A stretch of DNA of 64,000 nucleotides from a virus: IMG/VR virus record IMGVR_UViG_3300025030_000081, positions 1 through 64,000 of that record, one strand, 5' to 3'. The position numbers were made by a program, and so were the translations under genes. Shown piece after piece: positions 1-64,000 of this stretch (position 1 is its first letter; the number at the start of each line of letters is the position of its first letter). The notes beneath the pieces were generated by a model, which was not told the DNA's origin, searched no databases, and saw nothing but the letters and a program-made list of their open reading frames with translations.

Positions 1-2
1 CG

Positions 3-1214
3 CTCAAGGAGATAGCCGACCAGGTCAACAACGTGAAGGCGCGGGCAGAGCTGTCGGCCAAGGCCCGGACAGTCAAGCCGATCGACCCGGAGACTGCCAC
101 TCCGGACGAGCTCACTGAGCATATCACGGAATCCCTTGGATCTTACGATAGCGAAAGAACAATAACCAACGACGGTGTCGCCGCTGCCCTGAAGAGAAAG
201 GATATCTCTGACGAGCAGCGCACGATGCTCGTGGCGGTGACGGAAGCAAACACCGCCAGGAAGAGCATCAACGATCGGGCCGCCAGCGGCAAATCCATGG
301 ATCAGGTCAGCAACGACATCTACAGCGGGATCGCCAATTCCGACTTCAAAGGGATCGACGCCTACCGGCAGGGGATCATGTACCACCTGACCGGGGAGCG
401 CATTCCGGAAGCAACCAAGCAGCTGGACGGATTGAAGAAGTTTCGGGACGCCCACCAGGCAAAGAGCGAGCTGGCTACCGAGCTCTTCGGCATGGTCAAA
501 AAGAACCTGCCCTTCACGCCCGACCAGCAGGCACGGTACAAAGCGCAGCAGAGACTGAATCCCAACTTCCGGATCGATCGCAGTTCGGTTAACTACGTTG
601 CTAATGTCGCACAGGAGGCGCAGGCTTTGAGCGCCGAAGTGACGCTCGCCGAGAGCCTCATGGCCGTCCATAAGAGCAAGGGGCAGAGGGTAGCCCCACC
701 GGTAACGAGTTCGACCTCCACAGCCAGTCCTGCTGCGCCGGTGGCCACAGTAAAAGAGCTTCCGGAGAGTGCGCCAGTAAGCCAGGCTAAAGCCGATCTG
801 GATATCGATTACACAGAAATTTCGGATGTCGGCTTGCAGCGGTATGTCGATAAAGCTATGGCAGCCGGAGTGGCCAATCTTACTACTGAGCAGGCCGGCA
901 AGCTTGAAGCAGTCAATAAAGAGATCGAGCGCCGGAAAACCGGAAATGGCGAAAGTAAGGCTGCTAAGCCGGAGAATGCAGCAAGCGAAAAAGACGTTGA
1001 TCAGGGGGTAGATTCAGCCGATGTAATAAATGAATCGACTGCTGAAAAAATATCTGCTAGTTTGGTCAGTGACATTTCCCTGAATGAGTTGGAAGTTACC
1101 TACACAGACACTGACGGCAGTGAGATAACAAAGTCATACGCAAAGGCTGCACAGGATCTGGATACGGAAATCCAAGAAGCAGAAGCAATTCTGAAATGCT
1201 TTGGTGCTAAATAA
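3..1214 (+). CDS. Virion-region protein, 5' end cut by window
   Basis: The frame is open from base 3, so the real start lies before the window; the GTG at 33 is only the first start-like codon inside it. The visible 404 residues are hydrophilic and mostly helical. The stretch around residues 220-270 (bases 690-840) is rich in Ser, Thr, Ala and Pro and looks like a flexible linker, and the C-terminal part is acidic with a final CFGAK. I recognise no domain. The gene leads the tail-gene cluster and lies upstream of the virion RNA polymerase in the same direction, so a structural or internal virion role is inferred from position only. Confidence 0.75.
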   Translation, partial: LKEIADQVNNVKARAELSAKARTVKPIDPETATPDELTEHITESLGSYDSERTITNDGVAAALKRKDISDEQRTMLVAVTEANTARKSINDRAASGKSMDQVSNDIYSGIANSDFKGIDAYRQGIMYHLTGERIPEATKQLDGLKKFRDAHQAKSELATELFGMVKKNLPFTPDQQARYKAQQRLNPNFRIDRSSVNYVANVAQEAQALSAEVTLAESLMAVHKSKGQRVAPPVTSSTSTASPAAPVATVKELPESAPVSQAKADLDIDYTEISDVGLQRYVDKAMAAGVANLTTEQAGKLEAVNKEIERRKTGNGESKAAKPENAASEKDVDQGVDSADVINESTAEKISASLVSDISLNELEVTYTDTDGSEITKSYAKAAQDLDTEIQEAEAILKCFGAK

Positions 1215-1248
1215 TCAGTAGGTCAAACTGATTACTAGGAGGGTTCGC

Positions 1249-1458
1249 GTGAAAAGACACTACTTGCTGACGCTGCTGGTTTCTGTCGACCAGTTCTTCA
1301 ATGCCCTGTTCAGGGGATCCGAGGATGAAACCATCTCCTCCCGCGTCGGTAAGCGAAGAAACGGCAACGAGCGTTTCTGGGCAAAGGTAATCGACAAGTT
1401 GTTTTTCTGGCAGAAGAACCACACGGCCAACAGCATCGAAGCCGACGAGGGGAAATAA
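1249..1458 (+). CDS. Small conserved phage protein
   Basis: A 69-residue protein starting at GTG, with AGGAGGG ten bases upstream. It has a hydrophobic N-terminal stretch, a central charged part (GSEDET, SSRVGKRR) and a C-terminal part with FWAKVIDKLFFW. Small proteins with the layout 'VDQFFNAL...DETISSRVG...NG..FW..VIDKLFF' are common beside lysis and tail genes of many phages; their function is unknown to me. The stop overlaps the next start (TAATG), so translation is probably coupled. Its coding reality is well supported by the start, the spacing and the family-like pattern. Confidence 0.75.
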   Translation: MKRHYLLTLLVSVDQFFNALFRGSEDETISSRVGKRRNGNERFWAKVIDKLFFWQKNHTANSIEADEGK

Positions 1459-1868
1459 TGGAGAACATCTACAATATCGGGTTCGCAGAGGGCGACGGCG
1501 AAGAGACCCCGCCTATCAAGCAGGGCTCGACTTTTGTACTTTCCTTCACCGTGAGCAACATCTTCGCTGAGGGCGGGGTAGGTACCACTCTGCGGGGGCA
1601 GTACCGGACAAGCTACGGAGCTACTGAGGCAGTCGATTTCGATTGCACCGTCGAGGTCGTTGCAGCGGTCGCGGAAACCGCGGACACTCCGGCAGTGGAG
1701 AGTTACCTGGATTGCACAGGCACCCTTTCAGCGGACGTTACCGACGGCATGGCACCAGGGCCGGGTGTCTACGATTTCGAGCTGGAGGACGTCAGCGGCT
1801 TCGTCTACCCGGCCCTTGGCGGTAAAGCCATGGTGCGCCCCAGCGCTTCGAGAGGAGTGTCACCATGA
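1458..1868 (+). CDS. Putative tail/baseplate-associated protein
   Basis: A 136-residue protein with alternating beta-type segments. The C-terminal half has the pattern 'GTLSADVTDGMAPGPGVYD' followed by 'GFVYPALGGKAMVRPSASR'. Similar short beta proteins, whose ends read like 'PG.Y.YDLEL...G.V..LL.G...V.P.VTR', are often found just upstream of phage tail fibre genes. It overlaps the previous stop and its own end overlaps the next start (ATGAGTG at 1865), so four genes here form one translational unit. A role in attaching or capping the fibre that follows is inference from position. Confidence 0.7.
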   Translation: MENIYNIGFAEGDGEETPPIKQGSTFVLSFTVSNIFAEGGVGTTLRGQYRTSYGATEAVDFDCTVEVVAAVAETADTPAVESYLDCTGTLSADVTDGMAPGPGVYDFELEDVSGFVYPALGGKAMVRPSASRGVSP

Positions 1869-3937
1869 GTGTGACAGTCGACAATACCGGCAGGGTGCGC
1901 GTCGTGGTCAGCCCGAGACCTTCAGTCGTCGTCACCGTGGGACGCGGGCTTCCCGGCCCGTCTGCATACCAAGTTGCCGTGTCCACCGGCTTCGTTGGTG
2001 ACGTGAATGCCTGGCTTGCATCATTGGGTTCCGCCGTTACGCCTGCTGAAAGTGCCGCGTCCGGAAGAGCAATCCAGTTGTGGGGACTCGATAACGGGGC
2101 GGGACTCCCTGGCGCAGTCCTGCAAGCGCGGATAGACGCCCTGATAGCGGACGGAGTGCCGGAATACGCGATCATCTGGTACAGCATCGGGACACAGGCA
2201 GCCACACTTGAAGGCGTTGGTACCCTTACGGGCGTTGCTGCCGTTTCATCCGTGGGTACGATAGGCGGGGCAGGCATAGCCATAGGCGCGGGTGCTATGG
2301 TTGGTGTCTCGGCAGTTACCTCTGTAGCGGCAATAAGCGGTGTGGGGGTAGCTGCGGGAGATTCAACCCCTGACACCTTTACCCTAACCGACCAGGCCGG
2401 CGTCGCTTCCTCGACCCTGATCGAGTCAAACACCATCACGGTGGCCGGTATAGACGTGGCGACCGCGATCTCCGTTTCCGGCGGTGAGTACAGTAAGAAC
2501 GGAGGAGCTTACACCTCCGGTGCCGGAACAGTAGTTAACGGCGACACGGTTAAGGTGCGGCAGACCTCCAGCGCGGCCGGTGGGACAGAGACCAACTGTA
2601 CCCTGACGATCGGTGGGGTGAGTGATACCTTCAGCGTGACCACGAACATCGATACCACCCCCGCAGTCTTTACCTTCGTGGACCAGACCGGTGTTGCGCT
2701 CAGTTCGGTCATAACCTCCGCCGGCATAGCCATATCAGATATCAATTCCCCTGCGGCAATATCAATTGCCGGCGGTGAGTACAGCGTGAACGGAGGAGTC
2801 TACACCTCGGTACCCGGCACCGTAAGCAACGGCGACACGGTAACGGTACGGCTTACGAGTTCGTCAAGCAACAGCACTGCCGCAAGTGCAACCCTCACGA
2901 TCGGGGGAGTAAGCGACACCTTCACCGCCACGACCGCGGCGGCGGGAGACACTACCCCCGACGCTTACTCCTTCATGGACCAGACGGACGTACCCCTATC
3001 CACGGTAGTAGAATCCAATACCATAACGGTATCGGGGATCGACGCACCCGCGAACCTGTCCGTCTCGGCGGGTGGTGAGTACAGCAAGAACGGGGGAGCT
3101 TGGGCGAGTGCTAACACTACAGTAGTCAACGGTGATACGATCAAGGTACGACGTACTTCCAGTGCAACCGCCGGAACTACCGCCAATGTCGTAGTCCTGA
3201 TTGGCGGGGTGGGTGACACCTTCAGCGTTACCACACTCGCCGCCCCCACCGCGCCCGTCATCACCGTCACCGCAGGAGACACCACAAATGTCATCGCCCT
3301 CACATCTGGCGGCACCGGTGCGACCTCCTACAACCTCAAATGGGATACCGTCAGTCACTCTGTTGATAAGGCATACAGCAACACGATAACCGGCGTCACC
3401 CTCCCGTACACGCATACGGGGAGGACCAACGGGACCGCGTACTATTACAGCCTCGTGGCTATCAACGGGGCGGGTTCGGTGGAATCGGATGAGGTGAGTG
3501 GTACACCTTCAGCCGGGGCGTACTACACGCAGGGATGGGAAGGCGCTGCAAATGGAGCAACGTCTTATGATGGGTGGACTAGTGGCGTGTCTGGCGTCGC
3601 CGCTGCACATGTCAGCAATCTCTTCTCCTCGGTGGGTTCTAAGTCGTTTGCCCTTTCTGTGGGCGATGGAGAGTCAGAGGGGACTGCTTGGGTGGAACGC
3701 ACCATGTCGATACGTGCGGGTATTCTGACATTCTCGCATAAAATCGATACGGGGTCGCCTGAACCCGCATACCTTAAAATATACCTAGATGATGTACAGG
3801 TCGGGCCAGTTGGCGGGTATTTCGGAGATGGTTTTGGCATCACCCTCAACATTCCATCGGCTAGTAAAATTCGTTTCAGTGTCACCAGCCTCGGCGGGGC
3901 GATACACATTGACGCGCTTTCCATACCGATACCGTAG
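1865..3937 (+). CDS. Tail-fibre-like protein with three Ig-like repeats
   Basis: A 690-residue protein built in modules. An N-terminal segment (about 1-165) includes a Gly/Ala/Val-rich stretch. Then come three tandem repeats of about 90 residues (about 170-262, 263-357, 358-448), each beginning near TTPD and containing GGEYS.NGG.YTS, NGDTV.VR.TSS and LTIGGVSDTF. These resemble Ig-like repeats of bacterial secreted proteins. A fibronectin type III-like segment follows (about 450-540), and the C-terminal 140 residues look like a jelly-roll binding domain. Adhesive fibre or tail appendage is the best guess. The repeats are similar at DNA level too and could recombine. No catalytic motif was recognised. 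Confidence 0.8.
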   Translation: MSVTVDNTGRVRVVVSPRPSVVVTVGRGLPGPSAYQVAVSTGFVGDVNAWLASLGSAVTPAESAASGRAIQLWGLDNGAGLPGAVLQARIDALIADGVPEYAIIWYSIGTQAATLEGVGTLTGVAAVSSVGTIGGAGIAIGAGAMVGVSAVTSVAAISGVGVAAGDSTPDTFTLTDQAGVASSTLIESNTITVAGIDVATAISVSGGEYSKNGGAYTSGAGTVVNGDTVKVRQTSSAAGGTETNCTLTIGGVSDTFSVTTNIDTTPAVFTFVDQTGVALSSVITSAGIAISDINSPAAISIAGGEYSVNGGVYTSVPGTVSNGDTVTVRLTSSSSNSTAASATLTIGGVSDTFTATTAAAGDTTPDAYSFMDQTDVPLSTVVESNTITVSGIDAPANLSVSAGGEYSKNGGAWASANTTVVNGDTIKVRRTSSATAGTTANVVVLIGGVGDTFSVTTLAAPTAPVITVTAGDTTNVIALTSGGTGATSYNLKWDTVSHSVDKAYSNTITGVTLPYTHTGRTNGTAYYYSLVAINGAGSVESDEVSGTPSAGAYYTQGWEGAANGATSYDGWTSGVSGVAAAHVSNLFSSVGSKSFALSVGDGESEGTAWVERTMSIRAGILTFSHKIDTGSPEPAYLKIYLDDVQVGPVGGYFGDGFGITLNIPSASKIRFSVTSLGGAIHIDALSIPIP

Positions 3938-3946
3938 GAAGATGCC

Positions 3947-5449
3947 ATGACCATACTTCAAAATGCACTAGACTACCTGCATACGCTTTACAAGGCGACT
4001 GACGACCCCCCGTATGATTTTCAGGCGGTCCATACAACCGTAATTGATTTTACCTTGGAACACGGTCTAGCCCAGTGGCCACAGGCAGGCACAGGATATC
4101 GCTACTGGTTAGGGATAACTACCGTCGAACCAGAAAACCCATTTGTATTCGTCAGTAATGACGGGATAACGTGGGCACCGGCTCCAGGAACTACCCATCA
4201 GATGGATGATACTGGTGCAGACTGGAATATGTACGATGGATACGGCCCTGACTTTGATTTTTCAGAGGATATTGAGCTTGTCTACGACCCCTTAGCCGAT
4301 TGCATCCATGCATATTGGATGCACACGACATTACTTAGTAATCCGATACAGGGCGATGGGATCAGACATCGAACTATAAACAACAATCTGACGGTTTCAG
4401 CTAAAACAGCCATAGGCATTCCATGGGTAAACCATGAAATGTCCTCAAACTCCCCGACCGTGATACGCGAAGCTTCCGACAAGTGGCATATGTGGGGGAT
4501 CTATCAAGATGTTTCTTTGGACAGTGCCTCTAACCCGTTGCTTAGAAAACTGACCTACCGATTTGGTACTAGCCCTACGTCATGGGGAGAATATCAGCTA
4601 TGTGATATGGCCGTTGATCCAATGATTGCCTATCCCAATGATACGCCAAATCATATAACGGCAGAGCTTAACCCAACTATCCCAGGTCAGGTTGATCTTG
4701 TTATCCAAACCCTCCGCTGGCCACTAGAGGTTAATTATCTGAGCAAGGCGGCGCTGGTCCATGCCGTGACCCATCTATCAACGCCCACTGCTATCACTAC
4801 ACCGCTTGCTCCAACTCGGCTATTGGAGTACGCCCCGCTGAGTTGGGAGAAGCTGGGGCTCTACAGGTCGGGTTTTACCTTGCAGCTTGTTGGCACAGAG
4901 ATGATTATGAGGCTCTGGTACACAGGCGTAGAGGATTACATGCACCCCCGCATCGGCCTCACCTCCGGTGCGATATACGAAGTGGTTGACGGGGCAATAG
5001 TGCCGCCGCCTGATACCAGTGCACCGACAGTGACCGCGTTCACCCTCCCCACTACGTCTACAACTTTAGAGGTAGCATTAATAGCACTCACTGCAAGCGA
5101 GTCGGACTGTACCTTCATTCTGTCAGAGTCTGGAATTAAACCACAGGCCGGAGATGTGCGGTGGGGGGTAGCACCGACTAGTTATACGTTTAATTCCTCA
5201 GGCAGCAAAACCCTCTACGCATGGGCCAAGGACGCAGCGGGGAACGTGAGCGCGGGGGTGGGCGATACGGTGATGATTACGCTGGATACCGCCGGGGCTG
5301 GCTTACTTACCGGCGTCTCCACCGTAACGAGTGTAGGCAGCATTACCGGCATCGGCGTGGCAGCAATGGTGGGTCGCCAGATCAGAGCACCTAATGGGAC
5401 CATACGTATTTTGCGGAGAATCGACGGGACACTTATAACCAACCACTAA
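3947..5449 (+). CDS. Putative receptor-binding protein with beta-propeller-like N-terminus
   Basis: A 500-residue protein. The first 350 residues hold repeated W/Y-rich blades (FVSNDGITWAPAPG, ELVYDPLADCIHAYWM, DKWHMWGIY), the pattern of five-bladed propellers found in glycosidase-like and sialidase-like folds. Residues 355-445 look like an Ig-type domain (DTSAPTVTAF...YAWAKDAAGNVS), and the last part repeats the 'GVSTVTSVGSITGIGVAA' type of stretch also seen in the preceding fibre gene near its residue 90-165. The shared stretch suggests the two proteins are related in part or assemble together. Base composition is lower in GC than its neighbours, consistent with exchange of a host-range gene. 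Enzyme activity is not shown. Confidence 0.75.
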   Translation: MTILQNALDYLHTLYKATDDPPYDFQAVHTTVIDFTLEHGLAQWPQAGTGYRYWLGITTVEPENPFVFVSNDGITWAPAPGTTHQMDDTGADWNMYDGYGPDFDFSEDIELVYDPLADCIHAYWMHTTLLSNPIQGDGIRHRTINNNLTVSAKTAIGIPWVNHEMSSNSPTVIREASDKWHMWGIYQDVSLDSASNPLLRKLTYRFGTSPTSWGEYQLCDMAVDPMIAYPNDTPNHITAELNPTIPGQVDLVIQTLRWPLEVNYLSKAALVHAVTHLSTPTAITTPLAPTRLLEYAPLSWEKLGLYRSGFTLQLVGTEMIMRLWYTGVEDYMHPRIGLTSGAIYEVVDGAIVPPPDTSAPTVTAFTLPTTSTTLEVALIALTASESDCTFILSESGIKPQAGDVRWGVAPTSYTFNSSGSKTLYAWAKDAAGNVSAGVGDTVMITLDTAGAGLLTGVSTVTSVGSITGIGVAAMVGRQIRAPNGTIRILRRIDGTLITNH

Positions 5450-5463
5450 AAAGGAGTACGAGC

Positions 5464-5928
5464 ATGCCTTACGCAGCCGGATTTACCAGATACAAGATTA
5501 AGAAATGGATGGACGCCCTCGCCGCGGAAATCAACGCCGGGGGCATCAAACTGGCCATCCACTCCGGAAGCCCCGCAGCCCTGGACCGCAATGCGGATCC
5601 GGCAGTTCCGCTCACCTACGCAGGCACCATCGCCAGTGAACTCACCAGCGCCGGTACCGGTTACACGACCGGCGGATATGTGCTGGACGAAGCGGTAGTC
5701 GAAGCCTCGGGCAACGCCTACCAGATCAAGTTCAGCAACGTCGCGGGGGGAGCGGGCCAGGTCACCACCGGGGCTGGCACCATTGCAATCGGCACCTACA
5801 CGGCGGCGATCTACGACACGCTGGACAGCAACAGGATCATCGCCATCTGCACCGTCTCGGTCACGGTCGCTTCCTCGGGTGGTGCGATGGTATTCACCAT
5901 TCCCGCCGACGCGCTGAAACTGGCGTAA
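5464..5928 (+). CDS. Putative virion protein
   Basis: A 154-residue protein starting MPYAAGFTRYKIKKW, with AAAAGGAG upstream. The rest is Gly/Ala/Thr-rich beta sequence (AGTGYTTGGYVLDE, AGTIAIGTYTAAIYD), typical of small phage decoration or tail-tip proteins. It sits between the receptor-binding-like gene and the endolysin. I do not recognise a named family, so structural protein is inferred from composition and location. It is followed by a 7-bp GC-rich hairpin (5937-5962) before the endolysin. Confidence 0.7.
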   Translation: MPYAAGFTRYKIKKWMDALAAEINAGGIKLAIHSGSPAALDRNADPAVPLTYAGTIASELTSAGTGYTTGGYVLDEAVVEASGNAYQIKFSNVAGGAGQVTTGAGTIAIGTYTAAIYDTLDSNRIIAICTVSVTVASSGGAMVFTIPADALKLA

Positions 5929-5936
5929 CTCCAACA

Positions 5937-5962
5937 GCCCCGGTGCTCACACAGGCCGGGGC
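5937..5962 (+). other. GC-rich hairpin between virion gene and endolysin
   Basis: GCCCCGG at 5937-5943 pairs with CCGGGGC at 5956-5962 across a 12-base loop. No run of T follows, so it is not a convincing terminator. It may protect or process the mRNA in front of the lysis genes. Confidence 0.4.
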
Positions 5963-5979
5963 GCTATCAGGAGAACTAT

Positions 5980-6477
5980 GTGAAGAAGCCGGCCGGAGTA
6001 ATCATACACCACTCGCTCACCAGGGACGGCAAAACCGTCGATTGGGATGGCATCAAAAAGTACCATACCTCGTACCGACACAACGGCGAGATGATCACCA
6101 AGGACCGGTTCATGACCTTACAGGCTGCCGGCGCCAAGGGTCTGGAATCACCCTGGTCCGATATCGGCTACCATGCTGGCGTCGAGCGGATCAACGGCGT
6201 GCTGACCACACTGACCGGCCGGCCGCTGAACATGACCGGCGCCCACTGCAGCGGGAAGAACGATCACCTTGGAATCTGTATTGTCGGCAACTACGATCTT
6301 GTGGTTCCAGACGATGAACTACTGACCTATTCCGCGGAAGTAGCGGCCGGGTATCTGCGGCTGCTTAATCTGGGCGTCGATACCATGCACCGGCACCACG
6401 AGTACCACCCGAAGTCCTGCCCGGGCAAGCTCTTTCCCTGGGAGCGGTTCAGGACTCTCGTGAGGGATGTGCTGTGA
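5980..6477 (+). CDS. Endolysin: N-acetylmuramoyl-L-alanine amidase, T7 lysozyme type
   Basis: A 165-residue Amidase_2 protein that would cut the bond between N-acetylmuramic acid and L-alanine in peptidoglycan. The GTG start has CAGGAG six bases ahead. Zinc ligands expected for the T7 lysozyme fold are visible: the first His in IIHHS (residues 9-11), a His in the cluster HRHHEYHPKSCPG near the C-terminus, and the Cys of that cluster. The middle shows GYHAGVE, GAHCSG and IVGNYD, all usual for the family. No signal peptide is present, so a holin is needed for release. The next gene overlaps the stop and may be that holin. Confidence 0.93.
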   Translation: MKKPAGVIIHHSLTRDGKTVDWDGIKKYHTSYRHNGEMITKDRFMTLQAAGAKGLESPWSDIGYHAGVERINGVLTTLTGRPLNMTGAHCSGKNDHLGICIVGNYDLVVPDDELLTYSAEVAAGYLRLLNLGVDTMHRHHEYHPKSCPGKLFPWERFRTLVRDVL

Positions 6478-6665
6478 GGACGAGATGGAGGCGCCTCGCG
6501 GAGACCTTCGTGGCGAAAAAGTATGTTGCGTGGGTCGTCGCCTCGGTCTTTCTCTGGTTCGCTAAGATATCGGGAACTGACTGGGTCCTCCTGACCTTCG
6601 CCATTTTCACCCTCGACCTGGCGACAAAGATGAAAGTCGCCCCACCGAAAGGAATAGACGAATGA
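6474..6665 (+). CDS. Small membrane protein, candidate holin
   Basis: A 63-residue protein with a basic N-terminus (MRTRWRR) and two hydrophobic stretches (YVAWVVASVFLWFA and WVLLTFAIFTLDLA) separated by a short polar turn. The GTG start overlaps the endolysin stop by four bases, which fits translational coupling. Size, two membrane segments and a place beside the amidase suggest a class II holin with both ends on one side of the membrane. Function is inferred from context; no family was recognised. Confidence 0.65.
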   Translation: MRTRWRRLAETFVAKKYVAWVVASVFLWFAKISGTDWVLLTFAIFTLDLATKMKVAPPKGIDE

Positions 6666-7240
6666 CCCTCTACGATTTGGAGTATAAGATCAAAGGAGTC
6701 CCGAAATGGAAGGTGATCGGAATTGCGGCACTCGTACTATTTGCGGCGTCCTACCTTGTCTGGTCGTTTGTACATACGCCCAGCCCGAAGGCCGGTGCCG
6801 TTATCCTTCCGGCCCCTGCCATCACGGTGCCGAAGGTCGAAGGGCCAACCTTGAAAGTACCGCTCAAGGTCGTGCCTCCCAAGGCCGTCGAAAAGAAGTT
6901 CCCGACGATTGGTACTACGCCTCCCGATAAGCCGGTAATCGACACCGCCAAGATTCCGCAGACGGAGAATGGCGGCTCGACGGTGACCTCTCTGGACCTG
7001 GTAACCGGGGAAGCATCCACTGTCTTCGTTCCGGATCCTGCACCATGGTTCGCCTTCGAGGACAAGAACGCGGTAGGCATCGCATACCTCTGGACCTCGC
7101 AGGGTACGACAGGGGCCGCATACTATCGTCGGGACCTGTTCAGGGTCAAGGATATTCACGTCACCGGCATAGCGGGGATCATGGCGGTTGACGGCAGGGT
7201 GGGTGTGGGAGCCGGAGTAACTGGCGAATTGCGGTTTTAA
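6662..7240 (+). CDS. Membrane-anchored proline-rich lysis-region protein
   Basis: A 192-residue protein with one N-terminal membrane segment (IGIAALVLFAASYLVWSFV, about 19-37), then about 80 residues very rich in Pro, Lys and Val (APAITVPKVEGPTLKVPLK), and a C-terminal beta-rich globular part. Its start overlaps the previous stop. A single anchor plus an extended Pro/Lys-rich stalk in the periplasm is compatible with a spanin-like or wall-binding protein acting after the endolysin, but no lipoprotein partner is encoded nearby and no coiled coil is seen. It could also be a small virion protein. Confidence 0.65.
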   Translation: MTLYDLEYKIKGVPKWKVIGIAALVLFAASYLVWSFVHTPSPKAGAVILPAPAITVPKVEGPTLKVPLKVVPPKAVEKKFPTIGTTPPDKPVIDTAKIPQTENGGSTVTSLDLVTGEASTVFVPDPAPWFAFEDKNAVGIAYLWTSQGTTGAAYYRRDLFRVKDIHVTGIAGIMAVDGRVGVGAGVTGELRF

Positions 7241-7400
7241 AGAATCAGCTACGGAGGCGACATGATCGACTAATGAATTCTTGATTAACTAAGAAAAAGC
7301 TGATAATACTCTGTTTGAAGAGTTTTCATGACTAGCTGAGTATTGACCAGAATACCGAAACCTTGACTGACTGCTATATATATTCGATACAGGAGTGTTT

Positions 7401-7907
7401 ATGCCGCTTAGGTTTCACTGGTTAGAGACAGCAGTCATAGCATTAATCATGACGTTGAGTATCACTACCGGCTTTAGTGCAACAGCTCCAGTTGGCAACT
7501 GGACAAATCATGTAGATATCCCTTCGTTGTACGCCATAGCCGGTTACCTTGCTAAGATCATCGTAGCGACAATAACTGCCATGGGCGGGATCATCTGGCT
7601 TTTGGTCAAACAAATATGGAAACAAGACCGACAAGCTCAAACCGCGCAAATCGAAAAACTTCTCCTCAGCCAAGAAACCCTGATTAAAAATCAAACTATA
7701 CAAAGAAACAGCCTTATTCAAATGCACCAGGATACCTCGAAGAAGTTCGATCGGGTGATCGGTGCCATGGGTGAGTGCAAGACTTGTACTGCTGCGATCA
7801 AAGCCTACGATCACAAGCAGGAACAGCGACTGATACTGGATAGTGAGGATGACCATTGGACTGTTGACAACATGCCAGAGATGGTGGCCGGGGGAGAGAA
7901 CAGATGA
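7401..7907 (+). CDS. Two-span membrane protein with coiled coil
   Basis: The ATG at 7401 with AGGAG at 7391-7395 is preferred over a GTG at 7395. The 168-residue product has two membrane segments (about residues 8-30 and 47-70), then a helical, Gln-rich part (QDRQAQTAQIEKLLLSQETL) and a CKTC pair. The DNA is clearly richer in A and T than the flanking genes. Together with the small amidase relative that overlaps its end it may form a second lysis module. Holin or inner-membrane spanin are both possible. Confidence 0.65.
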   Translation: MPLRFHWLETAVIALIMTLSITTGFSATAPVGNWTNHVDIPSLYAIAGYLAKIIVATITAMGGIIWLLVKQIWKQDRQAQTAQIEKLLLSQETLIKNQTIQRNSLIQMHQDTSKKFDRVIGAMGECKTCTAAIKAYDHKQEQRLILDSEDDHWTVDNMPEMVAGGENR

Positions 7908-8164
7908 CACCCAAAGGGATTATTGTTCACCACAGTTTAACCCAGGACGGGATCGGCTACTGCGTAAATAAGGACCGCTACATCGACATCCGTATTGCTG
8001 GCGATTCTGCCGAGAGCATGGAGAGACTGGTAGACCTCACCATTAACCTGATCGTCATGTACGGGATAGCCGTTGACGACATCCACCCTGCGTCTAAGGG
8101 ATGTCTTGATACCTGCTTCCCCTGGGATGAGTATATCGACCGCGTAAAGGAGGTCATGTCATAG
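7904..8164 (+). CDS. Internally deleted amidase paralogue (mini-amidase)
   Basis: An 86-residue protein whose two ends match the endolysin at 5980-6477. The start MTPKGIIVHHSLTQDG parallels MKKPAGVIIHHSLTRDG, and the end with NLIVMYGIAVDDIHP, a Cys pair and CFPWDEYIDRVKEV parallels the endolysin's LLNLGVDTMH..., Cys and LFPWERFRTLVRDV. About 80 central residues, including the GYHAGVE and GAHCSG parts, are missing. The HH pair and a candidate C-terminal His/Cys remain, so zinc binding is possible, but catalysis is doubtful. It overlaps the previous stop by four bases. It might be a decoy, a regulator of the full amidase or a decaying copy. Confidence 0.75.
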   Translation: MTPKGIIVHHSLTQDGIGYCVNKDRYIDIRIAGDSAESMERLVDLTINLIVMYGIAVDDIHPASKGCLDTCFPWDEYIDRVKEVMS

Positions 8165-8295
8165 ACTGCCGAGCGTGGAGAAACGACAAGTGCAAGCTGG
8201 AAGCCTGTTCAAAATGGGACAGCTGCACATTGATGAATGACGCCGCCGTCACACCGGAGACGGCCCCTGCCACCAACAAGAAGCAGTCCTCATGA
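8161..8295 (+). CDS. Candidate 44-codon Cys/Trp-rich ORF without a normal start
   Basis: Directly after the mini-amidase stop, another frame reads DCRAWRNDKCKLEACSKWD and continues to a TGA at 8293-8295, with four Cys and two Trp in a regular spacing. No ATG, GTG or TTG exists in this frame after the preceding TGA at 8128. An AAAGGAGGT lies six bases before an ATA codon at 8161, so ATA initiation or a ribosomal shift from the mini-amidase frame would be needed. The Cys/Trp pattern looks coding, but this is weak evidence. Confidence 0.3.
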   Translation: MDCRAWRNDKCKLEACSKWDSCTLMNDAAVTPETAPATNKKQSS

Positions 8296-8331
8296 TTATG
8301 TAGCTATAAACTGACAAATATTGTAATAGAG

Positions 8332-8358
8332 TGGGGACGCCAATGTCCCCATTTTTTT
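8332..8358 (+). terminator. Rho-independent terminator before vRNAP gene
   Basis: TGGGGAC (8332-8338) pairs perfectly with GTCCCCA (8345-8351) over a six-base loop, followed at once by seven T. It separates the lysis genes from the virion RNA polymerase gene that starts 22 bases later, so the polymerase gene may have its own promoter or depend on read-through. Confidence 0.85.
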
Positions 8359-8379
8359 GTAATCCCACCGAGGTAACCT

Positions 8380-11300
8380 ATGACAAAACTCGCTGATTGC
8401 ATCACAGCCCACGGTGTAAAAACCCACACGAGACTGCCGGCAGATGTCAAGGCTGCGGTGGCTGCAGGAGATACAGCTTTAGCTGTATCGACAATGCAGG
8501 CACACGTAGCCGCCTTGAAAGCCCTCAAGCAAACGATAGAGATCCGGCACGAAGAAAACAAAAAGGATTTCATGGCGCAGACCGTTAGCAAGACGTCCGC
8601 CGCCTCCTACGTTAACCGTGGTGCTGCAGATCCAACCAACGAGCTGAATCATTTCCAGGTGAAGAGCTTCTCCAAGATCTGGAAGAATCTGGTCCAGCGC
8701 GCGGGCAGTTTCGGTGCCGCAGTAGGTCTGTTGAGAGCTAAACCGGATCAGGTGACTCCCGGCGAGCAGGCTGTGCTGGAACACTTCATGACTGGTCCGG
8801 AGAGTTTCGGCAGGCAGATGAGCGCTACGATCAACGCGATCTTCAAGGCCAAAGGGATGCACGACGGACCGAAGGCGGCCAGCAGTTTTCCTTTCCGCTA
8901 CGAGGACATGATCCAGTACCTGCCGGTCAGGTACCCGGCGGAGTTCGGGGAGAAGTCCAATCCGAAGGTGGACGAGCAGCATGCCAGGGATAACGGAATC
9001 CTGGATGGCCCGACCAGGAGCGCCATAGCCGCCACAGCGTACGAGTGGATCGCCACGAGTGGCAGGAAGAGCATGGCTCAGACCGAGTCCTCTCTGGGGC
9101 GTTTGCTGGGCCTGCAGAAGGATGAACCACTCCCGGGTAATTCCTGGGAGCTCCTGGAGCACGCCGGCATGAACGCCGAGACCGTGGCCAGGCAGCTTGG
9201 GAAAACGATCCTACAGCGTCTCAGTATCGCACCGGGACCGAAGTCGGACTCACTGGCGCAAAGCAGGATGGAGGAGTCCCTTGGCTTCATGGCTCTGGCG
9301 GCGATGGAATCGATGGGAGTCATCGAGCGGCAGTACGTTATCGCCGATCATACGGAGAAAGCCAGAGCAGCCCTCATAGCAGCCGGTAAACCGGTCCCTG
9401 CGATCGGACTGAACGCCCTGAAAGAGGACCAGCAGCTGGAACCCGGTGAGCTCTTCTACACGGACAATGGCAGTCCTGAGGGGCCACAGGGGCTACTGAT
9501 GATGCGCCTGGTCAAGGTTGCCGACCTCGACCTGCTGACCGACATCGAGGAGCACTTCAAAGAAGGCCGGGCCGCCTTCGACAAGGTGTTCGCCAACGAG
9601 CCTCAGGATTTCGGCATGCAGTGGAAGGCCCAGGTGAGGAAGGCATTCAAGATCGGCAGCTCCAACGTCGAGGCCAACGCCGAGCAGACCCGGAACATCA
9701 ACAAGTACAGCTCCATCCCTTACCAGCGCAACCCGGAAGCGATCGGCTTCCTGAAGTCCATGTGGGGACTGGTTGAAGGGATGGAAAAGGGAGAAGGGCA
9801 GGACCGACTGAAAGCGGTATTCTACGAGGCACTGGGTGCGCCACCGGCCGAGAATCTGCTGAAGCTGCACAAGAAAGGGAACGAGGGAATCCGGCGGGGG
9901 ATCGAGCAGGACTTCAGGGACGTACTGAACTACGAGGATGAGCACGCGAAGCGGGCAGCCAACGGGGAGAGCACGGAGTTCTACCTGTCGTCGGATTTCA
10001 TGTCCAACATGCGCATGATCATGCGCGGTGACATCAACCCACAGAACTCCAAGATGCACCGGAGCCTGTTCGCCCCTACTGGATTCCAGACGACGTTCAA
10101 AAAGGATCCCAAAGGGAAGCTGGACCAGGCTTTCTTGGAAGCGGTGGCAGTGGCGTTCGACATCGAGACCGGCAAGGGGTTGATCGGCGATGCAGCGGCC
10201 CAGGTGGCCGGACTGATGGACATCATAACCAACCCGGGTAATGACAAGCATGAGGCAGTCACCGCGGCGATCAAGGCCATACAGGCTTACCAGACCACCG
10301 GAGAAATGACGAGCCAGGCCATGGAAGTAATCGCTGTCGGCTCTGCAAAGGTGGACAACAAGGTCACCGGTCTGAAGGGACTCTTCGAGTACGCCCGCTA
10401 CGCAGCTACTCCGGTAGGCGCCGAGTTCAGCACCGACATGCACGCCGAGATTGACGGGGTCAGCAACGGGGTCATCATCGGCATCCTGCAGCTGATTCCG
10501 GACAGCGCGAACAAGCGAGCTGTACTGGCTACCCTGGCCATGGGTGGCATCAGCACCAGCACAGTCAGGGCCGACCTGAACAAGCTCCTGATCCAGAACA
10601 ATCTCAACGACGCCTACCAGCGCATGGCCCAGGAATGGGCAAAAGAGATCCTGACCTTGAAGAAGAAATGGGACACCTCCGAGAAGAGCAAAGACAACGC
10701 GCTCTTTGAGAAGGCCGAGGCTCTGGGGAGGATTCTCGGGGAATTCCAGGACCCGCAGGGTGTCATCAACAAAACCATTCGCAACCTCTCCAAACCAAGA
10801 ACCATGCAGATCATCTACGGCGCCGGCATACGCAAACAGGTCCAGCTGCTGACGGGCGAGAATGTCCTGCATGACGGGATCTACAAGAAGGTCGAGAAGA
10901 TCATGGCCAGGGTCCACAAAGCCAACGCAGCAAACCCGGACCCGCTGGTAAAAGAAGACTTCGCTGCGCTGATGAGAGCCGTCCGGACGCTCACCGGCAA
11001 TTCTTCCTACCATGCGGACAGGTACTTCACCGGTGACCAAGAAACGACCATCGCCAACCTGCAGACGTTCCACTTGAAACCGGAACATATCAAGACCCTC
11101 AACCAGGCCGTCGCGGATACCTACGGGTTGGCCATGTCCAACGCGATTCAGACAGTCTACGGCACACTGATCGAGGCGCGCAAACCGTTGACCGCCGCGG
11201 TGCAGCTGGCAGTCACGACGTACAACACCATCCTCAAAAAGAAGGTCGACCTGCTGGTCGAGGCACACAAAGCCGACGCCACGTTCAAAGGGGATCCGGA

Positions 11301-14300
11301 GGTCATCACCAAGGAGGAGCTGGATAAGATCCTGGCTTCCATCGAGCACCTGATCCCCAAGATCAAGACGCCGCTGTACACCAAGGACAGCCCCAGCTAC
11401 CTGCCGATGGCCGAGGTGGGTAACAACCGGAGCTACACCAAGCAGGCCCGGGTCGTGCAGCAGTACCTGCAAAAGGGGCTGGTGCAGCATCAGGGTTACG
11501 CCGAGGGGATACCGTACCTGGAAGATCCCGGGATGTCACCCGTGGTCAAAGGGATCCAGATGCTGGATTCCATGATCGCCAACGGCTTGATGGGCCTGGA
11601 TACCCACATGCTCAACAACCACGACGGCTTCTCACACGGCATCGGGGACAGCGAGGTGATCGCCCAGGAGGCCAACAAGATATTCGCCGGGGCAATGACG
11701 GATTACAGTTTGGCCCAAGCCTTTGAAGAGATGCATCTCGAGCTGGCTGAAAAAGGCAAAGCCATGCTGGATGCACTGGGCGTCCAGCCTAAGGATTACC
11801 TGTGGGGAACCAGTAGGAACACCGATAAGCCCTCCGCCTTCACGGGTGGTCTGGTCGGTGACCAGGTGGTGTCCTTTGACCTGCTGGTGAGCATGGGACT
11901 GGCAAGCAAAGAGGATCGGGCCGCGTACGTCAAAGATGCACAAGAGCGCGGAGTGCCCTACCGGACCGCGGCACAGGAGTACGTCAATGACGTGATTGCG
12001 CGCCAGGGTATGCCAGATGCCAACTTCACCGAAAAGGTGTTGGCGCAGCTGACCAAGAACCTGGCAGAGATCGCCGAGCAGACCACACGCAACAAGAAAG
12101 AGGTGATGGACTCGGTACGCCAGTGGCACCAGTACCCGCACCACGGTACCGGGTACTTTGTGGATAACCCTGTAAATACCGGAGATAAGATCTTTGGAGA
12201 CATCGACACGAACACGGTGCTCTCCCATGATGCAAAGGCACGGGACAAGGACATAGCGCTTATCCAGGGATTCCAGGCGGAAGGTTACCACTCCTCACCC
12301 ACCGGTAACGTGTCGACCACCGAAGCCGACTACACCCAGCCCTCGCAGGTGATCGACAGCCAGAACGTCGTAGAGAGTTTCGATGCGCTTATCAGTATGG
12401 ATAGCAAGCTGGCGTACGCCAGTGTCCAGAACTCGCCAAGCCATGTCGATTACCTGCGGGGCGTCCTGAACTCGATCGTGTCCCGGGTAATGGGTCCGGT
12501 CGAGATGTTCATGGATCAGCACAAGATCAACAACGAGACGCAGGGGATGTACACGATCGGCGCCAACGGAACTCAGCGGATCTGGATCCAGACGCAGCAG
12601 AAGTCGGATCACCCGCTGGCGGGCATGCTGGGCCAGAGTATCCGGATGTCTCCGGCCGAGGTTTACGTGCACGAGCTGGTGCACCATATCACCCACACCG
12701 GCCTGAAGAACTTCCCACACCTGCAGAGGCAGGCATCAGCCCTTCGTGAGCTGTCCTTTCAGGAGTTCTCCAAAGCATACGGGGAGCATGCCTACCGGGT
12801 GTTCCTGAACGACCCGACGATCGACGTTGCCGACCCGGCCAACGCCTACGAGGTTGCCGCGGCGAAAGCCCGCTGGGAGTACGTGTTTAACACGAAACGC
12901 AAAGCCGACGGCAGCAATGCCGGCCTGGACGAGTTCATCTCCTTCGGGATGACCAACGAAAACTTCAAGCGCGAGCTGGGCAAGCTGCAGGTGAGCCAGG
13001 AGATCCTCAGCGCGCGCAAGTCGCTGAACACGATCTTCGAGAAGAACATCCAGCAGACGCTGGTCAACCTGTTCACCGCGGTCCTGGAGTTCATCTACCA
13101 GCGCTTCAACCAGCAGAGGCACTCGACCCGGGTCGACCAGGAACTGGAGAACCTGGTACGCGCCATCTCCTACGTGGACAGCAAGAACAAGAGCGTCCTG
13201 TGGAAGTTCACTGCTGATATGGAGGAGGCCATTACCGCGGTAAGTTTGCAGATTGACGAAAAGATTGTCGGCATGGTCAAAGCTGCCGTCGACAAGACCA
13301 AGGTGGGCAGCGCAATCAACCAGTTGAAGCAGTTTCCCCAGCTGAACAACATGCTCTCCCACCAGATGCGGATCGTGCTGCACTGGTACACCAGCCAGCA
13401 GCAGGGGCTGATCCCGAGCATCGTCACGGAGATGCAGGGGACGACCGATCGGATGCGCCCGTTCCACGACCAGCTCAGGATGCGCAACCATGTACTCGAT
13501 GCCGCCAAGAACGAAGCAACCCTGGTCGTCCGGGACAAGGTTAACTCCTGGTTCAAACAGGCGCTGACTCCGGCCCAGAAGACGGTGATAACCAAGGCGC
13601 TACTGAAGACCGATGTCGGTTCCTTACTGGATAAAGGCTTGTCGTCCCAGGCGATCACCGGTTACCTTGCCGAGGACACCCGGCGGGAAGCGCGGATCAC
13701 CGAGATCCTGAACCAGCTCCGAAACGATTCGGTACTGAAGGATTATGCGGTCTACTTCGAGAATGCCGCTGATGACCTCGGCTACTTCATGGTGCACAGC
13801 GCGCGTAAAACCAAAGACAGCATGCCGCTCATGAATGCCCACAATATCGTCAGCATGAGGCAGAGCAAGCATGCCGGGAAGCTCGCCGGTGAGAACTATG
13901 GCAGAGCCCTTGACCTGGTCGATCAGCTGGCTACCCTCTCCTCGCTGCGCTACGTACCCAAAGCGCAGAGACTGGCTGCGGCAGCTCTCATGACCAGTGA
14001 GTGGCCGGCCATCGAGAACGTCCTGAACCAGCACAACAAGCTCAAGGACGATGCCTTTCGGGATCTCTTCCACGGCAATCCCGTGAAGATGACCAAAGGC
14101 TACGTCGAGCAGATCCTCAACAGCAGGGTCAAGTTCGAGCAGGCCCATGTCGCCAATCCGGATGACCCGAATGACCCGACCCGGAAGCGGTTCGAGGATG
14201 CCGGCTACTACATGCAGGCGACCCCGATTCCCCGGGATCCGGCAGATCCGGTCCAGGACGACATCTACATGTTCCGCAACATGCTTGGGGCGGTGAACGA

Positions 14301-16032
14301 CCTGCAGCCCGGGATTGCATCGTACTCGCAGAATATCGGACGAGGCGCCACAGGCTACGACATACAGCAACAGTTGGGAAACACCTATGATCCTGCCCAA
14401 GAAGCCGAGCGGAACAACCAGATCGTTCTGGCGGATACCTTGAACACGATCGACAACCTGTTCAAGGTCCGTCCTCCTGCTAAACAGGCGTTAGGATCCG
14501 GCAAGAACTACATGATCCCCAAGTTTAATGACAAGGGCAACATTGCCGAGATGCGCTACATGATGTCCGAGGCAACCAAGGATATAGTGTTTGAGCAGTT
14601 CTCCGAGTTCGATGCGGTGCTGGGGAGAATGGCCGCCACAATTATCGACAAGACGGTGACACCGGAGATCAACGCCAATGTGATCGAAGCGCTGAAGGAT
14701 GTTGCCGACCATAAGGATTATGGCCGTAAAGCGCTGCCGGAAGTCTTCGTGGAGATCTCACCCTGGTCGCCGGAGAAACGCTACCGGGACATCTATCATC
14801 AGCTGCCTCCCAATGCCCGGACCAAGATCCTGTCCATCTGGGGTGAGAACCGAATGTGGGTGGCGCAGGACATGGTGGATCTGGCTTTCGGCCAGAGGAA
14901 GTACTCGGTCAGCGAGACCTTCAGCAAGAACAAGAAGGAAAGCAACCTGTTTGAGAAGATGTTCGTAGAGGTGCTGAAACTGGCTCTGGGAGATCACAAT
15001 CCCTTGAGCGAACCGCCACCAGGAGCCAAGGCGAATGACTCCGTACAGGGCCGTGCAGTGCGCCGTACGACGGCAGTCTACAACACGCTTGCCCAAGTGA
15101 CGAAGCTAGGGAAAGCCAACATCGTGGTGCGTAACCTGGGGGTCGTGTTCGGCAACCACAATAGCAACATGATGCTGCTCAAGTCGATGGGCATCCCCCT
15201 AGAGAAGATCGTCCTTTACAACAAGGAGGCGATGACCGGGATCCTGCAGTACCAGAAGGACAAGCACGAGCTCGAGTCCTGGCGCCTTGAGTTGGAGAAT
15301 ACCCAACGGAGACGGTCCATCACCCCGGCCGAGAAAGACATCCAGACAAGAAACATCAGCCGGCGGATCGCCGTGCTGGAAAACCAGCTGGCCCTGAATA
15401 AGGCAACGCCTCTGGTTAAGGAAGGTGCGATGCCGTCCATCGTCGACGATTTCGATACGGATTACGTACCGCCGCCGTTCACTTACGGGGTGGATGCGCT
15501 CCTGGACAAGAGTCTCGATCTGCTGCCGAAAGGGCTACAGAGGGCCGGTCGGACGCTGTTCATGACCACCGACACCGAGGGGTTCCGGATGATGAACAAC
15601 GCGGTCAAGCTGACTGACTTCACCGGGCGGTACATCCTCTACAAGCACCTGACTGCCAAGGGTATGGATCACAACCTGGCTGTCTCAACAGTCATGGATA
15701 AGTTCATCAACTTTGACTTGCCAACTCATCGAATGATAAGTATGGTGAACGACATTGGACTAGTGATGTTTTCCAAGTACCAGCTGAGGGTGCTCAAACA
15801 TATCAAGGATGTCTTGAAAGAGCACCCGTTCACGGCGCTGGCCACTTTTCTGATTGGTTCACACATAGGTGACAACAACATCATCAATTCGATACCGTTC
15901 GTAACCAAAGATGTCATGCAGAATGTCGGCAATGCTGCATCGCTGACCGGCACAGTCTGGGATACCGCGGTGATTGACGGCGTGCAGTATGTTGGCGGCC
16001 TGGCCGCTGATGTGGTTACTCCAGGAACGTGA
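8380..16032 (+). CDS. Virion RNA polymerase (N4 gp50-like), N-terminally short
   Basis: A 2550-residue protein, by far the largest here. It carries the T7-like polymerase motifs in N4 vRNAP style: a region like the TxxGR motif at about 536-561 (R545, R549, NPQNSKMHR), motif A with D692 in AEIDGVSNG, motif B as R801-x3-K805-x7-Y813-G814, and motif C with H1081-D1082 in NNHDGFSHG. In N4 (3500 residues, from memory) the polymerase core starts near residue 1000; here it starts near residue 100, so the N-terminal injection domain is absent while a long C-terminal region (about 1150-2550) remains. That region contains HELVHH at 1431-1436, an HExxH motif. The enzyme should be packaged, injected and transcribe early genes from hairpin promoters. 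GAGG precedes the ATG. Confidence 0.93.
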   Translation: MTKLADCITAHGVKTHTRLPADVKAAVAAGDTALAVSTMQAHVAALKALKQTIEIRHEENKKDFMAQTVSKTSAASYVNRGAADPTNELNHFQVKSFSKIWKNLVQRAGSFGAAVGLLRAKPDQVTPGEQAVLEHFMTGPESFGRQMSATINAIFKAKGMHDGPKAASSFPFRYEDMIQYLPVRYPAEFGEKSNPKVDEQHARDNGILDGPTRSAIAATAYEWIATSGRKSMAQTESSLGRLLGLQKDEPLPGNSWELLEHAGMNAETVARQLGKTILQRLSIAPGPKSDSLAQSRMEESLGFMALAAMESMGVIERQYVIADHTEKARAALIAAGKPVPAIGLNALKEDQQLEPGELFYTDNGSPEGPQGLLMMRLVKVADLDLLTDIEEHFKEGRAAFDKVFANEPQDFGMQWKAQVRKAFKIGSSNVEANAEQTRNINKYSSIPYQRNPEAIGFLKSMWGLVEGMEKGEGQDRLKAVFYEALGAPPAENLLKLHKKGNEGIRRGIEQDFRDVLNYEDEHAKRAANGESTEFYLSSDFMSNMRMIMRGDINPQNSKMHRSLFAPTGFQTTFKKDPKGKLDQAFLEAVAVAFDIETGKGLIGDAAAQVAGLMDIITNPGNDKHEAVTAAIKAIQAYQTTGEMTSQAMEVIAVGSAKVDNKVTGLKGLFEYARYAATPVGAEFSTDMHAEIDGVSNGVIIGILQLIPDSANKRAVLATLAMGGISTSTVRADLNKLLIQNNLNDAYQRMAQEWAKEILTLKKKWDTSEKSKDNALFEKAEALGRILGEFQDPQGVINKTIRNLSKPRTMQIIYGAGIRKQVQLLTGENVLHDGIYKKVEKIMARVHKANAANPDPLVKEDFAALMRAVRTLTGNSSYHADRYFTGDQETTIANLQTFHLKPEHIKTLNQAVADTYGLAMSNAIQTVYGTLIEARKPLTAAVQLAVTTYNTILKKKVDLLVEAHKADATFKGDPEVITKEELDKILASIEHLIPKIKTPLYTKDSPSYLPMAEVGNNRSYTKQARVVQQYLQKGLVQHQGYAEGIPYLEDPGMSPVVKGIQMLDSMIANGLMGLDTHMLNNHDGFSHGIGDSEVIAQEANKIFAGAMTDYSLAQAFEEMHLELAEKGKAMLDALGVQPKDYLWGTSRNTDKPSAFTGGLVGDQVVSFDLLVSMGLASKEDRAAYVKDAQERGVPYRTAAQEYVNDVIARQGMPDANFTEKVLAQLTKNLAEIAEQTTRNKKEVMDSVRQWHQYPHHGTGYFVDNPVNTGDKIFGDIDTNTVLSHDAKARDKDIALIQGFQAEGYHSSPTGNVSTTEADYTQPSQVIDSQNVVESFDALISMDSKLAYASVQNSPSHVDYLRGVLNSIVSRVMGPVEMFMDQHKINNETQGMYTIGANGTQRIWIQTQQKSDHPLAGMLGQSIRMSPAEVYVHELVHHITHTGLKNFPHLQRQASALRELSFQEFSKAYGEHAYRVFLNDPTIDVADPANAYEVAAAKARWEYVFNTKRKADGSNAGLDEFISFGMTNENFKRELGKLQVSQEILSARKSLNTIFEKNIQQTLVNLFTAVLEFIYQRFNQQRHSTRVDQELENLVRAISYVDSKNKSVLWKFTADMEEAITAVSLQIDEKIVGMVKAAVDKTKVGSAINQLKQFPQLNNMLSHQMRIVLHWYTSQQQGLIPSIVTEMQGTTDRMRPFHDQLRMRNHVLDAAKNEATLVVRDKVNSWFKQALTPAQKTVITKALLKTDVGSLLDKGLSSQAITGYLAEDTRREARITEILNQLRNDSVLKDYAVYFENAADDLGYFMVHSARKTKDSMPLMNAHNIVSMRQSKHAGKLAGENYGRALDLVDQLATLSSLRYVPKAQRLAAAALMTSEWPAIENVLNQHNKLKDDAFRDLFHGNPVKMTKGYVEQILNSRVKFEQAHVANPDDPNDPTRKRFEDAGYYMQATPIPRDPADPVQDDIYMFRNMLGAVNDLQPGIASYSQNIGRGATGYDIQQQLGNTYDPAQEAERNNQIVLADTLNTIDNLFKVRPPAKQALGSGKNYMIPKFNDKGNIAEMRYMMSEATKDIVFEQFSEFDAVLGRMAATIIDKTVTPEINANVIEALKDVADHKDYGRKALPEVFVEISPWSPEKRYRDIYHQLPPNARTKILSIWGENRMWVAQDMVDLAFGQRKYSVSETFSKNKKESNLFEKMFVEVLKLALGDHNPLSEPPPGAKANDSVQGRAVRRTTAVYNTLAQVTKLGKANIVVRNLGVVFGNHNSNMMLLKSMGIPLEKIVLYNKEAMTGILQYQKDKHELESWRLELENTQRRRSITPAEKDIQTRNISRRIAVLENQLALNKATPLVKEGAMPSIVDDFDTDYVPPPFTYGVDALLDKSLDLLPKGLQRAGRTLFMTTDTEGFRMMNNAVKLTDFTGRYILYKHLTAKGMDHNLAVSTVMDKFINFDLPTHRMISMVNDIGLVMFSKYQLRVLKHIKDVLKEHPFTALATFLIGSHIGDNNIINSIPFVTKDVMQNVGNAASLTGTVWDTAVIDGVQYVGGLAADVVTPGT

Positions 16033-16039
16033 GGTTTAC

Positions 16040-18751
16040 ATGGCAGATAGAGTAGTCGCTTTCCAGTCAATGGTGTTCCGCCGGTCGGATCATGACATCG
16101 TAGCAGGCGATCCTGCCTTCCCGTCCGGCGGGTCGTATGAATCTCCGGTGCCGGACAACGCATACTGGCCCAGGATACCGTTACCGGGCAACGAGCCGCT
16201 GTACGTGTCGATGAGAATATTCACCAGCGACGGCCTATTCCCCCAGGAGGAGCTCTGGAGTCCTCCGACGCTGTTCGTAAAGCACGGGGACAAGGGAGAC
16301 ACCGGCAATAGCGGCGATACCGGGGCAGATGGATTGCACGGATTAAACGGCATAGGCACTCCCGGGAATCCCGGAATCAACGGGGCTGACGGCGTTGCCG
16401 GCAGAGGCATCGTATGGGTCGGTGAGGCCGCGTCACATCCGATTAACCCCGAGTACGGGACGGCTTACTACAACACCACAGACCACAAAAGCTACGTCTA
16501 CTATGATCTGGCCTGGTATCAGATGACCGTAGACGGTGTCGATGGTCAGGACGGGTATCACAGCGCCATCATAACCCTTTATCGAAAATCCGCCAGTGCT
16601 GCGGTTGAGCCGGAAAGTTTTAGTGGCACCTTCACATACGATTTTACAACAGCGCTCCTGTCCGGGGGCACCTTAAACGGCTGGACGCAAACCATGCCCG
16701 CGAGCGGTGCCGGGGAATACATCTGGGTGAAACAAGCTTCGGCTGTTGCCGATGCCCCTACGGATTCGATTGCCGCCACGGAGTTCTCCGGAGGGGTGGT
16801 CATCAGCGGGGTCGGACTTGACGGCATAAATAGCGCCACCGTGATCCTCTATCGTAAAACGGCCACCACTGCTGCGCCCGCCATCCCCACAGGAACCTTT
16901 ACCTACACGTTTTCTTTAAAAACTCTTTCCGCTGCACCCACCGGCGTGTTCAATTCCTGGTCGCAAACCGCACCGAGCCTGGTTAATGGTGAGTACCTCT
17001 GGATGGTTCAGGCAACGGCCAGTTCGAGGACCGATACCGACACGATCTCTTTCACTGAATTTTCTGTTCCGGCGGTAACATCGTCAACCGGGATCGACGG
17101 TTTATCCATCGTCTGGAAGGGTGATTTGGCAGCGCCTCCGGCGAATCCATCAATAAACTGGGTGTACCGTGATACCACCAATGCAACCGTGTATATCTAC
17201 AATGGATTTGCCTGGGAACTGATGGTTCTCGATGGTAACGATGGAACCAATGGCACCAACGGAACTAACGGAACCAACGGCACCGATGGTGATTCAATCG
17301 ATATCGTATTTGTGCGGAGCGCAGCAACACCGGCAACACCGACAGCATCTGCTGGTGTGCCTTCATCGCCTATCCAATGGTACACCAGCGTTGCTGCTGC
17401 TAATACCGCCGGGGGTGAGGCCGTAAAGCTCTGGAGCAGCGTAGGTTACCGTCCTTTAAGTGCAGGAAATTACACCTGGGATACGCCGATCAGAGTCGAC
17501 GGCGACAAAGTTGCCGAGATTACGGTATTCACCCGTGGCGTGCCCAGCACGACCCCGACCGGTGGCACCTACACTTTTGGTGCAGCTACCCCGATCACGA
17601 CGTTGCCCACCTCAACCGGCGCAACGTGGTCTCGGACCATACCGACCGGTACTGCAGCGGTTTACACATCGCGCGCGGTGGTGTCCACAGTTGCCGGGAA
17701 TACTGGCGCGGTTGCTATTACTGGTTGGTCGACCCCGGTGATAAGTTTGCAAAACGGGCTGTCAGTTTACATAACCTACCATGACGCTTCTGCCGCCGGA
17801 ACTCCCCCAGCGAAACCAACTAGCATCGCCGGGACAGACAACGGCTGGCATACGGCGGCAACAGCGGCGGCAAACTGGATGTCGCAAAAGGTGGATGACG
17901 GCACCACCGCGGCCTGGGGTGACGCCATAAAAATCGGCGGGATAGACGGTACCAACGGCACCGATGGAGCCGACGGACAAACCGGCTCGAGTGTCCTGGT
18001 GGTTTATGTTGACGCGATCGACCCGGCAACTCCCGGCACCAGCGTCGGTGTTCCCGTCGGCTGGTCGGCTGCGATACCGGCCAGTGCCACCTATGCCATC
18101 TGGGAAACCACCGGGACGAGAGCCACCGGAGGAGCAACCTACACCTGGACAACCCCGGTCGTATCTACAGCCGGCTGGAGAAAACCAGGGACAACGTTCT
18201 TCGACGGCAACAAGATATTCACAGGGGACGCCTATGTGGACACCTTGCAGATCAAGGGGCAAGCCGTCACATTCTCTGTTGCTACTACGGATTGGGCTGG
18301 TTCTACTACGTCTGCTGTGAATATCCAGCCCACAGGTTCCGTGATAACTAAGGATATCTGCTCGACACCGATGAGTTTTACAGGCCCACTAAGCGGCGTA
18401 AATACGCCCGTAATAGTGATGTGCAGAACAACTTTTACACTCTCCGGTTACTGCCCTGACGGGAGTGTTTACACTCGGGGTTATATCAAGGTCGAGCTGT
18501 TGCGGGACACGACTGTACTGCACACTGCGGTAAACGAACAGTGGACTTTCGATGGATCATCGATTGCAACTACGGTATCACTGAAGGATGAAATAAGTTT
18601 TGAATACCTCGACACTTCTGCCCCTGCGGGGAACCACACATACAAATTGAAAATCACATTTACTACAAATGTGACTTCCTTCAACAACACATTGACTGGC
18701 ACGTTGTCTAATTCCAAATCGTCTATATTTGCTCTGGAGACGAAACGATGA
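16040..18751 (+). CDS. Tail fibre/tip protein with collagen-like and repeated beta modules
   Basis: The ATG at 16040, eight bases after the vRNAP stop and with TGAGG upstream, is preferred over an upstream GTG inside the vRNAP gene. The 903-residue product has an N-terminal domain of about 80 residues, a collagen-like stretch of Gly-x-y triplets (about 90-120, GDKGDTGNSGDTGADG), and several modules of about 90 residues starting with patterns such as ITLYRKSAS and ending before short GTNGTNG or DGTNG linkers. A C-terminal beta domain closes it. This is the layout of phage tail tip or host-specificity proteins. The AAYYNTTD..YVYYDLAWYQM segment resembles a small carbohydrate-binding module. Confidence 0.85.
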   Translation: MADRVVAFQSMVFRRSDHDIVAGDPAFPSGGSYESPVPDNAYWPRIPLPGNEPLYVSMRIFTSDGLFPQEELWSPPTLFVKHGDKGDTGNSGDTGADGLHGLNGIGTPGNPGINGADGVAGRGIVWVGEAASHPINPEYGTAYYNTTDHKSYVYYDLAWYQMTVDGVDGQDGYHSAIITLYRKSASAAVEPESFSGTFTYDFTTALLSGGTLNGWTQTMPASGAGEYIWVKQASAVADAPTDSIAATEFSGGVVISGVGLDGINSATVILYRKTATTAAPAIPTGTFTYTFSLKTLSAAPTGVFNSWSQTAPSLVNGEYLWMVQATASSRTDTDTISFTEFSVPAVTSSTGIDGLSIVWKGDLAAPPANPSINWVYRDTTNATVYIYNGFAWELMVLDGNDGTNGTNGTNGTNGTDGDSIDIVFVRSAATPATPTASAGVPSSPIQWYTSVAAANTAGGEAVKLWSSVGYRPLSAGNYTWDTPIRVDGDKVAEITVFTRGVPSTTPTGGTYTFGAATPITTLPTSTGATWSRTIPTGTAAVYTSRAVVSTVAGNTGAVAITGWSTPVISLQNGLSVYITYHDASAAGTPPAKPTSIAGTDNGWHTAATAAANWMSQKVDDGTTAAWGDAIKIGGIDGTNGTDGADGQTGSSVLVVYVDAIDPATPGTSVGVPVGWSAAIPASATYAIWETTGTRATGGATYTWTTPVVSTAGWRKPGTTFFDGNKIFTGDAYVDTLQIKGQAVTFSVATTDWAGSTTSAVNIQPTGSVITKDICSTPMSFTGPLSGVNTPVIVMCRTTFTLSGYCPDGSVYTRGYIKVELLRDTTVLHTAVNEQWTFDGSSIATTVSLKDEISFEYLDTSAPAGNHTYKLKITFTTNVTSFNNTLTGTLSNSKSSIFALETKR

Positions 18752-19206
18752 TAAAAATTGCAATATATCGAATTAGTGATGGTGAGATCCAACGCCGAGC
18801 TGTTACACACTACCAATTGATTGAACTTAACTACGGAGAGGGAGAAAACTACTTTCTAAACTGCCCTCCTGACGCCACCCACATTATCGATGGGGAGCCA
18901 GTAACGGTCATTCCGCCTGTAGTCCCTTCGACCACGGAGGAGCTGATACAGTTGAATGTGACCGCCATCCAGAGGCACCTGGACGCTACGGCGCGCACCC
19001 GGAACTATGACGGGATACTGAGCCTTGCAAGCTATGCGAGTTCTACGGATGCCGCATTTGCGGCTGAAGGGGCAGCAGGGGTGTTATGGAGGGATACCTG
19101 TTGGCGATTGAGTTATCAGGCTCTAGCGGACGTGCAGGCGGGTCTTAGGGCTATGCCTACACCTGCGGAAGCGGTGGCAGAACTACCGCCCATGATCTGG
19201 CCTTAA
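18748..19206 (+). CDS. Putative tail fibre assembly or tail-associated protein
   Basis: A 152-residue protein whose ATG overlaps the stop of the large fibre gene by four bases. The C-terminal half has the pattern NYDGILSLASYASSTDAAFAAEG...WRD.CW, common in small phage tail proteins and tail fibre chaperone-like proteins encoded just after the fibre. The conserved Trp/Tyr-rich helix-turn suggests it folds on, or helps fold, the preceding fibre. It is the last late gene; a terminator follows. Its base composition is a little richer in A and T at the start than at the end. Confidence 0.75.
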   Translation: MIKIAIYRISDGEIQRRAVTHYQLIELNYGEGENYFLNCPPDATHIIDGEPVTVIPPVVPSTTEELIQLNVTAIQRHLDATARTRNYDGILSLASYASSTDAAFAAEGAAGVLWRDTCWRLSYQALADVQAGLRAMPTPAEAVAELPPMIWP

Positions 19207-19238
19207 AAGGATTGTTTGAAAGGATCGTGCAGAAAGGA

Positions 19239-19260
19239 AAAGCCCCTGTGAAAGGGCTTT
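19239..19260. terminator. Bidirectional terminator between converging operons
   Basis: AAAGCCC (19239-19245) pairs with GGGCTTT (19254-19260) over an eight-base loop. T-rich sequence lies on both sides, so both the late plus-strand transcript and the early/middle minus-strand transcript can end here. It marks the convergence point of the two halves of the genome. Confidence 0.8.
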
Positions 19261-19283
19261 CTTGTTTGGTGGGGTATTGATAA

Positions 19284-19952
19284 TCACAGGTCGTCAAAGA
19301 TGACCGGGATCCGCTGTTGAAACTCAGCCAGGGCCGGCCGCATCAACCACTGCATGGATTCATCGGCATGGGAATCCGCCCGCTGTTTGAAGATATGGCG
19401 CCACTCTTCGAGATTGGCGGTTATCTCAACCTCGGTCTTGGCGTCATTGGGTAGGACACCCCTGGCGCGTTCAGGCTTTTGACCACACTTTATCAAACCG
19501 TGATAGGTCTCTTCTGCGCTGAAGAGGTGACGCAACCACATGCGCGCGCCGTTTGCCGGCGGCGTGATCTGTACTTCAGCCTCATGATGATAGACGCCAG
19601 GCTGGAGTGTATTGTGGTAGTACCAGGGCAGGACGAACACAACCTCCCCATCATTCTTCTTGCTGTAGTTACAGTAGCGCTGGGACTCCTGGAGGAAGTG
19701 CGCCAGCCCGTGCCGGACTATCTGATGAGAAACCGACCGGCTGCATACCAGCCTCATGGATGCCTGTTCGTGGCGCAGCACCGAATGGTGCTTTTTGACG
19801 TGCACCAGATCATGCATGAAATCCAGATCACTCTTGGGTGATACTTTTTCCGGCTTGTAACAGGTGTTCGCCTTCAAGCGCAGCCGGTGCAGGATCTCGG
19901 CACCGCTTCGCAATCCGGGATCCAGTTCAAAACTCGGTTTAACCAGTAGCAT
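19284..19952 (-). CDS. thyX: Flavin-dependent thymidylate synthase ThyX
   Basis: A 222-residue protein that would make dTMP from dUMP using FAD and methylene-tetrahydrofolate. The ThyX signature RHRx7S is present as RHGLAHFLQESQRY: R, H and the Ser seven residues later are kept, while the third position is Gly in place of Arg. The C-terminal part has PNDAKTEVEITANLEEWRHIF and RADSHADESMQWL, corresponding to the FAD/dUMP-binding helix region. AAAAGGAG precedes the ATG, and the start overlaps the end of the MazG-kinase gene. It is the last gene of the minus-strand transcript and serves the dTTP supply for replication. Confidence 0.88.
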   Translation of the reverse strand: MLLVKPSFELDPGLRSGAEILHRLRLKANTCYKPEKVSPKSDLDFMHDLVHVKKHHSVLRHEQASMRLVCSRSVSHQIVRHGLAHFLQESQRYCNYSKKNDGEVVFVLPWYYHNTLQPGVYHHEAEVQITPPANGARMWLRHLFSAEETYHGLIKCGQKPERARGVLPNDAKTEVEITANLEEWRHIFKQRADSHADESMQWLMRPALAEFQQRIPVIFDDL

Positions 19953-20772
19953 TGAATGTCTCCTTTTCCTGAAGTTCCTTGTGAAGAATCATGCAATGTT
20001 CCGCGATTTCCTCTCCCACCACGCTCAGATCCGCGAGTCCCGCGTTGTTGCGGATCTCGTAATCGTAGGGATGGTTCTTTACGTTCTGGTCGGCGTGGTT
20101 GCCGAAGCCCTGTGCACCATCCCTGTGCACCAGGATAGAGATCGCGCCCGGGTGCGTCTCAAGGAACTTGGCGATCTCCAGCGGCTCACGGATATGGAAG
20201 AACATAACGTCGTGCTTGAGTTGTGTAATCAGCTCGGTCATGTACTTCATGGGACCGTCGTATGTATTCGTCGAGAGGTCTTTCAAGTCTGAAAGGAACT
20301 GGCGCCCCTGCTCGTCTTTCTCGCCGTCCCAACCCAGGATCAGTGCGGCCTCCTTCACCAGCCCGACCGATGAATGATTGCTCGACACCAATCCCCGCTG
20401 TGCCAGGTGAGCTCTCACGAACTCAACAAAGGTGTCCTTTCCTGTCCCTGCTGCGCCGTTGATCACAACGACAAGTGTCTTGCCCATCCCTCCTCCTGTG
20501 GGTAAGTTGATAACTTCTGTGGATAACTGCTTTCGCACCGTGTCCTTATCGCAGATGTCCCTGACGAATTTGATGGCCATGGCGGCAGATTGGATAGCCT
20601 CCTTGCGCATCCATTCAGGATGCTCTGTCGGTCGTACCACTTCTCGTTCCAGCTCCATGACCTCGCACTTCAGGGTGGCTAAGCCTACCTCCTTGTTGGT
20701 CATTGGATCATGAACATATTTGGCGTCTGCTCTGGCCAATTCATCCAGGACATCTTGAATTATCCTGTGCAT
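19939..20772 (-). CDS. Fusion of MazG-like domain and deoxynucleotide monophosphate kinase-like domain
   Basis: A 277-residue protein. Residues 1-75 form an all-helical domain with an acidic ExxE-type helix (LKCEVMELEREV) as in MazG-type NTP pyrophosphatases. From about residue 97 the sequence becomes a P-loop kinase (VVVINGAAGTGKDTFVEFV), with later segments (FHIREPLEIAKF, AISILVHRDG) matching nucleotide kinase folds. Together it may clean the nucleotide pool and phosphorylate dNMPs for replication. It overlaps thyX by 14 bases, which supports a shared nucleotide role. The substrate cannot be read from the sequence. Confidence 0.8.
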   Translation of the reverse strand: MHRIIQDVLDELARADAKYVHDPMTNKEVGLATLKCEVMELEREVVRPTEHPEWMRKEAIQSAAMAIKFVRDICDKDTVRKQLSTEVINLPTGGGMGKTLVVVINGAAGTGKDTFVEFVRAHLAQRGLVSSNHSSVGLVKEAALILGWDGEKDEQGRQFLSDLKDLSTNTYDGPMKYMTELITQLKHDVMFFHIREPLEIAKFLETHPGAISILVHRDGAQGFGNHADQNVKNHPYDYEIRNNAGLADLSVVGEEIAEHCMILHKELQEKETFNATG

Positions 20773-20793
20773 AATCTAACCTCTGTTGATGAC

Positions 20794-20823
20794 GGCGGTG
20801 CCACCGGAGTCAGTGGCACCGCC
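20794..20823. repeat. 11-bp inverted repeat, intercistronic hairpin
   Basis: GGCGGTGCCAC (20794-20804) and GTGGCACCGCC (20813-20823) are perfectly complementary over an eight-base loop. No T run follows on either strand, so it is more likely an RNA processing or stabilising element than a terminator. Confidence 0.6.
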
Positions 20824-20833
20824 AGGATACCGA

Positions 20834-21157
20834 CTAGTTCTTGCCGAACAGCGGCTTACTCTCCGAGGCCGTATCGTCGGTTGACTGATCCACTACGAAG
20901 GGCGGCGGCTCCTCTTTGGCCACCGCCTGGTTGAAGGTCAACCCGGTTGCTTCCTTGACCGCTGCATCGATGACTTCGATCACGGCGCGCTTCGGGATTT
21001 CGTCGTTGGAGATGTCGATGGAAGCCGACATCCCGTTGGGGGCACGTCCGGCGGTCAGGGTGACGGCGACGTTCTTGCCGGTGATGCTGATGCCCTGCTC
21101 GCCGACAAAGGCGATGATCGCCTTCTCGATTTCTGCCTGGTTCAAAGTGATCTGCAT
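20834..21157 (-). CDS. Small replication-region protein of unknown function
   Basis: The ATG at 21157 has a strong GAGGAG site ahead; an upstream in-frame ATG at 21277 lacks one, so the 107-residue form is preferred, though the longer frame is open for another 40 codons. The protein starts MQITLNQAEIEKAIIAFVGEQG, followed by a beta hairpin (VAVTLTAGRAPNG.SASIDI), and ends with an acidic-aromatic tail (ESKPLFGKN). The ending resembles the SSB tail next door (KTSLFG), suggesting that both dock on the same partner. Similar small proteins are seen in other podophage and myophage replication clusters. Confidence 0.78.
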   Translation of the reverse strand: MQITLNQAEIEKAIIAFVGEQGISITGKNVAVTLTAGRAPNGMSASIDISNDEIPKRAVIEVIDAAVKEATGLTFNQAVAKEEPPPFVVDQSTDDTASESKPLFGKN

Positions 21158-21277
21158 GGTGCCAATTCTCCTCTTTCTCTTTGGTGGTGGTGTCATCAGT
21201 TTGGTGATCAGCATGGAGGCTACCTGGATCCCAAATAGCCCCCATGGGCCGATAGGCAACTTAGGTGCCCGCAGCAT

Positions 21278-22021
21278 CTAGCCGAACAGGCTGGTCTTCG
21301 GTGCCGCTTCTCCGGACGCTACCGGTGCCCCTTTCAGGCCGGCGCCCTTGACTTCGGTGGACTGGTCATCGATCTGGTCCTTCCACTTGGCCAGCCACTT
21401 CTCGGAGAAGTCGGCGGGGATGCTGTTCTTGATCTCCGCGGCAGTCTTACGCTCGTCCGGGCTGAGGAACTTGTCCACGACGTTGACGGAGTAGGTCTTG
21501 CCGGTCGCCTCGTACTCGCCGGATGCGGCGTTCTTGGCGGTCTTGTCCTGGATCTGATTGAGCACAGCGCCGCAGACCGGTTTGCCGACCAGGTCAACCA
21601 GCATGTCGACCTCGGTAACCACTTCAGCCTTGGCATCGTAGTTGTACAGCTTGATGGACTTCTTCTCGCTGCTGGCCTGCAGGATGCTCTTGCCGGTAAC
21701 GATCTGCGCCAGGGAGTCGATGAGGGAGAAGCCGGGAAGGTTGAACTGCTCCTTCTTGCCGTTGCTCTCCTTCTCGTAGTAGGTCTTGTTCCCCTTGGCG
21801 TCGCCGGAGGTGATGTACTCGGTCATCTTGATCTCACGTTCCTCGGGTGTGAGGAGCAGCAGGTTGACAGCCATGGCGCCGCTTTTGGCCTTGGTGACGT
21901 AGGCGTACTTGATGATGAGGTTGTAGATGTTGGAGGCCAACGGCTCCCTCTTCTGGCCCTTGACGGAATCCTTATCCGCGGTGACGGTGCTGCTGGTGTT
22001 TACCTGATCGAAAATTCCCAT
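21278..22021 (-). CDS. Single-stranded DNA-binding protein (N4 gp45-like)
   Basis: The ATG at 22021 with AAAAGGAG upstream gives 247 residues, close to the N4 SSB size. Segments SNIYNLIIKYAYVTKAKSGAM, YITSGDAKGNKTYYEKES and EQFNLPGFSLIDSL match the pattern I recall for N4-type SSBs. The C-terminus is a flexible Ala/Pro/Gly stretch ending in KTSLFG, a likely protein-docking tail. It would coat single strands during replication and, in N4, also activates late transcription by host RNA polymerase. A long inverted repeat lies directly upstream of its start. Confidence 0.8.
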   Translation of the reverse strand: MGIFDQVNTSSTVTADKDSVKGQKREPLASNIYNLIIKYAYVTKAKSGAMAVNLLLLTPEEREIKMTEYITSGDAKGNKTYYEKESNGKKEQFNLPGFSLIDSLAQIVTGKSILQASSEKKSIKLYNYDAKAEVVTEVDMLVDLVGKPVCGAVLNQIQDKTAKNAASGEYEATGKTYSVNVVDKFLSPDERKTAAEIKNSIPADFSEKWLAKWKDQIDDQSTEVKGAGLKGAPVASGEAAPKTSLFG

Positions 22022-22090
22022 GTGCGTGTTGCTCCTTTTGTAAGTTCCCTGCTCTATAAGCATGGGGTTGGTGTGCTGCATGAAATCAAA

Positions 22091-22170
22091 GTGGGTGATG
22101 ATTCAACGTACACGGATTGGCCCGGTCCATATAGGGGTAGGGGCAGTACCGGCTTTCGCTCATCACCCAC
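22091..22170. repeat. Long-range 11-bp inverted repeat in SSB leader
   Basis: GTGGGTGATGA (22091-22101) and TCATCACCCAC (22160-22170) are perfectly complementary and enclose 58 bases that can fold further (GCCGGT with ACCGGGC). It fills the 95-base gap between the stop of the ATPase gene and the SSB start, so it is placed to act on SSB translation or mRNA processing. No T run follows. Confidence 0.55.
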
Positions 22171-22176
22171 AAGAGG

Positions 22177-22905
22177 TTAACGGTAGTAATCGTGGAGACG
22201 TTTTAACAGAAGTTCTGCGTCGTTGTCTATGAATGTTTCAGCTACGGACCACATACCCATGCTGCTCCGGATCCGGTGGTTGACGGTGTCCTTGGTGATC
22301 TTGGTCTGGTAGACGTACTTGTAACCAAGCATGACATCCTCTTCGCTGATGTTCAGCAGCGGATTGGCGTAGTCCTTCAAACCGGACAGGCTGACTTTGC
22401 GAGCAGTCACCACGGTGGAGAAGTACGCCTCCAGACCGTTGTTCTTCAGGGCGCCCTTGATCGGCACCTTGGTCTCCACGACCATCTCGTTCTCGTTGAG
22501 GACGTTCAGGACGTGAGCGGTGAAGATGACGTTCTTCGTGGACTTGGCCACCTTGTCCTGCATGAGCTCTTTGAAGAACTGCTGGTAGTGCTGCCAGGCT
22601 TTCATGGTGTCGGCCGCTGTGAGGACGTACACGCTCTCGTACATGTCCATCAGGAAGGTGAGGCTGTCCACGACGATGGTGTGGATGCTTGGCATGTTCT
22701 CGGCTTCGTCGAACGCCTGAAAAACGATTTTCGGATCGGTGACCTTGATCTGTTTGAATTTAGAAGGAAAGGGGAGTTTCTTCCCCGCCTCACAATTCAG
22801 GTAGATCACCCCTTCCGGGTTGGGGAGATTGCGGAGCGAGGCTGATTTGCCTCCTCCGCTGGTGCCGCAGATGAGTACGAGATTGTCGTTGCTGTCTTTT
22901 GCCAT
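22177..22905 (-). CDS. RecA-like P-loop ATPase (N4 gp44 position)
   Basis: A 242-residue ATPase. Walker A is CGTSGGGKSAS near residue 13, Walker B is the hydrophobic strand IHTIVVDSLTFL near residue 75, and a later strand NVIFTAHVLNV matches the RecA-fold sensor region. This is the AAA_24/Sak4-like type found in phage recombination sets; such proteins often act with an SSB, and the SSB gene follows directly. It could support single-strand annealing or strand exchange. Exact activity is inferred from fold and neighbours. Confidence 0.8.
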   Translation of the reverse strand: MAKDSNDNLVLICGTSGGGKSASLRNLPNPEGVIYLNCEAGKKLPFPSKFKQIKVTDPKIVFQAFDEAENMPSIHTIVVDSLTFLMDMYESVYVLTAADTMKAWQHYQQFFKELMQDKVAKSTKNVIFTAHVLNVLNENEMVVETKVPIKGALKNNGLEAYFSTVVTARKVSLSGLKDYANPLLNISEEDVMLGYKYVYQTKITKDTVNHRIRSSMGMWSVAETFIDNDAELLLKRLHDYYR

Positions 22906-22915
22906 GTGGTCTTCC

Positions 22916-23179
22916 TTATGTGTCTTTGGTGATGATGCCTTTGTCGATCGCCATGCGAATTACGGTCTGGATGTCCCCCGGGTAGGCTGCGTAATCCGGC
23001 AAGTATCGCACGTCGAATGAGTAATCACCACCTTGATCAGGAAAGCCATACTCCTCAGTGGTAAACCAGCAGATTCTAGCTCCTTGGTTAACGTCATCAT
23101 CTTTGTACGTATGGTAGATTTTTATTCCGGCATGCTCCATGAACAGTTCAGCCGGCACCGCCTCGCAACTTACAGGCAT
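22916..23179 (-). CDS. Hypothetical protein
   Basis: The ATG at 23179 with AAGGAG six bases upstream gives 87 residues. The protein is acidic with many aromatics (KIYHTYKDDD, RICWFTTEEYGF, DVRYLPDYAAYP) and resembles small phage proteins that start from a Tyr/Asp-rich beta sheet. No motif or membrane segment is seen. It sits in the replication cluster between two small genes with short spacing, so it is cotranscribed with them. Confidence 0.7.
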   Translation of the reverse strand: MPVSCEAVPAELFMEHAGIKIYHTYKDDDVNQGARICWFTTEEYGFPDQGGDYSFDVRYLPDYAAYPGDIQTVIRMAIDKGIITKDT

Positions 23180-23180
23180 G

Positions 23181-23396
23181 TCAGTCTCCTTCACTCACTT
23201 TTGGTATTTTGCCACCCAAAGCCCTGAACTTGGCGTTGTTTGCCTGGTCCATGTACCCAAGGATGCGATACAACTCATCCAGCTTGTCTTTTGGTATCGG
23301 GATAGAGGTAGCTACCTTGATCAAACCACCGCTACCTTTAATCATTTTCTTACGCCAAGCCCAGGCTTGTTGAGCTTTTTGTAGAGGGGTCGCCAT
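23181..23396 (-). CDS. Hypothetical basic protein
   Basis: A 71-residue Lys-rich protein (ATPLQKAQQAWAWRKKMIKGSGG..., IPKDKLDELYRILGYMDQA). GGAGGT stands before the ATG and overlaps the end of the primase-helicase gene, so expression is coupled to it. The basic N-terminus might bind nucleic acid. No family was recognised. Confidence 0.68.
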   Translation of the reverse strand: MATPLQKAQQAWAWRKKMIKGSGGLIKVATSIPIPKDKLDELYRILGYMDQANNAKFRALGGKIPKVSEGD

Positions 23397-23398
23397 AG

Positions 23399-25357
23399 CT
23401 AGTCACCTCCGTTCTTGTAGTACTTCTTCTGCACGGTCTTACCGATGGTCTGTGCGATCTCGTCGCTGCTGAGCGGGTTCTCCAACTTCTCGTTCAAGCT
23501 GGCGATCTTCATGTCAATGTCCGCCAGGCTGTAGCCCGAGTCGACCAGCATCAGGCCGTACTTCAGGAGCTGGTTGTTGCGGTTGCCCCCGACGGTGTTA
23601 AGCATGAACCAGCGCTCGACGCCGCTCATGTTCTGGTGGTTCAGGACGAGCTCCTTGCGCTCGTCGTTCTTGCTGGTGCGCGGGATGAAGAGCAGGGCGT
23701 CCAGCATCTCCCCGCTGTTGGTGTGGATCTCCGTGCCGTCGTAGGTCGCCCATTTGCGGGCGCGCTGCCCGGTGTCCGTATCGCACTCGAAGGGGAGCCA
23801 GTCGAAGATGTTCCGCATGAACTCCTTGTAGTCCGTCTCGTTCAGCTTGAGGACGTAGTTCATCGGCATGACCAGCCGGAAGCGATGCTCCTGCGGGGTA
23901 TGGCGTTTGGTGGTGTGGATCACGTAGGTGTAGTCCTTGAGCAGGATCTTCACCGTATCTATCTTTACCCCGCCGTCGACATCCAGTACCAGCAGGTTGA
24001 AGCCGTTGACCATCTCCTCTTCCGCGCGCCGGCCGCTGATGGTGTGGTGACTGCACCAGTGGCGATCGGTCATTTTGAACAGCTCGGGGAGCTTGTCGAA
24101 GGGTGCCTGGACGTTCTCGTAACCGACTGCGAAGTCCTTGCTGTGGGACAGGTACATCTTATCCAGGCTGGTCGGCATGAGTGTTTCACCGGAGATGAAT
24201 TCGATGTTGTTCTCGAACTTCCGCTTGATGATGACGGAATTCTTGTAGCCCCAGGCAATCGCCAGCTGCAGCAGATCCACCTTGAAAGCCTGGGATCCCT
24301 TGTAGAAGGGGAGGCTCTCGGTCAGATCGACATGGGTGGCTTCCCGGTTGATGCTGGCCAGGTACTTGGCCAGCTTCACGTAATTCTTGTCCTGGTTCAT
24401 CATCTGCTTAAAAGCCTTGCCGGATTCTTCGCACATGGCGATGGCATGGTACAGGTTGTCCTCGGTGATCTCGCCGTGGCCGTCGATGAAGGCAAGGCCG
24501 CCTGCCAGCTTCAGTGCCTTGAAGTAGCGGTGGGCCAGTTCAGCTTTGAGCATCTCCTCGTGGTCGCCCAGCTTGTCGGCGATGTCCTCGCAATGGAGCT
24601 TGTACTCGATGAGCAGCAGGCTGACATCCTTGGATACCTGGATCTCCTTGCCGTAGTTGATCTCGGCGGCAAGTATGGCGAACCGGTTGGAGAGCGAGAC
24701 GATCAGGGCTTCCGCATTGGAGCTGGTGAGCTTGTCGTAGACGTCGGCAGCGGTCAGATGCTTGTTCCTGCCGGTCCCCTTGGTGTAGCCGAAGAAGCAG
24801 CGTCGGCCGTAACCCGTCTGGATAAAGGTCCAGAACTCGTCTTCGGTTTTGGCGCCGTCGAACAGTTTCGACGGGGTGCCGAACAGCATCAGGTTGGTGG
24901 GGGTCTTACCCTCGATCTCCTCGGAGCGGACGTTCTCCTTGGTGTTCTTGGTCAGCTTCTGTTTGACCTTGCCCACGTCGAAGAGCTCCAGGAAAGTCCC
25001 CAGGACGTCGACGTTACCCAGCAGGTTGGAGCCGATCTCGTCGATCTCCAGGTTCATGGCGCCGATGCCTGCCATCAGGAGCTTGTGGCGCATCTGCTTG
25101 ACCGCGGCAGTGGTACCCGAATCAAACGAGAAGGCCATTTTGCCCAGGCTTTCATACTCCTTCTGGACGTTGGCGTACATCTCGTCGAACTCGATCATCG
25201 GCGTGGTAAGGCTGGGATTCTGGTTGTGGATATTGGTTCGTTTTACCGCCAGTCCGCGGAGGTTCTTCTCGGCCAGCTGCGGCAGAGTCTCCTCAAAGAA
25301 GACCGTGCGGAACTTGCTGATGATGTGGTCCTCCAGGATATTGGTGCTGTGGCCCTT
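23399..25357 (-). CDS. Primase-helicase (N4 gp43-like), exon 2
   Basis: This exon encodes 652 residues and joins exon 1 at 26315-26536 after removal of a group I intron. It begins KGHSTNILE, which completes the Walker A motif started in exon 1 (GISGIG then KGHS). The N-terminal half is a DUF3987-type ATPase region. The C-terminal part has LLVLDVDGGVK followed by VIHTTKRHTPQEHRFRLVMP, the signature of an archaeo-eukaryotic-type primase (Asp pair, then a His/Arg strand), and a last helical domain. The full protein of about 726 residues would prime and perhaps unwind DNA. An ATG at 25198 lies inside exon 2 and would make a product without the P-loop Lys. Confidence 0.85.
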   Translation of the reverse strand, partial: KGHSTNILEDHIISKFRTVFFEETLPQLAEKNLRGLAVKRTNIHNQNPSLTTPMIEFDEMYANVQKEYESLGKMAFSFDSGTTAAVKQMRHKLLMAGIGAMNLEIDEIGSNLLGNVDVLGTFLELFDVGKVKQKLTKNTKENVRSEEIEGKTPTNLMLFGTPSKLFDGAKTEDEFWTFIQTGYGRRCFFGYTKGTGRNKHLTAADVYDKLTSSNAEALIVSLSNRFAILAAEINYGKEIQVSKDVSLLLIEYKLHCEDIADKLGDHEEMLKAELAHRYFKALKLAGGLAFIDGHGEITEDNLYHAIAMCEESGKAFKQMMNQDKNYVKLAKYLASINREATHVDLTESLPFYKGSQAFKVDLLQLAIAWGYKNSVIIKRKFENNIEFISGETLMPTSLDKMYLSHSKDFAVGYENVQAPFDKLPELFKMTDRHWCSHHTISGRRAEEEMVNGFNLLVLDVDGGVKIDTVKILLKDYTYVIHTTKRHTPQEHRFRLVMPMNYVLKLNETDYKEFMRNIFDWLPFECDTDTGQRARKWATYDGTEIHTNSGEMLDALLFIPRTSKNDERKELVLNHQNMSGVERWFMLNTVGGNRNNQLLKYGLMLVDSGYSLADIDMKIASLNEKLENPLSSDEIAQTIGKTVQKKYYKNGGD

Positions 25358-26314
25358 CGTTTGTGTTCAGGATGAGTCGTTAATTCATCCCCGTCATTTT
25401 ATGACTGCTCCACATCTCTGTGGAGACCAGACTATATCTTAAAGTCTTGTTTTGCATTTAATGCATCCAGATTGGTCAAAGGTTTGAAGATAGGATTGTT
25501 CTCTTGTTACTTCATTTCCACAAGAACAGCGTACATTAAAGTATTTTTTAGTCCCCCGATATTCAGCAAAACTCAGAATTGTCCAGTTATTGATTTGTGA
25601 CCCAATCAACTTTTCAATTATGCTGTCTGCTTTAATACCGGAGATACCTCTTGTACGCCCACCTTTAGATTGTGCTGCATGCAACCTGCCCTGTTTCTGG
25701 GCATGGACCATGTTACCTGAATGTGTTGTCCACTCAAGGTTGTCTACACAATTATTGGTTGGATCGTTATCTTTATGGTTCACTTGAGGCAACATTAATA
25801 TATTGGGTATGAACGCTTGCCCTACTAACTGGTGTACCAAATACCGTTTAGTAGTGTGCCCTTTACACAATGTGACCCTATGGTAACCATTTTTGCCTAC
25901 ATCAGGTTTCAGCTGTTTTTCTGGATAGTATTGTTCTTTGCCATTCTTGTTGATAATAATCCTGGGCAAAGACTTAACATCACCGAGTTTATTCACCTGA
26001 TATAAGCCTTCGTAACCTTTTATATCTTGATACATCAAACACCCCTTTACCTCAAATTTTGCCTAACTTAGCATAGCTTTTGGTAAAGGACAATACTTTA
26101 TTCCCATTTCGGATCACTTGATCCTACGCCTTGCGGCTAGTCGTTGAACCTTCTCCTGTACGGAGCTTGGCTGCTGATTGTCCATAGCTATTAAATTGTC
26201 AGGGGTCGCCAACTCATTTCTGGTTGGTATCCTATTAATAGATTAACTGGAGATCCCAGCAATTAAAGAATTTTTCCTTATGCACTCACATGCATAGGCG
26301 GCTAGATAGTACCA
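25358..26314 (-). mobile_element. Group I intron in the primase-helicase gene
   Basis: The 957-base intron is defined by exon fit and by RNA core elements. The 5' exon ends in GGT and the intron ends in G. A P1 helix forms between exon CGGU plus the first intron base and AGCCG at 26303-26299, with the required U-G pair at the splice site. A Q/P4-type segment (GACAATCAGCAGCCAAGC) lies near 26164-26181, an R/P7 segment (GTTCAACGACTAGCCGC) near 26149-26133, and an S segment AAGATATAGTC at 25440-25430. GACTA of R pairs with TAGTC of S. The HNH gene lies between R and S, as in other phage introns. Splicing restores the Walker A motif. Confidence 0.9.
25439..26035 (-). CDS. Intron-encoded HNH homing endonuclease
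   Basis: A 198-residue endonuclease with an N-terminal NUMOD4-type segment (DIKGYEGLYQVNKLGDVKSL), an HNH_3 core (VNHKDNDPTNNCVDNLEWTT, residues about 85-105), and a C-terminal part with CSCGNEV and CIKC that may bind zinc. The ATG at 26035 follows AAAGGGG. The stop TAA overlaps the S element of the intron. The gene is far richer in A and T than the host gene. It would cut intron-less alleles of the primase gene to spread the intron. Confidence 0.92.
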   Translation of the reverse strand: MYQDIKGYEGLYQVNKLGDVKSLPRIIINKNGKEQYYPEKQLKPDVGKNGYHRVTLCKGHTTKRYLVHQLVGQAFIPNILMLPQVNHKDNDPTNNCVDNLEWTTHSGNMVHAQKQGRLHAAQSKGGRTRGISGIKADSIIEKLIGSQINNWTILSFAEYRGTKKYFNVRCSCGNEVTREQSYLQTFDQSGCIKCKTRL

Positions 26315-26536
26315 ACCGATGCCACTGATCCCCAGGTTTATCCCGTAGAAGTTGATGGGGATGTCTCCCCGGTCTTTCGTCTTGATATGGACGCGCATGG
26401 TTGCCGCCATCTTGCAGACGTAGTAACAGACCATCATTCGGAAGAACTGAGGCAGGGAGTTCTGTGTCTTTTCACACAAGAGCTCCACTATCTGTTCTGT
26501 CGTCGGATGGAAGGTCAGCTTGCTGAGATCCCTCAT
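26315..26536 (-). CDS. Primase-helicase (N4 gp43-like), exon 1
   Basis: Exon 1 encodes 74 residues from an ATG at 26536 with AAGGAG six bases upstream. It starts MRDLSKLTFHPTTEQIVELL and ends INFYGINLGISGIG, the first half of a Walker A motif. Without splicing, the frame reads on into the intron for 23 codons and stops at 26243. The exon overlaps the end of the 86-residue gene upstream by 65 bases. Confidence 0.85.
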
Positions 26537-26732
26537 GATGCCTCTCCTTGGTGAATTGTTGGCGCTTGATGTCAAGCATTTCAGTGATCAGTAATCTAAA
26601 AGCGGCCTGCAGCCGTTCGGCAACTTCCTCGGCGTGGGCGTTCAAAGCATCAAGCGACGTCTGTTCTTCCGGTGTCAGGGTTTCTGAGTCGATGAAACGT
26701 GCCGTCAGATTGGTTTCCAGATGCAGGGACAT
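26472..26732 (-). CDS. Small helical protein overlapping the primase start
   Basis: An 86-residue, mainly helical acidic protein (TPEEQTSLDALNAHAEEVAERL). Its ATG comes one base after the stop of the RecB-like nuclease gene (TGACATG), so its translation is coupled. The last 65 bases overlap primase exon 1 in another frame, and the ribosome site of the primase lies inside it. No family was recognised. The long overlap and the ordinary start support a true gene. Confidence 0.6.
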   Translation of the reverse strand: MSLHLETNLTARFIDSETLTPEEQTSLDALNAHAEEVAERLQAAFRLLITEMLDIKRQQFTKERHHEGSQQADLPSDDRTDSGALV

Positions 26733-26733
26733 G

Positions 26734-27720
26734 TCACACCGCCAGTAGGCCGTCAGCTATCAGCTGCTGGGCCTGTGAGCAGATGTTGATCGCCGCGCAG
26801 TAGTTGCAGGCTTTGGCCATCCCCGGGACGATGTCGATGCAACCGCTGCCCCCGTCCTTCAGGAGGCGGGTCTGAGCTTCGGCGAAGCTGTCGTAGTTCT
26901 TAGTGGAGCGATCCTTGGATGAGGGATCCCGGTAGTACTTGTACACCGCCGGATCCTGCCAGAGCTCCTCCCTGGTGCAAAGCGGCAGCTCCGCTTCGGT
27001 CTTGTTCACGTTGGCCCGGAGCACCCTGATCTGCCCGGAGATCCAGGCTTCGGTCTCCTTCAGGGACATCAGGGTGATGGGCACGCTCAGCATGCGGGCG
27101 GGAGGATAACCCTTCTTGCTCTCGATCGTGGCGCGCAGTTTCGACCAGTCGGTGAAGGTGTAGTTGATCAGCATCCGGTCGCTGGTGATGATGTGCGGAT
27201 TGAGCCAGCGGTAGATCGATCCCTGGATCCGGTACTTCGCGTTGTTGGTCTGCTTCATGTAGGAGAAGACGCCGGTGGTCTTGTGGTCCTCCAGCTCGCC
27301 GTCGCCGACAAAGTCGAACTTGCCCCGGATGATGAAACCGTCCAGCTCCTTCTCGGCGCGCTGTTCCAGGTAGACCGGGATGGTGTCGGGCTCGAGCTCC
27401 TCCGGCTTCGGATTGACCTTGATCCTCTGGATCAGCTTGTCGGAGTAGCCCAGCTTTCTGAGGGCCGGGATGTACCGCTGGTTACTCCAGCAGCGCTCGA
27501 TGCCGTCATGGATGGCGCTGCCGAAGCTGGAGGCGACCAGGGAACTGATGTCGATCGTCATGTCGCTGGTCTGTGCGCGCTTGGACAGGATGACCTGACG
27601 CGGCGGCTTCAGGAGACCGGTAGCCGATATGGCGTTGGGGCGTGGGTCGTAGTCGTAGTCGTCGGTGGCAAGGAACACCGCCATGGACAGGCCAATTTTC
27701 TGGTCGTTGGTCAGTTGCAT
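26734..27720 (-). CDS. PD-(D/E)XK nuclease, RecB/Cas4-like (N4 gp42 position)
   Basis: A 328-residue nuclease. The core shows GSAIHDGIE (a His for the active site), then RGKFDFVGDGELEDHKTT, where D and the E-D-H-K group form the PD-(D/E)XK site, then a Gln/Tyr helix (YRIQGSIYRWL). Near the C-terminus, CNYCAAINICSQA offers three Cys that may hold an iron-sulphur cluster as in Cas4 and AddB, probably with one further Cys such as that in SGCID. It should act as an exonuclease or helicase-linked nuclease in replication and recombination. It lies just before the primase-helicase. Confidence 0.85.
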   Translation of the reverse strand: MQLTNDQKIGLSMAVFLATDDYDYDPRPNAISATGLLKPPRQVILSKRAQTSDMTIDISSLVASSFGSAIHDGIERCWSNQRYIPALRKLGYSDKLIQRIKVNPKPEELEPDTIPVYLEQRAEKELDGFIIRGKFDFVGDGELEDHKTTGVFSYMKQTNNAKYRIQGSIYRWLNPHIITSDRMLINYTFTDWSKLRATIESKKGYPPARMLSVPITLMSLKETEAWISGQIRVLRANVNKTEAELPLCTREELWQDPAVYKYYRDPSSKDRSTKNYDSFAEAQTRLLKDGGSGCIDIVPGMAKACNYCAAINICSQAQQLIADGLLAV

Positions 27721-27741
27721 AAGAAGATCCTTTATATTGAA

Positions 27742-27921
27742 CTATTCATTTGTGCTCATTTGAACGCCGACAGCTCTCAACTCGGAGCGCAGCGTTTGCA
27801 TTTCATCTGTGTCCATTATGACTTTACTCAAGGCACTCAAGTCACCACTTTCTTCAACTTCTTCAATAGCTTGGCACAAAACCACGTACTCATCCCACAG
27901 TCTCTGTAGCAGGTCAGACAT
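27742..27921 (-). CDS. Small acidic helical protein
   Basis: The ATG at 27921 has AGGAG six bases before it, giving 59 residues; a longer frame starting at 27954 has no ribosome site. The sequence is mostly helix (MSDLLQRLWDEYVVLCQAIE, VEESGDLSALSKV) and acidic. It is the first gene after the hairpin region at 27983-28057 and precedes the RecB-like nuclease. Function unknown. Confidence 0.65.
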   Translation of the reverse strand: MSDLLQRLWDEYVVLCQAIEEVEESGDLSALSKVIMDTDEMQTLRSELRAVGVQMSTNE

Positions 27922-27982
27922 TGTATTCTCCTTTTGGTGATAGAAAAACCACACCGGAGCACAGATGTGGGATTGTACGGCA

Positions 27983-27997
27983 ATGGCCGGAGGCCAT
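27983..27997 (-). promoter_or_regulatory. GGA-triloop hairpin, candidate vRNAP promoter
   Basis: ATGGCC (27983-27988) and GGCCAT (27992-27997) pair over the three-base loop GGA as read on the plus strand. N4 vRNAP promoters are hairpins with a stem of five to seven pairs and a purine-rich three-base loop on the template strand, so this would direct transcription to the left. There is no T run, so it is not a terminator. The AAAA next to the N4 hairpin is missing here. Confidence 0.35.
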
Positions 27998-28029
27998 GGA
28001 ACTAGTCTTTATGTGTTCAGGTTGAACAA

Positions 28030-28065
28030 GGGAAGAGGGCAATGCACACCCTCTTCCCCTTTTTA
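28030..28065. terminator. Strong hairpin with T run on the plus side
   Basis: GGGAAGAGGG (28030-28039) pairs with CCCTCTTCCC (28048-28057) over an eight-base loop, and CTTTTT follows on the plus strand. All genes nearby are on the minus strand, where only TTGTT follows, so it would be a better terminator for antisense transcripts. It may still act on the minus transcript as an RNA end protector. Confidence 0.5.
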
Positions 28066-28078
28066 CTACCGGGTCAAC

Positions 28079-28168
28079 CTAGCACTTCTTGCCGCCCTTC
28101 ATCGGCATGTCTTTCTTATCCATCGGCATGTCCTTCTTTACGCCTCCGGTCGGTTTTCCTTTCGGCAA
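28079..28168 (-). CDS. 29-residue Lys/Gly/Met repeat peptide
   Basis: A TTG start at 28168 with AAAGGGGAGG eight bases upstream gives 29 residues: MPKGKPTGGVKKDMPMDKK, then KDMPMKGGKKC. The unit KKDMPM occurs twice and the last residue is Cys. It is strongly basic. Tiny Lys/Gly proteins with a final Cys are sometimes seen in phages, without known function. The ribosome site is the main evidence. Confidence 0.5.
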   Translation of the reverse strand: MPKGKPTGGVKKDMPMDKKDMPMKGGKKC

Positions 28169-28198
28169 CTGAATCACCTCCCCTTTAGTCAGGATTCC

Positions 28199-28747
28199 TT
28201 AGAGATTATTCTTCCTCGCCCATTCGGCGATCAGGGCCGCGTCCCCGTCCTTCTTGAAGGTGATCCCGGGGAAGAGCCTCTGAGCGGTCATCAGGGAGAG
28301 CTCCTTGGTCTCGGAGGCAAAGGCCGCGGTCAGCTTCTTGTGGGCTTTCTTCTCCTCATCGGTTGCCCCCTTGCCCAGACGTGCCACAGCCTTCCGGTTG
28401 GGGAGCATGGGAGTCTGCCACTCCTTGGAGTCGACATAGATCATCCTGGCTCCCAGCGCCTCGATGATTCCTCGGGTTACCTCATCGCACCGTATTGCCG
28501 ATACAGAGGCTTTCCAGCGCCCGGGGTTGATCATGGGTCGCTCCAGGATAATGGTGGCTTCCCTGGCATAAGGTTGGAGCAGGTCGGCCAGCTCCTTGAC
28601 GATGACCCTGGTGACGTATTCCTTTTCCTTGGTGTAGTTCAGGGTCTTCTGGACCGGGGTGGGGACATAGTGCAGACAGGTACCGTGCTCATCGAGAACG
28701 CACACGCTCCCAGACACACCGTTGTCGATGCCGATAAAATACTTCAA
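28199..28747 (-). CDS. RuvC-like Holliday junction resolvase
   Basis: A 182-residue RNase H-fold nuclease. The first strand has the catalytic Asp in FIGIDNGVSGSVCVLD (residue 8), the second acidic residue lies in the strand TIILERPM, and the C-terminal helix has GDAALIAEWARK with the last Asp. This set is typical of phage RuvC-like proteins, which resolve branched DNA before packaging. It lies between DNA polymerase accessory genes and the RecB-like nuclease. AAGG-type ribosome signals are weak. Confidence 0.87.
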   Translation of the reverse strand: MKYFIGIDNGVSGSVCVLDEHGTCLHYVPTPVQKTLNYTKEKEYVTRVIVKELADLLQPYAREATIILERPMINPGRWKASVSAIRCDEVTRGIIEALGARMIYVDSKEWQTPMLPNRKAVARLGKGATDEEKKAHKKLTAAFASETKELSLMTAQRLFPGITFKKDGDAALIAEWARKNNL

Positions 28748-28748
28748 G

Positions 28749-28916
28749 TTATACCCCTTGCAATTTTTTTACATTATTGATGCACTTGTTTAATTGGTCT
28801 TCAGTCATGTCTAACTCGTCAATTTTTTGGATTGTTTTTGCCACCTTTTCTTCGGGATAATCCAATAGAGAAAGTAGCAGACGGATATCCTCTCTCTGCT
28901 TATCGGTGATAGGCAT
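28749..28916 (-). CDS. 55-residue helical protein, paralogue of the next gene
   Basis: The ATG at 28916 with GGAG upstream gives 55 residues. It ends DMTEDQLNKCINNVKKLQGV, which matches DLTEQQLNEYIDKLKNVRGV in the gene at 28918-29085; the two proteins have the same length and are a tandem duplication. Both are small helical bundles with a Lys-rich end. No family was recognised. Their place between DNA polymerase and RuvC suggests a replication-linked role. Confidence 0.65.
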   Translation of the reverse strand: MPITDKQREDIRLLLSLLDYPEEKVAKTIQKIDELDMTEDQLNKCINNVKKLQGV

Positions 28917-28917
28917 A

Positions 28918-29085
28918 TTACACTCCGCGTACGTTTTTGAGTTTGTCGATGTACTCATTGAGCTGCTGTTCGGTAAGGTCAATCCCGTGCAGCTCTTTGA
29001 GCTTCTTAAGGACGTCATCTGAACAGTAGGTGGTGTGGGCGAGGACGGATAGGAACTGCAGGCGTTGGGCTTCGGTGACGCTCAT
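28918..29085 (-). CDS. 55-residue helical protein, paralogue of the previous gene
   Basis: The ATG at 29085 with GGAGG just upstream gives 55 residues. The start overlaps the last codons of the DNA polymerase C-terminal gene, so translation is coupled. The C-terminal 20 residues are about half identical to those of the neighbouring gene. The internal parts differ more, so the duplication is not recent. Confidence 0.65.
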   Translation of the reverse strand: MSVTEAQRLQFLSVLAHTTYCSDDVLKKLKELHGIDLTEQQLNEYIDKLKNVRGV

Positions 29086-29807
29086 GGATCCTCCGGCAGC
29101 TTGCACAGTTCAATGATGTCATGGAGGCCCATGTCATTCTTCAGTGTAGTGGCTGTGGACCAGTCGGGGTAGTAGATGTCGAGATTCGCGCCCAGCTTGA
29201 CGGTTGGGTGCTGCAGTTCTACCAGTTCGCACCATTTCATGCAAGCGATAAGATTGTCGTTGATCCATTTTGTTATCCCGGCCGTATTGCGCCAGAACAC
29301 GTATATTGCATCGTGGATCTGGGCGCAGAGGAAGATGTCGTAGATGTACGGCGAGGCCCATACCCTCTCCCGGAATTCGTTGGCTGCCCGGGTGTTGAGG
29401 AGCCCGTACGACTGACCCAGCATATTGCCTGCTGTGCGTCCTTCGGCGGCCGCCTTGTAGTTGAGCTTGCCCGGGCCGTTCAGCTCGAGTAAAGGCGTCC
29501 TGAGGCGCAAGCCGAAGGCGCCCGTGACGTAGCCGTCGATGCATGCCTGCTGGAGCTTATCCGCTACCCACTGATCGGATACCTTGTAGAGCTCATGGTA
29601 GTTAGATTCGATGGCCAACGCCGCGGTCTTGTCCAGGCCCAGGTTGTTCATCAGGCCGTGGAAGGTGCCCTGGTAGGTGAGGAGGAAGGTGGGCGCCTTG
29701 GAGTCCTGACGCTGTTTCGGGTAGAGCTTCTTGATGCTGTTGATGATGTCTGGTCGCAATCCATCATCAATTTCTTCAATAATTTCATTACCGGCAAGTT
29801 GTAGCAT
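29082..29807 (-). CDS. DNA polymerase A family, C-terminal part of a split gene
   Basis: A 241-residue open frame with the fingers and palm end of a Pol I-type enzyme: motif B as RQDSKAPTFLLTYQG (Arg, Lys and Tyr in place) and motif C as CAQIHDAIYVF with the catalytic His-Asp. The first 20 codons are AT-rich, unlike the rest, and reflect the mobile element upstream. The N-terminal part with exonuclease and motif A is the gene at 30300-32357, separated by an HNH gene. The ATG at 29807 has AAGGACA a few bases before it. Both parts must associate to give activity. Confidence 0.9.
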   Translation of the reverse strand: MLQLAGNEIIEEIDDGLRPDIINSIKKLYPKQRQDSKAPTFLLTYQGTFHGLMNNLGLDKTAALAIESNYHELYKVSDQWVADKLQQACIDGYVTGAFGLRLRTPLLELNGPGKLNYKAAAEGRTAGNMLGQSYGLLNTRAANEFRERVWASPYIYDIFLCAQIHDAIYVFWRNTAGITKWINDNLIACMKWCELVELQHPTVKLGANLDIYYPDWSTATTLKNDMGLHDIIELCKLPEDP

Positions 29808-29821
29808 AATTGTCCTTGGAA

Positions 29822-30322
29822 CTAAGGTTGGGGCTGTAAATTTCTCCCGTGATTAGGATGGTATCCATACCGTATTTCTGCACTTTTTCTGGCATCGATA
29901 GCCTCCTGCTTATCACTAAAACGACCCAAGGGTATGGGCCTAGATTCATGCCAAATCATTGCTACCCATTTGTTACGAGTAACTGACCAAGATACACCTA
30001 CAACCCCTGATTTATTATTTTTTTGAATAGTACAGTTGCGATTGTTGTCTGTCATGGAAGCATCAAACAGATTTCCCCATTTATTATTTAATCTGTTATG
30101 ATCATCGTGGTCCACATATCTGGGCAATACTCCAGTTTTCATCAAGTAAATGGCTCGATGTGTTTTTAAAACTTTGCCTTTAAAACCGAAGTATCTGTAT
30201 CCATCAGAACTGACATAGCCAGCTTCTTCTCCGATTTTACATTTACCTGATTGTTTTTTCCAGATGAGCTTTCCTGTTATTTCATCGTAATGAAAGTACT
30301 CATGTAACTCGGTGCTTGTCAT
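29822..30322 (-). CDS. HNH-AP2 homing endonuclease splitting the DNA polymerase
   Basis: A 166-residue endonuclease. The HNH core lies in VDHDDHNRLNNKWGNLFDAS; a C-terminal AP2-type DNA-binding segment follows (GVVGVSWSVTRNKWVAMIW, IPLGRFSDKQEAIDARK). The ATG at 30322 has GGGAG five bases ahead. Its first 23 bases overlap the end of the polymerase N-terminal gene, and its stop is 12 bases before the C-terminal part. There is no room for a group I intron core, so this is a free-standing gene inserted into the polymerase gene. Confidence 0.9.
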   Translation of the reverse strand: MTSTELHEYFHYDEITGKLIWKKQSGKCKIGEEAGYVSSDGYRYFGFKGKVLKTHRAIYLMKTGVLPRYVDHDDHNRLNNKWGNLFDASMTDNNRNCTIQKNNKSGVVGVSWSVTRNKWVAMIWHESRPIPLGRFSDKQEAIDARKSAEIRYGYHPNHGRNLQPQP

Positions 30323-32357
30323 AGTATTCTCCCATAGGGCGTTGATTACCGTCAGGGCATAGTACCATCGTATCCGCAGTAAGTATATGGGTTTTTCCAT
30401 CAACAGTTACTTTAAATTTTCGACCACTGTTTACTGCTTGTTGTAAATCCGGCATGGTATCTTTAAAGTAACTATAGGCGCGGATGGAGTGGCCGTCGAA
30501 ACCGTCGAGGTAGACCTTCATCTTGTTCGGATCCCTGGTGGTCAGGGCTGAGACCATATCCTCCAGGGAATTGAAATCAGCGCCGCCGAAGAGCCATCCG
30601 GCGATGCAGCCGAAGCAAGTTTTAATCAGCTCCCCCCAAGTGGATTTTGCAGGGATGTTGGTTAGGTTGGGGTTGGAACTGGACAGGCGTCCGGATACGG
30701 TCCCACCCAGGTTGAAGTTTCCATAGAGGCGCCAGCTGCTATCCGGCATCTGTACGGCCTTCTCGAAGGCAGGGATGAACGAAGTCAGGATCTTGTCCAC
30801 TTGAGCCAAACCGATCAGGGATTCGATGATCTCCAGGATGTCCTGATTCTGGGTCTGGTGCAGCAGTTTCTCCAGGGTGTCCCCGCCGGTTGCCGGCTGA
30901 CCGGTATCGGTGGTATCCAGGACCGGTAATCCCAGGTAGGTGTAGAGCAGGTTGGCTACCTGTTGGCCGCTGTTCGGGTTGAACTCCAGACGGGCCACCC
31001 TCGGGTCGTCCATGTCGAAGACTTTCTTCTTGGCGGCCGCGGTGAACTCGGCGCATTTCTGAGCCTTCACTTCCAACTGGAATTCCCGGATCAGTTGGGA
31101 GTTGTCGAGCTTGGCCTTGTACCCATCACTCAGCGTAGTCAGGGCTTGCTTGACTCTGGCCACCTCATCCGGGAAGATCGGCATGCCGGACAGCTCGGTC
31201 TGCAGCAGGGTGATCAGGGAAGGCTTGAACAGCTCCTCGTAGATCCCCATCTGGTTGCTGCTGATCATGCGCGTGTAGTACTTGTGGTAGACGTACCAGG
31301 TGCCCAGGGTGTCCTTGCCGTTGTACTCCAGCAGGCGGGGCAGCTCGATCTTGTCGGTATCCTCGATGTTCTCCTCGGCGTAATCGCCCAGGTAATCCGC
31401 GGCGAGCACCTTGAGTTTCAGGACGTTTTCCACAGCGTTGTTGGTGGCGAGGTACGTGATCAGCTTGGTGTCGTCGAAGTTCCTGGTCAGGATCTGGATC
31501 CCCTGGATCATACCCCGGTAGTCCTGGAGGTCGGTCATCCAGAGCTCATAAACCAGAACCTTGAAGTCGTAGCCGGCGTTGTGTGCGATCAGTCTGCCCC
31601 GGTAGTTCTCGAAGAAAACCTTGAGCATGTTCTTTACGTAGCTGCCGAACGATTGGGTGAAGACGGTGGTTACGTCTTCTGGAAAAGAGCCGCGGTCCAC
31701 CGGGATCGAAATGAAGTTGTGCTGGTCCCAGGCGAAGGCAATGGTGGCGATCCCGCAGTTCCAGAATTCCAGACTGCGGCTCTCGATGTCGACCGTCAGC
31801 GCAGGCTTGGTGTGGAGAAATTCCAGGGCATCGGAGATCTCCGCCAGCGTCATCGGGTACCGGGCGGAATGGATGACGTTGGTTCCCGGGGCGACGTACG
31901 CTCCCGACAGGTGCTGCTTCAGATAGGCCAGAGCGGTGTCGACTTCTTTCGCGGTATGCGGGTTGTACTTGGCCGCGTTGTAGTTGGGCGCGTAGAAGAC
32001 GTCGAAAGCGTCCTCGTACCCGGTGAGGCTGGATTTGACTGCGTATCCGATGTAGTTGGTGGCTGCCTTCTGCTTGCCGGTGAGGTACTTGAAGTACTTC
32101 GCGTCGGTCACCAGGATGGTGCCGATGCACAGCGACTTGACCGAATGGAGCAGCGTCTGGAGATGCTCCTTGGCCAGCGCTGCCTGGCATTTATCGTTGT
32201 CGTCGTACCAGAGGCTGTACGCTATGAACCCGGCCGGGTTGGCGCCGATCGGGTCGATGTAGGCCGACTTGATCTTTCCGCTGTTGAAGCTGGTTTCCTT
32301 GACGAGGATGGCGACCGATGCTGAAGCGGGGTCAGCCCCGTAAGTGGCGTGCTGCAT
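30300..32357 (-). CDS. DNA polymerase A family, N-terminal part with exonuclease domain
   Basis: A 685-residue protein. An N-terminal accessory domain (1-185) is followed by a 3'-5' exonuclease with Exo I (ALTVDIESRSLEFW), Exo II (LIAHNAGYDFKVLV) and Exo III (YNGKDTLGTWYVYHKYY), then polymerase motif A (GGADFNSLEDMVSALTTRDP). From about HSIRAYSYFKD on, codons become AT-rich, and the protein ends in an unusual tail (KVTVDGKTHILTADTMVL..., GEYYDKHRVT) before a stop inside the HNH gene. Motifs B and C are encoded by the gene at 29082-29807. The main replicative polymerase (N4 gp39 type) is therefore made as two chains. Confidence 0.9.
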   Translation of the reverse strand: MQHATYGADPASASVAILVKETSFNSGKIKSAYIDPIGANPAGFIAYSLWYDDNDKCQAALAKEHLQTLLHSVKSLCIGTILVTDAKYFKYLTGKQKAATNYIGYAVKSSLTGYEDAFDVFYAPNYNAAKYNPHTAKEVDTALAYLKQHLSGAYVAPGTNVIHSARYPMTLAEISDALEFLHTKPALTVDIESRSLEFWNCGIATIAFAWDQHNFISIPVDRGSFPEDVTTVFTQSFGSYVKNMLKVFFENYRGRLIAHNAGYDFKVLVYELWMTDLQDYRGMIQGIQILTRNFDDTKLITYLATNNAVENVLKLKVLAADYLGDYAEENIEDTDKIELPRLLEYNGKDTLGTWYVYHKYYTRMISSNQMGIYEELFKPSLITLLQTELSGMPIFPDEVARVKQALTTLSDGYKAKLDNSQLIREFQLEVKAQKCAEFTAAAKKKVFDMDDPRVARLEFNPNSGQQVANLLYTYLGLPVLDTTDTGQPATGGDTLEKLLHQTQNQDILEIIESLIGLAQVDKILTSFIPAFEKAVQMPDSSWRLYGNFNLGGTVSGRLSSSNPNLTNIPAKSTWGELIKTCFGCIAGWLFGGADFNSLEDMVSALTTRDPNKMKVYLDGFDGHSIRAYSYFKDTMPDLQQAVNSGRKFKVTVDGKTHILTADTMVLCPDGNQRPMGEYYDKHRVT

Positions 32358-32360
32358 AAC

Positions 32361-32597
32361 TCACCTTCCCCATGTAATTTTTTGATCCTTGGCTTGTAAA
32401 GCCAGCTCATGCACCTGGTCAGTGGCGGCCTTGGCCCATCCCAGCATGTCATCCTTAGCGGGACCTTCCGAGTAATGGACAGCGTCTTCCTTTATTCTTC
32501 TGGCACTGCTTTCCAGGGTATTTACTACGGCCTTCATGATGTCATGTTGCTGGCCACCTGACAGGTGAGTCATATCAATGACGATCTGTTTCTGCAT
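32361..32597 (-). CDS. Hypothetical helical protein
   Basis: A 78-residue helical protein (MQKQIVIDMTHLSGGQQHDIMK, then SARRIKEDAVHYSEGPAKDD). It lies three bases before the polymerase gene with close spacing on both sides. No motif was recognised. Codon use matches the replication genes. Confidence 0.65.
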   Translation of the reverse strand: MQKQIVIDMTHLSGGQQHDIMKAVVNTLESSARRIKEDAVHYSEGPAKDDMLGWAKAATDQVHELALQAKDQKITWGR

Positions 32598-32611
32598 GGA
32601 AGCTCCCTTGA

Positions 32612-32806
32612 TTATTTACGTTTTGATGCTTGCCAAGCTTCATCCAGAATCTCCTCCGTCGGGTTGAAGCTGTCGACGTTGTCCGCAGCCCAGAGAATGT
32701 ACCCGGGATCTTCCTCGAGAACCTCCGTGATTGATTCGTGCTTATGCTTGCCGAAAGGGAAGACGTAATCGTAGTTATGCTTCAGTAGATCACCTATGGT
32801 CGTCAT
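32612..32806 (-). CDS. Exonuclease X C-terminal-like domain protein
   Basis: A 64-residue protein; the ATG at 32806 is preferred because AAAGGAT lies four bases ahead, while the ATG at 32812 is too close to it. The core YVFPFGKHKHESITEVLEED followed by PGYILWA matches the small domain (DUF3820 type) found at the end of RNase T/exonuclease X proteins and as single-domain phage proteins, with F-x-F-G-K-x-K. The role is thought to be nucleic-acid binding; here it sits next to the DNA polymerase. Confidence 0.75.
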   Translation of the reverse strand: MTTIGDLLKHNYDYVFPFGKHKHESITEVLEEDPGYILWAADNVDSFNPTEEILDEAWQASKRK

Positions 32807-32852
32807 GTGCATCCTTTACGGGCTTTCCACCCATTCGCTGGTTTGCTGGCTC

Positions 32853-33008
32853 TAAGTCGCCAGGTACTTTGCCCGTCCCCTCAACGCAGTCTGCACCGCC
32901 TCGATCTCAATAATCTTCTGATGAGGGTCCTGTTGTTCCAGGTACGCCTTGCGGCTCCGCATGTCCCCGTGGGCTGTTATCGACATGCGAATTTTTATGG
33001 TAGCCACA
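32853..33008 (-). CDS. Small basic protein
   Basis: A 51-residue open frame starting at GTG 33008, with CAGGTGG ten bases upstream: MATIKIRMSITAHGDMRSRK, then AYLEQQDPHQKIIEIEAVQT and a basic end. Helical, charged and protein-like. It follows a 450-base stretch without genes. No family was recognised; existence rests on the start signal and on sequence character. Confidence 0.5.
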
Positions 33009-33460
33009 GACTATTGCCACCTGTCTTAACCGACCGGGATTCGGGCAGGCTGGCTCAATGGTGTGCTGGCACTCTGCATTACGCGCGGGCTTGTGACCGC
33101 CGTCGGCTGCATTTCCTCCCGTGGTGTGGCATTCCAGGCCGGTGTTTTGGTCGCTGTCCTAACGAGTCCTTGGGCGACTCTTCCACGGGGCTAGTCAGAG
33201 GTTGTCCCCAGCGTGAAGGCTGTGCCAACTTGACCCCAAATTGGTGCCGGCTTCCCACCGGCTTGAGGATTCGCTGCTTTTAGTATGAAGGTGATCTGCA
33301 TCCTTAATATTGCACCTTGAATTGCCAGTCTCTCCCGGCTGTCGCGCCACTTTAGCGTATAGCATCGGTTCCAGCACTCATGTCACCGAAAACGGGAGTT
33401 GCCGTCTCTCCGGCTGTCACCCCTCATACAGATCTTGGCGAGGTTACCGTGAGGCGAAGG
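33009..33460 (-). ncRNA. Candidate structured non-coding RNA region
   Basis: This 452-base gap has no convincing gene. Read on the minus strand it is GC-rich and dense in hairpins: two related ones share the layout GACA-stem-GAGAGA loop-stem-AA (GCCG/CGGC near 33402-33415 and GCCGG/CUGGC near 33326-33341); others are CCGUUUUCGG, a 6-bp AAGGUG/CACCUU stem with an inner UGCA/UGCA, GCCGG/CCGGC, and GAGUC/GACUC. It might be a phage non-coding RNA or a long regulatory leader. I could not match it to a named RNA class. A 60-codon open frame in it (33195-33377) does not look protein-like. Confidence 0.3.
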
Positions 33461-33889
33461 TTACTCTTTGCCCAGGTTCTCGATCTGTCTCCGGCAGGAC
33501 TCCAGGACGTCGTACGCCCTGTCCGGGCTGACCAGATCCACCAGGCCGATGGCCATGCGGAGTTTGTAGTCGAACTCATCCTGTTTTTTCTGCAGTTCAA
33601 CGGCGCGTGTCGTCATCGAGTCGTGGACCAGTTGATTCAAGGTGGCCCCGAACGTTCCGTTGAATTCGTCGATTGCCTCGTTCAGCTTGTTTCGCAGGTC
33701 GACGAGCCCTTCTTCGAGGTTGTTGATCCGGGTGGCTGCCAGGATGAGCGATCTGTTGTTTGATTCCTGGATGATGGCCTTTGTCGTTTTCACCGGAAAG
33801 ACCTGGTCGAGTTTAACCCGGTGCCGGTCGCTGAACACACCGACGTGCCGGTGAACGAATGTCCTCTGTTCCTCTGTGCAGGGCGCCAT
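33461..33889 (-). CDS. Hypothetical coiled-coil-like protein
   Basis: A 142-residue protein with long helices (LEEGLVDLRNKLNEAIDEFN and VELQKKQDEFDYKLRMAI). The N-terminus (MAPCTEEQRTFVHRHVGVF) is basic. The start follows the stop of the 54-residue gene by one base (TAACATG), so the two are coupled. No domain was recognised. A DNA-associated or scaffold-type role would be speculation. Confidence 0.65.
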   Translation of the reverse strand: MAPCTEEQRTFVHRHVGVFSDRHRVKLDQVFPVKTTKAIIQESNNRSLILAATRINNLEEGLVDLRNKLNEAIDEFNGTFGATLNQLVHDSMTTRAVELQKKQDEFDYKLRMAIGLVDLVSPDRAYDVLESCRRQIENLGKE

Positions 33890-33890
33890 G

Positions 33891-34055
33891 TTACAGGGCC
33901 ACCGACAGACCGCGAAACGCCTTCAGTTCCTTGGCGATCTCCAGGGATGTTTTGCGCGCCCGGGTGCCGGCTGCCTTGTTGCCGTTCAGCTGCTTGGCCG
34001 AATCCGTTTTGAACTCTTCCATCAGCTTGCTAATCTTTTCCAGATGCTGTTCCAT
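33891..34055 (-). CDS. Small histone H1-like basic protein
   Basis: A 54-residue protein with AGGAGG upstream of the ATG at 34055. It begins MEQHLEKISKLMEEFKTDSA and continues GNKAAGTRARKTSLEIAKEL, a Lys/Arg/Ala-rich helix resembling the histone H1-like small proteins of phages and bacteria. It could bind DNA non-specifically, for example during replication or packaging. The similarity is short, so the name is only a comparison. Confidence 0.65.
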   Translation of the reverse strand: MEQHLEKISKLMEEFKTDSAKQLNGNKAAGTRARKTSLEIAKELKAFRGLSVAL

Positions 34056-34085
34056 ACTTCCTCCTGTAGTTCTGCTTGGGTTGCC

Positions 34086-34271
34086 TCAAGATGAGGTTTT
34101 TGTGGAGCCAGAGACTCGACAATCGTTAACCGCTGGACGCCCGATTCTGACGAGGTCGACGGAGGGTATTTCCATGATGCCACGATTACCTTTGGTGTGG
34201 TCGTTGTTAAAGAGCAGCTTGAAGAGGTAGCCGATAACTGCCCCGAGTATCAGCGCATTCCAATTGTTCAT
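34086..34271 (-). CDS. Small membrane protein
   Basis: The ATG at 34271 with AGGAAA upstream gives 61 residues. The N-terminus MNNWNALILGAVIGYLFKLL is one membrane helix; the rest is polar, with MEIPSVDLVRIGRPAVND and a Ser/Thr-rich end. It sits downstream of the hairpin at 34315-34358. Early or middle membrane peptides of this size often alter host functions, but nothing specific can be read. Confidence 0.6.
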   Translation of the reverse strand: MNNWNALILGAVIGYLFKLLFNNDHTKGNRGIMEIPSVDLVRIGRPAVNDCRVSGSTKTSS

Positions 34272-34314
34272 GTGGTTTCCTGGTGGTCTGTGGTAATAGG
34301 CAAAACGCATAAAA

Positions 34315-34358
34315 CAGTGCGACAGGCCCGTTTGCCACGGGTACGTTAAACCACACTG
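34315..34358 (-). terminator. Hairpin with T-rich tail on the minus strand
   Basis: CAGTGCG (34315-34321) pairs with CACACTG (34352-34358; one G-U pair), with an inner CCCG/CGGG stem. On the minus strand TTTTATGCGTTTTG follows. It lies between two minus-strand genes and could act as a terminator or attenuator. Confidence 0.55.
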
Positions 34359-34397
34359 CCCATATGGGATGCAAGATTTTTCTTTCAGGAGTGTCGA

Positions 34398-34970
34398 TTA
34401 TCTGCTTTCCAGCAGCAGCTTGTTCATGAGCTGGTCACGCAGAATGGCGATGGTGTGGGCGTAATGTTCCTTGATGGCCTCGATGTTCCTGCGGGTGGTT
34501 TCGATGGGTTCCCAGTGGTGGGGTTGGGTACCGGAGATATCACCATCGATTATGGCGTATTCGGCAGCCAGGAACTCCCCTCTCAGATGGCCTACCAGAA
34601 TAGCTGGCAGAAGCTCGTCCAGAACGATCCCATTGGCAGAGGCGCTGAGTACGGCGCGGAAGTAATTGGACACCTCGATGGTGCCGGCAGTGGTGGTGCG
34701 TCTTACGATCCCGTCATACGCCTCGTACAGCGAGTAATGCAGGGCAGGAGCCACCACGTTCACCAGGCGTACCGTCTCTCCGTTTCTGGTCGTGTTGGGG
34801 TAGATGGTACCGTTATAGGTGAAGTAGCTGGCGGTCACTCCCCGGAGCTTGGCGTTCTGGCCCGCCAGCTCCTGGTAGTCCTGATAGGCCACCTGGTTGA
34901 TGTAGCGGAAGGCTTCGGTGGTGAGTACCCGGAGGGCCATTTCTTTCAGGGAATTTATTGATTCGGCCAT
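34398..34970 (-). CDS. Hypothetical protein
   Basis: A 190-residue protein, helical at the start (MAESINSLKEMALRVLTTEA) with a beta-like middle (YFTYNGTIYPNTTRNGETVR) and a helical end (RRNIEAIKEHYAHTIAILRD). No catalytic motif was seen. It is followed by a terminator-like hairpin. Codon use matches the other replication-region genes. I do not recognise the family. Confidence 0.65.
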   Translation of the reverse strand: MAESINSLKEMALRVLTTEAFRYINQVAYQDYQELAGQNAKLRGVTASYFTYNGTIYPNTTRNGETVRLVNVVAPALHYSLYEAYDGIVRRTTTAGTIEVSNYFRAVLSASANGIVLDELLPAILVGHLRGEFLAAEYAIIDGDISGTQPHHWEPIETTRRNIEAIKEHYAHTIAILRDQLMNKLLLESR

Positions 34971-34992
34971 TGGTCCCTCCGTTGGTTTTGGA

Positions 34993-35349
34993 TCACGCCT
35001 TGGGTGTCAGAAGCTCGGGGTTCTCGTAGATGTTACCAACCACAGTAGACCAAACGTAGGCATCTACCATGTCTTGAATGTCGTCACCGAAGTCACAATA
35101 GAAACCGGCGTATTTGGGTTGCCATGTCACGGTACAGAAACTCTCATCGTCTGAAAGTACATCCCCCTCGTAAATCTCCTTGCTGTTCTTGTCGAGGATG
35201 CCGGTGAACTGCCGCCTAGCAACAAGAGTGTGCCCCTTGTATAAGACGCCTACGGTTAACTCTTCAACCTGCTGCAACGTTAGGACGCTTTCGGTGAGGC
35301 ATCCCGTCTCGTTGTGTTGCTGGATATAGCTGAACTTGAGCTCTCTCAC
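34993..35349 (-). CDS. YopX family protein
   Basis: A GTG at 35349 with GGGGGAAG upstream gives 118 residues and fits the family start. The core RRQFTGILDKNSKEIYEGDVL, followed by CTVTWQPKYAGFYCDF and VVGNIYENPELL, is the YopX signature found in many phages and prophages. Its role is unknown. A longer frame to 35601 lies antiparallel in reading to the helicase gene upstream and is not credible. The gene follows the RecD-like helicase gene with 20 bases between. Confidence 0.8.
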   Translation of the reverse strand: MRELKFSYIQQHNETGCLTESVLTLQQVEELTVGVLYKGHTLVARRQFTGILDKNSKEIYEGDVLSDDESFCTVTWQPKYAGFYCDFGDDIQDMVDAYVWSTVVGNIYENPELLTPKA

Positions 35350-35369
35350 TTCTCTTCCCCCGTTTTGGT

Positions 35370-36686
35370 TTAGCGGCAGTACCGATCCGGCAGGTGTCCG
35401 TAGCAGACAACCTGCTTCGCCGCCCGGGTTATCCCGACGTACAAGAGCCGGGCCACATCGGTGGCGCTCCAGTTCCGGCCGATATCGGCCAGGTCCAGGA
35501 ACACGGTGTCGTAGGTGCTCCCCTGTGATTTGTGGAGCGAGCTGGAGTAGACCGCCCTCAGGTCGAACCAGGTCTCCTTGATCTCGAAGTACTTCTTCCA
35601 CTCCTTCTCAGTAGCCAATTTCTGCATCAAGGCTTTGGCCTGTTTAAAGTCGGTGGGCATGAAGCTGACGTAGGTGTGATCCAGTTCGATCATGCGCCCC
35701 TGGACACCGTAAACAGTGGTGTCCTGGGGGTTGATCCCGGTGATGGTCACCTCGGAATCGACCGATCGGCTGTAGCTGCTGTTGCCCTTGATGAACTCGT
35801 TGGTGACCACAACCTCGCCGGTTCTAAATCCGGCCGGTAATCCCAGGGCTTGCCGGATGTGGCTGTTGTACTCCTGCACCCGCTCGTTGGTCCAGGCCAG
35901 TACCCGGCTAGTCGACGGCTTCCAGTTCGGATCCTTGAAGGAGCTTTCGACCAGATGCTGGAAGGTGGGCCCGTCCACGTGGATCACGTCCTGCTTGTTG
36001 TACTGGATCGGCTGGAAGTTGCCGCTTTCAACGGTGCGCCTGAACTGGGTTCCGGTAGCCAGGATGTGCCCGCTATTCCGGACAATCTCGTCCAGGGACA
36101 CCTTGGTGCATTGCAACGTGTCCATGGCGGAAAACTGCTGTCCGACCGGTGCCAGCTGGTACTTGTCGCCGATGTAGACGATCTTGGCTTTGGCCTGCTG
36201 CTTGAGGATCTCGCAGATGATCGAGTGCAGTTCCTCGCTGATGAAGGAGGCTTCGTCGATGAAGACCAGTGGGGCGATGTTGTCGAACGACGAGAATGCC
36301 TGGGCGCCACCGTTGGAGAAAGACAGGTTGGTTTTGCCTGTCTTGATGTCGTTGGTCACCTTCAGCCCCAGCAGCGAGTAGATCGTGCTGAGCTGGATGT
36401 CATCCCGGATGGCCAGCAGATCGGCCAGAAAATCGTCGATCACGTTGACCGCCTTGTTGGTGGTGGCGGTGATCTTGATGTCGAATTCCTTGACGTCCTT
36501 TTGCAGCAGCAGGCAGTACGCCTTGTACTTGGCGTAGAAAGTCTCCAGCAGGTGCTTGATCAGGAAGCTTTTGCCGGTACCCGCCGCACCCTGGACGACG
36601 AAGAAGTTCTCCTCACCCACCAGAAAATCCAGAAAGGCATTGGTGGCTTTTTGCTGATCTTGGGTCAGCGTTATGTTAGGTGGCAT
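35370..36686 (-). CDS. RecD/Dda-like DNA helicase (N4 gp37 position)
   Basis: A 438-residue superfamily 1 helicase. Walker A is QGAAGTGKSFLIKHLL near residue 33, Walker B is LVFIDEASFI, then VYIGDKYQLAPVG (motif III type), and the C-terminal motifs SLHKSQGSTYDTVFLDL and LLYVGITRAAKQVV (motifs V and VI). Size and order fit Dda/RecD2-type 5'-3' helicases that start or drive phage replication. It overlaps the small gene upstream by 11 bases. The conserved set leaves little doubt about ATPase and helicase activity. Confidence 0.92.
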   Translation of the reverse strand: MPPNITLTQDQQKATNAFLDFLVGEENFFVVQGAAGTGKSFLIKHLLETFYAKYKAYCLLLQKDVKEFDIKITATTNKAVNVIDDFLADLLAIRDDIQLSTIYSLLGLKVTNDIKTGKTNLSFSNGGAQAFSSFDNIAPLVFIDEASFISEELHSIICEILKQQAKAKIVYIGDKYQLAPVGQQFSAMDTLQCTKVSLDEIVRNSGHILATGTQFRRTVESGNFQPIQYNKQDVIHVDGPTFQHLVESSFKDPNWKPSTSRVLAWTNERVQEYNSHIRQALGLPAGFRTGEVVVTNEFIKGNSSYSRSVDSEVTITGINPQDTTVYGVQGRMIELDHTYVSFMPTDFKQAKALMQKLATEKEWKKYFEIKETWFDLRAVYSSSLHKSQGSTYDTVFLDLADIGRNWSATDVARLLYVGITRAAKQVVCYGHLPDRYCR

Positions 36687-36951
36687 CGTCTTGAACTCCC
36701 AGTAGTTTGATCATCTTCTGTTCACGATACTCTTTTTGCGTGACGGTATGTATTACTACGTCCGGCTTGTCGTCCGTGAAGACAACCGTTGAACCGCCGG
36801 AATGCCGCTCGATCGGTTCCGCCTTTTCCAGGGCAGCCAGGAGCGCTACGCCGTCTTTGTAGGGGAGGATGATGTTGAAGTAGTAGCCGAGGCTGATCGT
36901 CATATAGGACACGACCACGTCGAGTTCCGAATTGGTAGGAGTTTTAGCCAT
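36676..36951 (-). CDS. Hypothetical protein upstream of the helicase
   Basis: A 91-residue protein (MAKTPTNSELDVVVSYMTIS, YYFNIILPYKDGVALLAALEK). It overlaps the helicase start by 11 bases and the gene before it by eight, so three genes are coupled. A mixed alpha/beta fold is likely. No family was recognised. Confidence 0.68.
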   Translation of the reverse strand: MAKTPTNSELDVVVSYMTISLGYYFNIILPYKDGVALLAALEKAEPIERHSGGSTVVFTDDKPDVVIHTVTQKEYREQKMIKLLGVQDDAT

Positions 36952-37687
36952 GACCTACTCCCAGCAGGGTATCCATGCTGTCCCTCTGGTACTGCTCCCT
37001 GGTTATCACCGGATAGTGGGCGCCCATGGTACATGCGTAGTAGACGCTGTCGTCTTCGACATGCACCCCACCGGTCTTGTCGGCCTCTTTCAGAAAACCG
37101 ACGGCGATGGGGTACTGCCCCTGTGCCAGTACGAGATAGCGCTTAAGATTGGTGAGGATCTGGGCGATGCCACTCGTGACTTCCCGGGCGTAGTCGACCT
37201 TTGTGGTGAAGGCTTTGACGATGTCTTTGCGCTCCTGCAGGATCTCTTGGTAGACCTTGTTGTTCTGGTTCCAGTCTTCCAGGCCGGCGGCTTGTTGAGC
37301 CACGGTGTCCTTGATCTTTGCGAACTCTGTCGCGGAATACGCCGGGGTGCTCTTGATGTCCGGCCGGTAGTAGTCGTTCTCGGGCATGGGTTCGAGGACC
37401 TGGACGCCGTTATCGGTGCGCGTTCTCCACAGCCCTTTTGCCGTCATGAGACGGATGATCTCTTCGGCGTCCTCGATTTTGAGGAAACCCCAGTTGCCTA
37501 TTTTGTAAAGGACGGTGTCCGGCTTGCTGGCCGCCGTTTCCGGTTTCGGTCCCGGGTGGGGCGGCAGCAGACTGATCCCAGCATGGGCGCACTCCAGATC
37601 GATGGTCTGCAGGTACCTTTCCGAACCGATCGGAATAGCGAGGATCTCTTCGTGGGTGAGGTCGGCTAAGCGTTTAAGGGGTTCCAT
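36944..37687 (-). CDS. Hypothetical protein of the replication region
   Basis: A 247-residue protein. The N-terminal part has LKRLADLTHEEILAIPIG and a Pro-rich piece (LLPPHPGPKPE), the middle WGFLKIEDAEEIIRLMTAKG, and the C-terminal half is helical with many Gln (DTVAQQAAGLEDWNQNN). It is encoded between the vWA-type protein and the helicase in tight spacing. I do not recognise a domain. Confidence 0.7.
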   Translation of the reverse strand: MEPLKRLADLTHEEILAIPIGSERYLQTIDLECAHAGISLLPPHPGPKPETAASKPDTVLYKIGNWGFLKIEDAEEIIRLMTAKGLWRTRTDNGVQVLEPMPENDYYRPDIKSTPAYSATEFAKIKDTVAQQAAGLEDWNQNNKVYQEILQERKDIVKAFTTKVDYAREVTSGIAQILTNLKRYLVLAQGQYPIAVGFLKEADKTGGVHVEDDSVYYACTMGAHYPVITREQYQRDSMDTLLGVGHG

Positions 37688-37698
37688 TTATGGCTCCG

Positions 37699-38868
37699 TT
37701 ATTTTTTCAAGATGTTGTAGTGGATCACCCGGCCGTGGTCGCATTTCCAGGACGGATCATCGTGGATGATCCAGAGCAGGGGGATGCTGCTGTTCTTGGG
37801 TGACGTCTTGGTAAACTCGCCGTCGGTGAATACCAGGATCAGCGTCGGCCGGTGTTCGGCCACCCAGTCATGGACCGGCTGGATCCTCGTTCCCCCGCGC
37901 CCGACGAACTTCAGTTCCTTGAACGGGTTCTGGTCTTCCCGCAGCTCCTGGGTGCTTTTCAGCACCGTGTTGAAGTCGATGACCGTGATCTTCTTCGGGT
38001 GCATGGTCTGCTGGATTTCCGCGATTTTGGTGATGAAGACATTGAACTCCTCGTCCGACACGGAGCTGGAAGAGTCGACCGCAATGGCGATATGGGGCAG
38101 CGCTTCCGAATGGGCAACCGGCATGTAGTGGTCCGGCAGGAAGCGCTTGTTCGGGCGCCGGAACGAGTAGTCGTCGTTGGCGAAATCGGTCAGGTAGTTC
38201 TGCAGGATGATGTGCCAGGGAAGTGGCGGGTTCAGGGTATTGGCCAGCTCGATCTCGACCTCGCCAGGTATGCTCCCCGGAGGCTGCTTGGCCAGCTTTG
38301 CCTGGGTTGTCGCGCGCAGGATGATGGTGGTGACTTCGTCCTGTCCAACGGCCTGTCCCGGTGCAGCCTGCTCCGGGTAGCTGACGTCGGCCCCGTTCAT
38401 GCCGCTACCGTTATCCGTGCATTGCTTGAGGATGTTGCACTTCTCGGTTTCCGACTTCTTGTAGATGATGTCGTACACCTGTTCCGTGTTCATGCCATCG
38501 TACTTGTGGTCGAGCAGGCCGCCCTTGGGCAGAGCGTACTTGGCCGTGTCCAGGAAGCCGTTGATGACGTAATCGGCGGCGATGTTGTACCACTTCGGAT
38601 CCCGGTCACCGCGGCGGTGCATGTGATCCAGCGCCACATGGAGTACCTCGTGGGCCAAGAGGCCGATCCGCTCATTGGGTGTGAGGTCGGTGAAGAAGAT
38701 CGGGTTCACCAGCAGGGATCTGCCATCCGTCGCCGCGGATGGTATCTCCTCGGTGATGAGCTGCTTCATGGAGAAGAGGATGGTGGTGTAATATACGGTA
38801 TTTTTCTGCATCATCAGCGTGATCTTGGCTATCTTCAGGGCGTCTGCCGCATCCTGCAGTATGCACAT
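37699..38868 (-). CDS. vWA/metallopeptidase-like protein (N4 gp25-like)
   Basis: The ATG at 38868 with AAAGGAG five bases ahead gives 389 residues. The N-terminal half has HEVLHVALDH, an HExxH metal site of the DUF2201 type; the C-terminal half is a von Willebrand A fold with the metal-binding DxSxS in AIAVDSSSSVSDEEF and LVFTDGEF. In N4 this protein pairs with a MoxR-type ATPase, here at 40315-41322. Such pairs act as chaperone-like machines for metal or protein complex assembly; the phage target is unknown. Confidence 0.85.
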   Translation of the reverse strand: MCILQDAADALKIAKITLMMQKNTVYYTTILFSMKQLITEEIPSAATDGRSLLVNPIFFTDLTPNERIGLLAHEVLHVALDHMHRRGDRDPKWYNIAADYVINGFLDTAKYALPKGGLLDHKYDGMNTEQVYDIIYKKSETEKCNILKQCTDNGSGMNGADVSYPEQAAPGQAVGQDEVTTIILRATTQAKLAKQPPGSIPGEVEIELANTLNPPLPWHIILQNYLTDFANDDYSFRRPNKRFLPDHYMPVAHSEALPHIAIAVDSSSSVSDEEFNVFITKIAEIQQTMHPKKITVIDFNTVLKSTQELREDQNPFKELKFVGRGGTRIQPVHDWVAEHRPTLILVFTDGEFTKTSPKNSSIPLLWIIHDDPSWKCDHGRVIHYNILKK

Positions 38869-38884
38869 ACTGGCTCCTTTAGTG

Positions 38885-39268
38885 TTACAGTTTTTCAAAC
38901 CTTCCCTTGGCGCCCCTCTTGACCGTCGGCTTTGGTTCCGACTTGAGCAACCGGTACTGGTCCTTTTCCCCTTTCCATGCCAGGTCAGCGTCCTTCCTAT
39001 CCTGGTCGGTGATCTCTCCCCAGAACTCGTCCAGGGCGAGCTGCACCCGGGCGAAGAAGCGTTCCGTCGCCAGCAGGTACTCGTCCTTGACCCTTCCCTT
39101 GATGTGGCGGTCCACGGCCTTGATCTTGTAGAGGATATCCTTGACCTCGGCGTGCGGCATGGAACCCCTGTTGAAACGGGTCTCCAGATCGGTGAAGAGC
39201 GCGTCCCCCATGGCCAGTAGCGCCAGGGAACGGGAGTCTTGCTTACTTACCATAATTTCGATCTGCAT
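38885..39268 (-). CDS. Hypothetical helical protein
   Basis: The start at 39268 has GAAGGAG eleven bases upstream and gives 127 residues. The protein is helical and basic at its end (KPTVKRGAKGRFEKL). The middle includes VKDILYKIKAVDRHIKGRVK and an aromatic helix with ALDEFWGEI. It is located between the vWA-type gene and a zinc-ribbon gene with short spacing. No family was recognised. Confidence 0.66.
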   Translation of the reverse strand: MQIEIMVSKQDSRSLALLAMGDALFTDLETRFNRGSMPHAEVKDILYKIKAVDRHIKGRVKDEYLLATERFFARVQLALDEFWGEITDQDRKDADLAWKGEKDQYRLLKSEPKPTVKRGAKGRFEKL

Positions 39269-39273
39269 TAAAT

Positions 39274-39534
39274 CTATGCTCCTTCGGGACTGTGGTGGTT
39301 GATGAGCTCGTGGGCGTGGAGGGACAGGAGTCGGTCCTCCTCGGCATTGAGACGCGCCTGGTAGGCGTAGCGGGTTTCCCCGTTGATGTAGAAGAACCAT
39401 TCGTCGGCCGTGTAGTTGACGCCGTCGTGATGCCGGCTGCCGCACCTGACGCAACAGAAATGCCTGACCCGTTCAGCATCTCCGGCGTCGCGATAGTAGC
39501 TGAACTTGCTCATCTGGGTTCCGCAGCATTCCAT
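39274..39534 (-). CDS. Small zinc-ribbon protein
   Basis: An 86-residue protein with MECCGTQM at the start and HFCCVRCGSRHHDGVNYTAD in the middle, giving two Cys pairs that may hold one zinc. The rest is helical (RYAYQARLNAEEDRLLSLHA). It could bind nucleic acid or a protein partner. It is part of the same minus-strand operon. Confidence 0.68.
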   Translation of the reverse strand: MECCGTQMSKFSYYRDAGDAERVRHFCCVRCGSRHHDGVNYTADEWFFYINGETRYAYQARLNAEEDRLLSLHAHELINHHSPEGA

Positions 39535-39553
39535 ATCGTGATTCCTTTGTTGA

Positions 39554-39937
39554 CTAGATTTTGGTAGTGATGAACGGCGCTTTAACTTTCTCGATCAGCG
39601 AGACGACGTCGGGCGAGTCGATCTGGGCGATGACCAGGGCGTTGAACACGCTCGAGTCACAGTATTGGGATGGCGCGCTCACTTCCGTTTGGGTTTTGCG
39701 GAGATACGGCAGGATTTCAGACAAACCGACTTTGCCCATATCTTTGTGGGCAGCATCCAAGTACGCCCGAAGGGTCTTGTTCATGGTTCTGATGGACCTC
39801 AAGGCGAGTTTCGCTGCAGGTGTGTTTTGTTCGTCCTGGATCATGTTTAACTCATTTTGCTTCTTTTTGGCAGCTTCCCGGAGTTCTTTGCAGATCTGGG
39901 TGGTCAGGGCGGTCAGTTCGGTTTTATTTAATTTCAT
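39554..39937 (-). CDS. Hypothetical helical protein behind a structured leader
   Basis: A 127-residue helical protein (ELTALTTQICKELREAAKKK, AKLALRSIRTMNKTLRAYLD). The C-terminal half contains SVFNALVIAQIDSPDVVSLI. It follows a 141-base leader with mutually exclusive hairpins (39990-40045), so it may be controlled at RNA level. No known family was recognised. Confidence 0.68.
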   Translation of the reverse strand: MKLNKTELTALTTQICKELREAAKKKQNELNMIQDEQNTPAAKLALRSIRTMNKTLRAYLDAAHKDMGKVGLSEILPYLRKTQTEVSAPSQYCDSSVFNALVIAQIDSPDVVSLIEKVKAPFITTKI

Positions 39938-39989
39938 CTTTGTTTTCCTTTATTGGGTTAGTGGTTTATTGTTTATCGCCTTGCTGCCT

Positions 39990-40045
39990 ACGGGATTTCC
40001 TCGTTCAGGAATACAATCCCGTCGCCCAAAGGGCTCGGGGATTCC
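39990..40045 (-). promoter_or_regulatory. Candidate two-state RNA leader
   Basis: Read on the minus strand there are three arms: AAUCCC (40043-40038), ACGGGAUU (40022-40015) and AAUCCCGU (39997-39990). The middle arm can pair with the first, closing a hairpin with GCCC-UUU-GGGC inside, or with the last, closing a hairpin with UUCCU-GAACG-AGGAA inside. Both are strong and they exclude each other, the layout of attenuators and riboswitches. The downstream gene starts at 39937. No ligand or leader peptide is proven. Confidence 0.45.
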
Positions 40046-40078
40046 ATTCCTTCACTCGAAAATACCTACGGCAGCCGG

Positions 40079-40294
40079 CTAATCGGGTTGGGCTTTGACC
40101 CATTCCAAGGCGGCCAGATGTTCCCGCTCTTCCTTTTCGTACCCGTCCAAAATGGCTTGGCAGGTTTCACCGCTCTCGCCATAAAGTTCCTGCATCTGTT
40201 CAGGGGTGCGACCACGAAACGCCGCCCTTGCTCTTGCACCATTGTCTCCTTTAGTGCATTCCAGAATGCAAATTGCTTTTTGTTTCGGCGTCAT
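40079..40294 (-). CDS. Hypothetical helical protein
   Basis: A 71-residue protein (TPKQKAICILECTKGDNGAR, RGRTPEQMQELYGESGETCQ). The short helices and the KQKAICIL start resemble small phage DNA-associated proteins, but no family is recognised. It follows the MoxR-type gene with 20 bases spacing and precedes the structured leader. Confidence 0.66.
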   Translation of the reverse strand: MTPKQKAICILECTKGDNGARARAAFRGRTPEQMQELYGESGETCQAILDGYEKEEREHLAALEWVKAQPD

Positions 40295-40314
40295 ATCGAT
40301 TCCTTTATGATTGG

Positions 40315-41322
40315 TTAGAAGATCTCGGATGCGACCGCGTGCGCCCAGTCACGGATGGCCGGAACCTGGAGCAGTTCCTTCTTGCGCTTCAGGGTTGCCC
40401 GGATCGAGGTGGTGCCGAACTCCAGCGGCAGGCGCTTGACGTACTTCATCAGGATGTCGGCGCTGGCCTCGTCGATGTAGGAGGCGACCATGTGGCTCAC
40501 CGCGTAGAGCAGGGCCGGATCGTCGGGAACGGTGATCCCCGTGGGATCTCGCTTGATGTCGTTGATGCTGGGGAGCGAGGAGCAGTAGCTCAGGTAGGCG
40601 TTGAACTCATGGGCGATGCCGGCCGACAGGGTGCCGATAAGGATGTCCAGCATCCCGAGGGATACCTCCCTATCCTTGATCAGCTTGGAGGCGAATTCCC
40701 AGGTCCTGGGGCACGAGAAGGTGGTATCGTTGTGGTTGGGATCGAAGTTGTGCAGGTGTTCGGGACGACCCTCTATGTAGCTGACGATCCTGTGGTCGAT
40801 GCCGTTACCGGTGGCCCACTCGATCCAGAGGCGCGCGTCGACGTCCAGCTCCAGGTGGATCAGGCGGGACTGCATGGCCGTGCTCATCCGGTTCACGATG
40901 GCGCCGTCGGTCACCTTGTTGCCGGCGCAGACGATGGCCACGTTCTTGTGCAGATGGTGGCTACCAACCTGCCGGTCCAGGACGAGCTTGTAGGCTGCAG
41001 CCTGGACCGCCAGCGGAGCCGAAGGGAACTCGTCCAGGAACAGCAGCCAGCCGTCGTAACCGTCCGGTGGGGTATCCAGACCCTGCAACGGGAAGTGCTC
41101 CGGCGGGGCGTAACCCATGCGGGATCCGTTATGGGTGGGGAAACCGCAGAGGTCGGTAGGGTCGCACTGGGACAGGCGGAGGTCGATCACCTTGAGCCTG
41201 AACTGCTTGGCTATGCCACGGATGATGTCGGATTTGCCGATGCCCGGGCTTCCCGCGATATAGGGAACCAGGCCGGCAGCGAGTATGGTGACTACTGATT
41301 CCTGTAAGTCTTTCGAGTTCAT
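40315..41322 (-). CDS. MoxR-type AAA+ ATPase (N4 gp24-like)
   Basis: A 335-residue AAA+ protein. Walker A is AGSPGIGKSDIIRG near residue 24, Walker B lies in DGWLLFLDEFPSAPLAVQ, and sensor elements follow (VAIVCAGNKVTDGAIVNRMS, the usual asparagine strand and Arg). The C-terminal lid is helical. In N4 the same type of gene lies beside the vWA-type protein; here the partner is at 37699-38868. The pair likely remodels a protein complex; the target is unknown. Confidence 0.88.
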   Translation of the reverse strand: MNSKDLQESVVTILAAGLVPYIAGSPGIGKSDIIRGIAKQFRLKVIDLRLSQCDPTDLCGFPTHNGSRMGYAPPEHFPLQGLDTPPDGYDGWLLFLDEFPSAPLAVQAAAYKLVLDRQVGSHHLHKNVAIVCAGNKVTDGAIVNRMSTAMQSRLIHLELDVDARLWIEWATGNGIDHRIVSYIEGRPEHLHNFDPNHNDTTFSCPRTWEFASKLIKDREVSLGMLDILIGTLSAGIAHEFNAYLSYCSSLPSINDIKRDPTGITVPDDPALLYAVSHMVASYIDEASADILMKYVKRLPLEFGTTSIRATLKRKKELLQVPAIRDWAHAVASEIF

Positions 41323-41363
41323 GGTATCTCCGAATTCCGAATTGGTTATTGATTTTATGAAAC

Positions 41364-41376
41364 CCGCCGGAGGCGG
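41364..41376 (-). promoter_or_regulatory. GGA-triloop hairpin
   Basis: On the plus strand CCGCC (41364-41368) and GGCGG (41372-41376) pair over the loop GGA. Stem and loop size fit an N4-type vRNAP promoter on the template strand for leftward transcription. On the minus strand GTTTCATAAAAT follows, so a weak terminator is the alternative. It touches the stop codon of the ASCH gene. Confidence 0.35.
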
Positions 41377-41892
41377 CTATTCTCCAGGTTCGCATACCTG
41401 GCAGGTGTCGTGCCGCACCGCCTCTGCCAGCCGGAAATTGTTCAGGTTGACGTCGAAGAGACCCTGAGCACCCTTAGCCGGAACAGGCTTTTCAAACGCC
41501 CGCACTTTTTCCAGTTGCCATGCAAAGCGCCCAGGGCTGAAGTCTCCGAACGGATAATCGCCGCCGATCTGACTGAGCGACATGGTATCGGTGCGGACAC
41601 AATCCACCAGTTGGACAACGCCAAGTGCTGCACCAAACGGAAGATCGTCAATCCCTATGAGCGCTTTGGGGATCAGTGTGTCACCGTGTAGAGGGGCGAG
41701 TCCCCTCTGAAAATCTTCCTTGAACAGCGGCCCAAAAAGGTAATCCTTCAGTTTGTACTTAGGAAGCCCACCTTTGGCAGCGTAGATCACGATAGGGCCG
41801 CGATACCGAGTTGCCCACGACCTGGTTTCAAACCTCTTGGCACCAGTGAAAATCAGAGATGCCCATGGTTGCCACAAGCTAAGCCCTTTCAT
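41377..41892 (-). CDS. ASCH-domain protein
   Basis: The start MKGLSLWQPWASLIFTGAK at 41892 gives 171 residues. The N-terminal LSLWQPWA, GAKRFETRSW and RGPIVIYAAKG are the ASCH-domain (PUA-like) signature, implying RNA or modified-nucleoside binding. Later parts include GVVQLVDCVRTD and GRFAWQLEKVRAF, usual for phage ASCH proteins. The purine-rich leader GGGGAGGGGG is the probable ribosome site. Confidence 0.87.
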   Translation of the reverse strand: MKGLSLWQPWASLIFTGAKRFETRSWATRYRGPIVIYAAKGGLPKYKLKDYLFGPLFKEDFQRGLAPLHGDTLIPKALIGIDDLPFGAALGVVQLVDCVRTDTMSLSQIGGDYPFGDFSPGRFAWQLEKVRAFEKPVPAKGAQGLFDVNLNNFRLAEAVRHDTCQVCEPGE

Positions 41893-41971
41893 CTTCCCCC
41901 TCCCCAAATATCCCCAGCCGCACAGGGCAGAGGATGGTTAATTGTCTTTGTGCTGCGGTCAGTTTTAACCA

Positions 41972-42319
41972 TCAGTACACCTCGTAAAGGAGCTGCGCGA
42001 TGAACTCCTTCATCGCCTTGTTGGACCACTCCTTCATCTTCAGGCGGGGCATGCGGATCAGGATGGCCGGATGGTCATACATCATGACGTGGACCAGGGT
42101 GCGCTTCCTGTTGACGAAGGCCGTCCAGTCTCGGCCCTTGGCGCAGTCCATCGATTTAGAGACCTGGTCGACCTGCAGGTTGTAATCCAGCTTCAGGCGG
42201 ACTCGGCGTTTGATGGGTACCTCTTCTTCCACCGGGATGAGAACACCCTCTAGCTGCATGTTTTCGAGCTCTCTTTTTGTCCGGTCTGTCAAGCCTGCTG
42301 CATCGATTCTGTACAGCAT
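41972..42319 (-). CDS. Hypothetical protein downstream of the ligase/HNH locus
   Basis: The ATG at 42319 with GGAG upstream gives 115 residues. The middle is beta-rich and basic (IKRRVRLKLDYNLQVDQVSK, WTAFVNRKRTLVHVMMYDHP), the end helical. It starts 18 bases after the stop of the HNH gene. This short distance is consistent with that HNH stop being the original stop of the ligase gene. No domain was recognised. Confidence 0.68.
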   Translation of the reverse strand: MLYRIDAAGLTDRTKRELENMQLEGVLIPVEEEVPIKRRVRLKLDYNLQVDQVSKSMDCAKGRDWTAFVNRKRTLVHVMMYDHPAILIRMPRLKMKEWSNKAMKEFIAQLLYEVY

Positions 42320-42336
42320 CTGGGTCTTCTCCTTTC

Positions 42337-42966
42337 CTATTCTCCCGGGAAGCGCAGCAGCTTCATGTAGTCGGTATCCGCGGCAGTCACCACGTCGGTG
42401 GTCCCCTCGTACTGGGGTTTTCTGCCTTGCCGTCTTGCTTTCGCATATTCCGTAGCACACTGCTTATGCTGGTATACGAAACTTTTTTGCCCATTAAAAC
42501 TTTCGGTCATGTTTTTAGTAAAATCGTACTTACCACACAACCTACATTTTCTTTTATTAGCGTTTCCGCAGTCTTTATACGCTTGCATTGACCGATGAAT
42601 TTCGGTGTGTTCTGCCCGTGTTAGGGCCAGCAAGTTTTCTATTCTGTTGTCAGTTTTTATTTCATTTATGTGGTGGGATACTTCAGATGGTAATAACTGA
42701 CGTCCAAGAAAATTCTCCAACACCATTACATGTTCGTATGTGTATGGGTTTTTTCTTCCAATTCTTTTGTCTGCAACTTTTATGTAACCGCCTGATTTTA
42801 TTTTTCCACCACTCCATGAGGATGATTCTGCTCCGGCTAGAGTTGTTACTTTTGCGTGGTGATGCTGCACGAATCTACGATATTCACCCTTTTTAATACC
42901 TTCACTTGTTGTTGTTTTAGTAGCCATAGCAGTCGGCATTCCACAACCACATTCGCATAATTTCAT
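42337..42966 (-). CDS. HNH endonuclease carrying the displaced ligase C-terminus
   Basis: A 209-residue protein. It starts with a Cys-rich piece (MKLCECGCGMPT), has the HNH core HHINEIKTDNRIENLLALTR (about residues 97-116) and a CRLCGKYD finger. Its last 26 residues, from PQYEGTTDVV to DYMKLLRFPGE, match the end of the DNA ligase just upstream (PIYQGARDDC to DWNKLLRPPEE). The tail is written in GC-rich phage codons while the HNH part is AT-rich. The element thus inserted near the ligase 3' end, gave the ligase a substitute end, and now reads the old one. AAAGGAG precedes the ATG. Confidence 0.9.
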   Translation of the reverse strand: MKLCECGCGMPTAMATKTTTSEGIKKGEYRRFVQHHHAKVTTLAGAESSSWSGGKIKSGGYIKVADKRIGRKNPYTYEHVMVLENFLGRQLLPSEVSHHINEIKTDNRIENLLALTRAEHTEIHRSMQAYKDCGNANKRKCRLCGKYDFTKNMTESFNGQKSFVYQHKQCATEYAKARRQGRKPQYEGTTDVVTAADTDYMKLLRFPGE

Positions 42967-43026
42967 ATACTACTCCTTTTTCATATTTGTCATAGTATAC
43001 ACTGTCTACCAGCAACAACAACAACA

Positions 43027-44178
43027 TTATTCTTCTGGTGGCCTTAATAGTTTATTCCAATCTGTATCCATTGCTGTACAGTCATCTCGTGCCCCTTGAT
43101 AGATCGGCTGGAACAGCGAACCGTCTTCGTAGTAGTACTTGTAGCGGATCTCGACGAACTCCCCGATCTGCGGGATGGCGTAGTTGGCCGGTATGGTCAC
43201 GTTGCCCACCGGCACCCAGACCTGCTTGGCCAGGTCGTAGCAGGCGAGTGCCACGCTTCTCTTGCCTTCAGTGATCCCGGTAACGATGGCCTGGGTGTGC
43301 TGCCAGAAGATCACCTTGAGCTGGTCGCCCAGGCGGTTCGGCCGTCCTTCGGTATGCGCCGCGTCCAGTCGCTTGAAGACGACCCCTTCCCCGCCGGCCG
43401 ATTTCACCCTGTCCCAGAGTTCCTGCTTGGCTGCAGTCGAGGTCCACAGCGGTACCAGCTCAACGGAGTCGTTGCAGTAGGTTCGGTGAAATTCCAGCAG
43501 GTCGTTGTAACGCTGCAGATAGGGGTGGCTTTTGCGGGAAAAGCAGTTCAGATCCAGGAGGTCGAACGCGTAGAGCTTGCTGCCGATTATCTCACCGTCC
43601 AGCTGCAAGGAGAACAGCGCCGCGTTGAAGCTGACGGGCGTAGGGACGGTGAACCCGAGCTTGTTGGCTCCCCGCGGTTCCCGGTTCGTGGGATCGACCA
43701 GCACCGTATGGCGCCTGCCGTTCTTCTTCTCCTGGGCTCCCCAGGCGTCGTCGTCGAGGTAGGCCTGAGCCTCCTCCTCGGAGATCTCGTTCAATAGTTG
43801 GGGCAGGAAGCCGGAGGGGATCTTCTCCATGGCTTTCTTGCGGGTGTCCGTCATGACCCTGGTGTCGACCATCACATCGTCAACCATGATGGTCTTGACA
43901 GTGAAGTCGCCTGTGCCCGGGTCCACGGCAACCTGGTGCCCCCAGACGTTGCCGCTGATCCCGTTGGCTACCTGGTAACCCTTGGCCAGCTTCTCGTTGA
44001 ATTTCTTGGTGAACTCCGCGGCGGCTTTGGCTGCAGTCGGGTGGTCCTGCTGGGACATGGCCAAGCCCGATCCGCGCCGGCCATAGGCCACATGCAGGGC
44101 GGTCCCGTTCTGCAGGAGATGGTATACCTTGTCGGATCCGCCGCCGGTGAAGTGGAGGTCGGCTGTCTGTTTTGTCAT
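43027..44178 (-). CDS. ATP-dependent DNA ligase with N-terminal WGR-like domain
   Basis: A 383-residue ligase. Residues 5-70 form a WGR-like domain (LLQNGTALHVAYGRRGSG). The adenylation motif is WGAQEKKNGRRH, with K151 as the likely AMP-binding Lys in KxNG form. Other motifs are LQLDGEIIGSKLYAFDLL, GEGVVFKRLD (motif IV) and LGDQLKVIFWQ (motif V). The C-terminal OB part ends in about 21 AT-rich codons that were supplied by the mobile element downstream. The enzyme seals nicks in replication and repair; WGR domains are linked to DNA-break binding. Confidence 0.92.
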   Translation of the reverse strand: MTKQTADLHFTGGGSDKVYHLLQNGTALHVAYGRRGSGLAMSQQDHPTAAKAAAEFTKKFNEKLAKGYQVANGISGNVWGHQVAVDPGTGDFTVKTIMVDDVMVDTRVMTDTRKKAMEKIPSGFLPQLLNEISEEEAQAYLDDDAWGAQEKKNGRRHTVLVDPTNREPRGANKLGFTVPTPVSFNAALFSLQLDGEIIGSKLYAFDLLDLNCFSRKSHPYLQRYNDLLEFHRTYCNDSVELVPLWTSTAAKQELWDRVKSAGGEGVVFKRLDAAHTEGRPNRLGDQLKVIFWQHTQAIVTGITEGKRSVALACYDLAKQVWVPVGNVTIPANYAIPQIGEFVEIRYKYYYEDGSLFQPIYQGARDDCTAMDTDWNKLLRPPEE

Positions 44179-44189
44179 TGGTTACTCCT

Positions 44190-44360
44190 TTAGTAGTCGC
44201 AATGCCTGTTGTGGTAGCCGCCGAGTACCTCGATCATGTGCTCGTAGTGCGCCTCTTCCAGCCTCTCAATCAGCGCCCGGCACTCCGGGCAGAGGCAGTC
44301 CTTCTGCTCCGTGCAGGGGCCGTCCTGCTTCGCCTCGCAGTCGTTTTCACGTAAGGTCAT
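44190..44360 (-). CDS. Small Cys-rich zinc-binding-like protein
   Basis: A 56-residue protein from the ATG at 44360: MTLRENDCEAKQDGPCTEQK, then DCLCPECRALIERLEEAHYE and a final HNRHCDY. Six Cys and several His suggest a bound zinc. The start overlaps the end of the upstream gene by 14 bases. No family is recognised; the Cys spacing and coupling make it a credible gene. Confidence 0.6.
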   Translation of the reverse strand: MTLRENDCEAKQDGPCTEQKDCLCPECRALIERLEEAHYEHMIEVLGGYHNRHCDY

Positions 44361-44643
44361 GGCTATCCCCCTGTATCTCCACCTCCGGTTCCGGTTCCGG
44401 TTCCGGTACCGCGCAGATATGGGGCATCACCTTCACCGCGACATTCCCGAGTCCCCGGGAAAGCTGGGACATGATGCGCACCCCGCATTCGGCGCAGTAG
44501 ACCTCCACGTCGATATCGAAGGATTGCCGGGGCTGGAAGTTATGGTTGAAGTTGATCAGGTAGGTCCCGTGCCGGTTGGCCTTGCAGAGGTCCACACCCT
44601 TCTGCGTCTCGTAGTGCTTGCCGCATTCGCATTTGGAAGTCAT
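44347..44643 (-). CDS. Zinc-finger protein with Pro/Glu repeat
   Basis: A 98-residue protein. It begins MTSKCECGKHYETQKGVDLC, with a second Cys pair in VYCAECGVRIM, and near the end has alternating Pro-Glu (VPEPEPEPEVEIQ), probably an extended arm. Two Cys pairs could hold a zinc. It may contact RNA or DNA. It lies in the early/middle operon between the ligase and the split RNA polymerase. Confidence 0.68.
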   Translation of the reverse strand: MTSKCECGKHYETQKGVDLCKANRHGTYLINFNHNFQPRQSFDIDVEVYCAECGVRIMSQLSRGLGNVAVKVMPHICAVPEPEPEPEVEIQGDSHDLT

Positions 44644-44654
44644 GTCGTTTCTCC

Positions 44655-45263
44655 TTAACTGCCCCAGGCATCAAGAGCTGCCTGCCGCTCCTTGGCCAGG
44701 AACGCCCTGGTTTCCTCGTCGAACATCTCCTCGATGTTGGCGTCCGGATCCAGTAGGGCAACCCAGTCTTCACCGACATAGTGAGTCGACCTGATGATGA
44801 TGAGGATGCCGTCGGTACGCCTGATCGCCTCGAAGCTGGTGTTCTTGTGGTTGATCTTCTCGATCGGCAGCACGTAGGTGCCGTAGAATTTGCAGCCGTA
44901 ATGACTGCGGGTATCGGGACTTCTTTCCGACCAGCCTCTGGTGCCGCCCATATGCCCGCACAGGCCGGCGTTGCCGCCCAGGAACTTGACGCCTTCCGGT
45001 TTGTCCTTCTGGTCGGTGGGGAGGAAGTAGGCGGCCGTGAACAGGTCGGAGAACTTCGACGCGTTGGGCATGAGGAGAGGCCGGTAGGTTTCCTTGCCGG
45101 CCTTGAAGGTATTGAAGGCAGCCTCGATCCAGCCGCCGATGTAGTTATCCAGATGGTTCAACCCGGCCAGCTGGATGAAGGTGGTGAAGTTGTCGGAAAC
45201 CTTGAATGCATCGTTATGCTTCCTGAACAGGGCGTAGGCGTCTTCCGTCTTATGCAGTGCCAT
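44655..45263 (-). CDS. Hypothetical protein
   Basis: A 202-residue protein with many aromatic residues (FTTFIQLAGLNHLDNYIGGW, DLFTAAYFLPTDQKDKPEG, GGTRGWSERSPDTRSHYGCK). It ends in a helix with ETRAFLAKERQAALDAWGS. The mixed fold and length suggest an enzyme-like or binding domain, but no catalytic motif was recognised. Its start overlaps the stop of the gene upstream by 14 bases. Confidence 0.68.
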   Translation of the reverse strand: MALHKTEDAYALFRKHNDAFKVSDNFTTFIQLAGLNHLDNYIGGWIEAAFNTFKAGKETYRPLLMPNASKFSDLFTAAYFLPTDQKDKPEGVKFLGGNAGLCGHMGGTRGWSERSPDTRSHYGCKFYGTYVLPIEKINHKNTSFEAIRRTDGILIIIRSTHYVGEDWVALLDPDANIEEMFDEETRAFLAKERQAALDAWGS

Positions 45264-45480
45264 CCGGTGCCTCCTTGTCGTAGATGTTTCCCTTATCGTC
45301 GATGACTGCAGCCAGGTGGTAGGAGTCGGTCCATTGGGCGCAGCATTCGTCGCAGCTGCATTCCTGGTAAGCGTTGCCGTTATCGATCGTCACACTGTTA
45401 CCCTGCACGGAATCGCTGCCGCAGATCGGGCAGGCGGACCCGTCACTTCTCAGATAGGCTTGCGCCTGTTCGTTGGTCAT
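45250..45480 (-). CDS. Zinc-ribbon protein
   Basis: The ATG at 45480 has AAGGAG seven bases before it and gives 76 residues. It contains ACPICGSDSVQGNS and YQECSCDECCAQW, two Cys groups separated by a beta hairpin, the usual zinc-ribbon layout of small phage proteins. It may recognise nucleic acid. The gene is coupled to the one downstream by a 14-base overlap. Confidence 0.7.
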   Translation of the reverse strand: MTNEQAQAYLRSDGSACPICGSDSVQGNSVTIDNGNAYQECSCDECCAQWTDSYHLAAVIDDKGNIYDKEAPDGTA

Positions 45481-45490
45481 GCCACTCTCC

Positions 45491-45652
45491 TTATCGTTTA
45501 CCCAATCGGTATTTGTCGCTATTCCCCTCGATCTGACAGAGCTTCCGTTCGGGCCTTGGCCACTGGTACTCACCTTCCAGCTCCCGGCGTTCCTCTTCCG
45601 ACAAGACACGGCCCTGGTTGAAGGTGAATGGTTCAGGTCGCTGCAGAATCAC
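45491..45652 (-). CDS. 53-residue basic/acidic protein
   Basis: A GTG start at 45652 with GGGGAGG seven bases ahead; it overlaps the end of the previous gene by four bases. The sequence MILQRPEPFTFNQGRVLSEE, ERRELEGEYQWPRPERK is highly charged. No family is recognised. The strong ribosome site and overlap support it as a gene. Confidence 0.6.
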   Translation of the reverse strand: MILQRPEPFTFNQGRVLSEEERRELEGEYQWPRPERKLCQIEGNSDKYRLGKR

Positions 45653-45894
45653 CGGTTACCTCCCCTGGTTATGGTGACTTCCGAATCCTTGAAATAGGCA
45701 AGACAGCCCGGACTGTTGTGAAACGGCGGCTTCTCCAGGATGACCCCGTACCTGAACCATTCCTCACCTTTTCTGGTGTACCACCAGAAGGGGCTGAACT
45801 CGATCTCAACCGCCAGTCCCGGTCCCAGCTCGGTCGTGCAGGGCTGGTGTTCGATCGTGTAGCGGTACACCTCCATGCGTTCCAGCTGGCTCAT
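45649..45894 (-). CDS. Hypothetical beta-rich protein
   Basis: An 81-residue protein (MSQLERMEVYRYTIEHQPC, LAVEIEFSPFWWYTRKGEEW). Beta strands with many aromatics suggest a small compact fold. It overlaps the next start by four bases. Function unknown; part of the early/middle minus-strand operon. Confidence 0.65.
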   Translation of the reverse strand: MSQLERMEVYRYTIEHQPCTTELGPGLAVEIEFSPFWWYTRKGEEWFRYGVILEKPPFHNSPGCLAYFKDSEVTITRGGNR

Positions 45895-45913
45895 AGTTTC
45901 TCCTTATTATTCG

Positions 45914-46477
45914 TTAGGCGCCGGCATCCAGCGCAGCGTCGTAAGCCTTGGCTTCACGGTCCATAGTCAGTGCAGACCTAACGGCGTCCAGTATCCGGCA
46001 CAGGTAGGCGTATTCAGGGTTTTCAATGGTAGGCAAGCGGTACCACCACTCTTCCCCGAAGATTTCCACCATCGCTTTGCCGTGTACGTCATGGAGTGTT
46101 TCGACTCGTTCGACGCCTTCCAGATTCTCAGCCATTTCGAACAGCTCGCGCGCCTGCTCTTTGTCAATCCACCTTTTCTTGAACTCCTTGATGATCCACC
46201 TCTTCGCGTGCTTGACCAACTCTTCCAGATCATAAATGTGGTCGCTGATGCCCCGGTTGAAATTGTTGGCGAGATAGTCGTTGTTACAGGACAGCAGGAA
46301 CCCACGGATGTCGTGGTCACCCATACCGCCCCAAGAGGCAACCCACGACTTGTCCCAGCAGGTGATCGTCGCTTTTCCGCACCTTGGCCCTAAGTCTTCA
46401 AGGAATACTGTGATGGTGTCCAGTCGCGGTACTTCGGTTATGGTCACTTTTGTGACGACTGCTTCTTCTACCTTCAT
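45914..46477 (-). CDS. Conserved phage hypothetical protein
   Basis: A 187-residue protein. The N-terminal 60 residues are beta (RLDTITVFLEDLGPRCGKAT, ITCWDKSWVASWGGMGD), followed by NNDYLANNFNRGI and a helical middle. This 'GKATI.CW.KSW...WGGM' pattern is seen in many phage and prophage proteins, without assigned function that I know. The start overlaps the stop of a 40-residue gene (ATGA). Confidence 0.72.
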   Translation of the reverse strand: MKVEEAVVTKVTITEVPRLDTITVFLEDLGPRCGKATITCWDKSWVASWGGMGDHDIRGFLLSCNNDYLANNFNRGISDHIYDLEELVKHAKRWIIKEFKKRWIDKEQARELFEMAENLEGVERVETLHDVHGKAMVEIFGEEWWYRLPTIENPEYAYLCRILDAVRSALTMDREAKAYDAALDAGA

Positions 46478-46596
46478 GGTTTCTCCTTGGGTACCCGGAA
46501 GCGCAGGTGCCGGCGACTATCTGCATCGTGCATGACGGTCAGCTGGTGCTGGGCGACGTCCTTCAAGAACTGCTCTTCGGTGGGTTCCTGGCTCAT
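46474..46596 (-). CDS. 40-residue charged protein
   Basis: From the ATG at 46596: MSQEPTEEQFLKDVAQHQLT, then VMHDADSRRHLRFRVPKEKP. The stop overlaps the next start (ATGA). It is the first gene after the regulatory gap behind the RNA polymerase gene. TAGGAG lies five bases upstream. Similar short proteins with a 'DADSRRHLRFRVPK' type ending occur in phages near anti-restriction or regulatory genes, without known role. Confidence 0.6.
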   Translation of the reverse strand: MSQEPTEEQFLKDVAQHQLTVMHDADSRRHLRFRVPKEKP

Positions 46597-46790
46597 ATCG
46601 GCTCCTAGGGTATCTAAAGTTAAACTTTCGTGACTATCTGTCATATCACAGTTAGCTGTAGGAATTCACCCGAAATCGAGTGTTAGGTGTCATGTTGGAG
46701 GTATGCACTTTTCGTGATTTTTGAAAAGTTACCATGCATGTTTTGGGTATTTTTCACAGTGCCATTTTCAACCCGTAAAAATGCACAAAA

Positions 46791-46805
46791 GCAGCCGGAG
46801 GCTGC
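46791..46805 (-). promoter_or_regulatory. Candidate N4-type vRNAP hairpin promoter
   Basis: On the plus strand CACAAAA is followed by GCAGCC-GGA-GGCTGC (46791-46805). The template strand of the N4 vRNAP promoter used in structural work reads, from memory, CCAAAA then GAAGC-GGA-GCTTC, so the A4 run, the stem and the GGA loop agree. Leftward transcription would begin near 46783, upstream of the 40-residue gene. The same sequence on the minus strand has TTTTG after the hairpin and could be a terminator. Confidence 0.5.
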
Positions 46806-46856
46806 CCTGTATCGTGGAGGATAAAACAGCTAAGCGAAGTTAACTTTTAGGTAAAC

Positions 46857-46886
46857 AAAAAACTGCCTACCCGGTTAGGGGTAGGC
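46857..46886 (-). terminator. Rho-independent-type terminator after RNA polymerase gene
   Basis: GCCTACCC (46865-46872) and GGGTAGGC (46879-46886) pair over GGTTAG. On the minus strand AG and then six T follow. It lies seven bases after the stop of the RNA polymerase gene. Confidence 0.88.
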
Positions 46887-46892
46887 ATGTGG

Positions 46893-48101
46893 TTATGAGA
46901 GGAAGTAGTCGGCTTCCATGATGTGGTCGCCCAGATCGTCGGACAGTTTGGCGTAGTTGTAGCGGCGGTCGTTCCTGAGCTCCCTGATGATCTGGACGCC
47001 GACGTTGCTGTCGGCCAGCTCCGCCAGGATGTCCCGGTAGACCTCCCGCATCTCGTTGGCGTAGTTGGGGTGGCACTTGAATGCATCGTGGATGGTGAGG
47101 ACCGGGAAGCTTGGTCTGGTGAGGGTTTCCTGGATCAAGGAAAGGAGCTCTTCAAGGTAACCAACGGTGAACTGACTGATGTTCTCCGGGTTGACGATCT
47201 CGACACCGCGCAGGCTGAGGAAGCCGTGGTTCGCTGCGTTGATCTCGAAGGGGTGGGTGGGTTCGGTAACCCGGGAGGTGAGTTTCTGATACTGGATCAA
47301 TGCGGCTACGTCCTCGAGGTGATCCCGGTCGTAGTTGCAGCGCCTGACGGTCTCCCTGACGAGGAAGCCGTCAACCGAGTGGGTGGCATTGGCGGCCACT
47401 GCCAAGCCGTACTCGGAGCCGATGTTCTCCTCGTAGACGTAGGTGAGGGTGGCGTGATCCAGCTCGTCGATCTCGATCTTGGACTTCATCTTCTGAAGCA
47501 CCGGTACCTTCGCCTGATAGCCGTCAGGCAGAGTGTTGTGGTGGAAGAGGGCATTGGGCTGCCATGAGGCCAAGAGCTCCTGCATGAGGAAGCAGGCGCC
47601 CGGAGCGACCATTTCCTGAGCCTGATAGAAGGCGTAGAGCTCAGGGGACTCGTCTCCGAAGATCCGCTTGGGAGTAGCCACGCTCCCATAGTAGTGAGTC
47701 ATCGTCGCGGATTTGGCGTCCGATCTCGGCACCACCACCTCGCTCGGCAAGAGCTCGTTCATGGCTGCCGTGCACTGGCCGTACATGTCCATGCGCTTCT
47801 TACCGGTGACCCCGGTGTTGGCGCTGGTCACCGGGCAGCCGGTGAGGATACCCAGTATCGAGATCCCCGAGGCGCAGGCGTCCAGCTCAACCAGAAAGCC
47901 AGAAGGTCTCCCGGCCAGAGCGTCCTCCAGAGCCAGCACACCGGCAAGGAACTGGGCGGGCTTCTCGGCCTGAGCCACCTTGGAACGCAGATCCTTGATC
48001 GAATCCACCCAAGCGATGCGCTGTCTGAAGCTCTTCTTGTCCAGCCCGTAGTTGTTGGCGATGTCGATCTTGATGTATTCAAGCGCTGAAAATTTCATCA
48101 T
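46893..48101 (-). CDS. Phage RNA polymerase II, catalytic subunit (N4 gp16-like)
   Basis: A 402-residue protein with three T7-like polymerase motifs: motif A with D74 in VELDACASGISILG, motif B as R126-x3-K130-x7-Y138-G139 (PRSDAKSATMTHYYGS), and motif C with H338-D339 in LTIHDAFKCHP. N4 gp16 has almost the same length and content. The N-terminal partner with the DTRGR motif is encoded at 49587-50390. Together they transcribe middle genes. The first codons (AAA TTT TCA) are AT-rich, and the start overlaps the stop of an HNH gene. CAGGAG precedes the ATG; 48098 is an alternative start. Confidence 0.9.
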   Translation of the reverse strand: MMKFSALEYIKIDIANNYGLDKKSFRQRIAWVDSIKDLRSKVAQAEKPAQFLAGVLALEDALAGRPSGFLVELDACASGISILGILTGCPVTSANTGVTGKKRMDMYGQCTAAMNELLPSEVVVPRSDAKSATMTHYYGSVATPKRIFGDESPELYAFYQAQEMVAPGACFLMQELLASWQPNALFHHNTLPDGYQAKVPVLQKMKSKIEIDELDHATLTYVYEENIGSEYGLAVAANATHSVDGFLVRETVRRCNYDRDHLEDVAALIQYQKLTSRVTEPTHPFEINAANHGFLSLRGVEIVNPENISQFTVGYLEELLSLIQETLTRPSFPVLTIHDAFKCHPNYANEMREVYRDILAELADSNVGVQIIRELRNDRRYNYAKLSDDLGDHIMEADYFLS

Positions 48102-48772
48102 GGGATACTCTCCTGTATTTTATGTGGAAGTTTGTGATTTAAGATGTATTGGTTTCTGTGAGTTACAGCGGCGTGTTCTGTAGGGAAGACACCAAGGTGT
48201 ATGTTTTGAAATTTAACACAAATTCTTGCTCTCCACCTACCTTCACCAATACAATTAACACCCATAAAATTGAATTTAGTATTTAGCATTTTATTACGAT
48301 TTGCTTGTTGAGCTGGTTTAGCAACCCAATGACAATTATCAGGTGAATACCCTAAATCATTATTTTGGCGGTCTAGTTCTAATGCTTCGTTAAAGCCATT
48401 TTGTCTAGCCCATTGAGCAAACACAGCATAGTCTTTCCACTCTGGGCATATGCTTATTCCTCTTGCACCATATCTACGATATGCTTTGGATTTAGGATTA
48501 TTACATCGTTGATTCATTGATTTCCAGCGTTTGTATAGTATGGATAGCCCATGTTGGGGAGCTTCTCCGTGGATAGTTTGTTCTGTGAATTGCCCACAAC
48601 CACATGTTTTAGCTCTACCTGATCTAACATTACCAAGTACCATTACTTTTGTTGAACCACACTCACACTGAAATAAGGCCAATCTACAGTTTTGTTTGAG
48701 GCGTGGAGCATCCTGTAAATAGGTCAATTTGTTGAACTTATCACCATGATTAATGTGGATAACTTTTGGCAT
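48098..48772 (-). CDS. HNH/AP2-type homing endonuclease before the RNA polymerase gene
   Basis: The ATG at 48772 with AAAGGAGG ahead gives 224 residues. It contains a Cys-rich N-terminal part (ALFQCECGSTK, CGCGQ), the segment YRRYGARGISICPEWKDYAV and LELDRQNNDLGYSPDNCHWV typical of phage HNH-type endonucleases, and an AP2-like C-terminal domain (FMGVNCIGEGRWRARICVKF). The gene is very AT-rich. Its stop overlaps the RNA polymerase start, so it is inserted without disrupting the coding sequence. A host-type promoter lies upstream. Confidence 0.88.
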   Translation of the reverse strand: MPKVIHINHGDKFNKLTYLQDAPRLKQNCRLALFQCECGSTKVMVLGNVRSGRAKTCGCGQFTEQTIHGEAPQHGLSILYKRWKSMNQRCNNPKSKAYRRYGARGISICPEWKDYAVFAQWARQNGFNEALELDRQNNDLGYSPDNCHWVAKPAQQANRNKMLNTKFNFMGVNCIGEGRWRARICVKFQNIHLGVFPTEHAAVTHRNQYILNHKLPHKIQESIP

Positions 48773-48799
48773 ATAGCCTCCTTTGAGCAATCGTGTCGT

Positions 48800-48830
48800 A
48801 TGATATACTCTATGGGTGGCTATATGTCAA
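48800..48830 (-). promoter_or_regulatory. Sigma70-like promoter of the HN(H) gene
   Basis: On the minus strand TTGACA (48830-48825) is followed after 17 bases by TATATC (48807-48802), or after 19 bases by TATCAT. The start codon of the endonuclease is about 30 bases further on. A perfect -35 box in an N4-like phage suggests that the mobile gene brings its own host-dependent promoter. Confidence 0.55.
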
Positions 48831-48850
48831 GAGTAGTTATCTGGTCATGG

Positions 48851-48997
48851 TCAGTCCTCCCGGACAGGTATATTTCTTGGTAATTTCTTCACGTATTGTG
48901 CGGTCCAGAGCTGGCCGTCGACGGAGCCGCAGGTGCCTAGACAGCCCGCGGGTCGCAGGATCCAGCCGGTGCGTAAGCGGGTGGCGTCAAGTTTCAT
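48851..48997 (-). CDS. 48-residue protein
   Basis: The ATG at 48997 with AGGAG seven to eight bases upstream gives MKLDATRLRTGWILRPAGCL, then GTCGSVDGQLWTAQYVKKLP. It is basic with two Cys. It is the last small gene before the HNH gene and shares the operon with RNA polymerase. No family recognised. Confidence 0.6.
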   Translation of the reverse strand: MKLDATRLRTGWILRPAGCLGTCGSVDGQLWTAQYVKKLPRNIPVRED

Positions 48998-49008
48998 GAT
49001 TGATTCTC

Positions 49009-49395
49009 CTAGTTGATGTTCAGGATGATGTCCACAACCTCTTTGCAGTACCATGCCCGGTAGTCGTTCGTGTCCTCTCCGGTCCAGACGTAGTCACCAG
49101 TGAAGAAGGTTTCTCTTGCCTGTGCCTGGCACCAGTAGCCGGTTCCGTCTTTGGTTTTACCCAAGCCATTGCCGCATGTTTTTCCTCCGTGGTAATCCAT
49201 TACCGCCCACAGTAGCGTTCTTCTGAAGGATCTTGCTATCTGATCGGGATATGGCTCCAGTGCGAATACTCCTCGCAGGGTGCTGGAGGCATGCTCCGGC
49301 GGCGGTCGGTTGATGGAGACGCGGGTGATCCCGGCTCTGGCCAGATCCTCCAGCAGGTTGAAGGTCTTGGTGATGGTTTCAGTGACCTGTGTCAT
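49009..49395 (-). CDS. Hypothetical protein between the RNA polymerase genes
   Basis: A 128-residue protein (FNLLEDLARAGITRVSINRP, RGVFALEPYPDQIARSFRRT, WCQAQARETFFTGDYVWTG). The fold looks mixed alpha/beta. It is encoded between the two RNA polymerase subunit genes, which are adjacent in N4 itself. No family was recognised. Confidence 0.66.
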   Translation of the reverse strand: MTQVTETITKTFNLLEDLARAGITRVSINRPPPEHASSTLRGVFALEPYPDQIARSFRRTLLWAVMDYHGGKTCGNGLGKTKDGTGYWCQAQARETFFTGDYVWTGEDTNDYRAWYCKEVVDIILNIN

Positions 49396-49398
49396 AGC

Positions 49399-49590
49399 TT
49401 AGTTTCTCCTTACGGTGTCCACTACTTCAGCAAGCAGGTCTTCCAGAGACATACTTTGGCAATAGAAGTAGCCACCATCGAGGGCAGTGACTTCTGCGCA
49501 GTACAGGTTGGTTACAGCACATTGGTACAGTTTGATAGAGTCAACGTGGTCCATGAGATAAATCAGGTTCTCTGATATGTGAGCTGTCAT
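49399..49590 (-). CDS. Small protein overlapping the RNA polymerase I-subunit stop
   Basis: The ATG at 49590 overlaps the stop of the RNA polymerase N-terminal subunit gene (ATGA), with AAGGAGG upstream. It encodes 63 residues (MTAHISENLIYLMDHVDSIK, YQCAVTNLYCAEVTALDGGY). Translational coupling to the polymerase gene is clear. Function unknown. Confidence 0.65.
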   Translation of the reverse strand: MTAHISENLIYLMDHVDSIKLYQCAVTNLYCAEVTALDGGYFYCQSMSLEDLLAEVVDTVRRN

Positions 49591-50390
49591 AGCCGGATCA
49601 CCTCCTTGTCGGCCAGCTGGACGATGGCCTTCTTGTAGCTGGATCCCTGATAGCCCACGCAGTAGCCAGAGGCGTAGCATCTCCCTCTGGTGTCATGGCT
49701 GTGGCTCAGGTGAAAGCGGTTACCCTGTTTCCTGATCAGCCCGTAGACGCTGCTGCTGTTCTCCACGAAGGCATTCCATGCCTGCTCCTGTTCGACGGTC
49801 TCGTGGGCGTTCTTGGTGGTCTCCGGCAGGGTGTCGATGACGCGCAGCTCGAGCGCCAGAGGTATCGCGTTCATTCTGTCGATATGCTCGTTGCAGACGT
49901 CGCCCTCATGCTGCTTCAGCCGGGAACCAAGGATCCTGCTGGTCACCGGTTCGGGTCTTTCGAAGAGCGGCATGTGCTGGATGAACCTCGGGATCTCCAC
50001 CTCGAGCTCGTGGTCGGTCGTGATGACCATGTTGTTCTCCGAGGTCTTGGTGATGACGATCAGCTCGCACTGGTAAGCCAGGGCGATCATCTCGGCGGCC
50101 GTCTTGGCCCGATCCAGAGTACTGGCGCAGTTGACATGATTGGCGATGGCGCCGATCAGCGCCTGATAGGTGATGCCCGACGGATGCAGCAGGGCCATGG
50201 CGTAGATATGGTAGGCCACGTCGTAGAGCGCCTCCTCTTCCGGAGACCACTCCATGAGCCTGTCGTTCTTGGACTGGTAGCCGTGGAGCATGTTAACCCA
50301 GTGGAACAGCGTCTCGACGGTATCCAGCAGATCCTGAGGTACCGCATGGGAGTTGAAGTACTCCTTCAGCCATCTCACTTCGTTTTGCAT
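49587..50390 (-). CDS. Phage RNA polymerase II, N-terminal subunit (N4 gp15-like)
   Basis: A 267-residue protein, close in size to N4 gp15. The C-terminal end has SHSHDTRGRCYASGYCVGYQ followed by GSSYKKAIVQLA, the equivalent of the T7 motif DxxGR and the region after it (D233-R237). The rest is helical and binds the partner at 46893-48101. Together they rebuild a complete single-chain-type polymerase. The two genes are separated by three small genes and an HNH gene. Confidence 0.9.
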   Translation of the reverse strand: MQNEVRWLKEYFNSHAVPQDLLDTVETLFHWVNMLHGYQSKNDRLMEWSPEEEALYDVAYHIYAMALLHPSGITYQALIGAIANHVNCASTLDRAKTAAEMIALAYQCELIVITKTSENNMVITTDHELEVEIPRFIQHMPLFERPEPVTSRILGSRLKQHEGDVCNEHIDRMNAIPLALELRVIDTLPETTKNAHETVEQEQAWNAFVENSSSVYGLIRKQGNRFHLSHSHDTRGRCYASGYCVGYQGSSYKKAIVQLADKEVIRL

Positions 50391-50405
50391 GACTGTCTCC
50401 TTTGG

Positions 50406-50594
50406 TTACCAGCAGTAGTTGTGATTGCAGTACTTTCGCGGTGTATATGACTTGATGGGGGCGTTGAAGCGATCCTGATAATAACGGTCAATCGTCCACT
50501 TCTCGTAAGGCGTGGCACCGGCAGGATAGTGGTATGCGGGACCACAACCAGTCAGTACTGCAACAAGGAACAGCAGTGTGAGCAGTTTGTGCAT
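50406..50594 (-). CDS. Small lipoprotein
   Basis: A 62-residue protein with a lipoprotein signal: MHKLLTLLFLVAVLTGC, the LTGC box giving Cys17 as the lipid-bearing residue. The mature 46 residues are polar with many Tyr (PAYHYPAGATPYEKWTIDRY) and two late Cys. GGAG precedes the ATG. Early phage lipoproteins often block adsorption of other phages, which would fit its early position; this is inference. Confidence 0.75.
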   Translation of the reverse strand: MHKLLTLLFLVAVLTGCGPAYHYPAGATPYEKWTIDRYYQDRFNAPIKSYTPRKYCNHNYCW

Positions 50595-50662
50595 GGTGTT
50601 CTCCTTGAGTTAGTTGAAAAACGGTAGCCACCCTAAACTGCTTGGATGGCTACCGGTGGAGG

Positions 50663-50992
50663 TTAGTTGAAGACCGGCTTCTGCACCAGCTTGATGGCGC
50701 TGATGTCCAGCTTCTCGGGCTGCTCGGCGTGGATGACGATGCGGAGTTCCGCGTTGACGATTGCGGTGCCACCGTTCTCCGTGGCGAGCTGGATCAGTGC
50801 CTTCTCCTGCAACGAGAGGTATTCGTTGTCGATCAGGCTGAAGCCGCGGTTGGACCTGAGGATCGGCTTGCCGTCGTCGCCGTTGATGCTCCAGTTGACG
50901 AAGGCTAAGACCTTGGCTTTCTCTTTGACGAGAGCGGGCTTGAGAGCGGGAGCGGAGGAAGATTGAGCGGATTTGAGATTGGGTTTTGCCAT
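50663..50992 (-). CDS. Hypothetical early protein
   Basis: A 109-residue protein with a basic Ser/Ala/Lys-rich start (MAKPNLKSAQSSSAPALKPA) and a compact beta part (VLAFVNWSINGDDGKPILRS, GTAIVNAELRIVIHAEQPE). AAAGGAG precedes the ATG. The shared 17-base motif lies 45 bases upstream. An overlapping frame (50610-51035) is not protein-like. No family was recognised. Confidence 0.7.
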   Translation of the reverse strand: MAKPNLKSAQSSSAPALKPALVKEKAKVLAFVNWSINGDDGKPILRSNRGFSLIDNEYLSLQEKALIQLATENGGTAIVNAELRIVIHAEQPEKLDISAIKLVQKPVFN

Positions 50993-51036
50993 GATAGGAC
51001 TCCTTTGATCGAATGTAATACCTGACGGTATCCACT

Positions 51037-51053
51037 TATGTAGAGAGGGTTTT
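51037..51053 (-). promoter_or_regulatory. Conserved 17-base early motif, copy A
   Basis: Minus-strand AAAACCCTCTCTACATA, 45 bases before the start of the 109-residue gene. Three related copies (51461, 53890, 54281) lie 36-51 bases before other small early genes, and copies A, B and C share AGGCACACA further upstream. This looks like a promoter or operator for a phage polymerase. Confidence 0.55.
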
Positions 51054-51082
51054 GACTGTCCAAGTGTGTGCCTCTAAAAACG

Positions 51083-51113
51083 ACAAAGCCCTCAATCAAG
51101 AGGGCTCTGAAGA
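51083..51113 (-). terminator. Terminator before early motif A
   Basis: On the minus strand GCCCTC-TTGATT-GAGGGC is followed by TTTGTCGTTTTT. It ends the transcript of the secreted Ser/Lys-rich protein and precedes motif A and the 109-residue gene. Confidence 0.75.
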
Positions 51114-51191
51114 CGGACTGCTTTCAACCTCGTCAGGTCGCGCAACTTGATTTCAGTTCTTCATGGGAACCTCCGGTGACCACGTTATTGG

Positions 51192-51425
51192 CTAGTTGAA
51201 GTAACTGCCGGGTTTTGCTCCCGGTCTTTTACTGAAGTAGCCTTTGGAGCTCTTGGAGCTTTTGCCCTTGCTCTTGCCCTTGCTGAACGACTTGCCAGAG
51301 GAGGACTTGCTGTAGCTCTTGCCGGAAGACTTACCGGAAGAGTGGCCGCCATGATTACTGCTTTTGGCGAACGCGGGGGCAGACAGCACCAGGGACAGCA
51401 TGAGACAGAGAACGAGAGCTTTCAT
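51192..51425 (-). CDS. Secreted Ser/Gly/Lys-repeat protein
   Basis: The ATG at 51425 with GGAGG upstream gives 77 residues. A Sec signal peptide (MKALVLCLMLSLVLSAPAFA) is followed by about 45 residues made only of Ser, Gly, Lys, His and a few others in SGKS and KGKS repeats, then a short end (YFSKRPGAKPGSYF). The mature protein is strongly basic and unfolded. It could coat the periplasmic side or bind negatively charged surface polymers. Early motif B lies 36 bases upstream. Confidence 0.75.
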   Translation of the reverse strand: MKALVLCLMLSLVLSAPAFAKSSNHGGHSSGKSSGKSYSKSSSGKSFSKGKSKGKSSKSSKGYFSKRPGAKPGSYFN

Positions 51426-51452
51426 TACAACCTCCAAGAGATAGATGATTAT

Positions 51453-51560
51453 TTACCGTCTATGCGAGAAGGGTTTTAAGTGTGTGCCTGTGGACACCAG
51501 CCCCTTACGGAGCTGGCAGTACACCTCTTTCAAGTAGCGTATCTCGTCGTACCGGTGCAT
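51453..51560 (-). CDS. Possible 35-residue protein
   Basis: An ATG at 51560 gives MHRYDEIRYLKEVYCQLRKG, then LVSTGTHLKPFSHRR, a basic helix-like peptide. It overlaps the end of the zinc-finger protein gene and contains early motif B at its 3' end. AGGCGG lies just upstream. Plausible but not well supported. Confidence 0.35.
   Translation of the reverse strand: MHRYDEIRYLKEVYCQLRKGLVSTGTHLKPFSHRR
51461..51477 (-). promoter_or_regulatory. Conserved 17-base early motif, copy B
   Basis: Minus-strand AAAACCCTTCTCGCATA, 36 bases before the start of the secreted Ser/Lys-rich protein, with AGGCACACA just upstream. Confidence 0.5.
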
Positions 51561-52126
51561 GGTCCGCCTGCTTTTCGGCGTTCCGAGCCAATCCTGCACG
51601 GCCCCGAGGGATAGAAGCAGGCGCCGTCGGGCGGTTCGTAACTGCACGTCACCATCATGGCGTTGATGCCGCAGCTGGTCATACCCGCTATCGTCGGTGC
51701 CAGAAGCACTTCGGCGCTGCCGGATCGCAGTTCAGGTTTCTCCTTCAAGATACTCTCTACCCAGCGCACACCGCTTTCCGTTTGCTCCGAAAGGATCGAC
51801 GGTGCCCGCATCGGGAGGGAACGGACCTCGTATTCAAATTCAGAGGTTGCACCCACAAGGTGTGCACCGGCGCAGGTCGGGCAAATTCCATGACTCTCAC
51901 CCACGGAACCGTTACCCTCTTTGTCTCCCATTGAAGTCTTGCACCAAGCACAGGTGACCGTCATCGTGGTCAACCGGAGTTCAGGACCGACCAGTTCGCG
52001 TACCCGGGCCAGAGCGTCGAAGAATGCCGCATCGCGCTGAGACGCCTCGTTGTAACGGCTGGAAGTCATATTGCAAAGTGCTGCAACGGTAACGGATAAT
52101 GCCTGGTGCAGATTGTCGTAAGACAT
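51530..52126 (-). CDS. Early protein with a zinc finger
   Basis: The ATG at 52126 with GGAGG upstream gives 198 residues. The N-terminal part is helical (SYDNLHQALSVTVAALCNMT); a finger follows with TCAWCKTSMGDKEG and HGICPTCAGAHLVG; the C-terminal part is Cys/Pro-rich (DGACFYPSGPCRIG). The finger may bind nucleic acid. The 3' end overlaps the small 35-codon frame. No specific family recognised. Confidence 0.68.
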   Translation of the reverse strand: MSYDNLHQALSVTVAALCNMTSSRYNEASQRDAAFFDALARVRELVGPELRLTTMTVTCAWCKTSMGDKEGNGSVGESHGICPTCAGAHLVGATSEFEYEVRSLPMRAPSILSEQTESGVRWVESILKEKPELRSGSAEVLLAPTIAGMTSCGINAMMVTCSYEPPDGACFYPSGPCRIGSERRKAGGPCTGTTRYAT

Positions 52127-52195
52127 GTCGCCTCCATTCATTTCATTTCATTTTAAGTGTGGTCCAGGTATTTCTGCTCCTTGTCTGAAACCGTC

Positions 52196-52267
52196 CAGCC
52201 CAAGACGTCCTGGCGGGCTTGTCCCGCCGGGAGAGTTTTCTCCTCGAGAAAACTCCAGTCTTGGGTG
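52196..52267. other. Three-way-junction RNA/DNA structure
   Basis: An outer stem CCCAAGAC (52199-52206) with GTCTTGGG (52258-52265) encloses two hairpins: GGCGGG/CCCGCC (52212-52228, five-base loop) and GAGTTTTCTC/GAGAAAACTC (52233-52255, three-base loop). All stems are perfect. No T run follows. It lies before the zinc-finger gene on the early transcript. Confidence 0.6.
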
Positions 52268-52290
52268 GACAGCAGTATTCCTTTTCTTTG

Positions 52291-52425
52291 TTAGGTGTTT
52301 CCATTGTTATAACGCACAAAGTTATCCGCCTTGTTGATAAGGGTGAACTCTTTGTGGGTAAGCGATGTTACCAAGTACTTGATCAGGATCAATAGCAAGC
52401 TGATTATCATCTTATGTTCGTTCAT
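52291..52425 (-). CDS. 44-residue membrane peptide
   Basis: From the ATG at 52425 with AAGGAG six bases ahead: MNEHKMIISLLLILIKYLVT, then SLTHKEFTLINKADNFVRYN. One membrane helix and a polar end. It is flanked by two copies of CTGCTGTCCACCC (minus strand), one just before and one just after. Small early membrane peptides may disturb host membranes or signalling. Confidence 0.6.
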   Translation of the reverse strand: MNEHKMIISLLLILIKYLVTSLTHKEFTLINKADNFVRYNNGNT

Positions 52426-52454
52426 TTAAGACTCCTTGTGGGTGGACAGCAGAA

Positions 52455-52808
52455 TCAGCGCAGTTCCTTCAGCATCTCGTTAAGCTTGTCGAGGGTGGGC
52501 TGGACGAGCCGTTTGGACAGCGTGCTGAACCCAAGCTCTTTCTCGCAGATCGTAATCAGGACGCTGAGGTCCCCTTTGTCCAGGCGCGGCCTGTCTGGTC
52601 CTACCTGCTCAGTTTTGCAGTAAGGGCAGTCGAAGGTCTTGGGAGTGGAAGCATCAGTCCAGCTGCCCTGAAACCAGATACGCTCACCGCATTTCTTGCA
52701 GAGCATCGAACAGGTGCTGCTTTCTAGGGTGTACTTATTGTCGTCAAGGGTGTACCTATTGTCACCGAATCTCTCTATTGCCTGTGCTGTCGTCATTGGC
52801 GTTTTCAT
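52455..52808 (-). CDS. Zinc-ribbon early protein
   Basis: A 117-residue protein with SMLCKKCGERIWFQGSWTDA followed by TFDCPYCKTEQVG, two CxxC pairs at a distance fit for one zinc, then a helical end (LVQPTLDKLNEMLKELR). AAGGAG precedes the ATG. The finger resembles rubredoxin-like ribbons of nucleic-acid-binding proteins. The early position suggests interaction with host or phage transcription, but this is inference. Confidence 0.68.
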   Translation of the reverse strand: MKTPMTTAQAIERFGDNRYTLDDNKYTLESSTCSMLCKKCGERIWFQGSWTDASTPKTFDCPYCKTEQVGPDRPRLDKGDLSVLITICEKELGFSTLSKRLVQPTLDKLNEMLKELR

Positions 52809-52827
52809 GATTTTCTCCTTGTGATGA

Positions 52828-52866
52828 AGGGTAAGGGTAACCCCTGCGGCTGAAGGCAGCCTACAG
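52828..52866 (-). terminator. Hairpin between early small genes
   Basis: On the minus strand CCCCTG and GGCTG pair with CAGCC and CAGGGG in one stem with a small internal loop. Only GTTACCC follows, so termination may be partial. Confidence 0.4.
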
Positions 52867-52886
52867 GGGCACCTGCTTCGTTAACT

Positions 52887-53036
52887 CTAGCCTCGGAATA
52901 AGCCGCGTATTAGTTGCCGCAGCCACTGCTGGCAGGTGAGTGTTGCTCCGAAGAGGAAGCGGTAGCACTCGATCCCCCGAGTCCCTGCCATGATGTTCTC
53001 GATCTTGGTGTTGCCTGCCAGTAGGTCACGTTGCAT
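52887..53036 (-). CDS. 49-residue early protein
   Basis: From the ATG at 53036, with AAAGGAG seven bases upstream: MQRDLLAGNTKIENIMAGTR, then GIECYRFLFGATLTCQQWLR and a basic, hydrophobic end. Two Cys. It might lie along a membrane. The ribosome site is strong; no family is recognised. Confidence 0.58.
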   Translation of the reverse strand: MQRDLLAGNTKIENIMAGTRGIECYRFLFGATLTCQQWLRQLIRGLFRG

Positions 53037-53048
53037 GGTGGATCTCCT

Positions 53049-53138
53049 TTAAGGGTATTGAAGCCAGTTGGCACAGGGAACGGTGGACTTGGCGCAGATG
53101 CTTTTCAGGTAGCAATTGGAGCAGGATTTGTCAGGCAT
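53049..53138 (-). CDS. 29-residue four-Cys protein
   Basis: From the ATG at 53138 with AGGAGG upstream: MPDKSCSNCYLKSICAKSTV, then PCANWLQYP. The Cys pattern C-x2-C-x5-C-x6-C and the final Trp resemble very small zinc-binding or redox peptides, and recall the Cys/Trp-rich frame at 8161-8295. Cotranscribed with similar tiny genes. Confidence 0.58.
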   Translation of the reverse strand: MPDKSCSNCYLKSICAKSTVPCANWLQYP

Positions 53139-53149
53139 GAGACTGCCTC

Positions 53150-53269
53150 CTATGACTTTACAGTAAATGAATGGTTACAGGCATAGCAAAGGTAGTCAGC
53201 CCACGACAATGTAGGATGATTGCCTTGGAACTTGACCTTGCTTTCATTACCACATTTTGGACACTTCAT
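53150..53269 (-). CDS. 39-residue zinc-ribbon protein
   Basis: From the ATG at 53269 with AAAAGGAG upstream: MKCPKCGNESKVKFQGNHPT, then LSWADYLCYACNHSFTVKS. Two CxxC pairs separated by about 22 residues make a minimal zinc ribbon, like those of TFIIS-type and topoisomerase fingers. It may bind nucleic acid or RNA polymerase. Confidence 0.7.
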   Translation of the reverse strand: MKCPKCGNESKVKFQGNHPTLSWADYLCYACNHSFTVKS

Positions 53270-53325
53270 GGTTATCTCCTTTTGGAATGTAGGCAAGGCT
53301 GGATGTTACTCCAGCCCGGGATTTA

Positions 53326-53583
53326 TTACCAGTAGGTGAGGGTGCCGACGACCTTCTTCAGGGTGATCTGGCACTTGTGACCTGCGAGAGTGCCCTGATA
53401 GATGTTCAGGGTAGGATGCTTGGTAAGGACATAGGAGCCTTTGGTGGTGACCAGCCTGACAGTGGCCTGATCGACGATGGATACGGAGATTTGGGATTTG
53501 TCGTCGGTGAACCTGACTACGTCCTTGGAGAGCTGGATTGCTTCGCCCAGAGCGTTAACGCCTGCGAGTTGGATCTTGGTCAT
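53326..53583 (-). CDS. Early beta-rich protein
   Basis: An 85-residue protein of alternating beta strands (KDVVRFTDDKSQISVSIVDQ, ATVRLVTTKGSYVLTK). It resembles small beta-barrel phage proteins. A hairpin (GGCTGG/CCAGCC) follows the gene near 53298-53317. AGGAGG precedes the ATG. No family is recognised. Confidence 0.66.
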   Translation of the reverse strand: MTKIQLAGVNALGEAIQLSKDVVRFTDDKSQISVSIVDQATVRLVTTKGSYVLTKHPTLNIYQGTLAGHKCQITLKKVVGTLTYW

Positions 53584-53619
53584 AGTAGCCTCCTGAGAGT
53601 TATGAGAATAGGAAAAGGA

Positions 53620-53850
53620 TTACTTAGGGCTTCTAGGGTAGTTGGCTTTGTTAACCCACTCCCCTGCAACATAATCCAAGACGCCCTCTTCGTAAATGAG
53701 CCTCTCTTCTTCTTCAGTGAGAGGACGGCCACAGCAATCGGTGGTGAGTGATCCTTCAGCACCATGGCAGATGGTGCAGAACTGGAGACCTCCACCGCAG
53801 ATGTTGCAAGGATCTTCACCGCAATTGCAAGTAGCATACTTATGTTCCAT
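53620..53850 (-). CDS. Cys-rich early protein
   Basis: A 76-residue protein with nine Cys: TCNCGEDPCNICGGGLQFCT, ICHG and DCCGRPLTEEEERLIYEEG. The front half looks like a double zinc knuckle of the DnaJ/HVO-type; the end is helical. Early motif C lies 40 bases upstream. Proteins with 'TDCCGRPLTEEE' type sequence are frequent in phages as small unknowns. Confidence 0.7.
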   Translation of the reverse strand: MEHKYATCNCGEDPCNICGGGLQFCTICHGAEGSLTTDCCGRPLTEEEERLIYEEGVLDYVAGEWVNKANYPRSPK

Positions 53851-53889
53851 GGTATTACCTCCGAGAGTAGGGAATAGTTAACTTCCAGA

Positions 53890-53906
53890 TATGCGTAGAG
53901 GGTTTT
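53890..53906 (-). promoter_or_regulatory. Conserved 17-base early motif, copy C
   Basis: Minus-strand AAAACCCTCTACGCATA, 40 bases before the Cys-rich protein start. Further upstream are two direct GATACTATCT repeats (53920-53929, 53939-53948; 19 bases apart) and AGGCACACA. Confidence 0.55.
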
Positions 53907-53919
53907 AGGCATCTTTAGG

Positions 53920-53948
53920 GATACTATCTTCCTCTGACGATACTATCT
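53920..53948. repeat. Direct 10-base repeat, possible operator
   Basis: GATACTATCT occurs at 53920-53929 and 53939-53948. The 19-base period places both on nearly the same DNA face, as expected for a dimeric regulator. They lie just upstream of early motif C. Confidence 0.4.
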
Positions 53949-54002
53949 GAGGTGTGGTGTTTGTGTGCCTTTGGCTGTGTGAACTTAGTTGTGTGGTTGG
54001 AG

Positions 54003-54029
54003 AACTAAACCCTACCCCGAAGGGTAGGG
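54003..54029 (-). terminator. Terminator after the first early gene
   Basis: CCCTACCC (54010-54017) pairs with GGGTAGGG (54022-54029); on the minus strand the loop is TTCG and TTTAGTT follows. Confidence 0.75.
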
Positions 54030-54038
54030 AGTTAGGTG

Positions 54039-54230
54039 CTATGCTTCTGCCAAGTTGGCGAGCATGGCCTGCTTCTGGGAGTTGATCATGATAGTTGAGA
54101 TCTCATGAATCCCTTCTGCTCCGTCACGCAGGGTGAGGGTTGCGAACTCTACGGTCTCGCAGATGTTGTTGGCGGATCTGAACAGCGAGCCTACGAATGC
54201 GGGTAACAGCGATGTTTGTTTCTGTGCCAT
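54039..54230 (-). CDS. First leftward early protein
   Basis: A 63-residue protein (MAQKQTSLLPAFVGSLFRSA, NNICETVEFATLTLRDGAEG). Mostly helical. It is the first gene of the leftward block, with early motif D 51 bases upstream and its own terminator downstream, so it would be among the first phage products. No family is recognised. Confidence 0.62.
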   Translation of the reverse strand: MAQKQTSLLPAFVGSLFRSANNICETVEFATLTLRDGAEGIHEISTIMINSQKQAMLANLAEA

Positions 54231-54280
54231 GGTGGTGCCTCCTGATCAGGGAAGATGGAGATGCCCTATTGCACTCCGCC

Positions 54281-54297
54281 CATGTGAGGAGGGTTTG
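54281..54297 (-). promoter_or_regulatory. Conserved 17-base early motif, copy D
   Basis: Minus-strand CAAACCCTCCTCACATG, 51 bases before the first leftward gene. It is the least conserved of the four copies and lacks the upstream AGGCACACA. Confidence 0.4.
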
Positions 54298-54399
54298 GCC
54301 TTTGACTTTGAGAGGAGGCTGGAACTTTGGAGGGCAAAGTTTATTGACTCCCGGGGGGTGGTTTGAGGTGTTGACCTTGGGCCATACAGTACAACGTCA

Positions 54400-54540
54400 G
54401 TACCTAGATTATGTAAATTTGCCCAGGTTTCGTTATCCTCTTCTAACACAACACCTGTACCCAGATTATATAATTTTCCTATAGTTTCATTATCTTAGCC
54501 TAATGCTTACGTACCTAGATTACGCAAAAAAAAAAAAAAA
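54400..54540. repeat. Three tandem repeats of 54-57 bases plus A tract
   Basis: Units start at 54400, 54457 and 54511. The first two share GTACC, AGATTAT, TAA, GTTTC, TTATC and CTAA at matching places; the third keeps GTACCTAGATTACGCAA and then runs into 15 A. A related GTGCTTAGATTATAT lies at 55514. They could be iterons, promoters or part of the genome end. Confidence 0.65.
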
Positions 54541-54570
54541 TGGTGAGGTTTGATTAGAAATTATTTTACT

Positions 54571-54610
54571 TTCCTGTAATTTAGTTCTTGTATATTTTCC
54601 TACAGGAAGT
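54571..54610. repeat. TACAGGAAGT inverted repeat, copy 1
   Basis: TTCCTGTA (54571-54578) and an alternative TTCTTGTA (54585-54592) can pair with TACAGGAA (54601-54608). It lies just before the first rightward gene. Confidence 0.5.
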
Positions 54611-54623
54611 ATACTCCCACTCC

Positions 54624-54818
54624 ATGATCATCAACAACTATTTTGAAATAGCTGACTCATGCATAGAAAAGCTGACTCCACGTGATAAGGCTGAATACTT
54701 TCTGCTCGGCGCCGTCTTCAGTACCGTGGGATCTGAGGGTATCCAGTACGACATAATGACTTATGAAGGCACCACACGTATCCTGGCTGTGCGCAGCACC
54801 GGTCTATTAAAATGGTAG
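54624..54818 (+). CDS. First rightward early protein, paralogue of the next
   Basis: The ATG at 54624 gives 64 residues; the upstream TTG at 54588 is unlikely. It contains EKLTPRDKAEYFLLGAVFST, matching PLTAEDKAEYFLLGATFTTE in the next protein, so the two arose by duplication. The ribosome site is weak (AGGAAG 14 bases away). The stop overlaps the next start. Function unknown. Confidence 0.6.
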   Translation: MIINNYFEIADSCIEKLTPRDKAEYFLLGAVFSTVGSEGIQYDIMTYEGTTRILAVRSTGLLKW

Positions 54819-55060
54819 TCATAACAACCCCTACCAATCTATATTCAGCCGCCGAAAGCTATGTTAACGATTACGCCCTGGTGCAGCAGCTATTGTTGAA
54901 GCACGGTGCCACAACTCTGGTCAGGGCGCCACTCACGGCGGAGGATAAGGCCGAGTATTTCCTGCTGGGTGCCACCTTTACAACCGAAGTGATCCACGAC
55001 CAGGAAAGGCAGCTCATGCTGTACAAGGACAGGCTTTACCTGCTGGAGCCTGAATACTGA
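54812..55060 (+). CDS. Early protein, paralogue of the previous
   Basis: An 82-residue protein whose ATG overlaps the stop of the preceding gene (ATGGTAG). The shared core DKAEYFLLGA.F.T and a beta end (LMLYKDRLYLLEPEY) define a small family. The N-terminal 35 residues differ from the paralogue. No known domain. Confidence 0.65.
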   Translation: MVVITTPTNLYSAAESYVNDYALVQQLLLKHGATTLVRAPLTAEDKAEYFLLGATFTTEVIHDQERQLMLYKDRLYLLEPEY

Positions 55061-55123
55061 TCTTTCTTCGGACATCTATCTGGGAATCTCTCGGGTCTCC
55101 CTAACTACCAGTAGGAGAATCTT

Positions 55124-55306
55124 ATGGAACGAATTGAAGATACCGGAATTATTGTCGCAGCCAGGTTAGCGTATGCAACACCATCAGAGTACAGACTCCG
55201 GCGTGGGTCTGATGGTGAGGTGGTACTGCAAGGCGCCTACCGGTGGGAGCAAGGATCGAGTGGCGGTTTTGAATGGCGGGACATCCCCACTATTGAAGAG
55301 GAATAA
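55124..55306 (+). CDS. Small early protein
   Basis: A 60-residue protein (MERIEDTGIIVAARLAYATP, SEYRLRRGSDGEVVLQGAYR) that looks like a short beta sheet ending in W-x-D-I-P-T. AGGAG lies six bases before the ATG. Phage proteins with a 'LQGAYRWEQG..GFEWRDIPT' ending are common small unknowns. Confidence 0.68.
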   Translation: MERIEDTGIIVAARLAYATPSEYRLRRGSDGEVVLQGAYRWEQGSSGGFEWRDIPTIEEE

Positions 55307-55407
55307 GGTGGACGGAGAGAAGCGTGGCCGGGGCGGACGAGCGGAGCGAGGATCGCCGGAAGGCCAAAGCTTCTCGACTGGTAGGTAGACAAATAAAGGA
55401 GAACATA

Positions 55408-55503
55408 TTGGAATTGATATCTGCATCGTCTGGGCTGGCTGCGTTAGGTTTGTCTGTTGGTTTCTTTATGATTGGCTACCTTCTCGGAAGATGCCATGCA
55501 TAA
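55408..55503 (+). CDS. 31-residue membrane peptide
   Basis: A TTG start at 55408 with AAAGGAG seven bases upstream. After ELISASSGLAALGLSVGFFM the sequence ends IGYLLGRCHA. It is one membrane helix with a basic Cys-containing end. It might be a small toxin-like or membrane-modifying early product. Confidence 0.5.
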   Translation: MELISASSGLAALGLSVGFFMIGYLLGRCHA

Positions 55504-55787
55504 CAAATCCAGCGTGCTTAGATTATATATATGGCGTTCAGTGGTCTGTTTTCCTCAATGGTTTCGCTGGGTTAGTATTTCACTTCTTGTAATTATTTTA
55601 CAGGAAGTCTTTCTTCTTGTGCATAGACTACAGGAAGTGTATTGTGCGTGGCAAGAAGTCATTGTAGCTAAAGGTACAGGAAATTGTGGAAGCTACCGAT
55701 GACCAATGACTAGTGGGTGGTGCAGGTGAAGCAGCAGTTCTGGTAGTCTCCGTGGCGGCGGCGCAGGACAACAAGGGGGATAAAACA
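55504..55787 (+). promoter_or_regulatory. Gap with AGATTATAT element and TACAGGAAGT hairpins
   Basis: No gene was found in this 284-base gap. It holds GTGCTTAGATTATAT (55514), related to the repeats at 54400-54525; an 11-bp hairpin ACTTCTTGTAA/TTACAGGAAGT (55582-55608); a second CTTCTTGT/ACAGGAAG hairpin (55613-55637); and a fourth TACAGGAA at 55675. A regulator binding ACTTCYTGTA/TACAGGAAGT is the simplest reading. Confidence 0.5.
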
Positions 55788-56048
55788 ATGGGACCAGCTC
55801 GTGAGAGAAGGCAGCAGGTGGCACTGACCGAAAACCGGTATCGAAGGAAGAGCGACATGATCGAAGCCGTGGCGAAACTGAAGACGTACTCCATGGGCGA
55901 GCAGGCGCTGATCATCGCCAAGGCCGGGGAGCTGATGGGAGGGAACAAGAGAATGGAGGCATCGGCGGCGATCTTCCGAGCGATCGAGAGTTGGACAGAG
56001 AGGCGCCAGAAAGTGCAGGGGGAGGGCGGTCATGGGCAGGCTGCTTAG
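55788..56048 (+). CDS. Helical basic protein
   Basis: The ATG at 55788 with AAGGGGGA upstream gives 86 residues. It begins MGPARERRQQVALTENRYRR and continues in long helices (MIEAVAKLKTYSMGEQALII). The basic start could bind nucleic acid. It overlaps the next gene by 17 bases. No family is recognised. Confidence 0.66.
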   Translation: MGPARERRQQVALTENRYRRKSDMIEAVAKLKTYSMGEQALIIAKAGELMGGNKRMEASAAIFRAIESWTERRQKVQGEGGHGQAA

Positions 56049-56292
56049 AGAGGTGATGGCCGAGGGCTACCGCAACCCACCACCGGAGCTGATTCCCGAG
56101 CTCCTGTTACTGGGTGAGCTGGAGCATGTTCAGCTTTCCCTGGATAACGGCCAGGTTATCGAGATGGACATGATCAGGTACAAGGGGATGGATTACGCCA
56201 TGAAGGTCATCGACGGCGGGGTCTGGTATGGGACCAGGACCGAGCTGTTGGGCAAGGGGTTTCAACAACCGATAAGGGAGGAGATGGAATGA
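56032..56292 (+). CDS. Hypothetical small protein
   Basis: An 86-residue protein. The first half is helical and Leu/Glu-rich (PPELIPELLLLGELEHVQLS); the second is beta (VIEMDMIRYKGMDYAMKVID). Start and stop overlap the neighbouring genes, so it is translated as part of a three-gene set that ends with the Tad2-like gene. Confidence 0.66.
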   Translation: MGRLLREVMAEGYRNPPPELIPELLLLGELEHVQLSLDNGQVIEMDMIRYKGMDYAMKVIDGGVWYGTRTELLGKGFQQPIREEME

Positions 56293-56789
56293 AGAAATAT
56301 GTGGGCGTGAAGTTGGTACTGGCAGAATTGATGAATCTCGGTGAGTACAACACACTTAGAGGCCAAGAGTTGCCGGCCGAGCAGGATCCGGCGACTGAGG
56401 GTTACCTGGTTGAGTATCTGGATATGGAAACAGCCCACCATCCGGAGTTCGCTCCTGGTTACATATCCTGGTGCCCGAAGGCCCAGTTCGAGAGAGCCAA
56501 CCGTGCGATTGACGGTATGACCTTCGGCCATGCAATCGAGCTGGCGAAGACAGGACACAGGATCGCCCGGGCCGGCTGGAACGGGAAGGGGATGTTCGTG
56601 GTTTATCTTCCTGGTTACCTGGAAGGGATCCTGGCCAACGAGGTCACCCAGCAGGCGTTCGGGTATGTCGGCCCGGAACTGCATAAGGTGCGGCCGTATC
56701 TGGTCATGCGCTGTGCCGACGGCACGCACCAGATGTGGCTCGCTTCGCAGAGCGACATTCTCGAGGAGGATTGGGTAGTGGTGCAGTAG
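56289..56789 (+). CDS. Tad2-like (DUF2829) anti-Thoeris protein with N-terminal domain
   Basis: A 166-residue protein. Residues 77-166 match the DUF2829/Tad2 pattern: MTFGHAIELAKTGHRIARAG, WNGKGMFVVYLPGY, RPYLVMRCADGT and WLASQSDILEEDWVVV. Tad2 proteins bind and remove the cyclic ADP-ribose signal of Thoeris defence. Residues 1-75 form a separate domain (MKKYVGVKLVLAELMNLGEY, PGYISWCPKAQFERANR) that is often fused to this family in phages. Its place among early-type genes fits an anti-defence role. A hairpin terminator follows. Confidence 0.83.
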   Translation: MKKYVGVKLVLAELMNLGEYNTLRGQELPAEQDPATEGYLVEYLDMETAHHPEFAPGYISWCPKAQFERANRAIDGMTFGHAIELAKTGHRIARAGWNGKGMFVVYLPGYLEGILANEVTQQAFGYVGPELHKVRPYLVMRCADGTHQMWLASQSDILEEDWVVVQ

Positions 56790-56800
56790 GCAAAAGAAAA

Positions 56801-56827
56801 GGGCTGGATGGCGGCCAGCCCTTCTCC
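56801..56827 (+). terminator. Hairpin terminator after the Tad2-like gene
   Basis: GGGCTGG (56801-56807) pairs with CCAGCCC (56815-56821), then TTCTCC. The T run is weak, so termination may be partial. Confidence 0.6.
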
Positions 56828-56880
56828 ACTTCGGAGGATACCACAAGCAAGGAGGGAACTTGTGATGGGGCTGTTATATT

Positions 56881-57357
56881 ATGAATAACTTGATAAATCA
56901 AGATGTAATTAACATTGACTTAAAAAATAACGAGATACTCATAAGGAAGCGCAGCCACAGATCGATCCGCGCACCGTTCTCAGTAGTGAGTATGCTAACC
57001 AACAAGAAACAGAGAAGGCGGGTGATTCAAATGGATGTCTTTGATTTACTGGATAAAGTTAGCAAGGGCGCCTTCAGCGTGTTCAACAATTTGAAGTACA
57101 ACCGGTCTGAGGAAGACAACGTCACCCAGTATGTCGGCGACGAGATGAACAAGACAGAGAGGGAGAGCCTGAGCAGGCGTCTGAAGGAGCTGAAGGATGT
57201 GGGTTTGATCAGGCGGGTTAAAAAAGAGTTGAAAAGTGGTGGCGGAAAAGTTTATACATTCAAAGACCCGCGGAACACATTCATCATCAACCCGGAGATG
57301 ATCCGCTGTCAGGACCACGACGAGGCGGAACACCTATGGAACCAGTGCACCAAATAA
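56881..57357 (+). CDS. Winged-helix DNA-binding protein
   Basis: A 158-residue protein with a helix-turn-helix/winged-helix core: MDVFDLLDKVSKGAFSVFNN, NKTERESLSRRLKELKDVGL, followed by IRRVKKELKSGGGKVYTF as the wing. The arrangement resembles RepL-type and MarR-like regulators. The N-terminal 20 residues are AT-rich in codons. It precedes the terminase genes and could control late gene transcription or replication start. Confidence 0.75.
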   Translation: MNNLINQDVINIDLKNNEILIRKRSHRSIRAPFSVVSMLTNKKQRRRVIQMDVFDLLDKVSKGAFSVFNNLKYNRSEEDNVTQYVGDEMNKTERESLSRRLKELKDVGLIRRVKKELKSGGGKVYTFKDPRNTFIINPEMIRCQDHDEAEHLWNQCTK

Positions 57358-57369
57358 GCGAGGCTATTA

Positions 57370-57606
57370 ATGGCAATTACCGATCTTCGTGAAGTGAGGT
57401 GTGGCAAGGATCCCGCGGCCATCCTTGAGACTCTCGACCACATCAGGGAGCAGATACTCTCCGGTGAGGTTATCGGCATCATGGCGGTTCTCGACCATCC
57501 GGACGGAAAGTACACGACTGTCGGTTCAGGAAGTCCCGATTCCCGACAGACGGTAGGCGGGCTGTTCGAGCTTGCCATCCGACGTGCGGGGTTCGAGTAC
57601 AGATGA
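57370..57606 (+). CDS. Hypothetical small protein before terminase
   Basis: A 78-residue protein (MAITDLREVRCGKDPAAILE, GEVIGIMAVLDHPDGKYTTV). The Gly/Ser-rich middle (GSGSPDSRQTVGG) and the helix before it suggest a small alpha/beta fold. It sits 12 bases after the winged-helix gene. Function unknown. Confidence 0.66.
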   Translation: MAITDLREVRCGKDPAAILETLDHIREQILSGEVIGIMAVLDHPDGKYTTVGSGSPDSRQTVGGLFELAIRRAGFEYR

Positions 57607-57627
57607 GCAACCTAAAGGACAGACTCA

Positions 57628-58329
57628 ATGAAAGCAGCGCATAACACGCCGATCACGATCGAGGAGTTCAAGGAAGCCCTGCCGGCGCACATACGCAAGA
57701 CGGTCAACCAGGACGTGCTCGACACCATCAACGCGGGCATGTCGGATCCCGAAGTGCTGGCCGTCTACCGTGAGAACGTGATAGGCCTGACGACCGTGCT
57801 GCAGGAAGGGCGCTTCAAGATGAGCGACTACCTGAGCGCGGTGAAGTTCGTCAGCCACAAGCTCTTGGGGGACAACAACATCGTCGCCTGGTCCAAGACC
57901 TTCCCCGACCGGTACAACGCCATGCGTCAGAGGGGCAATTCCTCCAGCGAGATAGCTTCCGTCTGTTCCCGTTACGGCACCAGCAAGCTGGTGATACTGT
58001 TACTGGGTCAGACGATGATGCCGACGCACATCCTCAATGCCCCACTGTACCAGAAGGCGATCAATGTGCAGGCCGATCTGATGATGAACGCCAAGAGCGA
58101 GAAGGTAAGATCCGACGCCGCGGCAAATCTTTTGTTGACATTGAAACCGCCTGAGGTTAAGAAGGTGGAGTTGTCGATCGGACTGCAGGAAGATTCAGCC
58201 ATTACTCAACTACGAGAGTCCACGATGGCACTAGTCAACCAGCAGCGTCAAATGATCGAACAGGGGGCATTGTCAGTGCGATCTATTGCCGAGAGTAAAC
58301 TGATTACCATCGATGTGACGGATGCCTAA
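57628..58329 (+). CDS. Probable small terminase subunit
   Basis: A 233-residue helical protein directly before the large terminase, overlapping its start by eight bases. The middle holds MSDYLSAVKFVSHKLLGDNN and DRYNAMRQRGNSSSEIASVC, helix-turn-helix-like in pattern, and the C-terminal end is flexible. Position, size and coupling fit TerS, which recognises the packaging site. No direct motif proves it. Confidence 0.72.
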   Translation: MKAAHNTPITIEEFKEALPAHIRKTVNQDVLDTINAGMSDPEVLAVYRENVIGLTTVLQEGRFKMSDYLSAVKFVSHKLLGDNNIVAWSKTFPDRYNAMRQRGNSSSEIASVCSRYGTSKLVILLLGQTMMPTHILNAPLYQKAINVQADLMMNAKSEKVRSDAAANLLLTLKPPEVKKVELSIGLQEDSAITQLRESTMALVNQQRQMIEQGALSVRSIAESKLITIDVTDA

Positions 58330-60949
58330 GCCTGTACTGGAAGGCACCACCTACCCCAAGAAGACAGTGATTGAGTGGTTGAACTCGGTTGATTACGGTA
58401 ACGACCTCTTCTACGTTCCTGATGCATTCGCCCTCGAATTCCTAAACTTCATCAAGATGGTCAACGGTGATGCCGGGGAGGAACACACCTCTCCGGTTAC
58501 CCACCTGCGCATGCTGGACAATGTCCATGGACCTGACCAGAAGATCCTGAACATGTGCAGTCGCGGTTTGGCGAAGACTACCCTGATGGGTGAATACCTG
58601 TTCCTCTACATCGCCGTCTATGGCGAGATCCCCGGTTTCGGCAAGGTGAACCTGGCGCTGTATGTCTCGGACAGCATCGAGAACGGCGTCAAGAATATGA
58701 GGAAGAACCTGGAGTTCCGCTGGGAGAACAGCGCCTTCCTGCAGAAGTACGTGCCCACGACGCGCTTCACCGATATCCGCTGGGAGTTCGTCAACGCCGA
58801 CGGCCGGGTGTTCGTGGTGAAGGGGTACGGAGCCAAGGCACTGGCTCTGGACAGCAAACTGTTTACGATTAATGGCCTAACCACGATTGGGGAGTGTCGG
58901 GTGGGGGATCAGATTTTTGGAGCAGACGGAAAGCTCACGACTATCACCGCCAAGAGTGAAATGTTTCACAAGCCAATGTACCAGTTGAGTCTTGCTGATG
59001 GGCGTTCGATCCGGGCGTCAGAAGATCATCTAAACCCAGTCGTAATCAATACTAACCCAAACAACACTGTGCGCTGGGAAGAGAAAGTACTGACTACTTT
59101 GGAGCTGATGGAACAGCCACTACTCCATACCAAAAAGGGAAATCTGAAACATCGAGGCACCTCTAGCAAGAGCTTGGTATTCGTAAAAAACATTGAACCG
59201 CTACAGTACCCAGAGGCTAACCTTACTATTGACCCGTACACCTTGGGTGTTGTGATTGGGGATGGCCGGATTCGCAAGGATTGTGGGTCAGTGGAATTGA
59301 CCGTGAGCTCTGACGAATTGGCCCACTACCATGCTCAAGTGCCCTACGAGTTCGGAAAAATTTACGTGGATCCAAGATCCAGTGCAGTCACTCAGAGTAT
59401 CCGGGGATTGGGCAAGCGGCTTATGGTAATGAAGCTCAACGTACGTGGGGAGCAAAAATTCATCCCTCCCGAGTACTTCTTAGGTTCTATCGAACAGCGC
59501 CTAGCCTTGCTGCAGGGGCTGATGGACACGGATGGCACCGTCTTAGAGAACGGACGAATGAGTTTTACCAGTTCGTCGCGCCAATTGGTGAATGACCTGG
59601 CTTGCCTGGTACGTTCCTTGGGTGGCACTGCTGGTCCTATCTGCAAGCACTCTAGCGCGGAGGCATACCGGGTTGAGAGTTGGATGCAACTTAACCCATT
59701 TCGCCTAGCCCGAAAGGCTGCCCGATTTGTGGCAAAAATTAAGCATGTGGCTGTGGTGTCAATCGATCGAATTGCTGATGAACCCAGCCAGTGTATCGCG
59801 GTGAATAATGACGAGCATCAGTTTGTCACCGAATGCTATTTTCGTACTCACAATACCGGAGTCCGCGGTGCCAAGGAAATGGGTGTCCGGCCGCAGCTTG
59901 CGGTCCTGGACGACCTGATCTCCGATGAGGATGCCCGGTCGGAGACCGTCATCAAGTCGATCGAGAACACCGTCAACAAGGCGGTCAACTTCGCTCTGCA
60001 CCCCACCCACTCGAAGATCCTCTGGTCGGGCACACCCTTCAACGCGCGGGATCCCTTGTACAAGGCGGTGGAGTCCGGTGCCTGGAAGGTCAACGTCTTT
60101 CCGGTCTGCAACCAGTTCCCCTGTTCGCCGGCCGACTTCCGCGGCGCCTGGGAGAGTCGCTTCCCTTATAGCTACGTGAAGCAGCAGTACGACTTCGCGC
60201 TGGCACAGGGGAAGATCGCCGACTTCAACCAGGAGCTGATGCTTAGGATCATGAGTGAGGAGGACCGGCTGATCCTGGACGGGGACATCCTCTGGTACAA
60301 CCGCTCCAACCTGCTCGCCAACAAATCCAAATTCAACTACTACATCACCACCGACTTCGCCACCAGCGAGAAGCAATCGGCTGACTACTCGGTCATCGCG
60401 GTATGGGCACTGAACAGCAAAGGTTTTTGGTTCCTGGTGGACGGGATCTGCAAGCGGCAGACGATGGACAAGAACATAGAGTCCCTGTTCATGTTCGCCC
60501 AGATCTACAGCCCGCAGCAGGTGGGCATCGAGATAAGCGGCCAGCAGGGCGGCTTCATCCCCTGGATCCAATCGCAGATGCTGGATCGGAACTGCTACTT
60601 CACGATGGCCAGCGACGGCAACAGCAACGCCCCGGGGATCAATCCCAATACAAACAAGATGGTGCGGTTTAACATAGTCGTGCCCTGGTTTAAGTCACAC
60701 ATAATGTTCTTCCCGAATGAGCTGAAGGACACTCCGTTCATCCAGGAGTACCTCGCTGAACTTCAGCTGGTTTCTCCTGCCGGATTCAAATCCAAAAATG
60801 ATGATTGTCTTGACACAATCTCCATGCTATCTTCCCTCAAAGTTTGGCGACCGTCTGAAGCGGCGGAAATGATCCGGCGTAAAGACGATATGTGGGACAT
60901 TGAGCAAGAAAGTATTGACGACTGCGCATTAAGCTCGTATGTTGTGTGA
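58322..60949 (+). CDS. Large terminase subunit with intein
   Basis: An 875-residue precursor. The ATPase has Walker A CSRGLAKTTLMGEY (about 79-92) and, after the intein, Walker B QLAVLDDLISDEDA. The nuclease begins at YITTDFATSEKQSADYSVIA with its first Asp, followed by QVGIEISGQQGG and KNDDCLDTISML carrying the other acidic residues. The intein (173-511) splits GYGAK from TGVRG, so the mature enzyme has 536 residues, near the size of N4 gp68. It cuts and pumps DNA into the prohead. It overlaps the small subunit gene by eight bases. Confidence 0.93.
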   Translation: MPKPVLEGTTYPKKTVIEWLNSVDYGNDLFYVPDAFALEFLNFIKMVNGDAGEEHTSPVTHLRMLDNVHGPDQKILNMCSRGLAKTTLMGEYLFLYIAVYGEIPGFGKVNLALYVSDSIENGVKNMRKNLEFRWENSAFLQKYVPTTRFTDIRWEFVNADGRVFVVKGYGAKALALDSKLFTINGLTTIGECRVGDQIFGADGKLTTITAKSEMFHKPMYQLSLADGRSIRASEDHLNPVVINTNPNNTVRWEEKVLTTLELMEQPLLHTKKGNLKHRGTSSKSLVFVKNIEPLQYPEANLTIDPYTLGVVIGDGRIRKDCGSVELTVSSDELAHYHAQVPYEFGKIYVDPRSSAVTQSIRGLGKRLMVMKLNVRGEQKFIPPEYFLGSIEQRLALLQGLMDTDGTVLENGRMSFTSSSRQLVNDLACLVRSLGGTAGPICKHSSAEAYRVESWMQLNPFRLARKAARFVAKIKHVAVVSIDRIADEPSQCIAVNNDEHQFVTECYFRTHNTGVRGAKEMGVRPQLAVLDDLISDEDARSETVIKSIENTVNKAVNFALHPTHSKILWSGTPFNARDPLYKAVESGAWKVNVFPVCNQFPCSPADFRGAWESRFPYSYVKQQYDFALAQGKIADFNQELMLRIMSEEDRLILDGDILWYNRSNLLANKSKFNYYITTDFATSEKQSADYSVIAVWALNSKGFWFLVDGICKRQTMDKNIESLFMFAQIYSPQQVGIEISGQQGGFIPWIQSQMLDRNCYFTMASDGNSNAPGINPNTNKMVRFNIVVPWFKSHIMFFPNELKDTPFIQEYLAELQLVSPAGFKSKNDDCLDTISMLSSLKVWRPSEAAEMIRRKDDMWDIEQESIDDCALSSYVV
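58838..59854 (+). mobile_element. Intein with LAGLIDADG endonuclease in large terminase
   Basis: A 339-residue intein. It starts with Ala (ALALDSKLFTINGLTTIGE), has the block B RASEDHLNPVV, and ends QFVTECYFRTHN before Thr. This is the class that begins with Ala instead of Cys or Ser. Two LAGLIDADG helices are visible, YTLGVVIGDGRI and LALLQGLMDTDGTV, so it should be an active or recently active homing element. Codons are richer in A and T than in the terminase. It lies shortly before the Walker B strand. Confidence 0.92.
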
Positions 60950-60980
60950 AAGTTGAGTCAGTTCTTACAAGGGGCATCCA

Positions 60981-61694
60981 ATGCTAAAGCTTAAAGATCT
61001 GTTTACATTGCTTGCCGCCGGGGATCTTTCCAATGTCTCGCTGGGCAGAGACAGTTATGGCGAGATCAATGAGACTGAATACCCGAAAGTGATCGGGGCC
61101 ATCAATCTCGGGTTGGTGGAGCTATGCAAACGCTTCAGGCTGTTGGAGAACGAGCTGCTGCTCCATGTCACTCCCGCCACCTCGCTCTACTACTTACGGG
61201 ACGCTAACGTCGTAGGACTGGTGCCGAGTCCCACCAGGTACATCGAACTGCTGAGCGGCCAGAGCAGCGTGAACATCATCGAGGTCACCGGGGTATTCGA
61301 TTCCGCCGGTAACGAGATCATAATCAACAACCGGCACACCACGCCAAGTATTGTTCAGGCGGCGACGGATACCTTACGGTTTAGCGGACTGACTGCCGCA
61401 ACCACGTATAACGTCGTCTACCAGGCGCACCCGGACAAGATTGATTTAAACACCGCCTACAGCTCGGAGACCTGCATACTTCCGGTACCCGATGCGGTGA
61501 TCGAACCGTTAATGTTTTACGTAGCTCACCGCATATACAAGCCGGGCGGAGTTAACAACTCTGCAGCCAATGCCGACAAAAGCGCCGGTTACCAGCAGCA
61601 GTACGAACTCTCGTGCCAGAAGATCGAGCTGCTTGGTTTAGGCATACAAAACTGCGACAGTGAGGATACATTTGCCGCGAAAGGGTGGGTCTAG
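60981..61694 (+). CDS. Virion protein between terminase and portal (N4 gp67 position)
   Basis: A 237-residue protein (LKDLFTLLAAGDLSNVSLGR, YPKVIGAINLGLVELCKRFR, LPVPDAVIEPLMFYVAHRIY). The C-terminal helix pattern with 'EPLMFYVAHRIYKPGGVNN' is typical of head-completion or adaptor proteins encoded next to the portal in podophages. It is four bases from the portal start. A role as head-to-tail adaptor is inferred from position and size. Confidence 0.75.
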   Translation: MLKLKDLFTLLAAGDLSNVSLGRDSYGEINETEYPKVIGAINLGLVELCKRFRLLENELLLHVTPATSLYYLRDANVVGLVPSPTRYIELLSGQSSVNIIEVTGVFDSAGNEIIINNRHTTPSIVQAATDTLRFSGLTAATTYNVVYQAHPDKIDLNTAYSSETCILPVPDAVIEPLMFYVAHRIYKPGGVNNSAANADKSAGYQQQYELSCQKIELLGLGIQNCDSEDTFAAKGWV

Positions 61695-61697
61695 TCT

Positions 61698-63884
61698 ATG
61701 GGCATGACGGAAACTGTTGATCCGGCTGGCGTCGAAATCGCTCCAATGACCAATTGGAAAAACGAGCCCAAGGTCTCTGATCTGAAACAGAACCTGGACG
61801 ACGCCGAGATCGACCATAGCGGCCATAGAGCTAATGTCACCCGCTGGCTGAACAGTCGGGCTGCGGTGCGGGCGAAGGTTGAGGGGCGTTCCAACGTGGC
61901 GCCTAAGCTGATTCGCAAGCAGGCCGAGTGGCGCTACTCCTCGCTGTCGGATCCGTTCCTGAGCACGCCGGATATCTTCAACGTCTATCCGGTCACGGCC
62001 GGCGACATCAACCGGGCGAGACAGAACGAGCTGGTGCTGAACCAGCAGTTCAATACCAAACTGGATAAAGTGAAGTTCATCGACGACTATGTCAGAGAGG
62101 CTGTGGACATCGGCACGGTCATCGTCAAGCTCGGCTGGGTGACTGAAGAAGAGGAACGCACCGAGACTAAATCGAGTTACCGGTACCTGCCGGATAACAC
62201 CGGCAAGCTGGCTGAATACTACATGCAGCTGATGCAGATGCGTGTGGAGGATCCGGAAGGCTACGCTGACCACAGCACGCCGGGCATCGATCACGCCCTG
62301 GAATTGTTTCAGCAGAGTGGTGTTGCCATGTTTGCCAAAGAGACAGGCAAGGTCACCGTCACCAAGATGGTCGAGACCAAGAACCAGCCGGTAGTCGAGA
62401 TCCCACTAAGCGAGAACATCATCATCGATCCCTCCTGCGGCGGTGACATCAGCAAGGCTCTCTTTGTCGGTGAGAAGTTCCGTTCCTCGCTGTCGGCATT
62501 GAAGCGCGACGGCAAGTACAAGAACCTGGACAAGATAAACGTCAAAGCCCTGCCGAGCACGATAGCCGAAGAAGCGACCACGACACCCCAGGCAGATCAG
62601 TCCACCTTCAGCTTCAAGGACAGCCCGCGCAAGCAATTCACCGTCCACACCTATTGGGGCGAGTGGGATATCAACGGCGACGGTACGACCCGGCAGATCG
62701 TCTGTTCCTGGGTAGGGGACGTCTGTATCCGGAAAGAATTGAATCCCTTTCCCGACCAGCTGCCGCCGTTCGTGAAGGCGGTCTACATGCCGGTACGGGC
62801 GTCCGTCTACGGTGAGCCTGACGGTGAGCTCCTGAAGGATAACCAGGACATCATCGGCGCGGTCACCCGCGGTGCGATCGATTTGATGGCCAAGTCGGCC
62901 AACAGTCAGACGGGCATGCGCAAGGACATGCTGGACGTAACCAACAAGCGCCTGTACAAGAAGGGCGCCGACTACGAGTTCAACGCCAGTGTGGATCCCG
63001 CACACGGCGTCTACCAGCACAAGTTTCCGGAGATCCCCCGGTCGGTCTTCGACATGCTCGGTGTCCAGAACAACGAGGCGGAGAGCCTGACAGGTGTCAA
63101 GGCGTACTCCTCTGGCATCAACTCCGGGGCGCTCGGTGATGGCGCGCGCAACGCCGGCCGGGTGCTGGATGCCGCGGCCCGGAGAGAGCTCGGGATTCTG
63201 CGACGCCTGGCTCAGGGCATCCTGGCCGTCGGCCGGAAGATCATCGCCATGAATGCCGAGTTCCTGTCCGAAGAAGAGGTGGTCAGGATCACCGACCGGA
63301 AGTTCATCCAGGTACGCCGGGACGACCTGGCCGGCAACTTCGATCTGCGCCTGGTCATCTCGACCGCGGAAGAGGATGCGGCCAAGGCTGAAGAGCTGGC
63401 CTTCATGCTGCAGACCGCCGGACCGAACATGGACCTGGAATTCTCCAAGATGATCTGGGCCGACATCGCCCGCCTGCGCAAGATGCCCGGGCTGGCCGAC
63501 CGGATCGAGAAGTTCCAGCCGCAACCCGATCCGCTTGCCAAGGCCAAGGCCGAGATGGAGGTTGCGCTGCTCCAGGCCCAGATCGCCAAGGAAGAGGCGC
63601 TGGCGCAGAAGCACCTGGCGGAAGCTCAGGCAGCAGGCGGCCGAGGACTCAGGGATGCCACCCAGGCGGACCTCAACCAGGCCAAGGCAGGGGAGGCATC
63701 GGCTAAGGGTGAGCTGCACCGCTCAGAGGCGGACAAGGGCAACCTGGACTACATGCAGACGGCCGACGGCACGAAGCACATGCGCGAGCTGGAGAAGCAG
63801 GACCAGAAGGACGGCAACGCTCTGGCGATCGCGGTTGCCAAAGAGAAGGCCAAGCCGGTCAAGCCGGTAGTCAGTAAGAAGTAA
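61698..63884 (+). CDS. Portal protein (N4 gp59-like)
   Basis: A 728-residue protein, close to the size of the N4 portal. Features typical of portals include VKAVYMPVRASVYGEPDGEL, LKDNQDIIGAVTRGAIDLMA, and the segment ARNAGRVLDAAARRELGILR. The C-terminal 150 residues are a long Ala/Glu/Lys-rich helix (AKAEMEVALLQAQIAKEEAL) that would form the barrel or crown. It follows the terminase genes in the usual order and forms the twelve-part ring for DNA entry. Confidence 0.88.
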   Translation: MGMTETVDPAGVEIAPMTNWKNEPKVSDLKQNLDDAEIDHSGHRANVTRWLNSRAAVRAKVEGRSNVAPKLIRKQAEWRYSSLSDPFLSTPDIFNVYPVTAGDINRARQNELVLNQQFNTKLDKVKFIDDYVREAVDIGTVIVKLGWVTEEEERTETKSSYRYLPDNTGKLAEYYMQLMQMRVEDPEGYADHSTPGIDHALELFQQSGVAMFAKETGKVTVTKMVETKNQPVVEIPLSENIIIDPSCGGDISKALFVGEKFRSSLSALKRDGKYKNLDKINVKALPSTIAEEATTTPQADQSTFSFKDSPRKQFTVHTYWGEWDINGDGTTRQIVCSWVGDVCIRKELNPFPDQLPPFVKAVYMPVRASVYGEPDGELLKDNQDIIGAVTRGAIDLMAKSANSQTGMRKDMLDVTNKRLYKKGADYEFNASVDPAHGVYQHKFPEIPRSVFDMLGVQNNEAESLTGVKAYSSGINSGALGDGARNAGRVLDAAARRELGILRRLAQGILAVGRKIIAMNAEFLSEEEVVRITDRKFIQVRRDDLAGNFDLRLVISTAEEDAAKAEELAFMLQTAGPNMDLEFSKMIWADIARLRKMPGLADRIEKFQPQPDPLAKAKAEMEVALLQAQIAKEEALAQKHLAEAQAAGGRGLRDATQADLNQAKAGEASAKGELHRSEADKGNLDYMQTADGTKHMRELEKQDQKDGNALAIAVAKEKAKPVKPVVSKK

Positions 63885-63949
63885 CAAGCGCTCAGCGCAT
63901 ACTATAACTCTAGCCCGACAACGGGGCAGAGGACACAAGGAGATTCACC

Positions 63950-64000
63950 ATGAGCACTGCAGAGGACCTGAACAGCATCGAAATAAGCATCGCCCAGGCG
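63950..64000 (+). CDS. Start of a gene cut by the window end
   Basis: An ATG at 63950 with AAGGAG six bases upstream opens a frame that runs to the end: MSTAEDLNSIEISIAQA. Only 17 residues are visible. In N4-like phages this place holds a short protein or the scaffold gene after the portal. No identification is possible. Confidence 0.7.
   Translation, partial: MSTAEDLNSIEISIAQA

Follow-up and report, generated by a model that had tools for sequence, protein, structure and literature searches.

Mobile endonuclease ORFs that replace the end of a conserved gene are known from fungal mitochondria, where those of Glomus sp. atp6, atp9, cox2 and nad3 create gene hybrids (PMC3630166); atp6 of Allomyces macrogynus is mentioned in the same source as an earlier case. 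In such hybrids, the host core is followed by an in-phase foreign C-terminus, an endonuclease ORF and the displaced native C-terminus, the last of which matches insert-free relatives (PMC3630166). The locus described here, a DNA ligase gene and an HNH gene in a window of 64,000 nucleotides of viral DNA, is built in a similar manner. An in-phase foreign C-terminus is indicated by a codon switch and a lineage mismatch at ligase codon 359, and the displaced native C-terminus matches an uninterrupted relative. The fungal elements differ in encoding LAGLIDADG or GIY-YIG enzymes and in residing in mitochondria (PMC3630166), whereas the window holds an HNH_3 gene in a phage, and only in the window is the displaced end translated as the C-terminus of the nuclease. 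An earlier note on this DNA had taken the strategy to be undescribed for HNH genes. In general terms it does have precedents, namely the fungal LAGLIDADG and GIY-YIG cases (PMC3630166); for phages and HNH genes, no report of end replacement was found among the open-licence literature, and such a report may exist elsewhere.

Regarding phages, the available passages of the homing literature describe co-conversion and gene splitting, with no end replacement among them (PMC2988022, PMC10448857). The mob genes of T4 resemble the present case in that an HNH gene adjoins a conserved replication gene and spreads by break repair with co-conversion, but those passages place them between genes or in split genes and mention no replacement end (PMC2988022). 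Similarly, mobE of Aeh1 in nrdA and mobA of T4 in the topoisomerase are HNH genes within conserved genes; according to the same passages both gene pieces must assemble there, whereas the window ligase has its own full-length end (PMC2988022). The HNH element in the methylase of mycobacteriophage ShiLan is neither an intron nor an intein, and its HNH stop lies at the right edge (TAAC), as in phage SkinnyPete discussed below; unlike the window element, it is an in-frame insert through which the methylase frame continues, its HNH gene uses a different frame, and a replacement end is absent (PMC11855218). Read-through of this kind was considered for the window and discarded, as the ligase stop precedes the HNH gene. 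Some integrases restore the 3′ end of a tRNA or another gene at their attachment site. They share with this locus the insertion at a gene 3′ end and the restoration of that end from the element; they differ in that no integrase is seen at the window and in that the end supplied here is diverged in DNA instead of identical.

Organization of the ligase–HNH locus

All features of the locus lie on the minus strand. The ligase gene (44178-43027, 383 aa) has its own stop at 43027, ahead of the HNH gene (42966-42337, 209 aa). The ligase core, codons 1-358 (43105..44178), is written in GC-rich phage codons and comprises a WGR domain (PF05406, E=5e-7) and a nucleotidyltransferase region, for which the RNA_ligase and DNA_ligase_A_M matches are weak. 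Codons 359-383 and the stop (43027..43104) are AT-rich and constitute the replacement 3′ end, the left part of the inserted element. An AT-rich spacer follows (42967..43026), with a Shine-Dalgarno-like AAAGGAG ahead of the HNH start and no significant promoter or terminator match. The HNH gene proper, codons 1-183 (42418..42966), is likewise AT-rich and contains the catalytic motif of a phage HNH homing endonuclease at residues 78-120 (42607..42735; HNH_3, PF13392, E=5.9e-9). Codons 184-209 of the HNH gene, together with the old ligase stop (42337..42417), return in frame to GC-rich phage codons and represent the displaced native ligase 3′ end. The next phage gene (41972..42319, 115 aa) has no Pfam family above its curated cut-off; a ribosome-binding site belonging to this gene lies immediately behind the old ligase stop, GAATAGGAAAGGAGAAGACCCAGATG. 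The assignment of the phage as N4-like is supported by a 2550-aa ORF with a sub-threshold match to the N4 vRNAP helical domain and by the presence of an RNA polymerase ORF.

Comparison of the two gene ends revealed that ligase residues 358-383 (PIYQGARDDCTAMDTDWNKLLRPPEE) and HNH residues 184-209 (PQYEGTTDVVTAADTDYMKLLRFPGE) are identical at 15 of 26 positions; both homologous tails lie where the earlier note had placed them. The shared residues use a different codon in 12 of 15 cases, and the DNA agrees at 39 of 78 nt, with a longest exact run of 6 nt. The local alignment score of the tails is 69, which none of 20,000 shuffles reached (maximum 43), and a score of 70 compares with a maximum of 39 in 4,668 pairs of HNH tails and random upstream genes from other loci; chance similarity is ruled out by these two controls. 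The codon usage of the two genes switches reciprocally at the homologous point. GC3 of the ligase is 0.83 in codons 1-357 (at least 0.68 in every 25-codon window) and 0.24 in codons 359-383, while that of the HNH gene is 0.33 in codons 1-183 (at most 0.50 in every 26-codon window) and 0.85 in codons 184-209; the most extreme sliding window of either core falls short of the value of its tail. Blocks of 20 codons, the scale on which the earlier note had proposed to examine codon use, place the switch at the same point in both genes, and its description of a GC-rich HNH tail and a ligase tail that is AT-rich like the element thus proved accurate.

Homologous copies on both sides of an HNH gene are also what would be left by a tandem duplication of the ligase 3′ end within the phage, with later insertion of the HNH gene between the copies and divergence. 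This course of events is very improbable, since the copies share so few nucleotides, are opposite to each other in codon usage and each match another lineage of ligases, and since the empty alleles of mycobacteriophages described below carry a single end. Still less credible is an HNH gene inside a group I intron or intein with the native end as the downstream exon. Elsewhere in the same phage, at 25408-26324, an HNH gene does lie in a group I intron, and the phage of the closest ligase relative, contig L001, has a group I intron in an ATPase gene; however, no RF00028 match was detected in 42200-43400 even at a permissive threshold, the single match in that scan being at chance level and to another family, and Pfam gives HNH_3 alone in the HNH protein, with no splicing domain. 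Furthermore, the ligase is already closed, ahead of the HNH gene, by an end that is homologous and complete and has its own stop. On the Rfam and Pfam results, an intron or intein at this locus is ruled out for practical purposes. There is strong reason to read the locus as an HNH element that sits in the last ligase codons, brings a differently spelled end and takes the original one as its own tail.

Origin of the native and replacement ends

The sole close ligase relative found, on the IMG/VR contig L001, is 68% identical and has no HNH gene behind it. Its end, GSLFQPQYEGTTDVATDLDTDFNKLLRFTGEGE, closing with PQYEGTTDVATDLDTDFNKLLRFTGEGE, shares 17 of 22 tail residues with the HNH tail, compared with 13 of 22 for the window ligase tail. 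In a tblastn search of the HNH protein against the whole L001 phage, the best match aligned residues 182-209 with the end of the ligase (71%, E=1.4e-7). As the L001 ligase is itself AT-richer (GC3 0.43), the argument for the native end rests on the protein match instead of on the codons of L001. The window ligase end carries G-A-R-D-D-C, a form close to that of more distant ligases (GKRDDV, GERDDL), and therefore appears to derive from another ligase lineage. Moreover, the HNH relatives L003, L006, L008 and L009 have C-termini within about 10 residues of position 183 (L008, for example, stops after NERSRAAYARRQVSL), and the 26 extra residues are unique to the window protein among the HNH relatives compared. 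The L001 match, the two codon switches and the tail-less HNH relatives together argue that the native ligase end was displaced and now forms the C-terminus of the HNH protein, and the lack of any intron match fits as well; in this respect the exchange of ends that the earlier note had proposed is borne out.

The HNH tail was also sought away from ligases, where the earlier note had seen a possible contradiction. It is absent from the HNH relatives, and a degenerate pattern, run on viral and genome contigs with the donor of the AT-rich end in mind as well, retrieved only the phage of L001 and the chance matches L033 and L034; a donor phage for the AT-rich end did not emerge from these contigs. 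Ligase relatives were not found in genome contigs; phages yielded one partial match of 33% (Tunturi_5) and plasmids only distant ones. With a lone close uninterrupted ligase at 68% identity, the insertion point in the window is known only to within a few codons.

AlphaFold2 models ligase residues 351-380 confidently (85-90), with a strand at 359-364, while the confidence for HNH residues 187-209 is below 50 in a model that is weak overall; the 26-residue tail is probably disordered. According to these predictions, the end is probably needed by the ligase and probably not by the HNH protein. As the ligase has a complete end that is predicted to fold, the old end looks spare; in a split gene of the Aeh1 nrdA type, both pieces would be needed for function.

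Gene-end replacement in other phages

About 290 HNH loci from IMG/VR were screened for an upstream gene whose end is repeated, in any frame, behind the HNH gene (each end quoted in this section is followed by a stop codon). A C5-methyltransferase (PF00145) on contig L066 ends with AGNAVSCNVAHFLGKAIAAVL and is followed by an HNH gene and then by GAVAVSANVANWLGRAIAEVL out of frame. A second gene of L066 ends with LYDGREVYRTEDGRYAKKPPVEAAA, followed by an ORF judged HNH-like by eye, with no Pfam match, and by LFTDREIYRSEDGQYRDKAPGEMAA. This single contig thus presents two separate gene-end replacements by nuclease-like ORFs, at 938-3225 (minus strand) and at reverse-strand 3000-4480. A Cas4/PDDEXK-like nuclease of L197 ends with GEDTKCLMYCPVAQFCPHGQTVLPCS, followed by a NUMOD4-HNH gene and GEDTKCDSYCPVSDFCPFARAKKSDV, and a gene of L244 ends with YRNASGYYLRSGSKKRRLCKKIGKK, followed by a NUMOD4-HNH gene and YRDAVGYYLRQGAKKRGSKKKTSKASKPPTRF across the HNH stop. 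L260 is a possible further instance; together with L012, L083 and L251 it was not placed among the clear ones. The matches L007, L058, L077, L230, L042, L295, L149, L279 and L013 were rejected as paralogous, repetitive or of low complexity.

End copies without wider paralogy occurred in 5 of 140 genes before an HNH ORF and in 5 of 2669 others (Fisher P=6e-5), a figure that is indicative only, because the first count includes the window itself and L260 and the second includes the second L066 case. No swapped end was found in the screen of 22 HNH relatives (L003-L024), and none is visible in most of the HNH loci screened, so that the arrangement is a minority one. The out-of-frame position of its displaced end let L066 escape an HNH screen restricted to in-frame copies. 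In the other phages the displaced native end is mostly not in the HNH frame and either follows the HNH stop or spans it; only in the window is it in frame with the HNH gene, supplying its stop, and at no other locus was a displaced end seen to be captured in frame as the tail of a nuclease. Conserved motifs near gene ends are the sites of insertion: two methyltransferases whose HNH genes differ are entered at GNAV, the Cas4-like nuclease at its cysteine cluster, and the ligase at SLFQP-x-Y-x-G, in which Q357, P358 and G362 are invariant. This is as expected for homing endonucleases aimed at conserved sites. Loss of such a conserved gene end would presumably be costly. The end of a gene on L012 (18-3977), KVVPVRHGRRRKLAGVM, recurs as KVVTVKHGRHRKVASNM behind a 69-aa ORF with no recognised HNH motif, possibly a similar end-repeat design with another cargo.

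Among relatives of the methyltransferase, a decisive parallel is found in isolated Mycobacterium phages, where the swap can be read directly from the empty alleles of Piper2020 and TChen. The methyltransferase gp52 of SkinnyPete ends with SGNAVTPCAARDLVGVVAQSLGVSA, and the annotated HNH gene gp53 and then NAVTPPAARDLVGVVAESLGVTS, out of frame, come next. Occupied alleles are present in SkinnyPete, Awesomesauce and Misha28, while Piper2020, Farewell, Mao1, TChen and Xavia are without that HNH gene and have one end only (NAVTPPAARDLVGVVAESLGVAS in those translated). Both allele types are therefore represented here, in comparison with one empty ligase relative at 68% for the window. The replacement end of SkinnyPete has the same meaning as Piper2020 in 20 of 24 codons (stop counted), 16 of those 20 being respelled, and 44 of 72 nt match; the displaced end matches at 64 of 72 nt between SkinnyPete and Piper2020 and at 72 of 72 nt between Misha28 and TChen. 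By blastn, Piper2020 7368-7429 was matched twice in SkinnyPete, by the new end and by the displaced end. From the HNH stop codon onward, Misha28 tracks TChen at 99.86% over 700 nt, whereas Awesomesauce, which has the same element as Misha28, continues differently after that stop; native sequence completes this TAA codon. GC3 in the SkinnyPete type is 0.29 for the replacement end, 0.66 for the HNH gene and 0.88 for the methyltransferase core, and the additional AT-richness of the end hints at selection for divergence.

These cases bear on another history, in which a free-standing HNH gene of the ordinary kind followed the ligase of an AT-rich phage and a single illegitimate exchange brought the ligase end and the HNH gene into this phage; the end would then be a passive co-conversion tract and no standing part of an element. 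Phage homing genes normally co-convert flanking DNA, as far as the available passages describe them (PMC2988022), and at the window the replacement end and the HNH gene share a low GC3, as expected of neighbours in a donor. A one-off event is nevertheless rather unlikely, given that at least five further phage genes show this layout, and given a mycobacteriophage unit of end and HNH gene that is 98.8-99% identical, flanks included, in unlike phages, and the difference in GC3 between that end and its HNH gene.

A candidate homing element with a recoded gene end

The preferred reading, and a very probable one, is that the segment 42418-43104 is a mobile HNH element that entered the ligase gene at codon 358/359 and brought a replacement end. 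The element, of about 690 bp, consists, 5′ to 3′, of the replacement ligase 3′ end, the spacer with its ribosome-binding site and the HNH gene. The HNH enzyme would nick or cut insert-free ligase genes within their 3′ end, at the conserved SLFQP-x-Y-x-G, and repair templated by an element-bearing genome would copy the element in. The swapped-in end would keep the protein but not the DNA sequence, so that the ligase should stay functional while the target is broken up; as the two ends are too different in DNA, the element would not easily be recombined out. At the right junction the HNH stop would have been lost, which would have appended the displaced end to the C-terminus of the nuclease, and the whole would act as a homing element that brings its own recoded rescue.

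In synthetic Cleave-and-Rescue drives, a nuclease is likewise linked to a recoded, cleavage-resistant copy of its target, the recoding serving against both cleavage and gene conversion; those systems differ in being engineered, in rescuing a whole gene and in not requiring insertion at the target (PMC7951863). The gene-end swap has the look of a naturally occurring gene drive that carries its own rescue. A wider proposal, for which we see an even balance of probabilities, is that phages harbour a recurrent, unnamed class of HNH elements, each carrying in recoded form the 3′ end of its conserved target gene, as natural home-and-rescue drives whose rescue end is held divergent by selection against self-cutting and loop-out, and that the window element recruited its displaced end as nuclease C-terminus.

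On this interpretation, a selfish nuclease gene could occupy a conserved phage gene with neither intron nor intein by bringing a spare ending, which would extend the fungal-mitochondrial trick to bacteriophages and HNH enzymes, may account for chimeric gene ends and for HNH genes abutting conserved genes, and would provide a natural counterpart to rescue gene drives. The proposal is directly testable, since the isolated phages of the laboratory host M. smegmatis mc2 155 include both carriers of the occupied allele (SkinnyPete, Awesomesauce, Misha28) and carriers of the empty one (Piper2020, TChen). The repetition of a gene end behind a nuclease gene provides a simple search signature for further cases.

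Several other elements were observed in the window, all on the minus strand. The group I intron mentioned above (RF00028, E=1e-7, under the gathering score) holds a NUMOD4-HNH gene (25442-26038) and apparently interrupts a gene formed of ORFs 26243-26575 and 23399-25198. A further AT-rich HNH_3 ORF (29825-30403) overlaps the 3′ end of a 685-aa gene (30300-32357), and the screens did not pick up a repeated gene end there. Two AT-rich ORFs with no Pfam family, 48101-48790 and 50613-51035 (GC3 0.28 and 0.40, in a GC-rich genome), may be further mobile nuclease genes; the former lies directly upstream of the RNA polymerase ORF (46893-48101). A sub-threshold match to a type-P1 twister ribozyme is located at 33066-33118 (33.8 bits, E=8e-4). 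In L001, the MoxR-like ATPase gene (7058-8934) is broken by the group I intron (RF00028, E=3e-4), which contains a NUMOD4-like HNH gene, and the window copy of this ATPase gene (40315-41322) is intact.
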